Part shown: positions 1 to 64,000 of the stretch, piece after piece
Layout of the letters: each line of letters starts with the position of its first letter
Numbering within the stretch: position 1 is the stretch's first letter
Assembly (NCBI GenBank): GCA_916613615.1
Contig: OU744731.1
Location: 19,066,328-19,130,327, forward strand
Direction of reading: 5' to 3'
Length of the DNA: 64,000 bases
From: Steromphala cineraria
Taxonomy: Eukaryota > Mollusca > Gastropoda > Trochida > Trochidae
The notes under the pieces: model-generated
What the model was told of the DNA's origin: nothing
The model's database searches: none
Seen by the model: the letters and a program-made list of their open reading frames with translations, nothing else
Position numbers and translations under genes: made by a program

Positions 1-202
1 AACTGGGTCTGAAAGTGGACTTGGATTTTTGTCGCTGCGACTTGAGTTAACCACATTTCCGTTAGGAAGGTTCTTCATTTCCAGGACGTCGGCTCCACTC
101 TTGAGAAGTGGGTCGGCATTAGAGGCGCTGCTGTCCATAGAACTACCCTTGTTCCGGGAACTATTCCGACTTGGTCGTCGCTTGACAAACACGCATTTCA
201 CT
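1..202 (-). CDS. prom: Prominin exon w25: cytoplasmic tail (partial at window edge)
   Basis: The acceptor is CATTTCAG. It starts with one base completing a threonine codon, then VKCVFVKRRPSRNSSRNK, followed by a serine- and asparagine-rich hydrophilic tail still open at base 1. The basic start suits a cytoplasmic position after TM5. The stop codon is beyond the window. Confidence 0.85.
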
Positions 203-3200
203 CTGAAATGAAAGATTTGTGTTCAATTAGATTTAATTACAACACAACTGAAAATTCTATTAGTTGTTTTGTTTTCGATGATACTGAGTGATCAAAAGGT
301 TATTATATAGCTCTTTTGGCTTATTTCTCTATATGAGATCCTTAAAACATTCATTCTTTCTTTCAGACTTTCAAATTTTCAGCCAGAACATTGAGATTGG
401 AATGTAAAGCTTTACATTTCACCAAATAGAATTTTAAGAAAATCCTTCAATGTCCAAAAAGGAGGAAGAGAAAAACCCTCCTTTCAAATTTTCTTGATTA
501 CCAACTAGCCATATACATGCACAATAGGAATTGAAATGATAAAAGCTTGAGAAACCACTTAACAATTGAAAGGTACTTTGTTAGGATTTTTATCAAATCA
601 ACTTACTTATAGATTGCCTTGTTTATCAACCCTTTTGGTGGTCTGAAATAAGACAACAATTGTGAAATACATGAGAATGAATTAAAGCATTAAAGCATAC
701 CTTTTTTTTAAACAGAATACATGATTTTTTCCTATCAAAAAGATATTAATTTCCTCTAAATATCCCATCAAGACTTCTCCTTCGCATTAACTAAATTGTC
801 ACTAATGTACAAAAAACCTTTATCTTACCTCATGTAAGAATCTCTATCTCTGCAGATTGAGCGTCTTCATGTTGTATATTACATCGAATACATCAAGGTT
901 ACTTTTGATCTATCAATATTCAGCTTTGAACAAACTATATTTACAGTGCTTACACAGTTTTTCTTACTCTTTTTCTTTTCATATTATAGTGGTGTTTTGA
1001 TAAAACATTCAGTAAGATTATTACGTCAGAGGCAGGTCACATAACACCAAGCAAAAGGCTGATATATCCGCTCCCCCCACTTGTCTGAATGGTATAACTT
1101 ATATTACCAGTATACAAATAAAAGATTCTCTTCTAGAAGAGTCATAAGTAAGCTTACCCATTTCCAAAAATGCTTTCAAAGTCATCCCTGCAAGAAAATA
1201 AATAACAACTGATATGAAAATTTGGAAGGTGATAGTTTGCGGTCAACAAAGACGTAGACAACATGAAAAGATTGATTAGAAGACCTTTAATTATTTAAGA
1301 TAAAGAAGATATCGATTAAAAAAAGACTATTCAATATTGATTATTTTTCACTGAGGGAAAATAACTGTATTGTAGGCAGAAAGTAATAATCCTGCACTCA
1401 ATCACCCTCTGTCATCTAAGACTGAAAGTAACTATTCTCTACAATATGTCACCTTTGGGACTTTTTAGTAGAAAAATCTGTACTGGAAGACCGACTTTAG
1501 TATAGAGCATTAGAATATTCAATCCTGGGTTACTAAGGTAAGGGACTCAACATTTGCAGTGATGAACTATATCTATTTATCCTAGAAGATAGAACCAATG
1601 TTTTATTTACGTGGTATCATCAGAGTCATCGTCCGGCAAGTAGTACAAGACAACTGAGAGTACAAACAGCAGGAAGAGAAGCGTCACTGTGTTGTTACCG
1701 AGTAGCATCCACGCAGAATTCTTATATAACAGAACAATTGTAACACATTGTTTGTATGTTGCACAAGTTTACACATTTTTTAACAATGCATAACATGTCA
1801 TATTACAAATATTTCTAAGTTTTTAATTTAAGAATTAAACAATGATTTTTTTTCACTTCTTATTAATCATTTTTGATGTACTGCCTATATGCAATATCTA
1901 TATGCCTTAACACTTAATTCAATTATTGTTAACAATGATGAACATTCACTAAAGCATTTTGTAACATATCACTTTTTTACCCTGATAAAATTCATGTTTG
2001 TTTAAGATCTAATAATTTTTTCAAATATGCAAATAGCCCAAATATATGTTGAAGCTGTTTCCTTTGATGCTATGTTCATTTTTCTTGTCATACTTTTAGG
2101 ATTTTGGAATACATACCTCAAAGTCAGCAATCATTTCACAGAAACCATACACCACAGCATCATGAGCTTCAGAAAGAGGCTTGCACATTCCCAATGTGTG
2201 AATCTGTACATAAAATTAATCATACTGACTTTTGGGAAATTATTCAGATGCAATATAGATATGTTAGGCCTAGAAACAAAAGTAATGTGTTTCTAGTTTC
2301 CCTTCACATCAGTTACAAACCCAGGCACTAAGTTTTTTTTTTCAGATGATGACAAAGAAAAACTTTCTGTTCATGCAGACCTTCAAAGATATTTTTTGCA
2401 GTGATAAAGTGATATAAAGTTGAATTTTGTTCTCTTTTCTACTTAAGTAAATAATTGGCATGTTCATTTGGCAAATAAACATTGTTGAAATAATAAAAAC
2501 TTGTATCATGGCATTCCTTGTGTCCGTCTGTTAAGACCAGATACACCTTAAACAATTAGTTAATGTCTATAGAAAAAAATTACCAAATATTCAAGGGGCA
2601 GTAGCACGTTTTTTGATAATTCTATATTTTAAAATTTTTACTGATTTAATATTGTAAGTCAATGCTAAATGTATTATTTTGACAGTATCAAAAATCTCAT
2701 TACACAAGCCAATCATCCATAATAAGATGACAATTAAAGTATGAAGATTCACATAAAATCCATTGGCGGCCATTTTGTGTGTAAGAAAAAAGATTACATT
2801 CCTGAAATTTAAATTCTATAATTGATTTATTACTGCTCTATTTAGTTTAAATACAGTGTCTTTCAATTGGAACAATTAATTTTCATTTTCGTGACATCGC
2901 CTTATATTCCCCCTAAAAACATGCTACTGCCCCTTTAAAGAGTGATACGACAGGGAAACAATCTTGCTCTCACCCATTGTTGACTCTGGTTGGCAAATCT
3001 ACTGACTGCTGTCAAGAACTCTGGTCTGTACTGATCAACTCCCTGCAGAATGATAAATCATAATGAATATATATTTACTTATCATAAGTATTTTTAGTGC
3101 AAGAGTGTGACATTTGGGGTGGACATAAACACTGAAGCTAACAAATGATGGAAACACTGTATCTGCATCAAATTATCATAGTGAAAATAGAAAAGCTAGA

Positions 3201-6200
3201 ATCAAAACAAAACAAAAATGCCTCTCAAGGAAGTCATGTCTATATTTTGGATAGATTTAGGTAATCATTTATGAACATTAGTTATGACTATTTGTTAGTT
3301 TTCAGAGGTATGTTTTAATGTGAAATTGATGAAAGTTGAGAAAATATATAGAAAACATCTTTTCATTCTTAGGAAACATCTTTAGAAAGATGATTGTTTT
3401 TCCTTATTCAGTCTTTCCTCTCAAATTGTTCAATCTTATTATGTTGTGAAATGTCAAATAAATATCACATTTAATCAAACATCACTAGATCACGAGTTTC
3501 TCAAATATTTACCACATACATTATGCACTAAAATTTCTTCTAAAATTAATATTATTCCATGATCAATCTTGCATCAATATATAACTTACCCTTTTTCATA
3601 ATTCATAAAAGAAAAATAACACAAGCTAGCCCAAGTTCTCAGAAGACGAAGTGTTAATCACAATGTTTTTAACAAAGTTGAAGATAAGTAACCCACCTCT
3701 CTGATCAGATCAGCGGACGCTCCCACGAGAAGAGAGTCATAACTTCTCAGTTTCAACACTGCATTCTTTGTCACATCCTGGAAAGTAAAATTCCATACAT
3801 GAGACTTTGTCAGTCATAATTAGAAACTAGAAAGTGTTTTTACCCGTAAAAAAAGATGTCTCCCCCTTCCTCAAATGCTCCAAACCTCTAAACAATACTA
3901 TCATAAAGCACCATTAATGTTCTCTGTATAATTCAACTTGAATAAATAACCTATAAACTCCACAATTGTAGCAAACAAAATATTCAAAATTCTAAATGAT
4001 TTGATGCTGAAACCCTTGAAAAAGACTAAGTCCAAATTGTTGCCATGGAAATAAAAACAATTTTTTTTTTTAAATCTATAACCTCCAAAAGGCACATCTA
4101 CATGATATGGAGAGACAGTATACCAAGTTTGGTGATGATCGGTCACATAGTTTTAGAGATCTGCTCCTGAAACGAACACTACCCTTGAAAAAGACTAAGT
4201 CCAAATTGTTGCCATGGAAATAAAAAAAATTAAATTTTTAAAAATAGAGCCATTAGCTCTGTAGCTCATCAGGCATCATATCAAGTTTGCTTTATACAGG
4301 CAAGATGAGCTAAAAATGAAACTGATGTCACCTATTGCAAGAAAACCTATAAATAAAAGTACCGAGGGTACAGAAGCTCACCTTAAAATTAATGATGTGG
4401 TAATATGGTTTAATTGTGTAACCATCTTTTATATGATAATTGATTATGGCTGCCATCGTGATCTTTTTATCTTTTAAAATGCTATTCTTCTGTTGGAAAC
4501 CACTAGAGCTTGAACAAACATTAATACAAGAATGATATAATCATGATTTGTTAACAAGCAGTAGGTTTTTGTATAACTTTTTTGTATATCTATGGCTGAA
4601 TTGGTGACCATCTTGGACTTTTTAATCTTCAAAATGGTACTTTTATGTGGGCATCTGTATTAATTTCATTATGATATCTTGATTGGTTTAGGAGTATTCA
4701 TTTCCTCACACTCTCAACTTCCAAAGAACTGAAAAGATGATGCACATAAACATTTGGAATATATTCCTCTGACACAAATCACAAATTCAGCTAGTGATAA
4801 GTCCAATTACCAAAGTAAACTGTCCAGGTCAATGTCTCATGTAATTCTAACTGAAGATTTCTGAATATCTTAAATCTTGACATATGTTAGTGCAATCTGA
4901 TTGGTCAGAATAGGCTAGCAACATGGGGGTTTATGCTAATTACTAGAAATGATGACCTATGATGACCTCTTGCACCTGCATGTAGCTTATGTAACTTATC
5001 CTCTTATGTAAGTTACTGTTATTCCATATGGTGAGTGTCCTCCCCTCATTTCAATATGCAATATGCAACAGATACCCTTTAGAGGAGAGTTGCAGGAGAG
5101 GGGCTGGAAGGATAGGGGGGGACCGGAGGGGGGGATAGAAGGGGTGGGGGTAAAAGAGAGGTTTGCTATGGAAATAATCTGGAGGTCAACTCAGTAATAT
5201 GTTTATTGAAGTATCTTAACTAACAGAGAGAATTGGCGAGAAAGACTTTGTAAAAAAAGAATTGTTCAGACAGCTGTTCAATGAATGCTGTTTTGAAGAT
5301 GAATATTATATCTTTTATTAGCATGACAAACAAAATAAAAGATAATTAGTTATTCATTAACCAAAATTTTCAATTTGGAATAAATTAATTGCATGGGAAC
5401 AAAGGAGTAAAAAACCTTACAGTTAGTGTTGGGAGTGAACAAATTTAATCTTTTTAAATGCTTTTGAAAAGGATTTGTTTGAATTGAATGATCATTATAA
5501 TTATCTAGATAATCATTGTTCAGACCGTAATCAGATATAGATGATTAAAAAATGTATATTTATCCCTCACTGGCTATGTTATTTGCCATATATGAAGTGT
5601 CAGGAATTATGTAACCCACTGATGGAGTGAACAACTTTTATCATTTTATGTTTTATTAAAAAAGATTTATTAAAACAGTCATGCTTCAGGCTGTTCGCAG
5701 ATAAAGATGATTCATACATTTTTTTGTAACTGTATTTATAATGTTGATAAATATTACAACAAGCGTATCAATACAAATATAATGACATTGATTTGATTGA
5801 TCAGGAAATGTACTCTTTTCAATGAATTTCATGAAATCTAATTGAAAATTCAATATAATTGACATATTGACCATCTTGGATTCTTGATAATAAAATAAAT
5901 GCGTCTTTGTCAGGAATCAATATATAAAAAATACTCACTTTTCAGAATGATATCTTAATTGATTTAGTAGGAGTAGTACTTGGCCTGAAATCTAATTGAA
6001 AAATAATGACTTCTATGATGACATGTTGTTCCCAGAACCCCTTCAGCATGATACAATTATCATTTAGTTTTACAGGTATTCATAAAACACATGGTATTGG
6101 AACTGGAACCTGATACAAAATACCTCTATTATTAACTTATCATGAAGATTACTGTACATAAAAGCACATTCTTGACTTGTTAATATTAACTCATCGTGCA

Positions 6201-9200
6201 GATTGTTGTACACAAAAGCTGATTCTTGACTTGTTTAAATTGTCATTTGTAAAAAGTATTACTATTATTAGAATACAAGTATACTTTTCATAAAGACAAC
6301 TTATATACTTTCCATAAAGTCCATTATGTTCTATTTATCAATTAGATCAGGATTACTATGCAATATACAAGCAGGCAGGGCTGCTAGCCCCAGATCCTTA
6401 AGGAGAGTGTAGCAATTTGTGTATTTGGCTTTGTGTAAGTATATTTGGAGAAGCACCCTAGTCTGCTCAGCATGTAAACCTGAACTCTGGCTAAGCCCTT
6501 ATGTGTGGTATTAAAAGACTTGACGGGAGAGAACATGAATTGTTGTGAAAAATATATATAATTTCACAAAATATAGTTAGCTTATGTCCTAAATTGATTT
6601 TGTGTCAAGAATAACTTCTGTTAGATATAGAAATTGTACAAATATGAGTAAAACACAGGAACTGGAACCTGATGCAAAATAACTCTTTCCACATCAACTT
6701 ATGTAGATTGCTAAACACAAAGCTTATTGTTGACAAATTTTGTGTAAGTTGTTTTTCTTAGAAAGAACTTTTCACTGTCATGAGAATACAAGTCTAATTT
6801 CCATAACTCTTATTGCATACACATGGCCATATAGCATAATGCTCTACCATATCAATTGGGTCAGGTTGATTATGCAACAGACTAGCAGCTGAGACTGTGA
6901 TGCAGCCTGTATTGGGATGTGTATTAGAAATGCATAGTGGACTCAGCAGGAATATCTGAACTCTGGTTGACCCCTTTTGTGTGGTATTTAAAGGAATATA
7001 AGGGAGATACCATTGTTTAAAATTCAACATGATGTTTAATGTCATTGGGTTTTTGCAGCTAGTTGCCATAAATATTTTAAACAAATTAATCAATTATGTT
7101 TGTCTTTCATCTTAATGTTTTAAAAACACTTAAAAATATAGAACAACTTGCATGACAATCTTAAATATTCCATATTCAAGATAATATTATGATTAGTAAG
7201 TTCAAATTAGAGAATTTATATGGTGCGAGTGATCACTTGATGAAAGCTTAAAATTTAGTAATAATGATGTGTCATCTGCAGCTGAAAAGTCAATATGGCT
7301 GCTATCGCGGCCATCTTGGATTCTCAGAACTGAAACGTCTACCTTTGTGGGAGGAATCACTATAGGTATTACATACTACAATATGAAAATGATATCTAGA
7401 TTGGTTTAGGAGAAGGAGTCATTTTAATTAAATCTAATTGAAAATTCAATATGGCTGCCATAGCGGCCATCTTGGATTCTCAAAACTGAAACGTCTACCT
7501 TTCTGTGAGGAATCACCATGGGTATAACATACTATGATTTCAGAATGATATCTGGATTCGTTTAGGAGGAGTAGTCTTTTTCCTGAAATCTAATTGAAAA
7601 TTCAATATGGCTGCCATGGCGGCCATCTTGGATTCTCAAAACTGAAACGTTTACCTTTCTGTGAGGAATCACCATGGGTATAACATACTACAATTTCAGA
7701 ATGATATCTGGATTCGTTTAGGAGGAATAGTCTTTTTCCTGAAATCTAATTGAAAATTCAATATGGCTGCCATGGCGGCCATCTTGGATTCTCAAAACTG
7801 AAACGTCTACCTTTCTGTGAGGAATCACCATGGGTATAATATACTACAATTTCAGAATGATATCTGCATTCGTTTAGGAGGAGTAGTCTTTTTCCTGTAA
7901 TCTAATTGAAAATTCAATATGGCTGCCATGGCGGCCATCTTGGATTCTCAAAACTGAAACGTCTACCTTTCTGTGAGGAATCACCATGGGTATAATATAC
8001 TACAATTTCAGAATGATATCTGCATTCGTTTAGGAGGAGTAGTCTTTTTCCTGTAATCTAATTGAAAATTCAATATGGCTGCCATGGCGGCCATCTTGGA
8101 TTCTCAAAACTGAAACGTCTACCTTTCTGTGAGGAATCACCATGGGTATAACATACTACAATTTCAGAATGATATCTGGATTCGTTTAGGAGGAGTAGTC
8201 TTTTTCCTGAAAGTTTACGGACGGACAGACAGACAGACAGACGGACGGACGGACGGACAGACAGACGGACGACGGACGAAGCGCCATGACATAAGCTCAC
8301 ATTTACTTTGTAAAGGTGAGCTAAAAAATTACAAAACAAATGTATTATTATTCAGCACTTTCTAGATCGCCAATATCAGACAGTGAAAGAAGTCCACACT
8401 AAAATATCCAAGGAGAAATAAAATTGCCATAGACTGTCCTCTAATGGAGAAAAATAGGTTTTTAAGATTGTGACCCCTGTGACCCTATTTGGGGTCATGG
8501 GGTCACGAAACCTACAGTTTAGAATCCCAATTGGCCAAGGAGTCTACATGCAGTCTTTCAGCTCAATAGACCTTTAGGAGCTAAAGATGATGATGAAAAT
8601 AAGTTTTTAAGGTGTGACCCCTGTGACCCTATCATGGGGTCACGAAATCTACAATTTAGAATCCCCATTGGCCAAGGAGTCTGCACATATAATTTCAGCT
8701 CTCTAGACCTTTTGGAACTTGAGAAGAAGATGAAAATAGCTTTTTAAGGTTGTGACCCCTGTGACCCTATTTGGGGTCATTGGGTCAACAAAGTTACAAA
8801 TTAGAATCCCCATTGTCCAAGGAGTCTTCACATATCACTTTCAACTCTCTAGTCCTCTTAGAACTGGAGAAGAAGATGAAAATAGGTTTTTAAGGTTGTG
8901 ACCCCTGTGACCCTATTTGGGGTCATGGGGTCACGAAATCTACAATTAAGAATCCTGATTGGCCAAGGAGTCTGCACATATCATTTTCAACTCTATAGTC
9001 CTTTTAGTACTGGAGAAGAAGATGAAAATAGGTTTTTAAGGTTGTGACCCCTGTGACCCTATTTGGGGTCACAGGTTCACCAAAGTTACAAATTAGAATC
9101 CCCATTGTCCAAGGAGTCTGCACATATCACTTTCAACTCTCTAGTCCTTTTAGAACTGGAGAAGAAGATGAAAATAGGTTTTTAAGGTTGTGACCCCTGT

Positions 9201-12200
9201 GACCCTATTTGGGGTCACAGGTTCACCAAAGTTACAAATTAGAATCCCCATTGTCCAAGGAGTCTGCACATATCACTTTCAACTCTCTAGTCCTTTTAGA
9301 ACTGGAGAAGAAGATGAAAATAGGTTTTTAAGGTTGTGACCCCTGTGACCCTATTTGGGGTCACAGGTTCACCAAAGTTACAAATTAGAATCCCCATTGT
9401 CCAAGGAGTCTGCACATATCACTTTCAACTCTCTAGTCCTTTTAGAACTTGAGAAGAAGATGAAAATAGGTTTTTAAGGTTGTGACCCCTGTGACCCTAT
9501 TTAGGGTCACAGGTTCACCAAAGTTACAAATTAGAATCCCCATTGGCCAAGGAGTCTGCACATATCATTTCAACTCTCTAGTCCTTCTGGAACTGGAGAA
9601 GAAGATTAAAATAGGTTTTAAAAAGTTGTGACCCCTGTGACCCTTTTCGGGGTCACAGGGTCACCAAAATTACAAATTAGAATCTCCATATGCTGAGGTA
9701 CTTGTACACAAAATTTCAGCTCTCTAATGTGTATGGTTCATGAGGAGAAGTCAAAAGTGTCAAAAGTTTACGGACGGACGACGGACGGACGGACGCCGGA
9801 CGACGGGCCATGCCATAAGCTCATCTGGACTTTCAGTCCTGATGAGCTAAAAATCTATAACCTTCAAAAGGCACATCTACATGATATGGAGAGACAGTAT
9901 ACCAAGTTTGGTGATGATCGGGCACATAGTTTTAGAGATATGCTCCGGAAACGAAATGGGAACGCTGACGCCGACGCCAACACTGACGCCGACGGGAACT
10001 CAGCTAAAACCAATATGTCTTCCGACCCTTCAGGGGGAGACAAAATTCAAGAGAAAAAGTAAATGTATAAGGTTTATCCTCAAAAGCATATACAGATGGA
10101 AACGTTAAACTCAAATTAGAAGAGAAAACAGAATATTACTCTGTAACATCAATATCAGTATGAAAACGATGTTGAGACCAATTGATTGTTATCTCTTGAG
10201 ATGTTATTTAAAAGAATTTTAGTCAAATAATATTACCTGAATATGTTGTATCTCAGCCTGGTATGCTCTGAATGCTGTTTGAATACTGTCCTGTAAATAT
10301 TAAAACACAGGGTTGTGAATAAACTTCAATCTGCAGTTGCTGTAGAAGAAACACAAGGCTTTACTTTAAACAAGTTTTTTCGTCTGAAGGCTAATCTAAG
10401 GTTTACTGCAATTTGACACCTTTTCTGTTTTTAACGATAAAAGTCATAGTCCAAAATTGAATTCCCCAAAAAAAATGAGGCTGAAAGTAACATTTTGGAA
10501 ACTTTGAAGGATACAGATTGGGCAAGTTCATATAGAGAATTACACCAATGAATGTTGATAATTGTTGTAAATTAAATCCAAATCCGCGTCCGCATCCCAA
10601 ATCCGGTTCCGCATGACAATCCCTATTTTTGCCACATGCCAGTTTTTAAACTGACCCGGCCTTGTAAGGCAGTCTTACCCTGAATACAGTATGGCAAGCA
10701 TGGCCATGTGTTTGTTGTCCTTGAAGTTGAAGGTACTGGCTATGAATGAAAATAAGCTGACAACTCAACAATAATTTGTTTTGGAAGGGGAAGTAATTCA
10801 AGGATGATGTAATCTTCAAGCAAAGAACTGTGATAAGCTGCAACAAAACTCTAATCAACCACCTTGCTTAATAAGTTGAACTGTTTTGAACTCTAAAATG
10901 TCAATTGCCCTGACAACAGAATATTTGTATTGATTTTTCTGATATTTAAATATTAATTGATCTGTTTAAACATGATTTGGCTCACCTTCATAGAGCTCAT
11001 CTCACTGAGCTGCTGTTTGACTGAGTTCAGTCTGTCTGCTATATCCTTCAGACTCTCCTGAACAAAGTCACAGTTATCTTTAAAAAACATGATATGGATA
11101 GCTTTCTTTTCAAATCATTACCGGTAATACATGCATCCTATATCTAATAATCATTGCACCAAATCTAAAATTGAGAATCCTCATTACTAAGGAGTCTGTA
11201 CGGATGCCGGACACCATGCCATGCCATAAGCCCATCGGGCCTTTCATGCCAGATAAGTTAAAAATGGAAATAGAGGAGTTTTCTTTTTATACTATGTTAA
11301 TACATATTACTAAGTTTACCCTACATTAAAAACTAGGCATTTCACTTAACATTTGGAACATTGGAGTTTGTTTTCTTTAGTCATTAAAGGAATTCTTGCA
11401 TGACTGTCTTTTTGTTTGTATATGATTGCAAGCATAACTATAAACATCTATCAATTTTTAAAATATTGAGGTAGAATTTGTTCCTTTGTTTGTTATAGAG
11501 TATTAGGACATTACTCATTACATTTAATAAAAAAAGCCATTTATATAATGGCCCCCTCATTAGAATTATTTTCAGAGTGCCCTTGGAGCTAAAATGTTGA
11601 ATATGGTACCTTTGCTGGCGTCATTGGACCCTTCTGATCCAGGGGTGTGGAGTGGATCTTCAGCAGGTTGTCAATATAGGCAGGAACATCTGCCTTCACT
11701 ACTTCAGCTCCTAACTGTGGGTAGAATTGGGTAGATAAAAATTGTTACCATATCTTATAAAGGAAAAGGAACCAAAGATTTTTAATGGTATGTGCTAGCA
11801 GTATGTTACCCCTGCCAGATTACCTCCCTTTGTTGGTTAGATGTTCTACAAAATGTGTTAATAGCCTTTCAGCTACTTCCAACTCTCACTCCTCTTTAGT
11901 TTAAACCTATTGAGGACATAACAAAACTTCTTAAAGGGACAGTCCTTAAATAGGGGTATTTTTTGGAAAACAAAAGTCCCTTTTATGCTCTTCTTTATGA
12001 AGTTGTCAGTTCTATATCAACGTTAATGATACTCAAGTAACATTTTTAACTTGGTTGTGTTATAATTATTTACTAGCATTATATGCATAAACTTAAAGGA
12101 TGTGATAATGTATATGTTACTGTATTCGATTCTTAGACTTGTATGTATATGGTTTACAACATCTGGTGACATATTTCATAAGCCCATGAACTAGATTTCA

Positions 12201-15200
12201 TCAAATACTTGATCTTTTTTGACAATTACTTCTGTCAACATTACTTCCCTACCAAAAATATACACTTTATCAAAGGTTGATGTTCCTAGTTCAAATCTTA
12301 CATGATCAAGTTCCTGAAATTGTTTGTACATATAATCAATTTTCAAATTTATTATGTGATAATCATAATGTATTGAAAAAGGAATGTTATCATTAAGAAT
12401 AATTTTAAACAATAACATCAATAACTTGTCTTAGAATTATAAACAATAACATCAATAACTTGTCTTAGAATTATAAACAAAAGAGTTTATATCAATATTT
12501 CAAAATATTTTCTCTTAAAACTACAACATTATCATTTTACAGTTTTTTTATGCTTGTAAGAAATCATAAGGAAAAAGAACAAAAAAACATAACTACACAC
12601 CATTTTCTCATAAGCTGGCAAATCAAATATGGCTGCACTTTTGAAACTTTCTATCCAGGTCTCAAATTCTGATGACACGAGGGAGGTGGAAGCCAGGTCC
12701 ACGTACATCTTGTCAAAACTACTGTTTATATTCTGGAAGGGCTGAAATGAAAACCAAATTTGACATTGTTATTTTAAAATATTAATTGTAATAATATTAA
12801 AGTAAAAGTGAAACCATTAAAATTTTCAGGAGGAATTGGAATTAAAAGCAACTACCAAGTGCATTATTGTAGCTCAGTACATCTTTTTTTTTTCAGGTAT
12901 CAATTTAAAACAGTGTGGCTAACTGCAATGTGGATGAAGTGCCTTGCCTAGGAATACATATTATGAGATCATTGGTTATTCAAAACTATTTACACAAGAT
13001 GCTTCAGATGAGCCTTCAAGAGCATATAAACAGATTTGTTAATGCTTGAAACTATGGACAGATAGGCAACTTTACATTTGGAAGGATCAGTAACAGAGTG
13101 AAAACAGATCGATCGATGTAAGCAGTTTAATGCAGTCATAATGACATGGTCACTGAAATGTTTCAATCGTGTTCTCATTTCAATTTAGCAAATAGACCGT
13201 CATCTGTTAATGCATAAATCACCAAAAAAGCAAACCCAACCTTAAAGTGTGCCATTGTTGAAAGAAATGGTTGCCTTCCTGAGCAGGGTTTACAAATGGT
13301 AGAAATGATAATTTTAACTTGAACAAATATTTCATGTGCAGGCAAGTGAATTATTATGTTATTATGAACTGATCACAATAGTTATGTTCAGCAATGTCAG
13401 TATTTGGTACAGCATTACTAGAAAGTGCATTTGTCAAAGACTGAAATTGTCAAAATTCTATCAAGAAGCATTCAAAAATTCTAAGTTGAATATGTATAGT
13501 TCTGGCATGTATGCATGTTTATTATTGATTAAGATGTTAAAGTTCAGCGATATTGGGACAGGTTCTGGTACCGGATGGGTGACCCAGGTTGAGCCCCAAC
13601 TAACCGTTTAGCTCTGACTACAGGTTCATCTGTTACTCTACCTGTTGGTACTCCATGTCTGTGAAGATGGTTGGAACCAGCAGATGGTGATGTAGAACTG
13701 AGTAGGCTCCCCATCTCTGCTGGCATGATCTGTCAACATATACAGGACTGGGACGTGGAAAAGTGCTTGTTGCTTAGAGATTTGGTGTGTCTCATTCACT
13801 TCCCTGTTCCTACAATACATCCATTGGACCTCCCAAACAACATCACTTAACCAGCTTATCCTACAATACATCCATTGGACCTCCCAAACAACATCACTAA
13901 ACCAGCCTATCCTACAATACATCCATTGGACCTCCCAAACAACATCACTAAACCAGCCTATCCTACAATACATCCATTGGACCTCCCAAACAACATCACT
14001 AAACCAGCTTATTCTACAATACATCCATTGGACCTCCCAAACAACATCACTTAACCAGCTTATCCTACAATACATTCATTGGACCTCCCAAACAACATCA
14101 CTAAACCAGCCTATTCTACAATACATCCATTGGACCTCCCAAACAACATCACTAAACCAGCCTATCCTACAATACATCCATTGGACCTCCCAAACAACAT
14201 CACTAAACCAGCCTATCCTACAATACATCCATTGGACCTCCCAAACAACATCACTAAACCAGCTTATTCTACAATACATCCATTGGACCTCCCAAACAAC
14301 ATCACTAAACCAGCCTATCCTACAATACATCCATTGGACCTCCCAAACAACATCACTAAACCAGCCAATCTTACAATACATTCATTGGACCTCCCAAACA
14401 ACATCACTAAACCAGCCTATCCTACAATACATCCATTGGACCTCCCAAACAACATCACTAAACCAGCTTATTCTACAATACATCCATTGGACCTCCCAAA
14501 CAACATCACTAAACCAGCTTATTCTACAATACATCCATTGGACCTCCCAAACAACATCACTAAACCAGCCTATCCTACAATACATCCATTGGACCTCCCA
14601 AACAACATCACTAAACCAGCCTATCCTACAATACATCCATTGGACCTCCCAAACAACATCACTAAACCAGCCTATCCTACAATACATCCATTGGACCTCC
14701 CAAACAACATCACTAAACCAGCCTATCCTACAATACATCCATTGGACCTCCCAAACAACATCACTAAACCAGCCTATCCTACAATACATCCATTGGACCT
14801 CCCAAACAACATCACTAAACCAGCCTATCCTACAATACATCCATTGGACCTCCCAAACAACATCACTAAACCAGCCTATCCTACAATACATCCATTGGAC
14901 CTCCCAAACAACATCACTAAACCAGCTTATCCTACAATACATTCATTGGACCTCCCAAACAACATCACTAAACCAGCCTATTCTACAATACATCCATTGG
15001 ACCTCCCAAAAAAGCATCCATCATGGAAGTTTAACTTCAGTGATAAAGAAAAGGATTTTAGCAATAATGAAACACTTTATTTATGCATCAATATATAACA
15101 TTGGTCACAGCTTATTTTCAGGTGAACTCATGTATACTTCATGTAAATCAAGATCTTGATAACAATTCATATATTTGAAAACACACATATAAAATTTCGC

Positions 15201-18200
15201 TTTTTTTCCACAAAATTATTTCATGTTTAATGCCATTCAAAATAGATGTGGTATTTGGTAGTGTCAGGTAATTCTTCTGCAAAATATGATTCATCATCAG
15301 ATGTCTTCGATATAGGTAGTATTTGGTTTAGTTTAAACCAGACAACAACCAAAGCACTTACTTGTAGATATCCTTGGAGAGGAGTGTGTAGTTTCCATTA
15401 CCGAGAATAATTGATGACACAAAATAGCCAGAATGTTGATTAACTGTATTAGGAACATCAAGCACCTTAATCAGAAACAAATGCATTTACTTTAAATATA
15501 TTTTTACATATTGTCACCACTCCTGGTAACTGTGTAATATATACACATGTTTAGTCTTACAAGCAGGCTATAGTTATTATTATTTTGACCAAACAACACC
15601 TCTATAAACGTCTATAAAAGCAAGTCTGTATCTGCAGTGAACTACTAAATTTCAGATTCTCCTAGGCACTTTCTTATATTTAATACGATTATTGTTTTGG
15701 ATATTTATTCATTTCAGAGAATGAATACACGTCTAATATTTGTTATGAATCAATATTTATCATGGCAAATTTCAAAAATATCTGTAGTAAGTAATTGAGC
15801 CATTGATGTAATCTAGTTTTAGCAAATTCACTATATACTGTTACTGTGTGGTAACATGCCTCTGGTACAATTGGACCCTTGCATGCATCCTTTTTTTCTC
15901 TCTATCATCATGTTGGCAATGACTGCCCACTCATTGTTTTTGTTTTCTAGCAGCTCTTCTAGCGTTTTGGCAGTGTCCAAATCTCTGAAAACCTCAAGTT
16001 CTGTTGTTGTTGTTATATTTTCAAACAAATGAATCTTATTTGCTTATCATATTAGTCCTTAATACTGTCATATGTTAACTTGACGTCTCAATACATTGTA
16101 CTTACAACTTTGATAAGACACCCTGCATCAAATGTACATATGTTACAGTAAGATTGTGAAACTAGGGTTTTCATGAAATCCCTGAAATTTTTAAGGAATT
16201 CGTGAAATCCCCATTTCAGTCACTAGCGGATCCAGGGGAGGGGGGGTGGTCCAGTGGGTCCTGACTACCCCCTTTTCAACATCGCCCCCTTTCAAATCCA
16301 TGTATAAGGGGTCGTGGACCCCCCCCCCCCCCCCCCCCCTACTGAGTGGAGAAAAAAATTATTTTGGGCCCCCCCCCCCTTTCAAAAATCCTGGATCCGC
16401 CCTTGTCACTTAGGGACTTCATGTAATCACTGAAATTTATGTGATTTCATGATATTACTGAGATAATGATGCACTTCTTTCACAAATTCCCTGATCATCA
16501 ATTATATATATATATATATATGCACACCTTCTCCAGGTACTGCAGACTCTTGCCAGGCTGACACACCCCACTCTCCAGGTTAACACCAGCATAGAAGGAC
16601 ATCATCGACAGAGACATAAACACTAATGACAGTGCAATACAGCCACCAATAGATCTGAAATGTAAATTATTCTGAATCATTATCATCAATTATCATCATC
16701 ATCATTTCCCTCAATTTATCATAACTAATCAACTATTAATTATATTAATCATCATCATCACTTATGTTAATCATTATTGTTATAAAATTGAACACTAAGG
16801 TGTCGTCATTTATGTGCATATGAAGAACCGCTATTAAAAGTAAAGCCAATTTACACAGGAACAGAGACTGTTTAAGGATTTAATGACAATTTCATGGATT
16901 ATGCTTAACAAATTTTACTTTGTATGTTTCGACCTAATAAGCGCCCTGCTCCAATAAGCGCCCCCAAAGGATTTTCTGATTATATGTCTAATAACCGCCC
17001 ATGTACCAGCCGTACTAAAATGATAAATTCAACGTATTCACTTTGTTTCAAGATAAATTTATGGATACAATAGCGATAATATGTGTTATTTTCCACTCAA
17101 TAATGTGTTAGTATGTTTTGAACGTCTGTATCAGTTATCAGAGACAATCAAAACCCAGTTCCATTTTATTTTTCGGTCGTCCTTCACGTCACTTGAATAA
17201 GCGCCCACCCAAGTCAATTTTTTAAGCGCCCTGGGCACTTAATACGTCGAATACGGTAATTGTGTCTCAGAACACTGATAAATTTTACATTTTTCAATTT
17301 TAATTTTCTGGACTCACCCCATAAAGAGCATGTAGGGAGGGTAGTAGTTGGGGTTACCTCCCCTTCTGCCCTCTCGTTTGCCCTTGACTGTTAGTGTCAG
17401 GGCTAGGAAGACCACGAGACATCCAACCACGTTGATGAATACAAACACCCACGTGAAACCATATCTGAATAGAAAAGAGTACCAGTAAGTAAGTTATAGG
17501 AAGCCTTGCCGCTCATCAGTTGTGAGAATGTTCAACAATCAAAGTTTTTAATTTTTTAATTTTTTAGCAAAGTAAATAAGATCACTGTTATTAAGTTTCA
17601 GTGCCAAGCAAACTGTACCTTTTTAACTTTCTTGAATTTTTTATTGTGGAGATAAATCAAATGCATAATATATTGGTTTAGCCCTTGGTTTCACATGAAT
17701 TGTAATTGTAACACAATCTGAATACGTACCTAGCTGTGTCACTAACTACGAGACGCTTGTCGAAACTTTTGAAGTTTTCTCTAAATACTGGGAAGAACAT
17801 GTCCTGGAATAAAAATGTCATCAAAATGTCTGTCACGCAATATATATTGAACACAAGTTTACATTTTCTTCTTGTTGTTACTGGCTTTTAGTAAACATCC
17901 ATCCAAATTAAAGGGGCAATAGCAAGTTTTTTGATAATTTTATATTTTCAATATTTCATTGATAATTCAAAGTTAATGCTAAATGTATTATTTTGACAGT
18001 GTCAAAAATCTCATTACACAAGCCAATCATCCATAGTCAGAGGAAAAAGTATGAAGATTCACATAAAATCCATTGGCAGCCATTTAGTGTGAACACCTTT
18101 AATTCATTTTGTGTAAGAAAAGGGAATCGCATGGCTAAACTTAATGTTATATTTTTAATTAGTACTGCTTCATTTAGTTTAAATACATTGTCTTTCAATT

Positions 18201-21200
18201 GGTACCATAAATCACCTTATATTCCCCCTTAAAACGTGCTACTGCCCCTTATAAATGCACTTTAGTCAAAAGGAAAGTAATAGAAAAATGGATCACAAAA
18301 TAAAAATATATTTAGAATAATAGTATATATAATACAATTACGTAATTGTTCTTAGTGAGCATTATTATTAATTTAGGAAGACAAGAGTGATTCTATGGAT
18401 GAACAACTTCTATATTTGACAGTGGTGATGATTCATTATAGATCCTTATACCGTTTACAAGCATATGTTGAAACAATAAGGATTACAGCAATTTATACAG
18501 TTTGGTATGATAAAGAGAAAACAATAATAGTAACAACAGAATAAGGTAACAATTGCATCAAAAGATAAATTATATTTCTTAACTTCATTGTTCATCCATA
18601 GAATTACTCTTGTCTTCCTTATACCATCAACCTCTAGAATGCCACTCAAACAGCCTATTATTAACCAATCAACGAATAATTAATATTTGTCACTGAATTA
18701 GATATGTAGGTATAATACTCACATTCTCTGATGGAAAGATGAGATTAGCAGTTGAGTCTGCTATATGTTTACTGTATGATGAAATTGTTGCATTCAACTC
18801 TGAAAAATATAAACATTTTTATGACTTCATATTTGCAATAAACAGAAAAACTCAATCTTTAATGTATACATAATTGCATTTCATATAAACAGTCAAGCAT
18901 AAGTGTCAACTCACATCCAGTTCATGAAGGAAAAACTACCTTTTCTGAGATGCCTGAAAGTTGTTAGCTTGTTAAAGTAACACATGGTATCTTTCTTAAA
19001 ATTTTATTTTGTTTTGATAAGCTACAAAATATCTTCAATGCTGATTGAAGTTCATATCTCATCACTGGACTTGCAAATATATCCATTTATGCATAATATC
19101 ATATAAAATGCTTGATCTTATGGAAAAATCAAGAAAACATCTCAAATACGTTTCATATTCCAATTTATGCATCTAATTAATCTACTTATCAGTTACAATA
19201 CCTAATAAACACTATCGAATCGAATATATCTTCCTGTCAGCTTATGACAAGGTTTCAAAATTACGTTTTGCAAATTTGCGCGTGCCACATGAGCCACATT
19301 GTCCGGTTGTCGATCAAAATCCCGACTTTGAATGGCCGTACTTTCGCTCTAATGTACTGATTGACCTTTAACTTGTTATTCTCATGCAGTAACAGTTAGT
19401 GGTTCCCGATGTAATAACATTGATTTCAAAATTTGACATATGTGATCCTATCAACATACTCTGTGTCTCTTTAATTGTTTGTAAAATCTATAGACTACTT
19501 CATGGTTCCACTTAATCCTTAGAATTACCTAGATGGCAGATCATTTGTAAAGCTTTTTTAAATGATAGTAAATAGGTATGTAGACTTTTTTATACATAAG
19601 AATTTTAGGTGTGTGTGTGTTTATCCTAAACAAATGTTGTTCAACAAACATAATTCAGACCATTATTCACATAATTTGTTTTTATAAATTATTTTATAAA
19701 GCCAAATTGGGTTACATCTTTAAAAGCAGAAACAAAAAGGTGTAACAAACAGTACTATGTATTTAACACATGTTTAAACTAGCTGATCTATGATTTTGTT
19801 CCTATCATTGTTTTATTAAACCATTTTAATGAAAATCATATTAGAAATGAGACCTCATTACCATTTACAAAAGAAGTTAAATTCAAAGGTATTTTCATTA
19901 ATAAAATTACATAAAATAATTGCAAATATCATGCAAGATGCAAATACAAACTAAACACAATAGTAAAGGACTACCCCTAATATTCAACATTGAAGCATCA
20001 TACCGATCATTATATGATCTATCTTGCCGGAGTAAATATACTACCTTTAAAGTACACTCAGGGAACTCTCTTTCTTGGTATACAGTAGAACACGGATATA
20101 GCCAACTCGGATATAGCAAACAATCGAATATAGCGAAAAAAAATTCAAGTCACTTCCCTATATAACATCATTTAAATTATATGCGTATAGCGAACACCGG
20201 ATATAGTGAACTAAATTCTTTGGTCCCTTGGAGTTCGTTATATCCGAGTTCTACTGTATTTTGAAGGGTATAAACAGGAAACTTATACCGATATATCTTG
20301 ATATAGAAAATCAAAAGGTCCGTAAATTGTCAAGTACATATAATTTCACTATATGTTTTCAAGCCTCATATTTCGTTAAGTAGAAGTAAAATAGATATAG
20401 AACATATAACAGTAAAGGTACCTACCACTCACAGCTCCTGCCACTCTGCCAGTGATGACGGCTGCAAGGCCTTTGTCATAGTAATACTCGGGCTGAAACA
20501 AAGAGATTATGGTATTGCACAGTTACAAAATAATAAGAGAGAGTGTTCTTACCATCAAGTTTTTTTGTGGAAACAAACTTGAGAGGTCATGCCTCTTTGA
20601 TACAGACACACAATAGAAAATTATTTGTTATAGTGTTGTCAAGAAGAAGAACCTTTGTAAAGACTATGAACTGGGTGTTGTAACATATTTGACATTTTCT
20701 CATTTATTTATGAGATAAAATGAGAAATGTTGACATGTGTGTTAATGTGTAACTTTGTTGGCTGTTACTAATTTTGAAATATATTGGAGCTATGGATGAT
20801 AAAATATCAAATGTACAAAAGTTTGAAAAGCATTCTTAGTGTAACAATGACCTTTCCATAAAAATAAAGTACGGTCACAAAGGTCAGCTGGAGTCTTTCA
20901 CCAGATAAACAGATAACTGATGGATCACTTTAGCACAGACATGGTGGTAACAAGAATTTGCAAAGTGGTTAAAGTATTAGTATTGGTAGTAAAATGTGAT
21001 ACATGCTAGAATGCTGAAGTGTTAGAAATGTAGTCACATTTGAATGATAAGGTTAAGTCTCGATGTTGAGATACTCTGAACATTTCATTGTTTGAAGTTA
21101 AGATTTTCCCCTTGTACCTCAAGAGCTGTGGCAATAAAATCTTTGTGTGAAACAAATGTCTCTTGAAAAATATCATCTCAGCTTTAGAATTTTGTTTTGT

Positions 21201-24200
21201 CATCAAAAGAAAAACATTGTCTCATGATTAGAGGAATCAAAAATGAAGGAAGATTTTCACAACTTTTATTCAAAATTCATCTAATCTGGAGGCCTCTTTG
21301 AAAAAAAATCAATTCCAAGTTGAAATTCTTTGCATCATACTGCTTGAGTTTCTTCTTCTTTAAGTGAAAATAACATGAAAAGGGCTATCTTTTAAAAATT
21401 CATTTAAAGTCATTGAATTCTTTTGCATCATACTGTTCAAGTTTCTTTCTAATCCTTTAAGTGAAAATACAATCTGAGAGATAATAATTTATTTTGCATG
21501 ATGGATCTCACCATGAAGAGAGAATCAATACGGGAACATTGTTTCTTACTTTCCTTACACATAAGCTTATATTGATCTATCCAGACTGTCTTCAGGGAAC
21601 ATTGCCAGTAGATGTACATTATTCACATGTTTAGTGGGAGATCTTATCAAGTGGTGGCCAAGAAAAGATGAAAGTGGGTATCTTGTCAACCTGACAGAGA
21701 AAATCTTTGATACCTGTATGTGAAGTGAAACCTTCAGCAATGGTCGGACATGAAAGAAGTCTATTGGGGGGATGTAACTCTCTGTAATCAATTAATTTTT
21801 AATTCTTCTCCAACACTTCGAGTTACCACTTCTTTGAGGATATAGAGAGAAGCAATTTGACTTGTTAAATATTCATGTACAAGTATATGGAAGTGATCAG
21901 CTGTAGTGACTGAAGCTCTCATAAAATCCTAGAAGTGTGTGATGATCTCGAGCTGTCAGTATGAATGGTGCACTGATAGAAAGCTTTTATGGATCAAGGT
22001 AGTTGGGGGTAGAGGGAATGATATTAGTGGGTAGGGGGTAGAAATTTGAATCGAAATTTTAAGCATATATTCATAAAATTAGACCTATCATGTATTCATA
22101 TTAATTGACAAAATGCATAAATATGAAACATTTAATTTTTTTTTTTTCATCAGAAAATAAAATCTCCTCATCAAAACTTCTCAAGGATAACAGATCAAAA
22201 GAAATCTTTTGTTGAATATTTGACACTAAGAGAGAAATAATTGTCGAAAATGCCTCCCCCCTTAGACTTCCCTCAACTCCCTCCCTACCAAATAAAACAG
22301 TCACACCCGTAGTCCAATAGTCTAAACTGAGCATTTATTTCTTTACTTTTAGTGATAAAGGGAGATTGGTTTATGGCAAAAAATTCCATATCCCCATTAA
22401 ATGCTTATGAAGAACCCCAAGAGACAATTAACTGTTGGAACCCGCGCTGCCTGCCCCTCAATTTCTCCCACCTACACAAAACAGTGACAGTAGCAGTCAA
22501 GCAGCAAACGAAGCTGTCAGTGTGGCCAACGTCAGTGCAGTCTTAGATCAGTCAGCTGTCAGTTTAACCAACATCAATGCAGTCTTAGATCAGTCAACTG
22601 TCACAGTCCCACCTAGCACATTACTTGGTGCCTGTACCGTGCTAATTACAGATTAACTGATAAATGTGCACTCAGTGTGGATACTCAACCACTGTCCACA
22701 TAATACAGTAGAACACGGATAAAATGAACTCAAAGAGACCAACGAATTAAGTTCGCTAAATCCAGTGTTCGCTACTCACGTTAGCTGTCATACAAAGGGC
22801 TTTTGAGGGGACTTAAAAATTTGTTCACTATATCCGATTGTTTGCTATATCCGAGTTCACTATATCCGTGTTCTACTGTAGTATAATTTTACATTGAATT
22901 ATGATATCGATGTGTGTTAGATGAGCAAAAAGAAATAGTGCAGTTGTTCTATCCCAATTTCCCTTATTGTGTAAACTTGTTCAGTAATCATTTGATTTAA
23001 TTAATAGATGCTTGTGATAAGAATAGAGAACATTTTCTTTGTTTTTGTCATTCCTACGAGTATGATTAACTTGAATCCAACTGAACAAGAGACAAAAAGT
23101 AGCCCTACAATATAGAAAAGACAGACAACAAGACCAGATTTTTAAGATGACAAATCTCTCCTTGTCATCAATAATCTCAGGAAATTGCACAATATCACAA
23201 GAACATTTGATGATCAAGAAACAATCATAATTTTATTAAATTACAATAGTTCAACTGTTTGAAAATCTGCTGCAAAGTAATGAGATATGAAGAAAAACAT
23301 ACTTGAATGATTGAAGCAAATTCCTGAACCAAATTAACTTCCAAGAACCTTGTCATTAGACAAGAAAACTCAACTGTCCAAGCTACAACCTTGCATTGGA
23401 CTGGTTAATATCAAAGGATACAAATTGAAAATCAAATTAATCAGATACAGAAAGCAATCAAATATGCCAGTTAGGAATCATGTTTGTTTTTTTTTCTAAT
23501 GGCAGAATTTCTGCTTTTCTTAAAAGTCAGCTTTTGATATATATTATTTCAAAGATAATTTTCTTATACCTTTTTAAAACTATTATTCAATTTAGAATCT
23601 AATTTAAAATGAACCCAATCTGACAATTTGTAGTTAAATAATAAATGTACAGTACGTGTCATATATATATCAAGCTAAGATTTTGTGATGTAATGAAATG
23701 CTGGAAACTTTTCATCAATTGAGTTAGGATTTTAATGGATGAACTGACTTTGTTACATTCGTGATAAAACTCCTTATAATGATTTAAAAGAGCCTTAAAG
23801 ATATCAATTGCAAAAACAAATGGATTCCAAGTCATTGTCCTTAAAGAAAATAAATGTAAATCTAAAAAAAAGACTGCAATAGAAAACTAGAAATATGTGC
23901 ATGTGATGCACTGTGATGTCCCCCGCTAACATATAATCCGAAAGTGACCCTACCCCAATTATGTACAAATTTCAAATTTCCATGGAAACCAGCAAAATAA
24001 CAATTCAGAATAACCAAAGTAGCAAAAGGCACCACTCCTCCAGTAGTTCTAACCACATACCAAGTCTAGTAAATATATTTTGAATAGTTTTTAAGCTAAA
24101 GTACGGAAACAGACCCTACCCCCCATATACACCTAGTTCAACTTGTTTCTATAGAAACCAGAAAAATAATTCAGAATAACTAAAATAGAAAAAGGCACCA

Positions 24201-27200
24201 CTCCACCACTAGGTCTAACCACATACCAAGTTTCGTAAAATCATATTAAATAGTTTTTGCGATATGGCCCGGAAATGGTCCTCACACCATATGTTCTAAG
24301 TTGAAACTGTTGCCATGGAAACCAGGAAAAATCATATAATTCAGAATGACCTAAATAGCAAAAGGCACCACTCCACCACTAGGTCTAACCACATACCAAG
24401 TTTTGTAAAAAAATATTGAATACCTTTTGAGATATGGCTGGGAAACAGTCCCTACCCAAATATGCACTAAGTACAAACTGTTTCCATGGAAACCAGGAAA
24501 ATAAAACATTTAGAATAACCAAAATAGCAAAAGGCACCACTCTAGCACTAGATCTAACCACATACAATTTAACAAAGTTTCGTGAAAAAATATTGAACGG
24601 TTTTGGAGATATGGTCCGGAAACGAAAGCCTCCCCCAATATGCACTAAGTTCAAAATGTTTCCATGAAAACCAGAAAAAAATAAAAAATTCAGAATAACC
24701 AAAATAGCAAAAGGCACCACTCTATCACTAGGTCTAAGCAAATACCAAGTTTAGTGAAAAAATATTGAACGGTTTTGGAGATTGAGGCCGGAAAAGGTTC
24801 CTACCCCCAATATGCACTAAGTTCAAATTGTTTCCATGGAAACCAGAAAAAATACAAAATTCAGAATAACCAAAATAGCAAAAGGCACCACTCCATCATT
24901 AGGTCAAAGCACATACCAAGTTTCGTGAAAAAATATTGAACGGTTTTTGAAATAGAGGCCGGAAAAGGTTCCTACCCCAATATGCACTAAGTTCAAATTG
25001 TTTCCATGGAAACCAGAAAAATTAAAAATTCAGAATAACCAAAATAGCAAAAGGCACCACTCCATCACTAGGTCTAAGCACATACCAAGTTTCGTGAAAA
25101 AATATTGAACGGTTTTTGAAATAGAGGCCGGAAAAGGTTCCTACCCCCAATATGCACTAAGTTCAAATTGTTTCCATGGAAACCAGAAAAAATAAAAAAT
25201 TCAGAATAACCAAAATAGCAAAAGGCACCACTCCATCACTAGGTCTAAGCACATACCAAGTTTCGTGAAAAAATATTGAACGGTTTTTGAGATATGGCCC
25301 GGAAAAGAAAGCATTTCGGAATGACGGAATCACGGAATCACGGAATCACGGAATGACGGAATCACGGACGGAGGTGAAAACATTATGTCTCCCGAAAAAA
25401 ATTTCGGGGGACATAATAATATTGATGATAACAGCACCTTCCTGAAAATCTACAGACTGGTAATAGAGGGATATCTGAGGAACCATTGGCGCCATATTTA
25501 TCTAGCAACAGTTAATCATCCATTGGTAATTGGGGATTGGTGCAACACTATTTTAAACACTTCTATTCCGCTAGATAACTACTCCATTGCCAGCTGACAT
25601 CACTGTAAAGCTCACACTGTAATTGGCTCCCTATCAAACACAGAGCTCCGTCAACTGGTGACCTCGGGTCAGGTCAAAGGTTACATGAAGGCTATATCGT
25701 ATTGAATATGACCAGTCTCATTAGATTGTGAGTCTGAATACTCATTTTTTAAAGTTTAAACATTTAATATCATCATTTAATGCCTTTGAGGGAAATGACA
25801 TTTGGTTTATATTCTTGGCTAAATATCATATACTGTGATATCATGTCCCAAAAAATGGTTTGCTGTCAAAATATTAATTTTGACAACATTTCACCTTAGA
25901 CGATGCATTCAAATTACACTGACAGTGAGATATGTGCCTTTCTTGACAGTGATTTTGATTTTTTCCATTTATTTGCAACTTAAGTAATATTCAGAAAATT
26001 AAATTTCTCCTCATGAGGAACAATATTTAGCACAATCATGCCTAGATGTTAGTAGGAATGAGGAATAACTAATATCAAAGTTTGTTTATAAACAAAGAAT
26101 GTCAAGGACACTCATTTAATATCCTCTATATGTTAAGAGTATTAGAAAAATTTATATTGGCACATTAAAATAATGATAGATGATAAATTCGATCTTTTAG
26201 GTCCGGTTTATTGCAAATAGTAGGATCTTTTGTTTGAAAAATATCATGAAGATGCAAATGACAAGATAATTTACCCTGAGAAAATATCAAAGAATATTGA
26301 AATTGATTAATCTTATTAGTTTATGTCAAGCTGGCTTTCATACAACTTATATCAATAAGGTATCATAATCATAATATGTAAGTATTTAACTTTATCAATG
26401 ACAGGGGAAAATGAAACACCAACGAGCAAGATCTAAATTTGATCTCTGCAAAGGGTACAAAGAAATAAAGAAACTATGTTTCCAGGTCTAAATAGAAGAA
26501 CTTGAAAATTAACTAAATATTAGCAATCAAAATTGAATGATGATGACTTTTGATGTTTAAATTTTACTTAAAGGGACAGTCCTATCTGGGTATTTTTTGT
26601 GGAAAAATATATAATAACATATTAAACCCATTAACATATTTTTTAAAAAGTGGATTCAATTTTTTTTCCACAGATAATACCCCAATAGGACTGTCCCGTT
26701 AACATAGAGATTTAATTTAATCATTCTGAATTTAAAGGTATTCTGCAAATGGTTAAAATGAAACATGTTTTAAAATATGAATATTCATCTTGATTTGATC
26801 ATCATTTCTACCATTAAGATGCTGGTAGACACAGGAGAACTACATCCAGCCTGTATAAGAGAGGTACAGCCAGCAACAGTCAGAAGTATCCTCCAGACAA
26901 CACACTAATCCCTGATGAAGTATCAGATACACTAACCATTAACTGCTATCAGGACTGAGTGAGGAGCTGTATATAAACAAATGAATTACGACATCGCCGT
27001 TTGATAAAGAGAGATTTGGTTCGAATCCCAACTCTATGTAAAAAATTTGTTTTTTATCAAGAAAGTTGAAAAAGTATGTTGATCACCTACAATGTGAAAT
27101 CCTCCGTCTACACAGCAACCCAAAAAACATGAGGGATTTTTTAAAAAAAGAGAAAAAAAGAAACTGAGGAATGCCACTTTAATGAAGATCTTATAATTTT

Positions 27201-30200
27201 TCTTAACTTAGACTTTAATAATGATATGATTTAATATTTTTATTATCATTAAAGTCAGTGAAATATTACACTTCTAAGATCTTAAAGTGTCAAATGATGA
27301 AGATCATAACTGTCATATAATATTGTATACTTCACTAAATGATTTTAGCAGAACAATGCTAAGCATTGAATTATTGCCTCATTTTTTTGTTCACAGTCCT
27401 ATACAAATGAAAACTAGTCTGGTTAGAAATAATTGTTTTGTAAACGATCTTCTTCATAACAATAGATAATAAACTATTTTACTTTTATTTAGGACAAATC
27501 TCCTATCAACACATGAGTTAATCTAAGTGGACAATAGGCTTTTTTCTAATTTAGTTAATTCAAAACACATAGAGAAAAAAATGTTGTGGACAAACTCGTA
27601 AATACTATTTTCAAAGGTACATATCAAAAAGAAAGTAAGATTTTCAAGAAGTGTAACTTCTTTATGTAAAAATCCTCCTTAATGTCCTGCATTGTCCTAG
27701 TGAAGAGGTCATTGTCCAGAAAATTTTACTTTTCTTTTGCCAATTCTTAATGCTCATCAAAGAGTTGAGCTACACCAATGGCGCTAATCATTGCGTAAAG
27801 TTGGTACTGTAATCAGCTCCATAGGTCAAACCTCATAAATGAGACATGATCGTAAGTGCGCTCTCCAACATTTGCTTCACTATCTGCTTAATCGAATCAC
27901 ACTGTTTAATGGAGCAAGTTAATTGTGGATGTTTCCAGTCTTTACTGACAGAATATCTAGCAGTGTCATTATCTCTGATTGATGGCTGGGTTGGCATTTA
28001 AAGGCACCTTCCGAATGGATGAGATGGTATTTTCATAAGAAATGTTTCCTCCTCATTTTGGAACAGTTTTTATGTTTCAAACACTTTTGTTGTTTAATTC
28101 CATAACTAGAATCAAGAGAAATGTCAGATTTAAGCTTGAGTTAGCTTGTTTATGTAAATGTTAGAGTTGATATTGTATTTATGATATATAATGGATAACA
28201 GTCTTACGCTACAGCAAAGAGGTGTTATTTCCTTTGTAATACATGCAAATCTGCCTACAGGTAAAAACAACATGTCACTGTAAGGAAATCAGTCATGAAA
28301 GAAGTCATGATATTTCTTCATGAAATAAGTCATGTTATTTCTTCGTGTAATAAGTCATGTTATTTCTTTGATATAAACCAAACAAAGTGTCTCTGATGAA
28401 ATCACAAGTTTAATATTGTTAATTACTTTGATGAAAAGTACTGCAATAGAGGCAAATTCTTAATTATTTGTTTTGAATGACAACCCTTCAAAATTAAGGA
28501 GATTGTGATAATCATGAGGAATATTGCTTTGATAGCAAAGTTATGAAACAGCATAGTGGGTACATATTTGATAAATATATGTGAGATAAAACACTAAGGT
28601 ATATGCCAGAGTTGTTACATTTAAGGCTATACGTTGAATAAACTAACATTATGATAAGACCAAGTGTTTATTTTGTCCATATGTTGGCTATAACAACAGA
28701 TATGGTACATTCTGTGTTGTATTACAACAGTTTATAACCACCCAGTCTTCACAGCCTCAAGCATTATTTTTTTGTCTTGGAGCTAGAGTAATTCTAGGTT
28801 CAGCTTGGGATACTTCTACAGACCACCTGAAGAATTGGATGAGAGGGATTTAAGGAGAAAATACCACCTAAATGGCCCTCTATTCCACAATTGAAAATTA
28901 ATTTCTGTTAAGTATGAAGTAAGATGTTATTCTGTAACAATCATTGAAAATCAATTATATTTTTAACTTATTTATATGTCATAGTAATAACCAACATACA
29001 AAATTATGCGACATTAACTTCATCATATTTGTTCAAACATTACATTATCACATCACATCATGGTACATCACCATTAATTATATTTGGTAATAAAAGTAAA
29101 ATAAATCTTACAGTTATCACATAACTGCATCAAATTCATAAATCAACATCTTTATATTACAAGTACTCATCTTACAGGAAACCTTACCACAAATGCTAAT
29201 CCTAAGCAAAGGGAGGTTATTGGTATAACATCTAGCAATAATAGTCAGCTGAAGCCCATAAAGTCCGTACCCAACAATCAAATCCTGTACTAATCATGTT
29301 CTTGCCTGAAGATTGTTCATAAATATTTAGCTAGCCCCAACGTGAGGGACTCCTTGGGACCATGTTTGAACTAGCTGATCCCTCTATCAAGCAGAATATG
29401 AGTGATCTCCTCAGCAGATTCTATTAGACAACTTAAACAGGAGCCCTTGTTCTTCCTGGCACAAACCATCCTTCACTGACAGCCACAAGTCATGACCACC
29501 TCACTCGTACTTGTATAAATGATTCTGGTGTCAGTATTTAGCATTCTAAGTATTGGTTGAACATTGTAACAAGTTCTACATTGTGAAAACAGTTTAGAGT
29601 AAAGCATACTTTTTTATCAGGTAAATTATTAATAAGATTGTAAATCTTGTCTTTGATGTGATGTGCAGTATGTTTCTTGTCTTTGGTATGAGAAGAATTA
29701 TGTTAATTGACTTTGCAGGACATTTTAGAATAACATATTTTCTACTAAGAAAATAAAATCTGAATAAAAATGAGCTGAAGCCTTGTGCACAAATCATTCT
29801 TCACTGACATCCACAAGTCAAGACCACCTCACTTGTACTGGTATAGATGATTCTGGTGTCAGTAGTTAGTATTACGAGTATTCGATGAACATGATAACAA
29901 CTTCTTTATTGTGAAAAAGTTTCAGAGTATAACATTCTCCTTCATCAGATGGGCTGTGCAATTTCTTGCCTCCTTATTGAAAGCTATATATATGTTTCCT
30001 GTCTGTGCAGAGCATCTTAGAAGTGTGACATGAATAACAGCTTTTTCATTTAAAACGAAAGAAAAATTTAGATGAAAAGGAGGGTCATCCACCTCCCTCG
30101 TTTTGTTTGGATTATTCTATTATCAGAGGCATTCCTAGTACCAGTATTGTAACCAGTATGCGTCTATACTTTAAATATGACACATACAGGATTGACAGGA

Positions 30201-33200
30201 CTGTTCAATAAAAACAGATGGGATTCTTGTCTTCTGTATTGGAAACATTGTGTTCCTTCTCTTTGAATGGCATTAATTGAGAACTGATGTTACCATACTA
30301 TTGAAAAGCAAGAGTTTTGGGATAACAATTTCCTCTTTGAGGAAAGCACTATTTGTCCCATTATAACATCTTCATTTAGAAAAGCAATATTCTAGATAAA
30401 AACTTTTTACTTACAAGTGTTCTGTATTAAAAATACCATTTCTCACTGACAATCACAATTGCAAGTTCATATTAGATTCAGATAGCTTAACTGAACAAAG
30501 ATATCTCTCATTGAAAAAAAACCATTTGATTTGAAAAGATTGGCATGCAATTGAAAACATTTATTAACATTTTTGTGAGATCGCTTTTTGACCTAGAAAA
30601 ACATGTTACTGCCCCTTTAAATTGGAGTTTTGAAAATTCAAATATGAACAATGAATTCTAATGTTGTAAATTTACAGATAAAAGTGATTATTGCTAAACT
30701 TGAATATATTCAGTTGCCAAACAGTGTTTCTGAAAGAACTTGTCCAGAAAGAAGAACATAAAGACAGGAAATGTGATTTACTACAGATGTGGATGTTCAT
30801 TTATTCCCAAGGGTTATTTATCTCATAGAAAGATGCACTTGGCATAGCGTAACTCTTTTGGGAAGAAAATTAAGAAATTATAACCATTGTTGATGATACA
30901 GGATATTCATAAATCATCACCACAAAATGAACCAAAAATTGTAATGCTGATGTGAAAAAAAAGAGGAACGCTTGCTCTAAAAATAGAGCCATTGGCTCTG
31001 TAGCTCATCAGGCATCATATCAAGTTTGCTTTATACAGGCAAGATGAGCTAAAAATGAAACTGATGTTACCTATTGCAAGAAAACCTATACAAAAATTAC
31101 AAAACAAATGTATTATTATTAAACACTTTCTAGATCACCAATATCAGACAGTGAAAGAAGTCCACACTAAAATATCCAAGGAGAAATAAATTTGCCATAG
31201 ACTGTCATCTAATGGAGAAAAATAGGTTTTTAAGGTTGTGACCCCTGTGGCCCTATTTGGGGTCATGGGGTCACGAAATCTACAATTTAGAATCCCCATT
31301 GGCCAAGGAGTCTGCACATATAATTTCAGCTCTCTAGACCTTTTGGAACTTGAGAAGAAGATGAGAATTGGTTTTTAAGGCTGTGACCCCTGTGACCCTA
31401 TTTGGGGTCATGGGGTCACGAAATCTACAATTAAGAATCCCGATTGGCCAAGGAGTCTGCACATATCATTTTCAACTCTTTAGTCCTTTTAGTACTGGAG
31501 AAGAAGATGAAAATAGGTTTTTAAGGTTGTGACCCCTGTGACCCTATTTGGGGTCACAGGTTCACCAAAGTTACAAATTAGAATCCCCATTGTCCAAGGA
31601 GTCTGCACATATCACTTTCAACTCTCTAGTCCTTTTAGAACTGGAGAAGAAGATGAAAATAGGTTTTTAAGGCTGTGACCCATGTGACCCTATTTGGGGT
31701 CACAGGTTCACCAAAGTTACAAATTAGAAACCCCATTGTCCAAGGAGTCTGCACATATCACTTTCAACTCTCTAGTCCTTTTAGAACTGGAGAAGAAGAT
31801 GAAAATAGGTTTTTAAGGTTGTGACCCCTGTGACCCTATTTGGGGTCACAGGTTCACCAAAGTTACAAATTAGAATCCCCATTGGCCAAGGAGTCTGCAC
31901 ATATCACTTTCAACTCTCTAGTCCTTTTAGAACTGGAGAAGAAGATGAAAATAGGTTTTTAAGGTTGTGACCCCTGTGACCCTATTTGGGGTCACAGGTT
32001 CACCAAAGTTACAAATTAGAATCCCCATTGGCCAAGGAGTCTGCACATATAATTTTTAACTCTCTACTCCTTTTGGAACTGGAGAAGAAGATGAAAATAG
32101 GTTTTTAAGGTTGTGACCCCTGTGACCCTTTTTGGGGTCACAGGGTCACCAAAGTTACAAATTAGAATCTCCATATGCTAAGGTACTTGTACACAAAATT
32201 TCAGCTCTCTAATGTGTATGGTTCATGAGGAGAAGTCGAAAGTGTCAAAAGTTTACGGACGGACGACGGACGGACGGACGCCGGACGACGGGCCATGCCA
32301 TAAGCCCATCTGGACTTTCAGTCCTGATGAGCATAAAATGAAACATCTTATATGTTGTAGATGTTACCTTTTTTCAATATTTTTGATATCAACAAAAATA
32401 AACTCAATAAAGCTAAGCTTATCTAAGATGCAATAACTAATTTGAAAACATGTTTCTTTTCATTCCATACATGAATAAACGATCTTTATCAAAGTTATGA
32501 TTAAATCAATACAATGTTTTCTCTTTTTCCATCAAAACAATTACTTTTGTCCTTCCAATGGTTCTGTCATTCATTCAACCCTCTTTGTGAACAAAATTCT
32601 GCTTCAAATCCTTGTTTATTTACGTGATCTACACTAGGCTCTACTTATGGATAGAAATGTACTTGTTATGCACTTGCTTTAATGTCTATTTCATTCAAAT
32701 TTTCCTTGCACTCAGCAACATTTTTATCTCCTATGCATTAAGGTTTCAGTCTCTAAATAAACACTTTAAGTTTAAGTGAAGCACCCATTCAACACTGCTT
32801 CCTTCCAAATCACTCACAACTACTTAACTAAGTTCTTTTGAAATTGAATCTTTAATTTGTGTTGAATACTCAGATGAGTTGTACAAACATTCAAAATTCA
32901 ACAGTCTGGTTTGTTTCAAATCATATACTTTCACAGCTATTTGTAAGAATAAAGATATCTTTGGTAAAAATATATAACATAAAAATATAACATAACAGGG
33001 AGTTTGTTCAAATACTTTGCAATACACAGCAGTTTTGGGAATTTAATATTTTCTTATCTAAGAATCTCTAAGATTATAGTAGGACATTTTATAAATAATG
33101 TCACAAAATAAAAATATATAAAAACTCATTGTCCAGCAATTTAATTTCTTTAGGCTAAGGAAATATTTAAGCACATTTAATAAGTGGTTTGATATACAAT

Positions 33201-36200
33201 GTCCTAACAAAGCTTTCAAGCATTTCTAAAGAATCAATCAACCAATCAATAACTGTGTGTTTCATATCATAAGTAACAAATGATTTCCTTGTATTTCAAC
33301 TACTTCTCTGGATTGTTTTATGTTATACAAAGAATTATTCATAAAAGAAAAAGAAACAATAACATGTTTGTTTATAATCATTGTTTACACTAAAAAGCTG
33401 AATAATGAAATGTGAAGGCTTTATTCAGTTAAGGGATTGGTACTTGGTCTTTGGTTGTAGAATTTCAAAGAATATACAATGTCGAGGTTTTGTTTAAACC
33501 AATGATTTATTTCTCCATACAAGGAAAATTTGCAAATTTCATCATTCAGATTTCTTCTATGCATAATGCATTGTTTGATAATCATTATCTGGATAAATAT
33601 TCCTAAAAGAGTCTTATCATGCAAAACAATCATACAGTATGAGAACCACTGACGAGTTGAGAATCAGTTATACCGAAACATCTAACAATTGTTTTCAATC
33701 ATTACACATTTCAGTTTTAATAAAGAATGTTATCATGTTATGCTGTCTTTCTTGAGTTTCTGTTGTATTTATTGTCTTTATCTACTTCCAAATACCCATT
33801 ATAGATTTCTTACTAGTCAAGACTCAAGACTGCTATTCTCAAATATTTACAAAACACTCCACTATTCTCATGCACTTTACAAACCTTGCTTACAAGGCTT
33901 GCTTTTTTATGTGTGTGTTTATTTGTATAAAATCCAACCCAAAATGAAAATGTATGTAATTTAATGCTGAATATATCAAATAACAGAATTTAAATTGTTT
34001 GTTATGTAAGTGACCTGTGTCCCTCATATATAAGTAGATTTACTTAAACAGGTAAGTAAACAAAATGTTTCAAATGTAAGTGTTAAGCTGGCATTACATG
34101 TGTACGTATTTATGTATATTATGTATTTATGTATTTATGTGTTGCGTGATGTGTAATGCGTGTTGCACGTTGCGCAATGTTTATTTCCATGTATCCGTAA
34201 TAGTGTGGCGGGATTAACCAATTTGATGCGTAATGAGTATTTTACACTTTGCACTAAAATTGAAGAAGTTGATTCCATGTACGGTAATGCGTTATGCCTA
34301 ATACGTAAAATGATGCCCTTATTTGGTCTACGTTAGTGCGCATTGCTTTTTCAGACACTCTCATGAGCGTTCCAGCAAACACGCACTACGCATTACTCAC
34401 TATGCGTACATGGAATGAACTTCTACTATTTTAGTGTAAAGTGTTGATTACGCATTACGCATTACACACTACGGACACATGGAATGCCAGCCTAAGTTTG
34501 TACATGAAGAAACTATATATACATGTATACTTACATTTTGCATAGTTTCTGTGAAGGGAGAGGAGGCCAACCGGTTTAGTTTCTCCACATTACTACTGAT
34601 ACTCGGGAGCTGCGGACAAAATAGTTAAACATATATAAGTAAACATAAACAACCGTCACATCAATAATGATGAGAACATTTAGACGTCATCTTTTTTCAT
34701 TTTAGTAATTGACTAATCAATACAGATAAATAAGACTGAATGTTTTTTATCAATATGGGTAATATCTATAAAATTGATAAATATTCTCTTTTTAAATAAT
34801 TGTCATATCTACTAATAAAAATATTTCTCAAGAAAAAATATTTAAATTTGAATTTAAGTACAATCATTTAATTAAATAAGAAATTGCAAACTTTAAATTC
34901 ATATGAATCCCTTTTTATGATTATAGAAGTTGCTAATGAAACAGGTTGTTTTTGTTTCTTACAATATAACAATAAATTGGTTTGTTTCATGCTTTCATGT
35001 CTTGCATCACTGCATATTTCATAATCCATCTTACAAGGAGTTTCATGTAATAGCTTTCAATGGATTTTGAAATTCATCTCATGCTTGATGTCAAGTTAAT
35101 TTGCATATAAACACAAATGAAAATGTCTGATTTTTTACATTAAAACATTTAATCATATTCATAACATATGGAATGTAATTGCCTATCAATCAATAAATCA
35201 CATCAACATTTCCTTTACAAATATTTGCATAAAGTTACACATTTACATTAATTTATAAACAACAGTGAAGTGATTCTGTGAGTAAAAACATTTTTGTATT
35301 TATAGAGAAATTAGCAAAATGCAAGTATATTTTCATTAAGAAATGGATCACATTACAGGTTTTAACATTGTGTAGCATTAAAATTGGAATTCTATTCTAT
35401 TAATTACACTATGCTGGTATCTAAGTGATTTGGAACCTATAAACTAAAATATTGTAAAAGTACCGTTTTCATAACAATGCAATTGAAATTGATAAAAAAA
35501 TTAATCATAATCTAAAAATACTAAAAATTGCTCAAAGTGAACAAACTGTAATTAACGTAGACCAAAAAACCAAGAAAATACTTTTTCAAGTATAAATTGC
35601 TTTTCATGCTAGACTTGTATTTGATAACGCTACAACCCATAACATGGCAGATGATTTCATGCAAAGCTGTCTCTGACCACCATGCTATAGCACCGTGAAT
35701 AACCCAGCTACAGTTAGACAACTTCCCGCAAGCTAGACCTCTCTCTCTCTCTCACTGACTATACTTAGGTTATGGACTTAGTTTCACAATACCAACATTA
35801 ACAAAATCCTTGCATTTGTAACAATTTTAAATTTTTTGTGAGCATTCCATTATTCAATATTGAATTTCAAACCTGCTTGTTGTCATAAAACAAGGCTTGA
35901 AAATGGTTTTACTAAGGTCGTGATGAATGCACCGGACACTATCCAAAGTAACAGCTACATTAAACATAGAGATTGACTGCCAAGGACAACCAGTATCCAT
36001 GTACTGTCTATCCATTAGCCAGTCTTATTCCAACCTCTTTTTACAAAACACCTAATATGGTGGACTGGATGTCGTTTCAACCTCTCTTTAAGACTTGCTT
36101 CAAAGCTCAAAATTGTTGTTTTGAGTGCAGCAGCCTCAATGTGGGAACTTCCAGAGATTCCTGATTGAACAATAAAGCTGAGCTGCAGTAGATCAAAGAG

Positions 36201-39200
36201 CAGGCACAGAGAGGCTGTAACTAGTCAGTGATAGAGAATGATGCAGGTTTTGCCTTGCAAGGGAAGTTGTAATAACACAGGGACGGAAGCAACAACACAG
36301 AGTCACTACAAGTTGACTTATCTTACAGTACACTTCATATCCTCCCGTCTTCACTCTCTTGTTTTGCATTATTGTTAACTGTTGTCCTTTCTTGTCTTGC
36401 TTTCTTAGAAGTGATTCATACACATTTTCTTGTCTAACATATTCATGTTTTGTTACTTTTTTTAAAAACAGATTCTTAAAAGATGTCCAAAATCCCCATC
36501 TACAATTCAAATTTCGTTGTTGAAAATTTTACTTTAAAATTTCTGTTCGAAAATTTCAAGCAATTCGGGAGAAAAAAATTAGTAAAGAAAGTTTTGCACA
36601 AATTTTATTTTCAGTACAATTTATAGAACTGAATTTGTCACAAATTTCTTGTTAAAACTATGAGATTTTTATATCCCTTTTTACACAGGATCAAGACTGC
36701 TCTGTCCAAAATTTTCATATTTCAAATTCCTTTCCTTCTATTTTTTAAGCTTCTGAAGGGTTCAAATGTTCCAGTTTTCAGAGTCTGGCCCACTTTTTGC
36801 ATCTGAAAACAAAAACAAACAAAAAACCACTTACTTTAGAAAAATCTACCTGGTAGAAGATATCATTGACGACGACGTTTTTGCAGCCGGTGCAGTTTCC
36901 ATCGCACCCGATGCATGTCCAGCCTCGTCTAGTGGTCTCCAGATCCAGGTGGATCTGCTCCATGGTGGCTGCTAGACTTCCTCCAAACCCTGTTGTGATG
37001 TTCTGCAGTTGACCATGCAACAAGGTCAGTTTGTTGGCCGCATTGTTGGTACCTGCAAGGGGCACAGGAGTTTATAATTTTCTAGATTGACTATTGTAAT
37101 TTGTTTGTTCACATATATATGTTTTAAGGTTTGGAAATGTTCAATATGTGGTCACAGATTCCACCTGACCTTGAAAATAAATTATAAGATTGCCTTCTCT
37201 ATTATTCTCATATCATGTCCCTGTATTCTATTATTCTCCTATCCTGTTCCTGCATTCTATTATTTTCCAATCCTGTTCCTGCATTCTATTATTCTCCTAT
37301 CCTGTATTCTATTATTCTCCTATCCTGTATTCTATTATTCTCCTATCCTGTATTCTATTATTCTCCAATCCTGTTCTTGCATTCTATTATTTTCCAATCC
37401 TGTTCCTGCATTCTATTATTCTCCTATCCTGTATTCTATTATTCTCCTATCCTGTATTCTATTATTCTCCTATCCTGTATTCTATTATTCTCCAATCCTG
37501 TTCCTGCATTCTATTATTTTCCAATCCTGTTCCTGCATTCTATTATTCTCCAATCCTGTTCCTGCATTCTATTATTCTCCTATCCTGTTCCTGCATTCTA
37601 TTATTTTCCAATCCTGTTCCTGCATTCTATTATTCTCCTATCCTGTTCCTGCATTCTATTATTTTCCAATCCTGTTCCTGCATTCTATTATTCTCCTATC
37701 CTGTTCCTGCATTCTATTATTTTCCAATCCTGTTCCTGCATTCTATTATTTTCCAATCCTGTTCCTGCATTCTTTCATTCTCCTATCCTGTTCCTGCATT
37801 CTATTATTTTCCAATCCTGTTCCTGCATTCTATTATTTTCCAATCCTGTTCCTGCATTCTATTATTCTCCTATCCTGTTCCTGCATTCTATTATTCTCCT
37901 ATCCTGTTCCTGCATTCTATTATTTTCCTATCCTGTTCCTGCATTCTATTATTCTCCTATCCTGTTCCTGCATTCTATTATTTTCCAATCCTGTTCCTGC
38001 ATTCTATTATTCTCCTATCCTGTTCCTGCATTCTATTATTCTCCTATCCTGTTCCTGCATTCTATTATTCTCCTATCCTGTTCCTGCATTCTATTATTCT
38101 CCTATCCTGTTCCTGCATTCTATTTTTTTCCAATCCTGTTCCTGCATTCTATTTTTTTCCAATCCTGTTCCTGCATTCTATTATTTTCCAATCCTGTTCC
38201 TGCATTCTATTATTCTCCTATCCTGTTCCTGCATTCTATTATTCTCCTATCCTGTTCCTGCATTCTATTATTTTCCAATCCTGTTCCTGCATTCTATTAT
38301 TCTCCTATCCTGTTCCTGCATTCTATTATTCTCGTGTCTCTGTATTCTATTTTTCTCCTATCCTGTATTCTATTTTTCTCCTATCCTGTATTCTATTTTT
38401 CTCCTGTCCAGTATTCTATTAATCTCCTGTCCCTGTTTTCTGTTATTCTCCAATCCAGTATTCTATTATTCTCAAATTCTGTTCCTGTATTCTATTATCT
38501 TATCCTGTTCCTGTGTTCTATTATTCTCGTGTCTCTGTATTCTGTTATTCTCCTACCCTGTCCTTGTATTCCAACAGAGTCCAAACCTGGAGCAGATGCC
38601 CCCTGTAGTCTATTATTTTCCTATCCTGTCTCTGTATTCTATTATTCTCCAGTTCCTGTATTCGGTTTTTCTCCCATCCTGTCCCTGTATTCTTTTTTTC
38701 CTGTCCCTGTATTCTATTAGTTTCCTATCCTGTATTCTATTATTCTCCTGTCCTATCCTTGTATTCTATTATCCTCCAGTCCCTGTATTCTATTATCCTC
38801 CAGTCCCTGTATTCTATTATCCTCCAGTCCCTGTATTCTGTTATTCTCCCATCCTGTCCTTGTATTCCAACAGAGTCCAATCCTGGAGCAGATGCCGTCC
38901 CCAGGGGCCTGGAGGCGCTCAGCTGGAGGGGAGTACTTCATAATTAGATTATAGTCCATCTTCCTCTCAACCTACTCATATATACAGGGAGCTGTTCCCA
39001 ACATGCCAAAACAATTTACGTGATGGGTTGGGAATATGCGAGTTACTCTTGATGTACATACTTGGCCACTTCGGTGCTTTATCTTCCACAATGGCTATGA
39101 CTGTTTCATATGCATACCTGGTTTCATGATATATTGCAGATCTCGCTTTATCATTTATAAATTGAAACAACTTATGACTTTTTTTCAGGATTACAATGGT

Positions 39201-42200
39201 TTATTGTTTTATCTTTCATGATAAATGCAATACATTGATTTCATTAATTATGGTTATTCTTTATCAAATTTAATGCATCAATACATTGCCTTTTTCCACA
39301 TTGAATTGAAAATCATAAATAAAAGTAATGCTTTAGGAGGGAATGAAATAGAATACATGAAAGTTACTTCATTGCATTGATTAAGCAGCATTTGTTTAAA
39401 GGTTAACCTTTGAAAATTGTAAGAACTCTTCACAACTTATAAACAACATTTATGAAATTTTGACTCTATCTTCCTTTCAAGTTTACAGAATAGATTACAC
39501 TTTCTCTAGGAGATGTAATAAATGGAATATAGGAGACTGAATCCTTGCCTATCAGAATTCATTCAACTTTTCACTTTATCTGTACTAATTGCAACAGTGG
39601 TTCATTTCATAATTTCTGCCAGATTTCCATGGTACCATTCCATCTCTCTTGAATATTACATTCAATCTTCCAATTAAGATACAGTCAAGTGTCAAATTTA
39701 AATTTCTAATTCATCAAAGTGTCAACACAATCTTCTTTGTTAACTTTCTGTACTGTAAATACCTGAAAAAGTAATTTCTCTTCTGCATCCCATATTTACT
39801 TTAGAATTGATGTTCAAAAAGGTAACATGTTGAATGATCAATGTTTTTTTGTAATGGTCCCGTCATTACAACTGAATTACAACTGTTTATTGAAAGTTAA
39901 TTGCATCTCCTACGTAAGTGAATAATGATAAATTGCTACTATATTTGCTTTACAGGCTTCATCAGAATGCAACAAAGCTTTTTATATGTCAGCGGTTATA
40001 GTTTCAAGGCTTACATACTCTCCAATTATTCCTGTCTATGACTGTGCTCCTATGTACATTCCCAGAAGAGCACAGAACTGATTATAGCATATCTCACTGC
40101 ATGCATTTTTTATTGCTTTTGCCTGTGGGTCAATGCAGAGTATATCATGAGAGATGGTTGGAGGGCTGGACAATGGTAGGCAAATAGATATAACCAGTCC
40201 ATCATCTGGGAACAATATCCTCCTACTGGAATTGCTCCGACTTCACCTGCATACCAAAAGTTTGTTCACAAAATGGAAGGAAGAAGGTGAAAAACCAAGT
40301 AAATTCTTCTTATCATTAGAAAACAGAAACTTCTTGAATAAAGCAATTTATAAACTAGAAAATAAACATAAAGAAATACTCACTAAAAAAGAAGATTTGA
40401 TAACTGAAACCAGATCATTTTATCATAACTTGTATCAGAAAAAGTCAAGTGCAACAGTTAATTTTTCAGAATTATTCAAAGATATAGAACAGGATATACC
40501 AAAGTTGTCAAAAACACAACAAGAAAACCTTGAAGGACAACTGAAATACGACGAAGTACTAAACACTCTGAAAAAAATGAAAAATGAAAAAAGCCCCGGC
40601 TCATCTGGTTTTACTGTTGAATTCTTTAAATTCTTCTGGCTCAATCTTCACGAACACCTTATAAGATCATTGAACCTTGCATATGAAAAAGGTGAACTTT
40701 CCCTGACTCAAAAACAAGGTATTATAACCTGTTTTCCAAAAAAAGGAAAACCTAAACATCTGATTAAAAATTGGCGACCAATCTCTTTACTTAACGTTGC
40801 ATATAAAATCGGATCATCAACTATTGCTAACAGAATAAAAACTGTTCTACCCACTATTATAAACGAAGATCAAAAAGGATTCATGTCCAAAAGATATATT
40901 GGTGAATGTACCCGTTTAATATATGATATTATTGACTACATTGAATACATGAAAATTCCAGGTATTCTTCTCCTTATAGACTTTGAAAAAGCTTTCGACT
41001 CCGTTGATTGGGATTTTATTCAAGAAGTCCTCAAATTCTTTAATTTTGGAGAATCTATTACAAGATGGATAAATACTTTCTTTAACAATATTCAGTCCTG
41101 TGTTGTAGTAAATGGATTCCTCTCAAACTATTTTAGTGTCTCACGAGGCTGCAGACAGGGAGATCCCATTTCTCCATACATTTTTTTACTTTGTGCTGAA
41201 ATTTTAGCTATAATGATAAGAAATAATAAACAAATTAAAGGAATACGAATTGGAGAGAAAGAATACCTTATTTCTCAGTACGCTGACGACACAGCACTCA
41301 TATTAGACGGCACTGAAAAATGTTTGCAGGCTACACTAGAAACTCTTCGTCAATATGCCTCCTTTTCAGGCCTAAATATTAACTTAACTAAAACTCAGGT
41401 AGTATGGATAGGCTCTCAGAAAAACTCTAACAAAAAACTTTGCAGAAACTGGAACCTGAACTGGAAAAATGACTCATTCATATTATTAGGCATTATATTT
41501 ACTCATAATCTTGCAGAAATGGTCGAAAGAAACTATAAGGATAAACTAAAGACGCTCAAGCACTCTATGAATCAATTGCTAGCAAGAGATTTAACACCCT
41601 TAGGTAGAAATGCCATTCTTAAAAGCTTACTCCTGCCACAACTTAATCATCTTTTTGCAACTTTGCCCAACCCAAACCACAAACTTATCAAAGAAATTGA
41701 ACAACTATGTTTCAAATTCATATGGAAAAATAAACCCGACAAAGTTAGTCGTGACACTATTACTAAAGATTATGACCAAGGCGGAATAAGGGCACCTGAT
41801 ATATTAAACCTCATCCGATCACAAAAAATATCGTGGATTAAAAGAATATTTAATACAGATTCAAAAATAAGGAACTTATTACAGAGAAGTACAAAATGTA
41901 ACATAACCGACTTCATACAAACTTGCGAAACATACATAATGGAATCGGTATTAACGCCACAGACAAATCAATTCTGGAAAGACACATTAAAATCTTGGGG
42001 CAAATTCCTAAATAAAAAATCCCAAAACGTCGAACAATTGGAGGATATCTTAACACAACCCCTATGGTTAAATGAAAACATTAAAATAGATGGCAAAATA
42101 ATTAACTATAAACACTACTCAAGCAAGGGTATAACTTATATTAATGACTTATTAGACAACAATGGAACCTTCCTAACAGTGGAGCAATTAAAATGTCAAT

Positions 42201-45200
42201 ACGGATGCAAAACAAATTTCTTAGAGCGCCAAGGTATATTAGAATCCGTTAAATGTTACTGTAAATCCAGAAACATCAATATTGCCATGAAAATTGACCT
42301 CCCAATCTTACCCTTTTTTCTGAAAGATATTGTCAGAAATCCAAAAGGATGCCGAGAAATTTATGATACACTGATAAAAAGTAATACCACTAAACTCCTA
42401 AAATACAGAGAAAAATGGCAAAAAGAATTAAATGAATTTATTGATGAGAACACATGGAACACGATAGAGAAGACCACCTTCAACTCATACAATAGTGTAA
42501 AGCATTCTTGGTTCAAATATAGTGTATTGCATAGGCTTCTACCAACAAACGAATTATTAACAAAAATGAAACTTAAGGAATCTAACAAATGTACCTTTTG
42601 CAAGACCGAAAAAGAATCAATAATTCATCTGTTATATGATTGCAAATATGTGAAACAAATTTGGGGAGAAATCGAAGAATGGATATTTAGCAAAACAGGA
42701 ACTAACATAATATTCTCAAACAAAAACGTTGTTCTAGGATATTGCGAAAAGAGAAATTATGTACTAAATCTTATAATAACTACGACCAGCTATAACATAT
42801 ACAAGATGAAATTGCAAGAAAAAATACCAAATATTAGATATGTTAAGGAGGATATAAAGACCACATATAATATTGATCGCTTCAACGCTTTCACAAACTG
42901 TAAGTATGACAATTTTATGAAGTTTTGGTCATTATGTCACAATCTATTTTGAATATCATATAACACTGAATGAACCTATATGTATATGTATATATGCTAT
43001 TTTTGAATGCCTTCTATTGCCTATCATCGACATGTATTAATTAAACCATATGTTTTTGTTATGATGTGGATGTTGAATATGTAACATGTTTTGTATGGAG
43101 TGTTAAAAATAAAAAGTTAAAAAAAAAAAAAAAAAAAAAAGTTTGTTCACTTACTCTTGTATAGCAAATAGCATATGTTATAGTTTTGTTGTCTTTTAAA
43201 TACCTTCAACTGAACAGACAAAAGATTATTATTTATCCATGTATCAACTAATTATTTATTAACTTATTTTGGAATTGTCTAGCTTTGGCCAGAAGGGACC
43301 TATTTTTATGTTTGGATGTAAAATTTGGACAAAAATATTTCTATATCTCTCTATGAAAAAGCACAGTGTAAAAAACAAAAACTCATATGACCTTTGGAGA
43401 CATATGACTTTCTAAGAGATTTTGTAAACAAAAATAGAACAAAAGACCCCTGCCCCTATAGTCAATGAATTGACCTGTAAACATTGTAAGGTTCAAATGT
43501 GGAATATTAAATATATTTAGTACGCCTGAAGCGAAAATATCATTATTATATATAAAATATTATAACATTATCCTTTCCAATTTTAAATGTTGATTCTGTC
43601 TTGATGATATCTCAAACCACATGATATTTGCACTAGGATATGCAGGCTGTGAACAAACTTTTGGTATGCAGCTGTATTGTCCACCAATGGGACCTATTGT
43701 GCAAATATATTCAACAGAAAATGTATGAGGAAAAAGAGGAGCTCAAATGATGTTGGAAGATAATCTACATTTAAGATTGGGCTGCTAGATGCTTTCTATA
43801 CATGCAATATGTCCTTTGATAGTTGCAGATTTCACAAGGGATGTCAACCTCACGTTACATTTTCATAAAGTTGCTTTTTTTCTTCACAATATCACTTACT
43901 TCCATTATAGACATAAATTGCCCATAAAATGTGAATTATACTAGGAGTATTAGCATCATGCACCTCAACTGAAAACCAATCTCTTCTGTATCCTCTTGTC
44001 ATGAAACTTACTACCTTTGGGAAACGTAACTTTGCAGAAGAATTTTGTTTTTGTATTGGTTAGATGTATATTGTGACTATAGAAAATAAAATGGAAAAAC
44101 TCAAACTGTCCCTCAAAAATTACTTAGCTTAGCTTAGCTTAGGAAAATCTTATTTCTGCCGATATTGTACTAAGAATATTGTAAGATCGACTTATACATC
44201 TTTCCATTTCCATTTACGCCAGCATGCTTTCTTACACTGCGGTCACTCAAGGTTATTCCTTCCATGAAACCTATTTAAAATAAATTGGCCATTTCCTTGG
44301 CTAGAAAAACTAAATCATGATTGGTCGCATTAATATATTTTTATGCCATCAATGATATTGTTTCAAACTTAACACATCATCTGTTCCTGTAACTGCTGAT
44401 AAGACTGGAGTTCCTTCACTTGTGAGTAGTGCACCTATATTTCTTACGAGACAGGAACCAGTTAGAAATGTAGAAACTGCCTTATCATAAGATAGAAATA
44501 ATGGTGAAATGCAGGTTTCCCTAGTATATTCCGCTTGGGAAATAAATCATATTTGTAAAATATGCCATCCCATAATGCATTGTGCTATGCGAAACTATTT
44601 GACCCGATCAATTTTTAGACATTTTAACATGCTTCGCAAGTTGTAGCTGTAATTTTATTAAAAATGATCAAAACATTTTCAACAATTTTTAAAACAATTT
44701 GCATGTTCAGCGGTGATTGGTATCTTTTATCTTGTTCAACCCCAGAATGTTTGGTTGAAATTGAAGAATCATGATCTAAGGTAATTACACTGCAGAATGC
44801 ACAGGTCAAATATGGAATTGTCACACTCGATCCAACCAATCAGATTTGACTATGAGAGACAGGAAGTGAGATGTCAGCTAGTTATTGGCTGTCTGAGCTC
44901 AGACTCTCTGTATTTCATAACCAACCCCGAGGGATTGCAGCCTTTTAGCAGCTTGCAGTCGGAATATAAAGACAAACACCACTGTTTATACAGCGTGTAT
45001 ATTTTCACAGTGACAAGTTTGGGTATTTGTGGAGAGGAGCCTGTAGACTCATATGGGAATAGTTTGTGTGCAGAGAGGGAACAAAGGTAGCAAGTTACAG
45101 CCTGAATCTGGCTAACATTCAGTCTTCTCTTATAAAGATGAAGAACAAAGAAGTGTGAAGATGAAAAAATGGAAACAATATCTTGAAGGTTAAAAAGTTA

Positions 45201-48200
45201 CAAACAAATGTTCAACAACTTTTCCATTACTTATGCATGATTTGTGAACATGAAAACATCGAAACAATACTCAAAGGTTAAGAAGTTTAGAACAAATCGA
45301 AATTAAACAACTTTTCCATTGCTTATGCATGAGCTTCAGTTAAAGCTGTGTTTCAGATCAGACACGGACAATTGGGTTATGGTGAATGGTGCAAAATATT
45401 GCCTGATTATATGCACATCTTGGTTATACCTATAACAAATTTCAAACAAAATACTTCATAGGAGGTTTTTCAATTTACAAGAGAATTGTTTGTTCTTGTT
45501 ATTCTCACCTATCATAAGATCTAAGATGATATTTTGAAGTTTGTAATGCTTTTCACAAGACTCTTTCATGACAAAAGAAACAAAAAGTTTACACATAGAG
45601 TTTTTTGCTTATGAAAATGGATATTTCAAAACTAGCTTAGCACTTGCACAAAGTATAGCAAAGCAGAGTAGTCTTAAGTCTGAGTTTTGTCTTCCCCTGT
45701 TCCAATTTCTCAACAACCAACACAAACAGCCAAACAATCCATGGACACGTTTTATTTGGAATAGCATTCATCTAAAGATTAAAAGTATCCATACTTTAGA
45801 TGAAGCATCAATTTATTAAATCATGTTTAAGTCATGATCTTACTGTGACCCTGACCTCGGACAGATTAAAGTGGGAATTTTTAAAGTAATATCCATAGAT
45901 AATATATATCAAATAAGAGTTTGATAGCACAGATTGTTATCATATTGACAAAGGTTTTGTTATTGATTTCTTAATTTGTGACCTTCACCTATAGCATGAA
46001 TATGAACATGTCAAATGCAATCACATAAGCGGTAAGTTATATATTTTCAAGTTCTAAGTTCTGAAAAGATAAGAAGAAAATATTAAAAGCCGAGGGAAAA
46101 AGCACAAAAAACTGAAAGCAGCCCTGACTTTGCTAATGAATTCTTCTATGGAATGGTTTTCTAACTCATCATTAACTGAAGCCTTGAAATCAAAATTTGT
46201 GTTTCTAAAGAGAACAACTATAGATTTGATGTTATTTCATATTTGGTTGAAACAAAACACTGTCATCTACAAATCTATTTTGAGAACGCAATTATTTACA
46301 AAAATGAATTTCTATCTACTTTACTATCTATATATGCCACAAATGCAAAATTGAACTTAAAATAGACATTTATCTCTATATTCTTCCTATGTATACAAAG
46401 CACTCCATCAAAATGATACCACAAAGACTTAAGGTACATTGTTCAAGGTTTACAACATATAAATACCTCAAAACATACAAAGTTCCCTATTCATATAGAA
46501 TTATGATAAAGAGTATATATGATCTTTATGATAAAAAGTATATATGATCCATGTCTGTGACAGAAATGATTGTGAGATAACCTCCAACAGGATGCAAACC
46601 CGGGACGTGGAGAGGCAGAAACTGTACCGATTCGGCTAAAGAGATATCCCTCAAGCCAAAGCCTGTAGAATGTTTATATCTCACCCTGCCATGACATATT
46701 ATATCTATCTACATAAACTTACAAAACATACAAAATAATCTACACATATAGACTTTTGACATATGATCTTTACAATGAATGAAGAATGAGAGGAATAATC
46801 TGCTCGGGGAGTGCTCAAGGTTCAACTCAACCCCTGACATTTCATCCTACCAAGATGACTCCAGAACTTCTGATGTGGAACCCAAGACATACAAGTCAAA
46901 TTACAAAGAGGAGAACAACAATGTCAGTTTGGCAGCCATCATTAAGGAAATGACACCTATCATATCAATTCTAGCGCCCCGGTACTTGACATGTCCCTAT
47001 ATTGTTCTGAATCCTCCCTGGAGAAAGACAAGTATTTTTGCTGGAGTGGAATCTGATTACAAAATGTCCACTTATCCGTTGGAATATTATGGAGATGAAA
47101 CTCAATGGACGGATGTCGGTCTGTTCCTATGTTGAGATCCCCATGGGATCCCAGTCCATTCTCCTTACAGAGAAGCTTGCTCGGCCCTGCTGTAGAGCCC
47201 CGGCCCTGTCACTTTGGACTCAAAGCTCGCTCCATCATATGCAATCAAATTATGGTGTTCCTCTGGAACTCTGACAATTGAATCAGTCATTCGCGGGCTG
47301 CCCGTTTGATCAGTACATTGGATAGGCATTATCCTACTCTAAGATATATTAATCAATTTAGACCACAAAAGATGCAAAATCAATTATAAGCCATACAGCG
47401 CAATCTGCACATATGTTAGGCAACGTTTCCAATTGTAGCAAAGCCTAGTGTGATTACACCTCTGTGATCATTTCATCGTTTTTTCTTGTATTGCCCTATG
47501 GCCTCAGGGTATGTACATCATGTTTGTGTCTTCTTGCTACATTGTTGTAGTAACTGCTTTGAAGCTAATTACAATAAAGATTATAATTTGGTCGTGTAAC
47601 AATATAGCCATAACAATAAGACCATTATATGAATCAAACTTTGATATTACCTATTGGATTGGACATTCAATTCAAAGTTCAGACACAAATGGCATATAAC
47701 ACATTATTGGAAATATTGCTTTATTACTTGGTTCAATAAAGTGTATACAAAGGTCCTGTAACAATACATGCAATTCAATAATACCATGATGTGTTTATCA
47801 TTAACCTTTATATTGAAAATGGTACAGTTAAACACTAATGTTCTATCAATATGTAAGAAGTCATTTTTTTAAATCAAGCTTTGTTTAGTTAATGCATCAA
47901 GAATATGTTAAGAGTTATGATGATTATATAGACAAGAAATTATTCAGGCAGCAACACAACCTCAGTTTTGTGCTTTGATACCCATCTCACTATCATTATT
48001 TTCTCCTCCTTAAAGAGGATGTTCTTAGTAAACTTGATGGAATCAATATTTTATACAGAAATAACAACAGCAACAAAGGTAAAGTAAACAACGATTATGA
48101 AAAGTAAAACATGAATACCATTCTATACTAAGTTATCATCAAAATTTATGAGCATATATAGCTCTAATGATCTACTAAATGATCTGTTTGTCTATCACTA

Positions 48201-51200
48201 ATTAACACCTGAAGCATGTGTCTCAGTCCCGATCAATTCATTAGCTGATGGAGACATATTTGTACTCGGAGAGGATCTCTGGCTTGTTAGGAGTCGATGC
48301 TAACGATGGAAGTGTGACATGCATTATGGATACAACCAATGTAATTAAGGGGGACACAGCAGGAACCTTGGGTCAGACCTATTGACCAATATACATGTAT
48401 GCAGATTACATGGGTCTGGACATGTCTGCTGCAGAAGGTTTATATTAGAAAGGAATTGGAACCTTCTGTTATGTTGCTTGTGGTTACCTTAGGTCAGACC
48501 TTACACCAATATACATGTATGCAATTATTGGAAACTTTGGCATGTTTGTTTCTTAAGATGCTTCCATGAAAGATGTCAATCGCCAGATTGTTACCTTCTA
48601 AAATATTGCTTCTAGTTTAGATAGAAGTTTAGATCATTAGAATAATGAAATTATTTTTTTAGACCTACTCAATAATATATGTGTATGCATATAACAACCA
48701 TATTGCCCCTTGTATGATTTTTAGAAAATTGGTACTGAAAGGATGCTATTAGAATTTAACAAACAACATTTGCATGCATCTCTGAGATTTACTAAAGAAT
48801 TGTCCTCTCATAAGAGACTGCACAAGCACACTGCGTTATTGCTGCCTTTCTAGAATTAAAATCTGAATTAACCTATCCATCACTGCTTTAAATCACACTA
48901 TCTTTTGATAATCATAACCTAAATTTGAGTTAATCTATGGCTTGACACCATCATCATCTTATCCAAAATGACTATGAATATCACAAACACAATGGAATCA
49001 TAAAATATTTCAGTGAAACTATGGTTATATATCAAACCAGAATCATCCAATAACAGACTGCACCACAATCATAAATAAGTGAATACTACGATATATGAAA
49101 CCTCCAATATGCTGGTGACAATCCATTGCAATAAATTTGATATCGTGAAGTGTTGAAAGGTGAAGGTCAACAAATGGCATGCGATGTGTCATCTTCCAAT
49201 ACAAATGTCAGCAATCATTGAGTGAATTATTAAACTGTTAGGCGGATGTGAGCTCCAGATATGATGGGAATGTTCATCCATCATTTCATTGTCTCAATTG
49301 GACACCTCGATCCATAGCAACTATGATCTTTACTACACTTCCACTGTGTCATGTTAGTTACCAATACTCCATTACCTAGAGAGAGATATTCTGATATCTG
49401 ATCTTCATATCAGTGAAATGATGAGATAGTCAGAGGAATTAATGATAATGAACTGCATGCAGATATTCTGAGACATGATTTTCATATCTGTCAGATTATT
49501 TTATGTATTTCATGTAGCCCAGGAATTGAAATTCTCAAAACATCAATCAATAAGTGCAGATAAAGTTTATATTTTGAGAAATTATTTTTATTTAACAAGT
49601 TATGTAAACCAAGGGATCAATCTTTGAAAATATGAGAAAAGGCTGAATTATAATTTCCTGCCAAACAACAAAACAAAAGAGACTACGCGTTCTCCACAAT
49701 ATCTTAATATTCTAAAAGAGCCATTTAGGTATTGCTCAATGACATCAATCTTCTTTCTAGAAATGTATTTTATAATTCTAAAGATACACCCCTCCCAATT
49801 CCAGAAGACCCTCCTTGTGTTCCTCTACTGTGAAGTCCTACAATGAAGTACCATTATACACCAGTTTGTGCTCCTCTATACAAACCTACTACCACCTTAG
49901 TACTGCAGGCAAGTTCTACATACTCTATACAGATGATTAAACAATGTCTCACATCTGACCAAGCCTATCAATGATGTCTTATATACTTGATTGAACCTCC
50001 TACATGTAAATACCAACTCTTTCTCACCTAATCACTCAATTGACTAACAAGTAGGCTTGCTGTGATTCTATCAATAAGGCCCACTTCAGCTAACAATGAA
50101 ATGCAAATGTACTTGATTAGTAATGATATCCTTACGGCAATTTCCACACAATTACCTCGGAGTTGAGATAAAGTAAAAGCTGTTTGGTAGATGCTGTTGC
50201 TAGAGTTTCATGCCCTTAGTAGAGTTTGTTGTTATCATCACTAGAGAAATAGTGGCAATATCAAATGTTCTTCTCTCTGCTAACAGCTTTTCCTCAAATT
50301 GAAAAAGCTATCATACTTTAGATCCTTTGAAAATTTACTGTTAATATATTGTGTTAGATTTCAGAAAACTTTAAATTGAAACTTTGTAGAAGAAATAACA
50401 ATAACAATATATTTTATGTAACAATAAAATGGCTTAGCCGATTTTATGGCGCCGCAATGACATGACATGTTCAGAAACAAAGAATCATGAGTTTATGTTA
50501 ACATAATTCAAGTTATTTATTAAAATATTTAGTTATCTTTAAGCTACTTACACCTCAATGCTCAACCAGTTTCATAAATGTATAATGAATAATAAATTTG
50601 GTTATAAACCATTCACTGGTGTTAAATGTGCAATGCATGAATAACTGATAATGGCTTACACACAATGCAAACATAGACTTATGATTACCTTTTCAAATAT
50701 TTTGTTTAATCTTTGTAGTTCTAAAATTAAAAAATAACTATAACATTGCTTGCCATACACTGACATTCCAAACTGTGGACCATATAAGGTAAATACATTT
50801 TTTTATACAAATTCCAAAATTTCCTAATTGATATATCACTAGTAAACTTAAAAGGAGCCAAAATAAATTCTGACAAAGAGTTAGCATAATCTTCATTTGT
50901 AAATACCTAGAGTTTTTAGTTGATACTATTAAAACCCAAACTAGCTGATATCTGATCACGATGTACCAACAGTATAAAACAAAAGTCATCAGAAGATGAC
51001 ATATCCCACTGTTCCCAAAAACATTACATTTCTTGGAATCCCCAAAATTATAAAATCTGAAGAAGTTGAAAATACTGAAAGGTACATCTTCATATGCAAA
51101 CTAATTCACATACCAAGTTTCATTGAGCTAAGGTCTCACAGATTTTGAGTTCTGCTCTGGAAACCATATTCTAAGTTACATTTCCATTGAAACAGCCAAA

Positions 51201-54200
51201 AATAAAAATCTGAAGAAGTTGAAAACACCTAAAGGTACATCTACATATGCTGTCAAATCCACATAAAAAGTTTCACTGAGCTAGGACTCACAATTTTAGA
51301 GTTCTGATCTAGAAACGAAATAATTACAGAGAGACAGAGGGACGGACCCTTGAGATAAAACGAAGGTTATACTTATGATTATTTTGATAACTGGACAATG
51401 ACTCAGAGTGTTAAGTCAAAACAAATACTATCAACTATATCAGTGAGAATAGTTGATAGTATTTGATAGATTGCATGAGTGTTTTTCATGAAACTTGTAA
51501 TTTTGATTACATATATATTAGGCATTTTTTAGATGTTCGTTGAAAACAAGTACTCTTAGAGTTATCATTTGACGATAATTATTTTCAGATGCTTCTAATC
51601 ATTATCACTTACAGAGAGCATTGAGGTACTTTTCAAAGTCAAACATAATGTTGTGAAAATAACTCAACTTCTCTTTAAAAACCCATCCCATTAGTTGTTA
51701 AAGGTCACATATGTCAAATTATATCTATAGTGTCATTTAATAAAGAAGTATCAACTGTTCAAGAAGAACATCATTTCAGAAAGGTTTGAAGTCAATCAGT
51801 AAAATGTATTTTCTAAAAGTCACGTAAAGCAGTCAGGATAACAGTTATGGGTTGAGAATGTTTGATAGATTATATAACTAGTATTCATGTAAATTGGACG
51901 TGTGAATTTGGCTGTCATAAACATAAATGACTGTTAGAGGATTAAAAATCAGAATTTATCATATAACTGCTATTCGGGGATTGAATATGTGAGATGTTTT
52001 GAACTCATATCATTAATCATAAAGTGTCCCTTTAAATTAAGTCTTAATAATATTGCCTTCCGCCAAACCGAAACTTTCCCCCCCTATCCCCCCTCCCACA
52101 AAGTTCTGTCCCCCATTTTCCAACCCCCATTGCTTATTCCATATTCCATCCCCCCATGGGACCAATGACCTCAAATTAACCCCTCCAAAGGACCCTCTTG
52201 ATGAGGACACTGATTGTAATTAGTGCTAAGATGTGACCTGTGTTTCAAGTTTTCAGCTTATTGTTGTCTTCCTTGGCTTCTTCAAGGTTAACCAATAATA
52301 ACATTAGAAGCAATTAGACATCAAGGCAAATGACAGTTGGTGAAATTGAAATAATCTGAAGCAATTTTTACATGATTACAGTTCTAAGATTTGAATCCTA
52401 TTTTTAAAATCTATTTGATATTATTAGCTATAATGACTGAAATCCTCTCAACATCAGAAAAACACTGAAATCAAATCCCCTTTAAGATTAATTTTGTAAA
52501 TCCTATTTATATCACAATGATAATGAAAGCAAAAACAAGTATTAAAATCCGATTTAACTTCAAATTAAAGTCTTTGCTAAAGAACAGAAATCTAAATTCT
52601 CATTGGATGAATGTATTGATTTTTCTGAAAGACGTGGAACTTAACATAGTTATAATCTCAGGGGGAGTCTTAGACCAGTTCGGAGAGGACCGAGCGTGAA
52701 GCGACGACTCCAATGTTAAGCCAATCCTTTCCCTTCCTCTCGCCCAGCTACGGAAACCAATCAACGGGCGTGGTCCCTCGGGAACCGGCACAAGCGCCTG
52801 ACGCCATCTTTAGCTTGGTTCCTTCCCTCGGTATCAGAGTCCAGACTACGAGGCTTTGTTCTCGCCCCTTTTATATTTTCTAATTTCCTTTTTCCACCAT
52901 TGGTTACAAAAAGTAAGTAGTGACTTTTATCTAATGGAGTTTCCCCAGGGGGCAATTACCCATCTCCGGTTGAAATCGTATTCCAAGTTTCTGTGTTCTT
53001 TACACAAGTTTTATACACACCGTATCATCTAACTGTCTGATCAAGCACTTGCTTGAAGAAAAAAACATGGAATTCTATCACCATTCTTTACCCTTATTTA
53101 CAAACCAAGCATTTTTAAGACATCATTATTTCTTTTTATACATTCCAATTACATGTTTTAATTCTTCTGGGATTAGCCTTGCAAATAGTGAAAGAAAACT
53201 ATTTGAAAAAACTTTTCCATTACCACTGTACAAATGGTAACAGAGAGTTTTACCATCAGCAACCACTATGAAGAATTTTCAGCAAAACAAACCAAGTCAC
53301 AAAAAATCACACATATTAAATTTATTTAGTGTTTATATCATTCTCCTCTGCCTTGATGAAGTGTCTAGTATTGGTTACCTTGTCCATGTCCACAGGAACT
53401 CGATATTATAAGTCACATGAAGGTACAATGTAGGTACAAAATTTTTATGTTGTACCTACATTTATTTGTTCCTGTGAGCTGGTCCTATTCATGACACTAC
53501 TTATGAATTACATGTCTCCTCTCTGTTCTCAGATAGAATTCAACCATCACCGCTATAGACGAAAATTCTCTTAAAGTTCTTTGTGGTCAAAAAGACATGT
53601 CATATCTGTTGTTATTTAAAAAGAATATTATGACTTTGAAAGGAAAAAAAGTAAGTTAATGGTATCAAAAGAAAAGACAACAGATTATCCTTAATCTGCT
53701 GCACTAATTGGAATAAAACCATTTCTGTGGGACTGAAGTCATGGATTAATGAATGGCAATATTACAGATTGCTTGGCAGAAAATAAATCTCAAACCACAT
53801 GGAATCTGAACTTTGAGCATACCAAGCCCTTATATACAGCCACTGCATCAGTATGCAGAGTGTCACAATGATCTAGACAAGAGAGTACTCACGGTCAGCT
53901 AGGTCACTAAGACTGGTAAACACAGACTGGATGTTGGTACGGAATGTGTCCCTGCCAGGCTGCCATAGTATTTCTCCTATCCCTGCAATCAAATACAACA
54001 TTATACTTACACCTTTTCTCTCTCATTCATTTAGAAAGGATTTTCTATATTCAAGTTAACCAATCTGGATTGGGTTTAGCAAAACTATCACTACTGGTCT
54101 TGCTTTCCTTTTAGATTTCTTTTAGAAAATTCTAGCTTAACAAAATTCCAATAAAAAAATCTGAGAGTGAGAGAGTGATTTAATGTTAAGCATTGATTGA

Positions 54201-57200
54201 GCAGTATTTCAGCTTTAAATACTGCCAAATATTGACATACCTTATCGTAAAATTACCACATGTACATGCCCATTTAAAATGGTTTATGTTCTGATTACTA
54301 AAATATTAATGTTCTACTTTGTATAAAGATACTATAACCATTCATATCTAAGACAAAATAAATGGTTTATATCTGTGTACCTCTTATTTTCACAAAACAC
54401 TGATGTATTTCAATCTGTTCCCTACGGGTCTACTTCCAAACAATGTAGGATGCAATTACTTGTCTGACATTTGCACAAAACATATGAAGAATTATGATGG
54501 ATAATAGTTTTAAAGTTTAAAGAGCACTAGGTTTTGTTTAACTCAGTTATAGGCAGTGTATGCCTTGAGCAAGTATACACGTTTCTTTACAATGACAGCA
54601 ATCAGTTATTTGTTGAAAGTTATTGGAAACTACTTTTTGACTGAGACATAAATTGTTTGTGAAGTATCAGTTCTATTACTTGTACATAATTGCTTTCTAT
54701 GAACAAAATGAAAACTGAACTTATCAAAAATGCAAAATTAACAGCTAATAAATATCATAAAACTTAACATAACATACTTCTTTATAGCAGTTTTTGAAAA
54801 ACAATGAATGCTAAAGCTTTATAATATTCTAATCTCTTTCTGCTTACCGGTAATTACATGTATATTCTCAACAAGATTATTGAAAATTTTCCAAGATATA
54901 CTTTCTCTTTTTGCATTGATCGATTATAATCAGTTACACAAAATAACTATAGAGGTCAAGCATATCATATATATATATTCAATTTGTTTTAGAACATTAT
55001 CATATTTGTCAAATTGAGACTGAAAGCAATGTCCCTTTGGGTCTAGTATTTTGCTACAGAAGTTCCTTAGTTAGAATTTTGATCTGGACTATTACTGAAG
55101 CCCAGCATGAGTATTGAGAATGTTTCCAATATTCAATTTACAAAACACTTACATGAACAACTTTTATCAACTTTTTAATATTTATCTTTTTATCAATATT
55201 TTTAATAATATTCATGTATGCTCTGTGATGATGCAAGAGAAATTTCTATTGAGCATATATGAATTTTAAATATTTTTTAAGGACGTAATGGATTGTGCTT
55301 TGACTACAGTGCACACAATGACAAGATCAATGCCTGTTAAAGGTCTGAAAGTAACACATGATATTGACAGCGTTGTTTATAAAGAACGCAGCTTGGTTTC
55401 ACCGAGTGATTAGACACGATCTCTCACTCCCATGGATAAACAAATGATGACGTTTCATCACTACTTATTGATTGATTGGCAAAGGAATCGTCCTCTCTCA
55501 ACATAGACGTGTCCACGTCAATTTCAACAAAAGCATGTCAATAACACCAAAGTATGTCAATATTGACAGTAATTTGTGGATAGGAGATAATGTCCATTAC
55601 ATACATTTAACAAACCATCGTAATGTCCTAAAATTTATCAATAATTTACATCCTTGTTCGTGTTCAAATATCATTAACATTAGGATATTTTGACTATTAA
55701 GTTATTGCCTTATTCATGCTTTAGAGATAACAATATTGTAACAAGTAAAGTAATTTTATTGAGCGGGGATCAGAAATACCTTATTTACAATTTGGACATT
55801 TGTGATTGATTTTCCATATTTACTTTCAAAAATTTCTCACACAGTCTATATAATGTACATTATGTAATGAAATTAAAGACTTACTGTACATATCACCTCC
55901 AATCACTTCCTGGTTAAACCATCTATTAGTTTCAGAAGTTACGAAGTTGTATTGCTGAAAAAAAGAAATTGATGATATCAATATGAATGTATAAATACAT
56001 ACAAAAGAGGTATTCCACATGCTGGATCCTAATCCATACACCCTGTAAACAGACTCTTAAATGTTGTTGTCTTGGGTTTTTCAAGGGTCAAAAATAGAGC
56101 CATTGGCTCTGTAGTTCACCAGGCTTCATTATCAATTATGCTTTATATATATTAGGGGTCACAGGACCACCAAAGCTACAATTCATAATCCTCATCAGTC
56201 AAGGAGTCTGTACACAAAGTTTCAGCTTTCTAGGCCTCATGGTTCTAGAGAAGAAGATGAAAATAGGTTTTTAGGGCGTGGCTCCTGTGACCCTTATTAG
56301 GGGTCACAGGGCCACCAAAGCTACAATTTATAATCCTTACTAGTCAAGGAGTCTGTACACAAAGTTTCAGCTTTCTAGGCCTCATGGTTCTAGGGAAGAA
56401 GATCAAAATAGGTTTTTAGGGCGTGGCCCCTGTGGCTCTTATTAGGGGTGACAGGGCCACCAAAGCTACAATTTATAATCCTCATCAGTCAATGAGATTG
56501 TACACAAAGTTTCAGATTTCTAGGCCTCATGGTTCTGGAGAAGAAGATGAAAATAGGTTTTTAGGGCGTGGCCCCTGTAGTCCTTATTAGGGGACACAGG
56601 GCCACCAAAGCTACAATTTATAATCCTCACTAGTCAAGGGGTCTGTACACAAAGTTTTAGATTTCTAGGCCTCATGGTTCTGGAGAAGAAGATGAAAATA
56701 TGTTTTTAGGGCATGGCCCCTGTGGCCCTTATTAGGGATCACAGGGCCACCAAAGCTACAATTTTTAATCCTCACTAGTCAAGGAGTCTGTACACAAAGT
56801 TTCAGCTTTCTAGGCCTCATGGTTCTAGGGAAGAAGATCAAAATAGGTTTTTAGGGCGTGGCCCCTGTGGCTCTTATTAGGGGTGACAGGGCCACCAAAG
56901 CTACAATTTATAATCCTCATCAGTCAATGAGATTGTACACAAAGTTTCAGATTTCTAGGCCTCATGGTTCTGGAGAAGAAGATGAAAATAGGTTTTTAGG
57001 GCGTGGCCCCTGTAGTCCTTATTAGGGGACACAGGGCCACCAAAGCTACAATTTATAATCCTCACTAGTCAAGGGGTCTGTACACAAAGTTTTAGATTTC
57101 TAGGCCTCATGGTTCTGGAGAAGAAGATAAAAATATGTTTTTAGGGCATGGCCCCTGTGGCCCTTATTAGGGATCACAGGGCCACCAAAGCTACAATTTA

Positions 57201-60200
57201 TAATCCTTACTAGTCAAGGAGTCTGTACACAAAGTTTCAGCTTTCTAGGCCTCATGGTTCTAGGGAAGAAGATCAAAATAGGTTTTTAGGGCGTGGCCCC
57301 TGTAGTCCTTATTAGGGGTCACAGGGCCACCAAAGCTACAATTTTGAATCCTCACTAGTCAAGGAGTCTGTACACAAAGTTTTAGATTTCTAGGCCTTAT
57401 GGTTCTGGAGAAGAAGTCGAAATTCCACAAAGTTTACGGACGGATGGACGGACGGACGGATGGAAGGATGGACGGACGGACGCCGGACACCATGCCATGC
57501 CATAAGCCCATCGGGCCTTACAGGCCAGATGAGCTAAAAAGTGAAAAAGGGTTTTCCATCTCATTGAGATTAATACAGTGGTAGCCTAGAACAAAAACTA
57601 TCTTTGATGAAAATAGTTCTACTGCATTGTGATGTGTAAACATATTTTATTCCATAAAGAAAACACATATGGCTGGATTGGGAAACAAGCAGTAATGCTT
57701 ATATAAATCCCTCTCCAGTATACATAAATTACATTTTCTTAAATTGTTAAAACTTACAAAAGCATATTACCCCGTACATAAACTAAGGATCATGGTCAGA
57801 ATAACATAAGAATTAAGGATATATATATACTGCACTGTGATGGCAGTTTCATTTCTGACATTTCTTTCTTAACAAAATGAGAAAAAGTGCAAGTATTTAT
57901 TGAGTCATACACATATCAAAAAGAAATGGTATTCCTATGAACTTGAACTCGCTCAAACCAGGGGGTTAATATGCAGAGAAAGTATGAAACTTATCAAGCA
58001 ATACTTTTTACTAACATTCAATTGATACATATTCACTGTTAGAAAAAACTTTCATCTATTTGAAAGGCTAATATATAATAGTATGTATTTCAAGTGACAT
58101 CTGGTATTTGAACACTTTACATATATGTATAAAATAAGGCCAATAAAAACTTACTTTTTTCGTTGTATCGAAATATGTTGTGACATCGTCTAGCGCAAAT
58201 GTCACTGTATCATCTATCACATTTATTCCATAGTGTAAATTGGTGCTCACAACAGTCAAACATATCACATAGATTCTGAAACAGATCATAAATACATATT
58301 ATTTGTTGTAAATTGATTTTATCAAAAATCCTTCAGAATCAATTAAAGGAAATAATACCTTAACAACTTAACAAAACTTAACAAAACTCCTTTACAAATG
58401 GAACATTTGCTTGCAATATCAATTGGCGGCTATAAGTTATTGCTAGCTGAAAACTGAAATTTAGAATGTTAGCTGGATATCATCCATATTTTATCAAGTG
58501 AAAAAAAAAAAAAAATAGTTTAAGTGAAGCATGAAAACCTTTTTCCTTTTTTTCTCTTAACAATTTTTCAAAGAAATTATTTACTCATTTTAGAAAACAC
58601 AATAAAACAAAGTTGGTCCATACTCACAAGCTGAGGGCTGTTCCTATATAACTACTGAGAACAAATCCCATGAAAGGTTTGTCCCTCATATAAGGCTTTT
58701 TAAGAAGATAAACGTCTTTTTTGCGTCTTCGGAACTCGTGTCGAAGAAAGACGACCATACAGATGAGGATGAAGACAATAAGAAGGCCACCGGTGAAACA
58801 CGCTACGATTACACTGACTACGTATTGTTCAGCCTGAAACACAAACATTTTAAAATTTAAATGGATGGATGAATAAATTTCCCATTTCATTTCATATTTT
58901 ACCCTTTCAAACAGTTTCATGCTATGCCCTAGATTTGGTACCCTGATGAAGGCAGTTTTGAGAGGTAGGAGGAGATGTTTTTTAGGGGAACTATTCTAAG
59001 GTCGACCATATTTTTTCCGTGTTTCTCGTCTCCCTTCGATCCTGATTTACCCTCCCAAAGTGAAATAAAAATGTGTTTTTATTTCTCATTTGTTTGACCC
59101 ACATCAATTAATATCTCTTCATTATCTAGTCCAGGAATTCCCTTTTCAAATTTGGGTTTTTACGTTACATTGTCCTTATCACAACATGACCATATATCTA
59201 GAAATTCAGATCACTTTTTTTTCTTTCTTTCTTTTTTAACTGCCTGCTCACATACAGAAGGAGTTATGAGATGAGAAACATCAAAACAAATATGAATGGC
59301 CTAATGCTGTTATTTTCCATTTTAAGTAATATTGAAAATTGCAATTTATATGTTTATATCCAGATTTAAATATACTGAATGTCAAAAGTGGCAACTAAAA
59401 CAACATCTATGGAGTTGAAATTTGCTGAGAAGTTTTTCTTTAGGATGCTTTATCAAAGCCAACTATATATGAGATTCACTCAATACCTACCTCTCTATCT
59501 GTGTTCTGTCCCTTGATCATTTTCCTGATGGTCTCTAAAATAGAAAACAAAATGTTTCAGGAATGGTCAAAATGATTCCATCAATTCCACAAGCTGTTTG
59601 CAGATCAAGTCTGAGGACCTTGAGGTTTCCCATGTGTCACACTGCCATTCGGAAATAGTCAACATTTCCTTTGTTTTAACTTATATTTATCCTTGTAATG
59701 ACTTGAGCAGGCAGATATCTGTCTAGATTGGGCACATTTAAAAACACATTTATTTATCATTTTCTTAAAGGGAAATTGACATGCACATGTACTATGTCAT
59801 TTTGTTAATTCATTTTGAATAAACTTCCTTTTCTCACAACTTAAACCATTGATGTTATGATAATCTGCATGTCTATGCTTATCTATGCATCTAGGAGTTG
59901 AAAACATTAGCAAAGAAAGATGTCTAAAATAATGGTTTTGTAACTTTTACTTTTATCTTTACTTTTACTTTTATCTTTACTCTTACTTGTTTTGATACTT
60001 TTCATCCAATTTCAGTTGGTAACATTTAGGAATCACTAGTCTTTGATTTTCAATTATTTCACAAACAACAATTAACATTTTTGTTTGTTCTAAGAATGAT
60101 GAGATTGATTATAAAAAAATATAACTGATATTTTCATTCCAGAAAGACGTTTGAAGACAACGAATTCTTGTTTTTTCAAAAGTAATGGTCAAAAGAACTG

Positions 60201-63200
60201 ATTTACTTTTGTTTTCATAAAAATCGTTTCTGTATCATTACCAGTTTTTCATCAAAAAGTGTTTTAAAAAAACATTCAACTAAGAAAATTTCAATATTGC
60301 CCAAAGAAGAATTCTTGAATTAGCTGAGCAAGGAAAAACCTTCCAAGCTTAACAATGTTTTTGAAAGCCAAGAGCAATTCTGCAGTTATTTTAAACACTA
60401 CCTCAAGAGGTATGCATGAATCAGTTTTCCATGCTGAGAGCTTCTTTATCTTGCTTTCTTGAAGGGATTGAAAGATTGTTGTGCAATCAGTTTTGTTTAA
60501 CATCAACTGTAAGTTTGAAAATTATGCTGCTTGCTTATATGAGCTTATATGATACTTAAAACATCTCCAAATAGAGCCATTGTCTCTGTATCTCAACAGG
60601 CGTCATTCAATATATAAAAAGTGACCCTAAGACTAACATATTAAGGTCATCAGTGCCACTAATTCCAGAATTATAATCATCTTTAGCAAACATTTGAGCA
60701 ACATTTCAGATTTTTAAAACGTTTGCTTCAGGAGAAGAGGACTTCAGGGCTTGGAGTCTATGTCCCATATCATGGTGCCACAGGACTACTAAATTCATAA
60801 ATCATTATCCTCACTTTCCTCTGCACACAAGATTTCACATTTCACAAGTCAGTCGCAGAGAAAGTTTATTTCTTGATGGAGAGACTAATGGACAAGATGA
60901 AAGCCAGTTATTCTTTCAAATTACCAAAACAAGCTATCAAAACTGTTTTCAATGCACCATTGAGTATTGACCTACCTGAAGGGAAGGGCTCCTGCTGGAT
61001 ACTGTTGAGTATTGACCTACCTAAAGGGAAGGGCTCCTTCTGGATACTGTTGAGTATTGACCTACCTGAAGGGAAGGGCTCCTGCTGGATACTGTTGAGT
61101 ATTGACCTACCTAAAGGGAAGGGCTCCTGCTGGATACTGTTGAGTATTGACCTACCTGAGGGGAAGGGCTCCTGCTGGATACTGTTGAGTATTGACCTAC
61201 CTGAGGGGAAGGGCTCCTGCTGGATACTGTTGAGTATTGACCTACCTGAAGGGAAGGGCTCCTGCTGGATACTGTTGAGTATTGACCTACCTAAAGGGAA
61301 GGGCTCCTGCTGGATACTGTTGAGTATTGACCTACCTGAAGGGAAGGGCTCCTGCTGGATACTGTTGAGTATTGACCTACCTAAAGGGAAGGGCTCCTGC
61401 TGGATACTGTTGAGTATTGACCTACCTAAAGGGAAGGGCTCCTGCTGGATACTGTTGAGTATTGACCTACCTGAAGGGAAGGGCTCCTGCTGGATACTGT
61501 TGAGTATTGACCTACCTAAAGGGAAGGGCTCCTGCTGGATACTGTTGAGTATTGACCTACCTGAAGGGAAGGGCTCCTGCTGGATACTGTTGAGTATTGA
61601 CCTACCTGAAGGGAAGGGCTCCTGCTGGATACTGTTGAGTATTGACCTACCTAAAGGGAAGGGCTCCTGCTGGATACTGTTGAGTATTGACCTACCTGAA
61701 GGGAAGGGCTCCTGCTGGATACTGTTGAGTATTGACCTACCTAAAGGGAAGGGCTCCTGCTGGATACTGTTGAGTATTGACCTACCTGAAGGGAAGGGCT
61801 CCTGCTGGATACTGTTGAGTATTGACCTACCTGAGGGGAAGGGCTCCTGCTGGATACTGTTGAGTATTGACCTACCTGAGGGGAAGGGCTCCTGCTGGAT
61901 ACTGTTGAGTATTGACCTACCTAAAGGGAAGGGCTCCTGCTGGATACTGTTGAGTATTGACCTACCTGAAGGGAAGGGCTCCTGCTGGATACTGTTGAGT
62001 ATTGACCTACCTAAAGGGAAGGGCTCCTGCTGGATACTGTTGAGTATTGACCTACCTAAAGGGAAGGGCTCCTGCTGGATACTGTTGAGTATTGACCTAC
62101 CTAAAGGGAAGGGCTCCTGCTGGATACTGTTGAGTATTGACCTACCTAAAGGGAAGGGCTCCTGCTGGATACTGTTGAGTATTGACCTACCTGAAGGGAA
62201 GGGCTCCTGCTGGATACTGTTGAGTATTGACCTACCTAAAGGGAAGGGCTCCTGCTGGATACTGTTGAGTATTGACCTACCTGAAGGGAAGGGCTCCTGC
62301 TGGATACTGTTGAGTATTGACCTACCTGAAGGGAAGGGCTCCTGCTGGATACTGTTGAGTATTGACCTACCTGAAGGGAAGGGCTCCTGCTGGATACTGT
62401 TGAGTATTGACCTACCTAAAGGGAAGGGCTCCTGCTGGATACTGTTGAGTATTGACCTACCTGAAGGGAAGGGCTCCTGCTGGATACTGTTGAGTATTGA
62501 CCTACCTGAAGGGAAGGGCTCCTGCTGGATACTGTTGAGTATTGACCTACCTGAAGGGAAGGGCTCCTGCTGGATACTGTTGAGTATTGACCTACCTGAA
62601 GGGAAGGGCTCCTGCTGGATACTGTTGAGTATTGACCTACCTAAAGGGAAGGGCTCCTGCTGGATACTGTTGAGTATTGACCTACCTAAAGGGAAGGGCT
62701 CCTGCTGGATACTGTTGAGTATTGACCTACCTAAAGGGAAGGGCTCCTGCTGGATACTGTTGAGTATTGACCTACCTGAAGGGAAGGGCTCCTGCTGGAT
62801 ACTGTTGAGTATTGACCTACCTAAAGGGAAGGGCTCCTGCTGGATACTGTTGAGTATTGACCTACCTGAAGGGAAGGGCTCCTGCTGGATACTGTTGAGT
62901 ATTGACCTACCTGAAGGGAAGGGCTCCTGCTGGATACTGTTGAGTATTGACCTACCTGAAGGGAAGGGCTCCTGCTGGATACTGTTGAGTATTGACCTAC
63001 CTAAAGGGAAGGGCTCCTGCTGGATACTGTTGAGTATTGACCTACCTGAAGGGAAGGGCTCCTGCTGGATACTGTTGAGTATTGACCTACCTGAAGGGAA
63101 GGGCTCCTGCTGGATACTGTTGAGTATTGACCTACCTGAAGGGAAGGGCTCCTGCTGGATACTGTTGAGTATTGACCTACCTGAAGGGAAGGGCTCCTGC

Positions 63201-64000
63201 TGGATACTGTTGATGACCGCCCGAGAGAAAGCAATGGTCAGCTCCCATCCCTGAGTTGGTGCGTCCCTCGTCAACCCATGGTAGTTACCTGAAACAAAAC
63301 AAATATATGATAACAATGAATCCTTAATTAATAGGCAAGTCATAAGGTAAATTCTAGAGAACATGCTATATTTTAATGCATGATAAGTTTGCAATAAAAT
63401 GTATATATCCAGGCTCTTTAACATCATGTTTTGTTAAGGTGATGATAATCAATGATTTATAGAAGAGCTCAAATTTTTCATAATCCTTTCATATCATTCC
63501 TTTCCTGAGGCTTTATAAAAATTTTAGCAGCATCATATTGACAAGTAGAGTTGATGGCCTGTAGGTTAATAATGTGTAACAAAAAGATTCTTCACCTTAT
63601 AGAACATAAGAAACATACAGTTTGTTATCCATATACCAATAAATCATATGTCACAAAATTGCAATTATATATCATATACTAGTATTATACCATTAAAGCA
63701 AATTTCAAATTGCAAAAATCGTTGCATGCAAATATAATAAAGAAGTTGTCAGTCCATAATATAACTCTATCATACTGTTCTATTACTAAGACAGTCATAG
63801 GTAGTATACATTTTATAATGGCGTCAATGCACAATCTAATCTTGAAAATCACAAAAATAAAACTTTCGGTCTATATTTTTCAAAGCTTATTAACATTAAA
63901 AAGATCATGGGTACAATACATGTGCTTTGTTCCTCATGTTGATGGCATGTCTATATCCTCACCTATTCCTTTCTTAAATTGGTTCAAAAGTTTAGCCTCT
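1..64000 (-). CDS. prom: Prominin-like pentaspan membrane glycoprotein gene (25 exons, both ends outside window)
   Basis: Prominins are cholesterol-binding glycoproteins of plasma-membrane protrusions (microvilli, cilia, photoreceptor discs). Seen here: 25 minus-strand exons whose splice borders and phases all join into one frame of about 853 residues, close to the usual length of about 850. Approximate layout in the joined protein: extracellular N-terminal part 1-65, TM1 68-92, basic cytoplasmic loop, TM2 117-140, loop 1 141-390, TM3 394-417, TM4 435-462, loop 2 463-750, TM5 755-774, cytoplasmic tail from 775. Family signs are the five-segment topology, the QQEPFPS stretch before TM1, and the loop-2 cysteines, ending in MCKPLSEAHDAVV and GFCEM before TM5. 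N-glycosylation sequons occur in exons w8 (two), w11, w15, w17 and w22. The signal peptide, promoter and stop codon are not in the window. Orthology to PROM1 rather than PROM2 cannot be decided by eye. Confidence 0.9.
203..1610. other. Introns 24 and 23 region: intron 24
   Basis: Intron between w24 and w25. AT-rich, no recognisable element, tandem repeat or coding segment seen. Intron 23 (1721-2116) is likewise featureless. Confidence 0.6.
1611..1720 (-). CDS. prom: Prominin exon w24: TM5
   Basis: Starts NSAWMLLGNNTVTLLFLL, continues hydrophobic to VLYYL, then an acidic run PDDDSDDT. The acceptor TTATATAAG is weak; the donor AC|GTAAAT is phase 2. Reading through the donor gives an immediate stop (ACG TAA), so retention of this intron would end the protein right after the acidic run. 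Confidence 0.86.
2117..2203 (-). CDS. prom: Prominin exon w23: end of loop 2, paired cysteines
   Basis: Encodes IHTLGMCKPLSEAHDAVV then YGFCEMIADFE. The C-x2-L-x3-HDAVV-x3-C pattern just before the last membrane segment is the clearest prominin signature in the window. Acceptor TATGTACAG, donor GAG|GTATGT. Confidence 0.92.
2593..2935. mobile_element. Short inverted-repeat element (MITE), family GGGGCAGTAGC, copy 1
   Basis: About 343 bp with terminal inverted repeats AAGGGGCAGTAGCACG at the left and the matching CATGCTACTGCCCCTT at the right, over 21 bases with few mismatches. A second full copy lies at 17911-18250 and a solo right end near 30570-30617. No coding capacity; the target duplication is not clear. 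Confidence 0.8.
2974..3042 (-). CDS. prom: Prominin exon w22: loop 2
   Basis: Encodes GVDQYRPEFLTAVSRFAN then QSQQW, with sequon NQS. Acceptor CATTCTGCAG, donor TGG|GTGAGA. Confidence 0.86.
3043..3696. other. Intron 21, nothing recognised
   Basis: AT-rich intron sequence between w21 and w22. No repeat or element seen. Confidence 0.55.
3697..3777 (-). CDS. prom: Prominin exon w21: loop 2
   Basis: Encodes 27 residues, DVTKNAVLKLRSYDSLL through SADLIRE. Acceptor TACTTTCCAG, donor GAG|GTGGGT. The preceding intron holds the nested mobile elements. Confidence 0.86.
4351..8323 (+). mobile_element. Innermost Helentron-like element (family B), inserted in family A
   Basis: Relative to the 31-kb copy of family A, an extra 4 kb sits between CCTATA and AAAAATTACAAAAC. 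The insert starts near GTACCGAGGGTAC and AAGCTCACCTT, and ends with a hairpin of AGCTCAC and GTGAGCT arms (8294-8322). Its right third has six clean tandem repeats of about 157 bp (CCATCTTGGATTCTC at about 7313 to 8093), then an ACGG/ACAG microsatellite (8218-8276). Degraded repeat units occur near 4450, 4610 and 5870. A diverged duplication of about 560 bp spans about 6080 to 6990. No open reading frame of note. Confidence 0.72.
5086..5155 (+). repeat. G-rich tract
   Basis: About 70 bases with seven or more runs of G, including runs of seven and eight, inside the family B element. It could form a G-quadruplex on the plus strand (non-template for the LINE orientation, antisense to prominin). 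No function claimed. Confidence 0.6.
10237..10290 (-). CDS. prom: Prominin exon w20: loop 2
   Basis: A small symmetrical exon of 18 codons, DSIQTAFRAYQAEIQHIQ. Acceptor ATATTTACAG, donor CAG|GTAATA. Short, but held by its borders and phase. Confidence 0.8.
10291..10985. other. Intron 19, nothing firm
   Basis: Mostly AT-rich. A short CpG-bearing stretch with repeated AATCCG/TCCGC motifs lies at 10566-10612. No element or coding sequence recognised. Confidence 0.5.
10986..11057 (-). CDS. prom: Prominin exon w19: loop 2
   Basis: Encodes ESLKDIADRLNSVKQQL and ends EMSSMK, with heptad-like hydrophobic spacing compatible with the helical bundle of prominin loops. Acceptor CTTTGTTCAG, donor AAG|GTGAGC. 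Confidence 0.85.
11165..11265 (+). mobile_element. Relic right end of a family A element
   Basis: About 100 bp matching the end of the 56-57.5 kb copy: GAATCCTCATTACTAAGGAG, then GCCGGACACCATGCCATGC, CATCGGGCC and AGATAAGTTAAAAA. The core repeats and left end are missing. Confidence 0.7.
11610..11714 (-). CDS. prom: Prominin exon w18: loop 2
   Basis: Encodes LGAEVVKADVPAYIDNLL and then a segment ending PMTPAK. Acceptor TCTACCCACAG, donor AAG|GTACCA. Symmetrical phase 0. Confidence 0.86.
11931..11970. repeat. Solo terminal repeat of the TTAA-type MITE
   Basis: TTAAAGGGACAGTCC followed by AGGGGTATTTTTTGG, matching the ends of the element at 26572-26698. No partner end is seen nearby. Confidence 0.6.
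12409..12476. repeat. Two-copy tandem duplication, about 35 bp
   Basis: AAACAATAACATCAATAAC... through TTAGAATTAT is repeated twice head to tail without a mismatch in intron 17, so it is a recent slippage event. Confidence 0.85.
12601..12741 (-). CDS. prom: Prominin exon w17: loop 2
   Basis: Encodes 47 residues from PFQNINSSFDKMYVDL to FDLPAYEKM, with sequon NSS. Acceptor TTTCATTTCAG, donor ATG|GTGTGT. Phase 0 on both sides, as for the next exons down to w24. Confidence 0.88.
12742..13641. other. Intron 16, nothing recognised
   Basis: AT-rich intron between w16 and w17; no element or repeat seen. Confidence 0.5.
13642..13729 (-). CDS. prom: Prominin exon w16: loop 2
   Basis: Encodes SCQQRWGAYSVLHHHLL, then a short run ending TDMEYQQ. 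The acceptor is ATGTTGACAG and the donor CAG|GTAGAG. The 51-bp minisatellite lies 81 bases upstream of the acceptor. The cysteine followed by WGAYSVL is the family-like position after the DIYK segment. Confidence 0.85.
13811..15010. repeat. 51-bp minisatellite, 23.5 copies (intron 15)
   Basis: Unit begins TACAATACATCCATTGGACC and the period is exactly 51 from 13811 to 14984, so there are no net indels in 23 copies. Variants are point changes (CCTATC, TTATTC, TTATCC; CATCC or CATTC). As 51 is divisible by three, long open frames appear on both strands (17-residue repeats); they are by-products. The array ends 81 bases upstream of the w16 acceptor. Confidence 0.97.
15362..15465 (-). CDS. prom: Prominin exon w15: loop 2
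   Basis: Encodes VLDVPNTVNQ through ILGNGNYTLLSKDIY, with one sequon (NYT). The acceptor CTGATTAAG is pyrimidine-poor; the donor AA|GTAAGT is strong. It ends in phase 2 with a lysine codon completed by w16. Confidence 0.85.
15466..16224. other. Intron 14 left part, nothing recognised
   Basis: AT-rich sequence; no repeat or gene seen up to the inverted-repeat element at 16225. Confidence 0.5.
16225..16404. mobile_element. hAT-like MITE with C-tracts
   Basis: Ends AGCGGATCCAGG and CCTGGATCCGCCCTT are inverted, and the element is flanked by the direct repeat GTCACT (16219-16224 and 16405-16410), extendable with mismatch toward the 8-bp duplication of hAT elements. It contains a C tract of about 20 bases at 16320-16339. 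Confidence 0.78.
16501..16520. repeat. (TA)n microsatellite
   Basis: About 20 bases of alternating AT lying 8 bases downstream of the w14 donor on the minus strand. Confidence 0.85.
16528..16654 (-). CDS. prom: Prominin exon w14: TM4 and start of loop 2
   Basis: Starts SIGGCIALSLVFMSL (TM4), then FYAGVNLESGVCQPG, which places the first loop-2 cysteine soon after the membrane. Acceptor CATTTCAG, donor AAG|GTGTGC, phase 0 exit. Confidence 0.88.
16921..17260. mobile_element. Inverted-repeat element rich in TAAGCGCCC
   Basis: The left end TTCGACCTAATAAGCGCCC and the right end, whose reverse complement is ATTCGACGTATTAAGTGCCC, form terminal inverted repeats. The motif AATAAGCGCCC recurs at both ends as subterminal repeats. 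Length is about 340 bp; no coding capacity; superfamily not assigned. Confidence 0.7.
17318..17464 (-). CDS. prom: Prominin exon w13: TM3 and second cytoplasmic loop
   Basis: Starts YGFTWVFVFINVVGC, a hydrophobic TM3, then the basic loop KGKREGRRGG and the start of TM4 at YMLFM. Acceptor TCTATTCAG, donor GG|GTGAGT. Split codons at both ends are completed by neighbours. Confidence 0.88.
17730..17803 (-). CDS. prom: Prominin exon w12: end of loop 1
   Basis: Encodes DMFFPVFRENFKSFDKRLV and ends SDTA plus two bases of an arginine codon. Acceptor TTTATTCCAG, donor CTAG|GTACGT. It leads directly into TM3 in w13. Confidence 0.85.
17911..18250. mobile_element. MITE, family GGGGCAGTAGC, copy 2
   Basis: Same family as 2593-2935, with ends AAGGGGCAATAGCAAG and CGTGCTACTGCCCCTT. 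The interior shares TTTTGACAGT...TCATTACACAAGCC and ACATAAAATCCATTGG with copy 1. Confidence 0.82.
18375..18619. mobile_element. Inverted-repeat element, 32-bp arms
   Basis: AGGAAGACAAGAGTGATTCT... (18375-18406) is repeated inverted at 18588-18619 with about two mismatches. Total is 245 bp with an AT-rich interior. Probably a MITE. Confidence 0.75.
18723..18799 (-). CDS. prom: Prominin exon w11: loop 1
   Basis: Encodes LNATISSYSKHIADSTANL followed by IFPSEN. It has one sequon (NAT). Acceptor ATTTTTCAG, donor AAT|GTGAGT, phase 0 exit. Confidence 0.85.
18800..20090. other. Intron 10 left part, nothing firm
   Basis: AT-rich except for a slightly CG-richer stretch at about 19260-19350. No repeat, element or coding segment recognised. 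Confidence 0.5.
20093..20256. mobile_element. Tc1/mariner (pogo/Tigger-like) MITE, copy 1
   Basis: TA target sites at both edges, ends CAGTAGAACACGGATATAG and its inverse ATATCCGAGTTCTACTG, 164 bp, AT-rich inside. The CAGTAGAAC...GGATATA end is typical of pogo/Tigger-derived short elements. Confidence 0.82.
20426..20492 (-). CDS. prom: Prominin exon w10: loop 1
   Basis: Encodes PEYYYDKGLAAVITGRVAG and ends phase 1. Acceptor TTGTTTCAG, donor GTG|GTAGGT. A split glutamate codon joins w11. Confidence 0.83.
20493..22703. other. Intron 9, first part (minus-strand 3' side)
   Basis: No mobile element recognised. At 22515-22605 a 42-bp unit containing GCAGTCTTAGATCAGTCA is repeated about twice and gives a short open frame with a 14-residue repeat. 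No splice-compatible prominin exon is needed here. Confidence 0.5.
22706..22879. mobile_element. Tc1/mariner (pogo/Tigger-like) MITE, copy 2
   Basis: Flanked by TA, ends CAGTAGAACACGGATAAAAT and ACTATATCCGTGTTCTACTG, 174 bp. Same family as 20093-20256, 2.4 kb away. Confidence 0.82.
22882..23900. other. Intron 9, unassigned stretch
   Basis: AT-rich, with no element, tandem repeat or gene seen. Confidence 0.5.
23905..25416 (+). mobile_element. Helentron-like tandem-core element (family D)
   Basis: The left end includes GATGTCCCCCG. The core is about eight repeats of roughly 170 bp, marked by AAAAGGCACCACTC (about 24027 to 25222), whose identity rises to the right. Next comes an ACGGAATC microsatellite (25318-25375), then a 3' hairpin with arms TATGTCTCCCGAAA (25384-25397) and TTTCGGGGGACATA (25402-25415). 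It is related in plan and partly in sequence (ACATACCAAGTTT) to family C at 3.9-10 kb. Confidence 0.75.
25417..26567. other. Intron 9, unassigned stretch
   Basis: Nothing recognised; short open frames here look random. Confidence 0.5.
26572..26698. mobile_element. 127-bp foldback MITE with TTAA target sites
   Basis: TTAA at both edges (26568-26571, 26699-26702) and near-complete inverted arms of about 35 bases: AGGGACAGTCCTATC, then GGGTATT, then GTGGAAAAA, mirrored at the right. TTAA targets are typical of piggyBac-type transposases. Confidence 0.85.
26703..29440. other. Intron 9, unassigned stretch
   Basis: AT-rich. A perfect tRNA-like B-box GGTTCGAATCCC sits at about 27018-27029 without a clear A-box. 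At 28285-28370 a motif around AAGTCATGTTATTTCTTC is repeated three times. No gene seen. Confidence 0.45.
29445..30000. repeat. Diverged tandem duplication, about 340 bp period
   Basis: TTCACTGACAGCCACAAGTC...GATTCTGGTGTCAGTA at about 29471 recurs as TTCACTGACATCCACAAGTC at about 29801, and the similarity runs on through the GTGAAAA segment. A weaker third copy may begin near 30080. Confidence 0.65.
30541..30617. mobile_element. Solo right end of the GGGGCAGTAGC MITE family
   Basis: AAAAACATGTTACTGCCCCTT matches the right ends of the copies at 2593 and 17911; the left end is missing. Confidence 0.6.
30980..32334 (+). mobile_element. Pearl/HINE-like element (family A), copy 2, uninterrupted
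   Basis: Left end AGAGCCATTGGCTCT and TAGCTCATCAGGCATC; about seven core repeats of roughly 146 bp (GTGACCC... from 31239 to 32115); ACGG microsatellite (32255-32290); terminal hairpin CATCTGGACT...AGTCCTGATG (32308-32330). Nearly identical to copy 1 (4241-9850) and supplies the empty site for the insertion in copy 1. Confidence 0.8.
32335..34082. other. Intron 9, unassigned stretch
   Basis: AT-rich; nothing recognised. Confidence 0.5.
34083..34495. mobile_element. Inverted-repeat element with GCGTAATGCG subterminal repeats
   Basis: The left end TTAAGCTGGCATTACATGTG and the inverted right end CACATGGAATGCCAGCCTAA form TIRs. The interior carries many copies of ACGCATTAC / GTAATGCG on both strands, giving a highly foldable 413-bp sequence. 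It ends 40 bases from the w9 donor. Possibly hAT-like, not proven. Confidence 0.75.
34535..34609 (-). CDS. prom: Prominin exon w9: loop 1
   Basis: Encodes LPSISSNVEKLNRLASS and ends FTETMQN, phase 0 on both sides. Acceptor TTGTCCGCAG, donor AAT|GTAAGT. An inverted-repeat element ends only 40 bases past the donor. Confidence 0.85.
34610..36849. other. Intron 8, nothing firm
   Basis: AT-rich intron; a short CT microsatellite is at 35740-35754. A 105-residue minus-strand open frame at 36193-36510 shows no family likeness and lacks prominin-compatible borders. Confidence 0.5.
36850..37052 (-). CDS. prom: Prominin exon w8: loop 1, cysteine-rich and glycosylation sites
   Basis: The acceptor is GCCCCTTGCAG and the donor CCAG|GTAGAT. 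The exon codes a helix-like stretch with sequon NIT, then TRRGWTCIGCDGNCTGC, where four cysteines are spaced C-x2-C-x3-C-x2-C and overlap a second sequon (NCT). It ends VVNDIFYQ in phase 0. It is the only coding sequence between two introns of 2.2 and 16.8 kb. Confidence 0.88.
37196..38845. repeat. 23/29-bp minisatellite (intron 7)
   Basis: Units of 29 bp (TTCCTGCATTCTATTATTCT plus CCTATCCTG) mixed with 23-bp units lacking the TTCCTGC segment; CTCCTATCC and TTCCAATCC variants alternate. Neither length is a multiple of three, so all three plus-strand frames are open; they are by-products. The array begins about 145 bases upstream of the w8 acceptor. Copies decay toward the right. Confidence 0.95.
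38553..38935. repeat. Duplicated CAACAGAGTCCAA...GGAGCAGATGCC block within the array flank
   Basis: The segment TTGTATTCCAACAGAGTCCA and following CTGGAGCAGATGCC occurs at about 38563-38600 and again at about 38859-38896. The second copy runs into a GC-rich stretch to 38935. It shows that a larger block was duplicated with the array. Confidence 0.75.
38936..40255. other. Intron 7, unassigned stretch before the LINE
   Basis: AT-rich; no element or gene recognised. Confidence 0.5.
40256..40269. repeat. 5' target-site duplication of the LINE
   Basis: AAAAGTTTGTTCAC, repeated at 43137-43150 directly after the poly(A) tail (the four A bases overlap the tail). The implied first cut, TTTT|GG, resembles L1-type endonuclease preference. 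Confidence 0.9.
40270..42952 (+). CDS. LINE reverse transcriptase ORF (N-terminally truncated)
   Basis: About 894 codons without a stop. In order: the linker EEGEKPSKFF; RT motifs SPGSSGFTVEFFKFFW, NWRPISLLN, LLIDFEKAFDSVDW, RGCRQGDPISPY and catalytic YADD at 41279-41290; SGLNINLTKTQ; and a C-terminal zinc-finger-like CTFCKTEKESIIHLLYDC (near 42589-42645) as in zf-RVT regions of L1/Tx1-like elements. The first in-frame ATG (40154) lies in host DNA upstream of the target duplication, so the first 38 or so residues of the open frame are not part of the element. The N-terminal endonuclease is absent. Confidence 0.93.
40270..43140 (+). mobile_element. 5'-truncated LINE (L1/Tx1-like clade), antisense to prominin
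   Basis: Bounded by a 14-bp target-site duplication. It contains an uninterrupted reverse-transcriptase frame, a 3' UTR of about 165 bp with AAATAAAAA, and a poly(A) tail of about 22. The apurinic endonuclease domain and 5' UTR are missing, so this is a dead-on-arrival copy. The intact frame and perfect duplication point to a young insertion. Confidence 0.92.
43151..46585. other. Intron 7, unassigned stretch after the LINE
   Basis: AT-rich. A moderately GC-richer piece at 44797-45090 is open for 97 codons on the plus strand (MHRSNMELSHSIQPIRF...) with no family I recognise; left uncalled. A CTTAG repeat lies at about 44124-44140. Confidence 0.45.
46588..46651 (-). mobile_element. tRNA-derived SINE head or tRNA pseudogene
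   Basis: On the minus strand TAGCCGAATCGG (46638-46627) fits an A-box and GGGTTTGCATCC (46601-46590) a degenerate B-box, about 25 bases apart. The flanks do not form a clean acceptor stem, so a functional tRNA is unlikely. Confidence 0.5.
46660..51005. other. Intron 7, unassigned stretch
   Basis: An unrecognised 118-codon open frame (46779-47135, plus) looks random. Around 48360-48690 a block with CAGACCT...CCAATATACATGTATGCA is repeated two to three times at about 120-bp spacing, diverged. Nothing else seen. Confidence 0.45.
51030..51345 (+). mobile_element. Relic of a tandem-core Helentron-like element
   Basis: Two diverged repeats of about 165 bp (AAATCTGAAGAAGTTGAAAA at about 51051 and 51207, each followed by AGGTACATCT and a TTTCA(C/T)TGAGCTA segment), ending in GAGAGACAGAGGGACGGACC, which recalls the ACGG tail of the other families. 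Confidence 0.6.
51422..51465. repeat. Perfect 17-bp stem hairpin
   Basis: CAAATACTATCAACTAT and its exact inverse ATAGTTGATAGTATTTG, separated by 10 bases. Confidence 0.85.
52024..52640. other. Intron 7, C-rich tract and AT-rich sequence
   Basis: A run of C-rich sequence with several CCCCC blocks lies at about 52075-52165. The rest is AT-rich with nothing recognised. Confidence 0.5.
52655..52960. promoter_or_regulatory. CpG-dense island with TATA and CCAAT motifs (candidate internal promoter)
   Basis: About 300 bases much richer in CG than their surroundings. On the minus strand (prominin direction) TATAAAAGG is at about 52865-52873, with an upstream GTAACCAATGG at about 52901-52911. Plus-strand CCAAT occurs twice (GCCAATCC, AACCAATCAACGGGCGTGG). 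It could be an alternative prominin promoter before exon w8, or an unrecognised mobile sequence. No downstream exon can be proven. Confidence 0.35.
53389..53478. repeat. Nested inverted repeat (foldback)
   Basis: Outer arms CCACAGGAAC and GTTCCTGTG, inner arms AATGTAGGTACAA and TTGTACCTACATT, within 90 bases. Likely a small foldback element about 400 bases from the w7 donor. Confidence 0.7.
53893..53982 (-). CDS. prom: Prominin exon w7: loop 1
   Basis: Encodes IGEILWQPGRDTF through FTSLSDLAD. The acceptor is TTGATTGCAG and the donor GACC|GTGAGT. Both ends are split codons (arginine on each side) that are completed correctly by w6 and w8. Confidence 0.82.
53983..55884. other. Intron 6, nothing recognised
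   Basis: AT-rich intron between w6 and w7 with no element or repeat seen. Confidence 0.5.
55885..55954 (-). CDS. prom: Prominin exon w6: loop 1
   Basis: Encodes QYNFVTSETNRWFNQEV and a short GGDMY tail. The acceptor has a long T tract ending TTTTTCAG; the donor is ACA|GTAAGT, phase 1. No cysteine or glycosylation site. Confidence 0.82.
56090..57539 (+). mobile_element. Pearl/HINE-like element (family A), diverged copy 3
   Basis: Left end AGAGCCATTGGCTCTGTAG, about eight core repeats of roughly 145 bp (TTTTTAGGGCGTGGC...), ACGG/ATGG microsatellite (57435-57485), 3' hairpin GGGCCTTACAGGCC and end GATGAGCTAAAAA. Units at 56414-56850 and 56850-57285 are near-identical, so a three-unit block was duplicated. 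Confidence 0.8.
57540..58154. other. Intron 5, remainder
   Basis: AT-rich; nothing recognised. Confidence 0.5.
58155..58275 (-). CDS. prom: Prominin exon w5: end of TM2 and start of loop 1
   Basis: The acceptor is TGTTTCAG and the donor AAA|GTAAGT. It continues TM2 as IYVICLTVVSTNL and enters the extracellular loop (DDTVTFALDDVTTYF). It joins w4 by a split leucine codon and ends in phase 0. Confidence 0.88.
58628..58833 (-). CDS. prom: Prominin exon w4: TM1, first cytoplasmic loop, start of TM2
   Basis: The acceptor is GTGTTTCAG and the donor GTGAGT, ending in phase 2. It opens AEQYVV, followed by a strongly hydrophobic stretch (TM1). A very basic stop-transfer run FLRHEFRRRKK follows, then KPYMRDKPFMG leading into the second hydrophobic segment. 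Vertebrate prominins, as I recall them, carry a cysteine cluster just after TM1; here the position is basic and cysteine-free. Confidence 0.88.
58834..59490. other. Intron 3, nothing recognised
   Basis: No element or tandem repeat. Intron 4 (58276-58627) carries only an A tract at 58501-58515. Confidence 0.5.
59491..59534 (-). CDS. prom: Prominin exon w3
   Basis: A short exon (44 bases) coding TIRKMIKGQNTDRE, with acceptor CTATTTTAG and donor GAG|GTAGGT. It starts with two bases completing the codon from w2 and ends in phase 0 just before TM1. Confidence 0.82.
59940..59992. repeat. TTTTAC/TTTATC microsatellite
   Basis: About 50 bases of imperfect six-base units (ACTTTT, ATCTTT) in intron 2. 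Confidence 0.75.
60573..60870 (+). mobile_element. Relic family A element next to the 45-bp array
   Basis: AGAGCCATTGTCTCTGTATCTCAACAGGCGTCATTC matches the left end of family A, followed by degraded core sequence (GGAGAAGAGGACTTCAGGGC, CACAAGATTTCA). It stops about 90 bases before the minisatellite. Confidence 0.6.
60960..63209 (-). repeat. 45-bp minisatellite, exactly 50 copies, each with the exon w2 splice donor
   Basis: Copies start at 60960 + 45n with no indel to 63209. On the minus strand each unit is 26 bases of exon w2 end (TATCCAGCAGGAGCCC plus TTCCCTTCAG) followed by 19 bases of intron start (GTAGGTCAATACTCAACAG). Three main variants differ by CTTCAG, CTTTAG or CCTCAG before the GT; all keep the donor. 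The minus frame of exon w2 stays open through every copy (15-residue repeat around INSIQQEPFPSGRSI, S or L). Confidence 0.97.
63181..63288 (-). CDS. prom: Prominin exon w2 (its 3' end lies in the 45-bp array)
   Basis: The acceptor is TTTTGTTTCAG. The exon encodes residues from NYHGLTRDAP to SIQQEPFPS and ends phase 1 at TTCAG|GTAGGT, which joins w3 as a glutamate codon. The QQEPFPS stretch matches the prominin segment ahead of TM1. The end given is the first donor met. The same donor recurs every 45 bases to 60976, all in frame, so the real exon could be 108 + 45n bases long (maximum 2313). Confidence 0.8.
63289..63962. other. Intron 1 of the window, nothing recognised
   Basis: AT-rich sequence between w1 and w2; no element seen. 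Confidence 0.5.
63963..64000 (-). CDS. prom: Prominin exon w1 (partial, cut by window edge)
   Basis: Thirty-eight bases reading EAKLLNQFKKGI plus one base of a split glycine codon, then a GTGAGG donor. It joins exon w2 in phase 1. It belongs to the extracellular N-terminal region; upstream coding sequence continues outside the window. Confidence 0.75.

Follow-up and report, generated by a model that had tools for sequence, protein, structure and literature searches.

The closest described counterpart of the locus reported here is the VNTR in intron 18 of the human gene ABCA7, which has a 25-bp unit, ranges from about 12 to about 427 copies and starts at and includes the donor of exon 18 (PMC5954066). 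The first-pass annotation of our locus named no standard feature class for such an array, and the ABCA7 case does not support the view that none exists. ABCA7 RNA shows the canonical product, made from the natural donor, and retention of one unit (25 bp) at ~2%, independent of array length. The alternative products combined exceed the canonical one in 90% of BA10 brain samples, and exon 19 skipping, which stands at 45% in these samples, rises with array length. Inhibition of decay raised the retention transcripts, and the assay was a PCR between nearby exons (PMC5954066); because the ABCA7 units break the frame, the low retention could partly reflect transcript decay.

Other systems resemble the locus in single features. 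In the potato RdRp gene, an intron was gained by a single tandem duplication across an intron-exon boundary (PMC4974935). The ratchet points of Drosophila, which are described in long introns, consist of a short pyrimidine run and an AG that directly abuts a donor (PMC8605326). In DOK7, SRSF1 bound close to the competing 5' splice sites adjusts the choice between them (PMC5585400), and papers on hTERT splicing mention VNTRs (PMC8150890, PMC6562651). The VNTR of miR-137 was considered as a precedent and rejected, because its two novel donors sit in pre-miR-137 sequence (PMC6692358). In the extracts of open-licence literature consulted, no donor array was found that is in frame or that spans exon and intron, and further precedents may exist.

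The array described below lies in a gene on the minus strand of a 64,000-nucleotide stretch of Steromphala cineraria DNA, called the window in what follows. The gene had been taken for a prominin, and this assignment is supported. Protein searches, which scored only the ~8000 candidates with most words in common, returned two relatives, an uncharacterized protein of Haliotis rubra (P0001, 468 aa) and a prominin-1-like protein of Haliotis cracherodii (P0002, 1026 aa), both with a precomputed Pfam PF05478. A tblastn with P0002, listing matches outside the array (60976-63149; those inside were seen in part with a separate tblastn), placed 24 pieces in order on the minus strand, from 63289 to 7, so that prominin pieces extend over ~63 kb of the window; w19, w20 and w24 (E 3.3, 1.5 and 0.42) were accepted among them by order alone, stray matches with E 1.5-9.7 being listed as well. 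When spliced in silico, exons w2-w14, the part covered by the checked reading, have GT-AG sites throughout and encode 475 aa, stop-free and 64.6% identical to P0002 residues 53-527. Against Pfam, the exon pieces taken singly match Prominin weakly (E 0.03) and w1-w2 alone give no Prominin match, only another family under the cut-off, while the joined pieces match PF05478 with E 3.1e-7 and 29.3 bits, below the curated 34.3. Judged from these sequences, the gene is likely a vetigastropod (abalone-like) prominin. The parts of it that matter for the array are:

63181..63288, minus strand: prominin exon w2, 108 nt, phase 1 to phase 1, with the first donor directly past 63181 (tblastn with P0001 and P0002, spliced model)
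59535..60975, minus strand: remaining intron from the last donor to w3, 1441 nt
59491..59534, minus strand: prominin exon w3, 44 nt (ETIRKMIKGQNTDRE with a split codon), acceptor TTTTAG, donor GAG|GTAGGT
58628..58833, minus strand: prominin exon w4, carrying the first transmembrane segment (tblastn, spliced model)

That exon w2 ends at the array donor, as first proposed, follows from the w2-w14 splice model, and this model together with the homology rules out w2 as a chance open frame. On the minus strand at 63283-63288, right behind its acceptor CAG, w2 opens with GTAACT, which is itself donor-like. Upstream, w1, placed where the window ends, is conjectural and has no homology match. Exon w3 gave no tblastn match and was located by comparison with 19 residues of P0002, to which it is the best match (score 32); it was chosen over a runner-up scoring 30 at 48622 (minus strand, outside window positions to ~2050) because it lies between w2 and w4 and has fitting splice sites and phase. 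A blind exon scan included w3 among 16 candidates with loose settings and gave no candidates with strict ones. Exons w3-w14 are 44-218 nt long, and skipping the 44-nt w3 would shift the frame.

The array continues directly from the natural donor of exon w2. Tandem Repeats Finder reports a period of 45 and 50.1 copies at 60960-63213, with 98% matches and 0 indels, and the motif AGGTAGGT (AG|GTAGGT) occurs 50 times on the minus strand at 60960..63288, all 49 spacings being exactly 45 bp; the 50-copy, 45-bp array of the first reading is thus confirmed by both counts, the number 50 being that of one assembly. In the whole 64-kb window, the AG|GTAGGT 8-mer has a single further site outside 60901-63300, on the minus strand, and the donor of exon w3 carries this 8-mer. 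With 50 of the 51 minus-strand sites inside the array, a chance origin of the repeat is ruled out. The donor is present in every one of the 50 units, and variation among the copies is confined to three positions (25 variant cells: 20, 4 and 1): 30 copies read CAG|GTAGGT (26 TTCAG and 4 CTCAG) and 20 read TAG|GTAGGT, one of the latter also having a C-to-A change in its exon part. The pattern of these variants reveals a block within the array, as listed here with the array itself:

60960..63213, minus strand: 45-bp minisatellite of the w2 exon-intron junction, with 50 donors AG|GTAGGT (repeat finder and motif count)
63181-45(k-1), minus strand: last exon-type base of copy k, copy 50 being at 60976
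62622..63206, minus strand: copies 1-13, variant pattern AAAABAAABABBB (variant string)
62037..62621, minus strand: copies 14-26, AAAABAAABABBB again, a 13-copy block duplication inside the array (variant string)

The makeup of the unit can be read from its edges. At period 45, the repeat takes in the final 33 bases of exon w2, and beyond the last donor the match runs on for 16 intron bases until the sequences diverge; the 4 bases TCAA occur in both flanks. Because 33 + 16 = 49 = 45 + 4, with TCAA common to the flanks, the unit consists of 29-33 exon bases and 16-12 intron bases, and the earlier division into 26 exon and 19 intron bases has to be corrected, the last three of those 19 (CAG) being exon-derived. 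With TCAA at the joint, an ordinary tandem duplication with 4-base microhomology can found the unit, and we infer that such a duplication of the w2 exon-intron junction may have been the founding event. Growth would then have proceeded by duplication of copies and of blocks: when the variant string was shuffled 2000 times, a repeat as long as the 13-copy pattern arose 5 times, and from the identical strings of copies 1-13 and 14-26 the array probably grew by block duplication as well.

Arrays are a common feature of this window. Besides the one at w2, the following repeats and elements were recorded:

13808-15018: 51-bp minisatellite, 23.7 copies, 97%, 0 indels, in the intron just before exon w16 (which starts at 13729, minus strand)
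37198-38857: 29-bp minisatellite, overlapping Tandem Repeats Finder rows of 41.7 and 59.3 copies, near end ~145 bp before exon w8 (which starts at 37052)
8451-9689, 31219-32174, 56150-57423 and 7283-8212: arrays of 145-156 bp units
40151-42952, plus strand: 933-aa open frame with RVT_1 (E 4.7e-36) and zf-RVT (E 3.9e-11)

The last of these is a retroelement that sits in an intron of the prominin gene and runs antisense to it. The 51-bp array, too, has a unit length divisible by three, and long frames are open on both of its strands. An ACGG-type microsatellite follows each of the 145-156 bp arrays within ~100 bp; the nearly identical unit shared by 8451-9689 and 31219-32174 suggests a mobile element, present in dispersed copies, that contains a minisatellite and resembles the pearl-type elements of bivalves. 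Given eight selected arrays (unit at least 29 bp, at least 6 copies, unit lengths summing to 889 bp) and the 48 exon boundaries that 24 of the 25 exon matches provide, chance alone would place 0.67 founding units on a boundary, so that founding at the w2 boundary needs no special cause. What is notable is the tolerance of the array and its growth to 50 copies, rather than its founding.

Tolerance is where the reading frame enters. With a period divisible by three and a unit that is stop-free in frame, any donor can be chosen without a frameshift, and such freedom would explain why the array was tolerated. The prediction that all donors splice in frame to w3 was borne out in silico, where joining each of them to w3 left the frame open in 50/50 cases, with 0/50 failing; each unit adds 15 residues (SGRSILNSIQQEPFP) ahead of the first transmembrane segment. 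The minus-strand frame is open across all 50 copies, its first stop lying past the array at 60910. This open frame was rejected as evidence of coding use because a 45-bp unit without a stop yields it anyway; the neighbouring intronic 51-bp array likewise has 0 indels. At 60801-63254 on the plus strand, the opposite strand of the array is open as well, for 817 codons, because the unit has no stop in that frame either.

By the standards of their own gene, the two forms of the donor differ in strength. Scored with a consensus matrix, CAG|GTAGGT reaches 6.08, and its U1 pairing is -11.3 kcal/mol (consensus -11.6) in a program that lets the G at +4 pair as a wobble and so flatters the array. By both measures it outranks the rest of the gene's scored donors, 21 in all, which reach at most 5.47 by matrix and -9.9 by pairing (donors from w15 on placed by eye, the unresolved w20 and w21 left out). 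TAG|GTAGGT, at 4.61 and -9.7, is ordinary, being beaten by 8 of the 21 by matrix and by 2 of the 21 by U1 pairing. In an RNA folding of 60 exon bases and six units, the donors are ~40% unpaired (0.39-0.43), a value that does not discriminate between readings. Acceptors within the array are another matter: the six AGs of each unit score from -10.7 to 0.2, whereas 12 of the 13 real acceptors of w2-w14 score 2.6 to 8.0, although three of the six exceed the remaining real acceptor, that of w14 (-1.1). With a 5' splice site in every copy and no convincing 3' splice site, U1 snRNP can bind 50 near-equivalent donors.

Set beside ABCA7, the prominin array likewise starts at, and includes, its exon's natural donor. 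However, the ABCA7 unit begins at the donor GT, measures 25 bp and shifts the frame when retained, whereas the 45-bp unit spans exon and intron and is open; RNA and length polymorphism are known for ABCA7, whereas the prominin array is known from the sequence of one assembly. The potato RdRp duplication also went over an exon-intron boundary, and AGGT is found in every prominin copy; there, however, the acceptor side was crossed and two copies made a new intron, whereas at w2 the donor side was repeated 50-fold, with no AG above 0.2. What is new here is a unit that takes in both exon and intron sequence, has a length divisible by three and is open in frame, in a mollusc; a donor-containing array itself was already known from ABCA7. 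Coding minisatellites, such as the mucin VNTRs, are also open, with a period divisible by three, and keep the frame whatever their copy number. Those VNTRs lie inside an exon, whereas the prominin units each carry an exon end.

The reading that we consider probable is a duplication-founded minisatellite whose first donor is used most, the later ones giving a minor in-frame ladder. The upstream-most donor, which yields the ancestral 108-nt exon, would most likely serve in most transcripts, and the other 49 would leave with the intron, while a minority of transcripts may splice from a later donor, with 15-residue units added in frame. By analogy, the ABCA7 results suggest that the first donor dominates at w2. 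Both relatives (2/2) join PFPA directly to w3-like sequence, which corresponds to the first-donor product, but their genes may lack the array. There is also an outside chance that the ladder is truly variable, the extracellular part of the protein being extended by 0 to 49 repeats of 15 residues, a number set by donor choice and allele length.

One argument against dominance of the first donor is older in vitro work on competing 5' sites, which suggests that among several equal sites bound by U1 the intron-proximal site (copy 50 in this array) can prevail, and an intron-proximal choice is a known outcome with strong competing donors. Use of the last or late donors would make the array largely coding, with up to 49 extra 15-residue repeats in the extracellular N-terminal part, their number set by VNTR length, and the minus-strand frame that runs through the 50 copies would permit it. 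We nevertheless regard it as unlikely: it requires an exon of ~2.3 kb in a gene whose w3-w14 are all far shorter, the repeat is absent from both relatives, and a query with nine extra units returned the same two proteins only and no repeat-bearing one (7996 candidates scored, 416-1323 aa). Moreover, 21 of the 25 variant cells change the residue, which gives no sign of coding constraint, although the three variable positions are a small sample. Similarly improbable is a role of the array in recruiting U1, its decoy donors strengthening the definition of w2 or suppressing premature polyadenylation, with copy number under selection. The great length of the gene would suit such a role, as would the density of U1 sites, of which 2.25 kb hold 50, with 30 close to perfect, but the eight selected arrays make up 17% of the window (10883 bases) and CAGGTAGGT and TAGGTAGGT are both absent from the window outside the 45-bp array, so that arrays are common here without U1 sites.

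Near-identical repeats are hard to assemble, and the ~65% identity to the H. cracherodii protein over w2-w14 means that the locus may be a paralogue or belong to a more distant genus. An assembly artefact, in the array or its copy number, or an untranscribed paralogue nevertheless appears decidedly unlikely, given that the assembly resolves distinct variants (copy 49 and the four CTCAG copies) as well as the unique sequence on either side, and that w2-w14 are intact across 475 codons. Very unlikely indeed is a ladder of recursive-splicing ratchet points, in which each CCCTTCCCTTCAG|GTAGGT would first act as acceptor and afterwards as donor. The usual minimum intron size is greater than 45 nt, so the step between units would be too short. 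Each unit does have a short pyrimidine run and an AG that abuts the donor, as in the Drosophila points (PMC8605326), and this AG, at -0.9, scores just above the real w14 acceptor. It is lower, however, than the 12 of 13 real acceptors that score at least 2.6, and four more AGs lie 13-26 bases upstream within the unit; the Drosophila points, moreover, are described in long introns, whereas here a weak acceptor recurs at 45-nt spacing in 50 copies that start inside a coding exon. Many good donors combined with no convincing acceptor make donor competition likelier than recursive splicing.

The locus would set up a natural 50-way competition downstream of a single exon, among 5' splice sites that are nearly identical and evenly spaced. 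Donor competition is usually studied with two or three engineered sites. The outcome is neutral to frame, so nonsense-mediated decay should not hide the products, and the locus could reveal how the spliceosome picks among equivalent donors: the first, the last or a spread of them. If the variable donor ladder were true, the splice-donor minisatellite would act as a dial for protein length, with donor choice either stochastic or regulated. For the gene itself, the array indicates that a minisatellite can seed on an exon-intron boundary while the reading frame stays intact.
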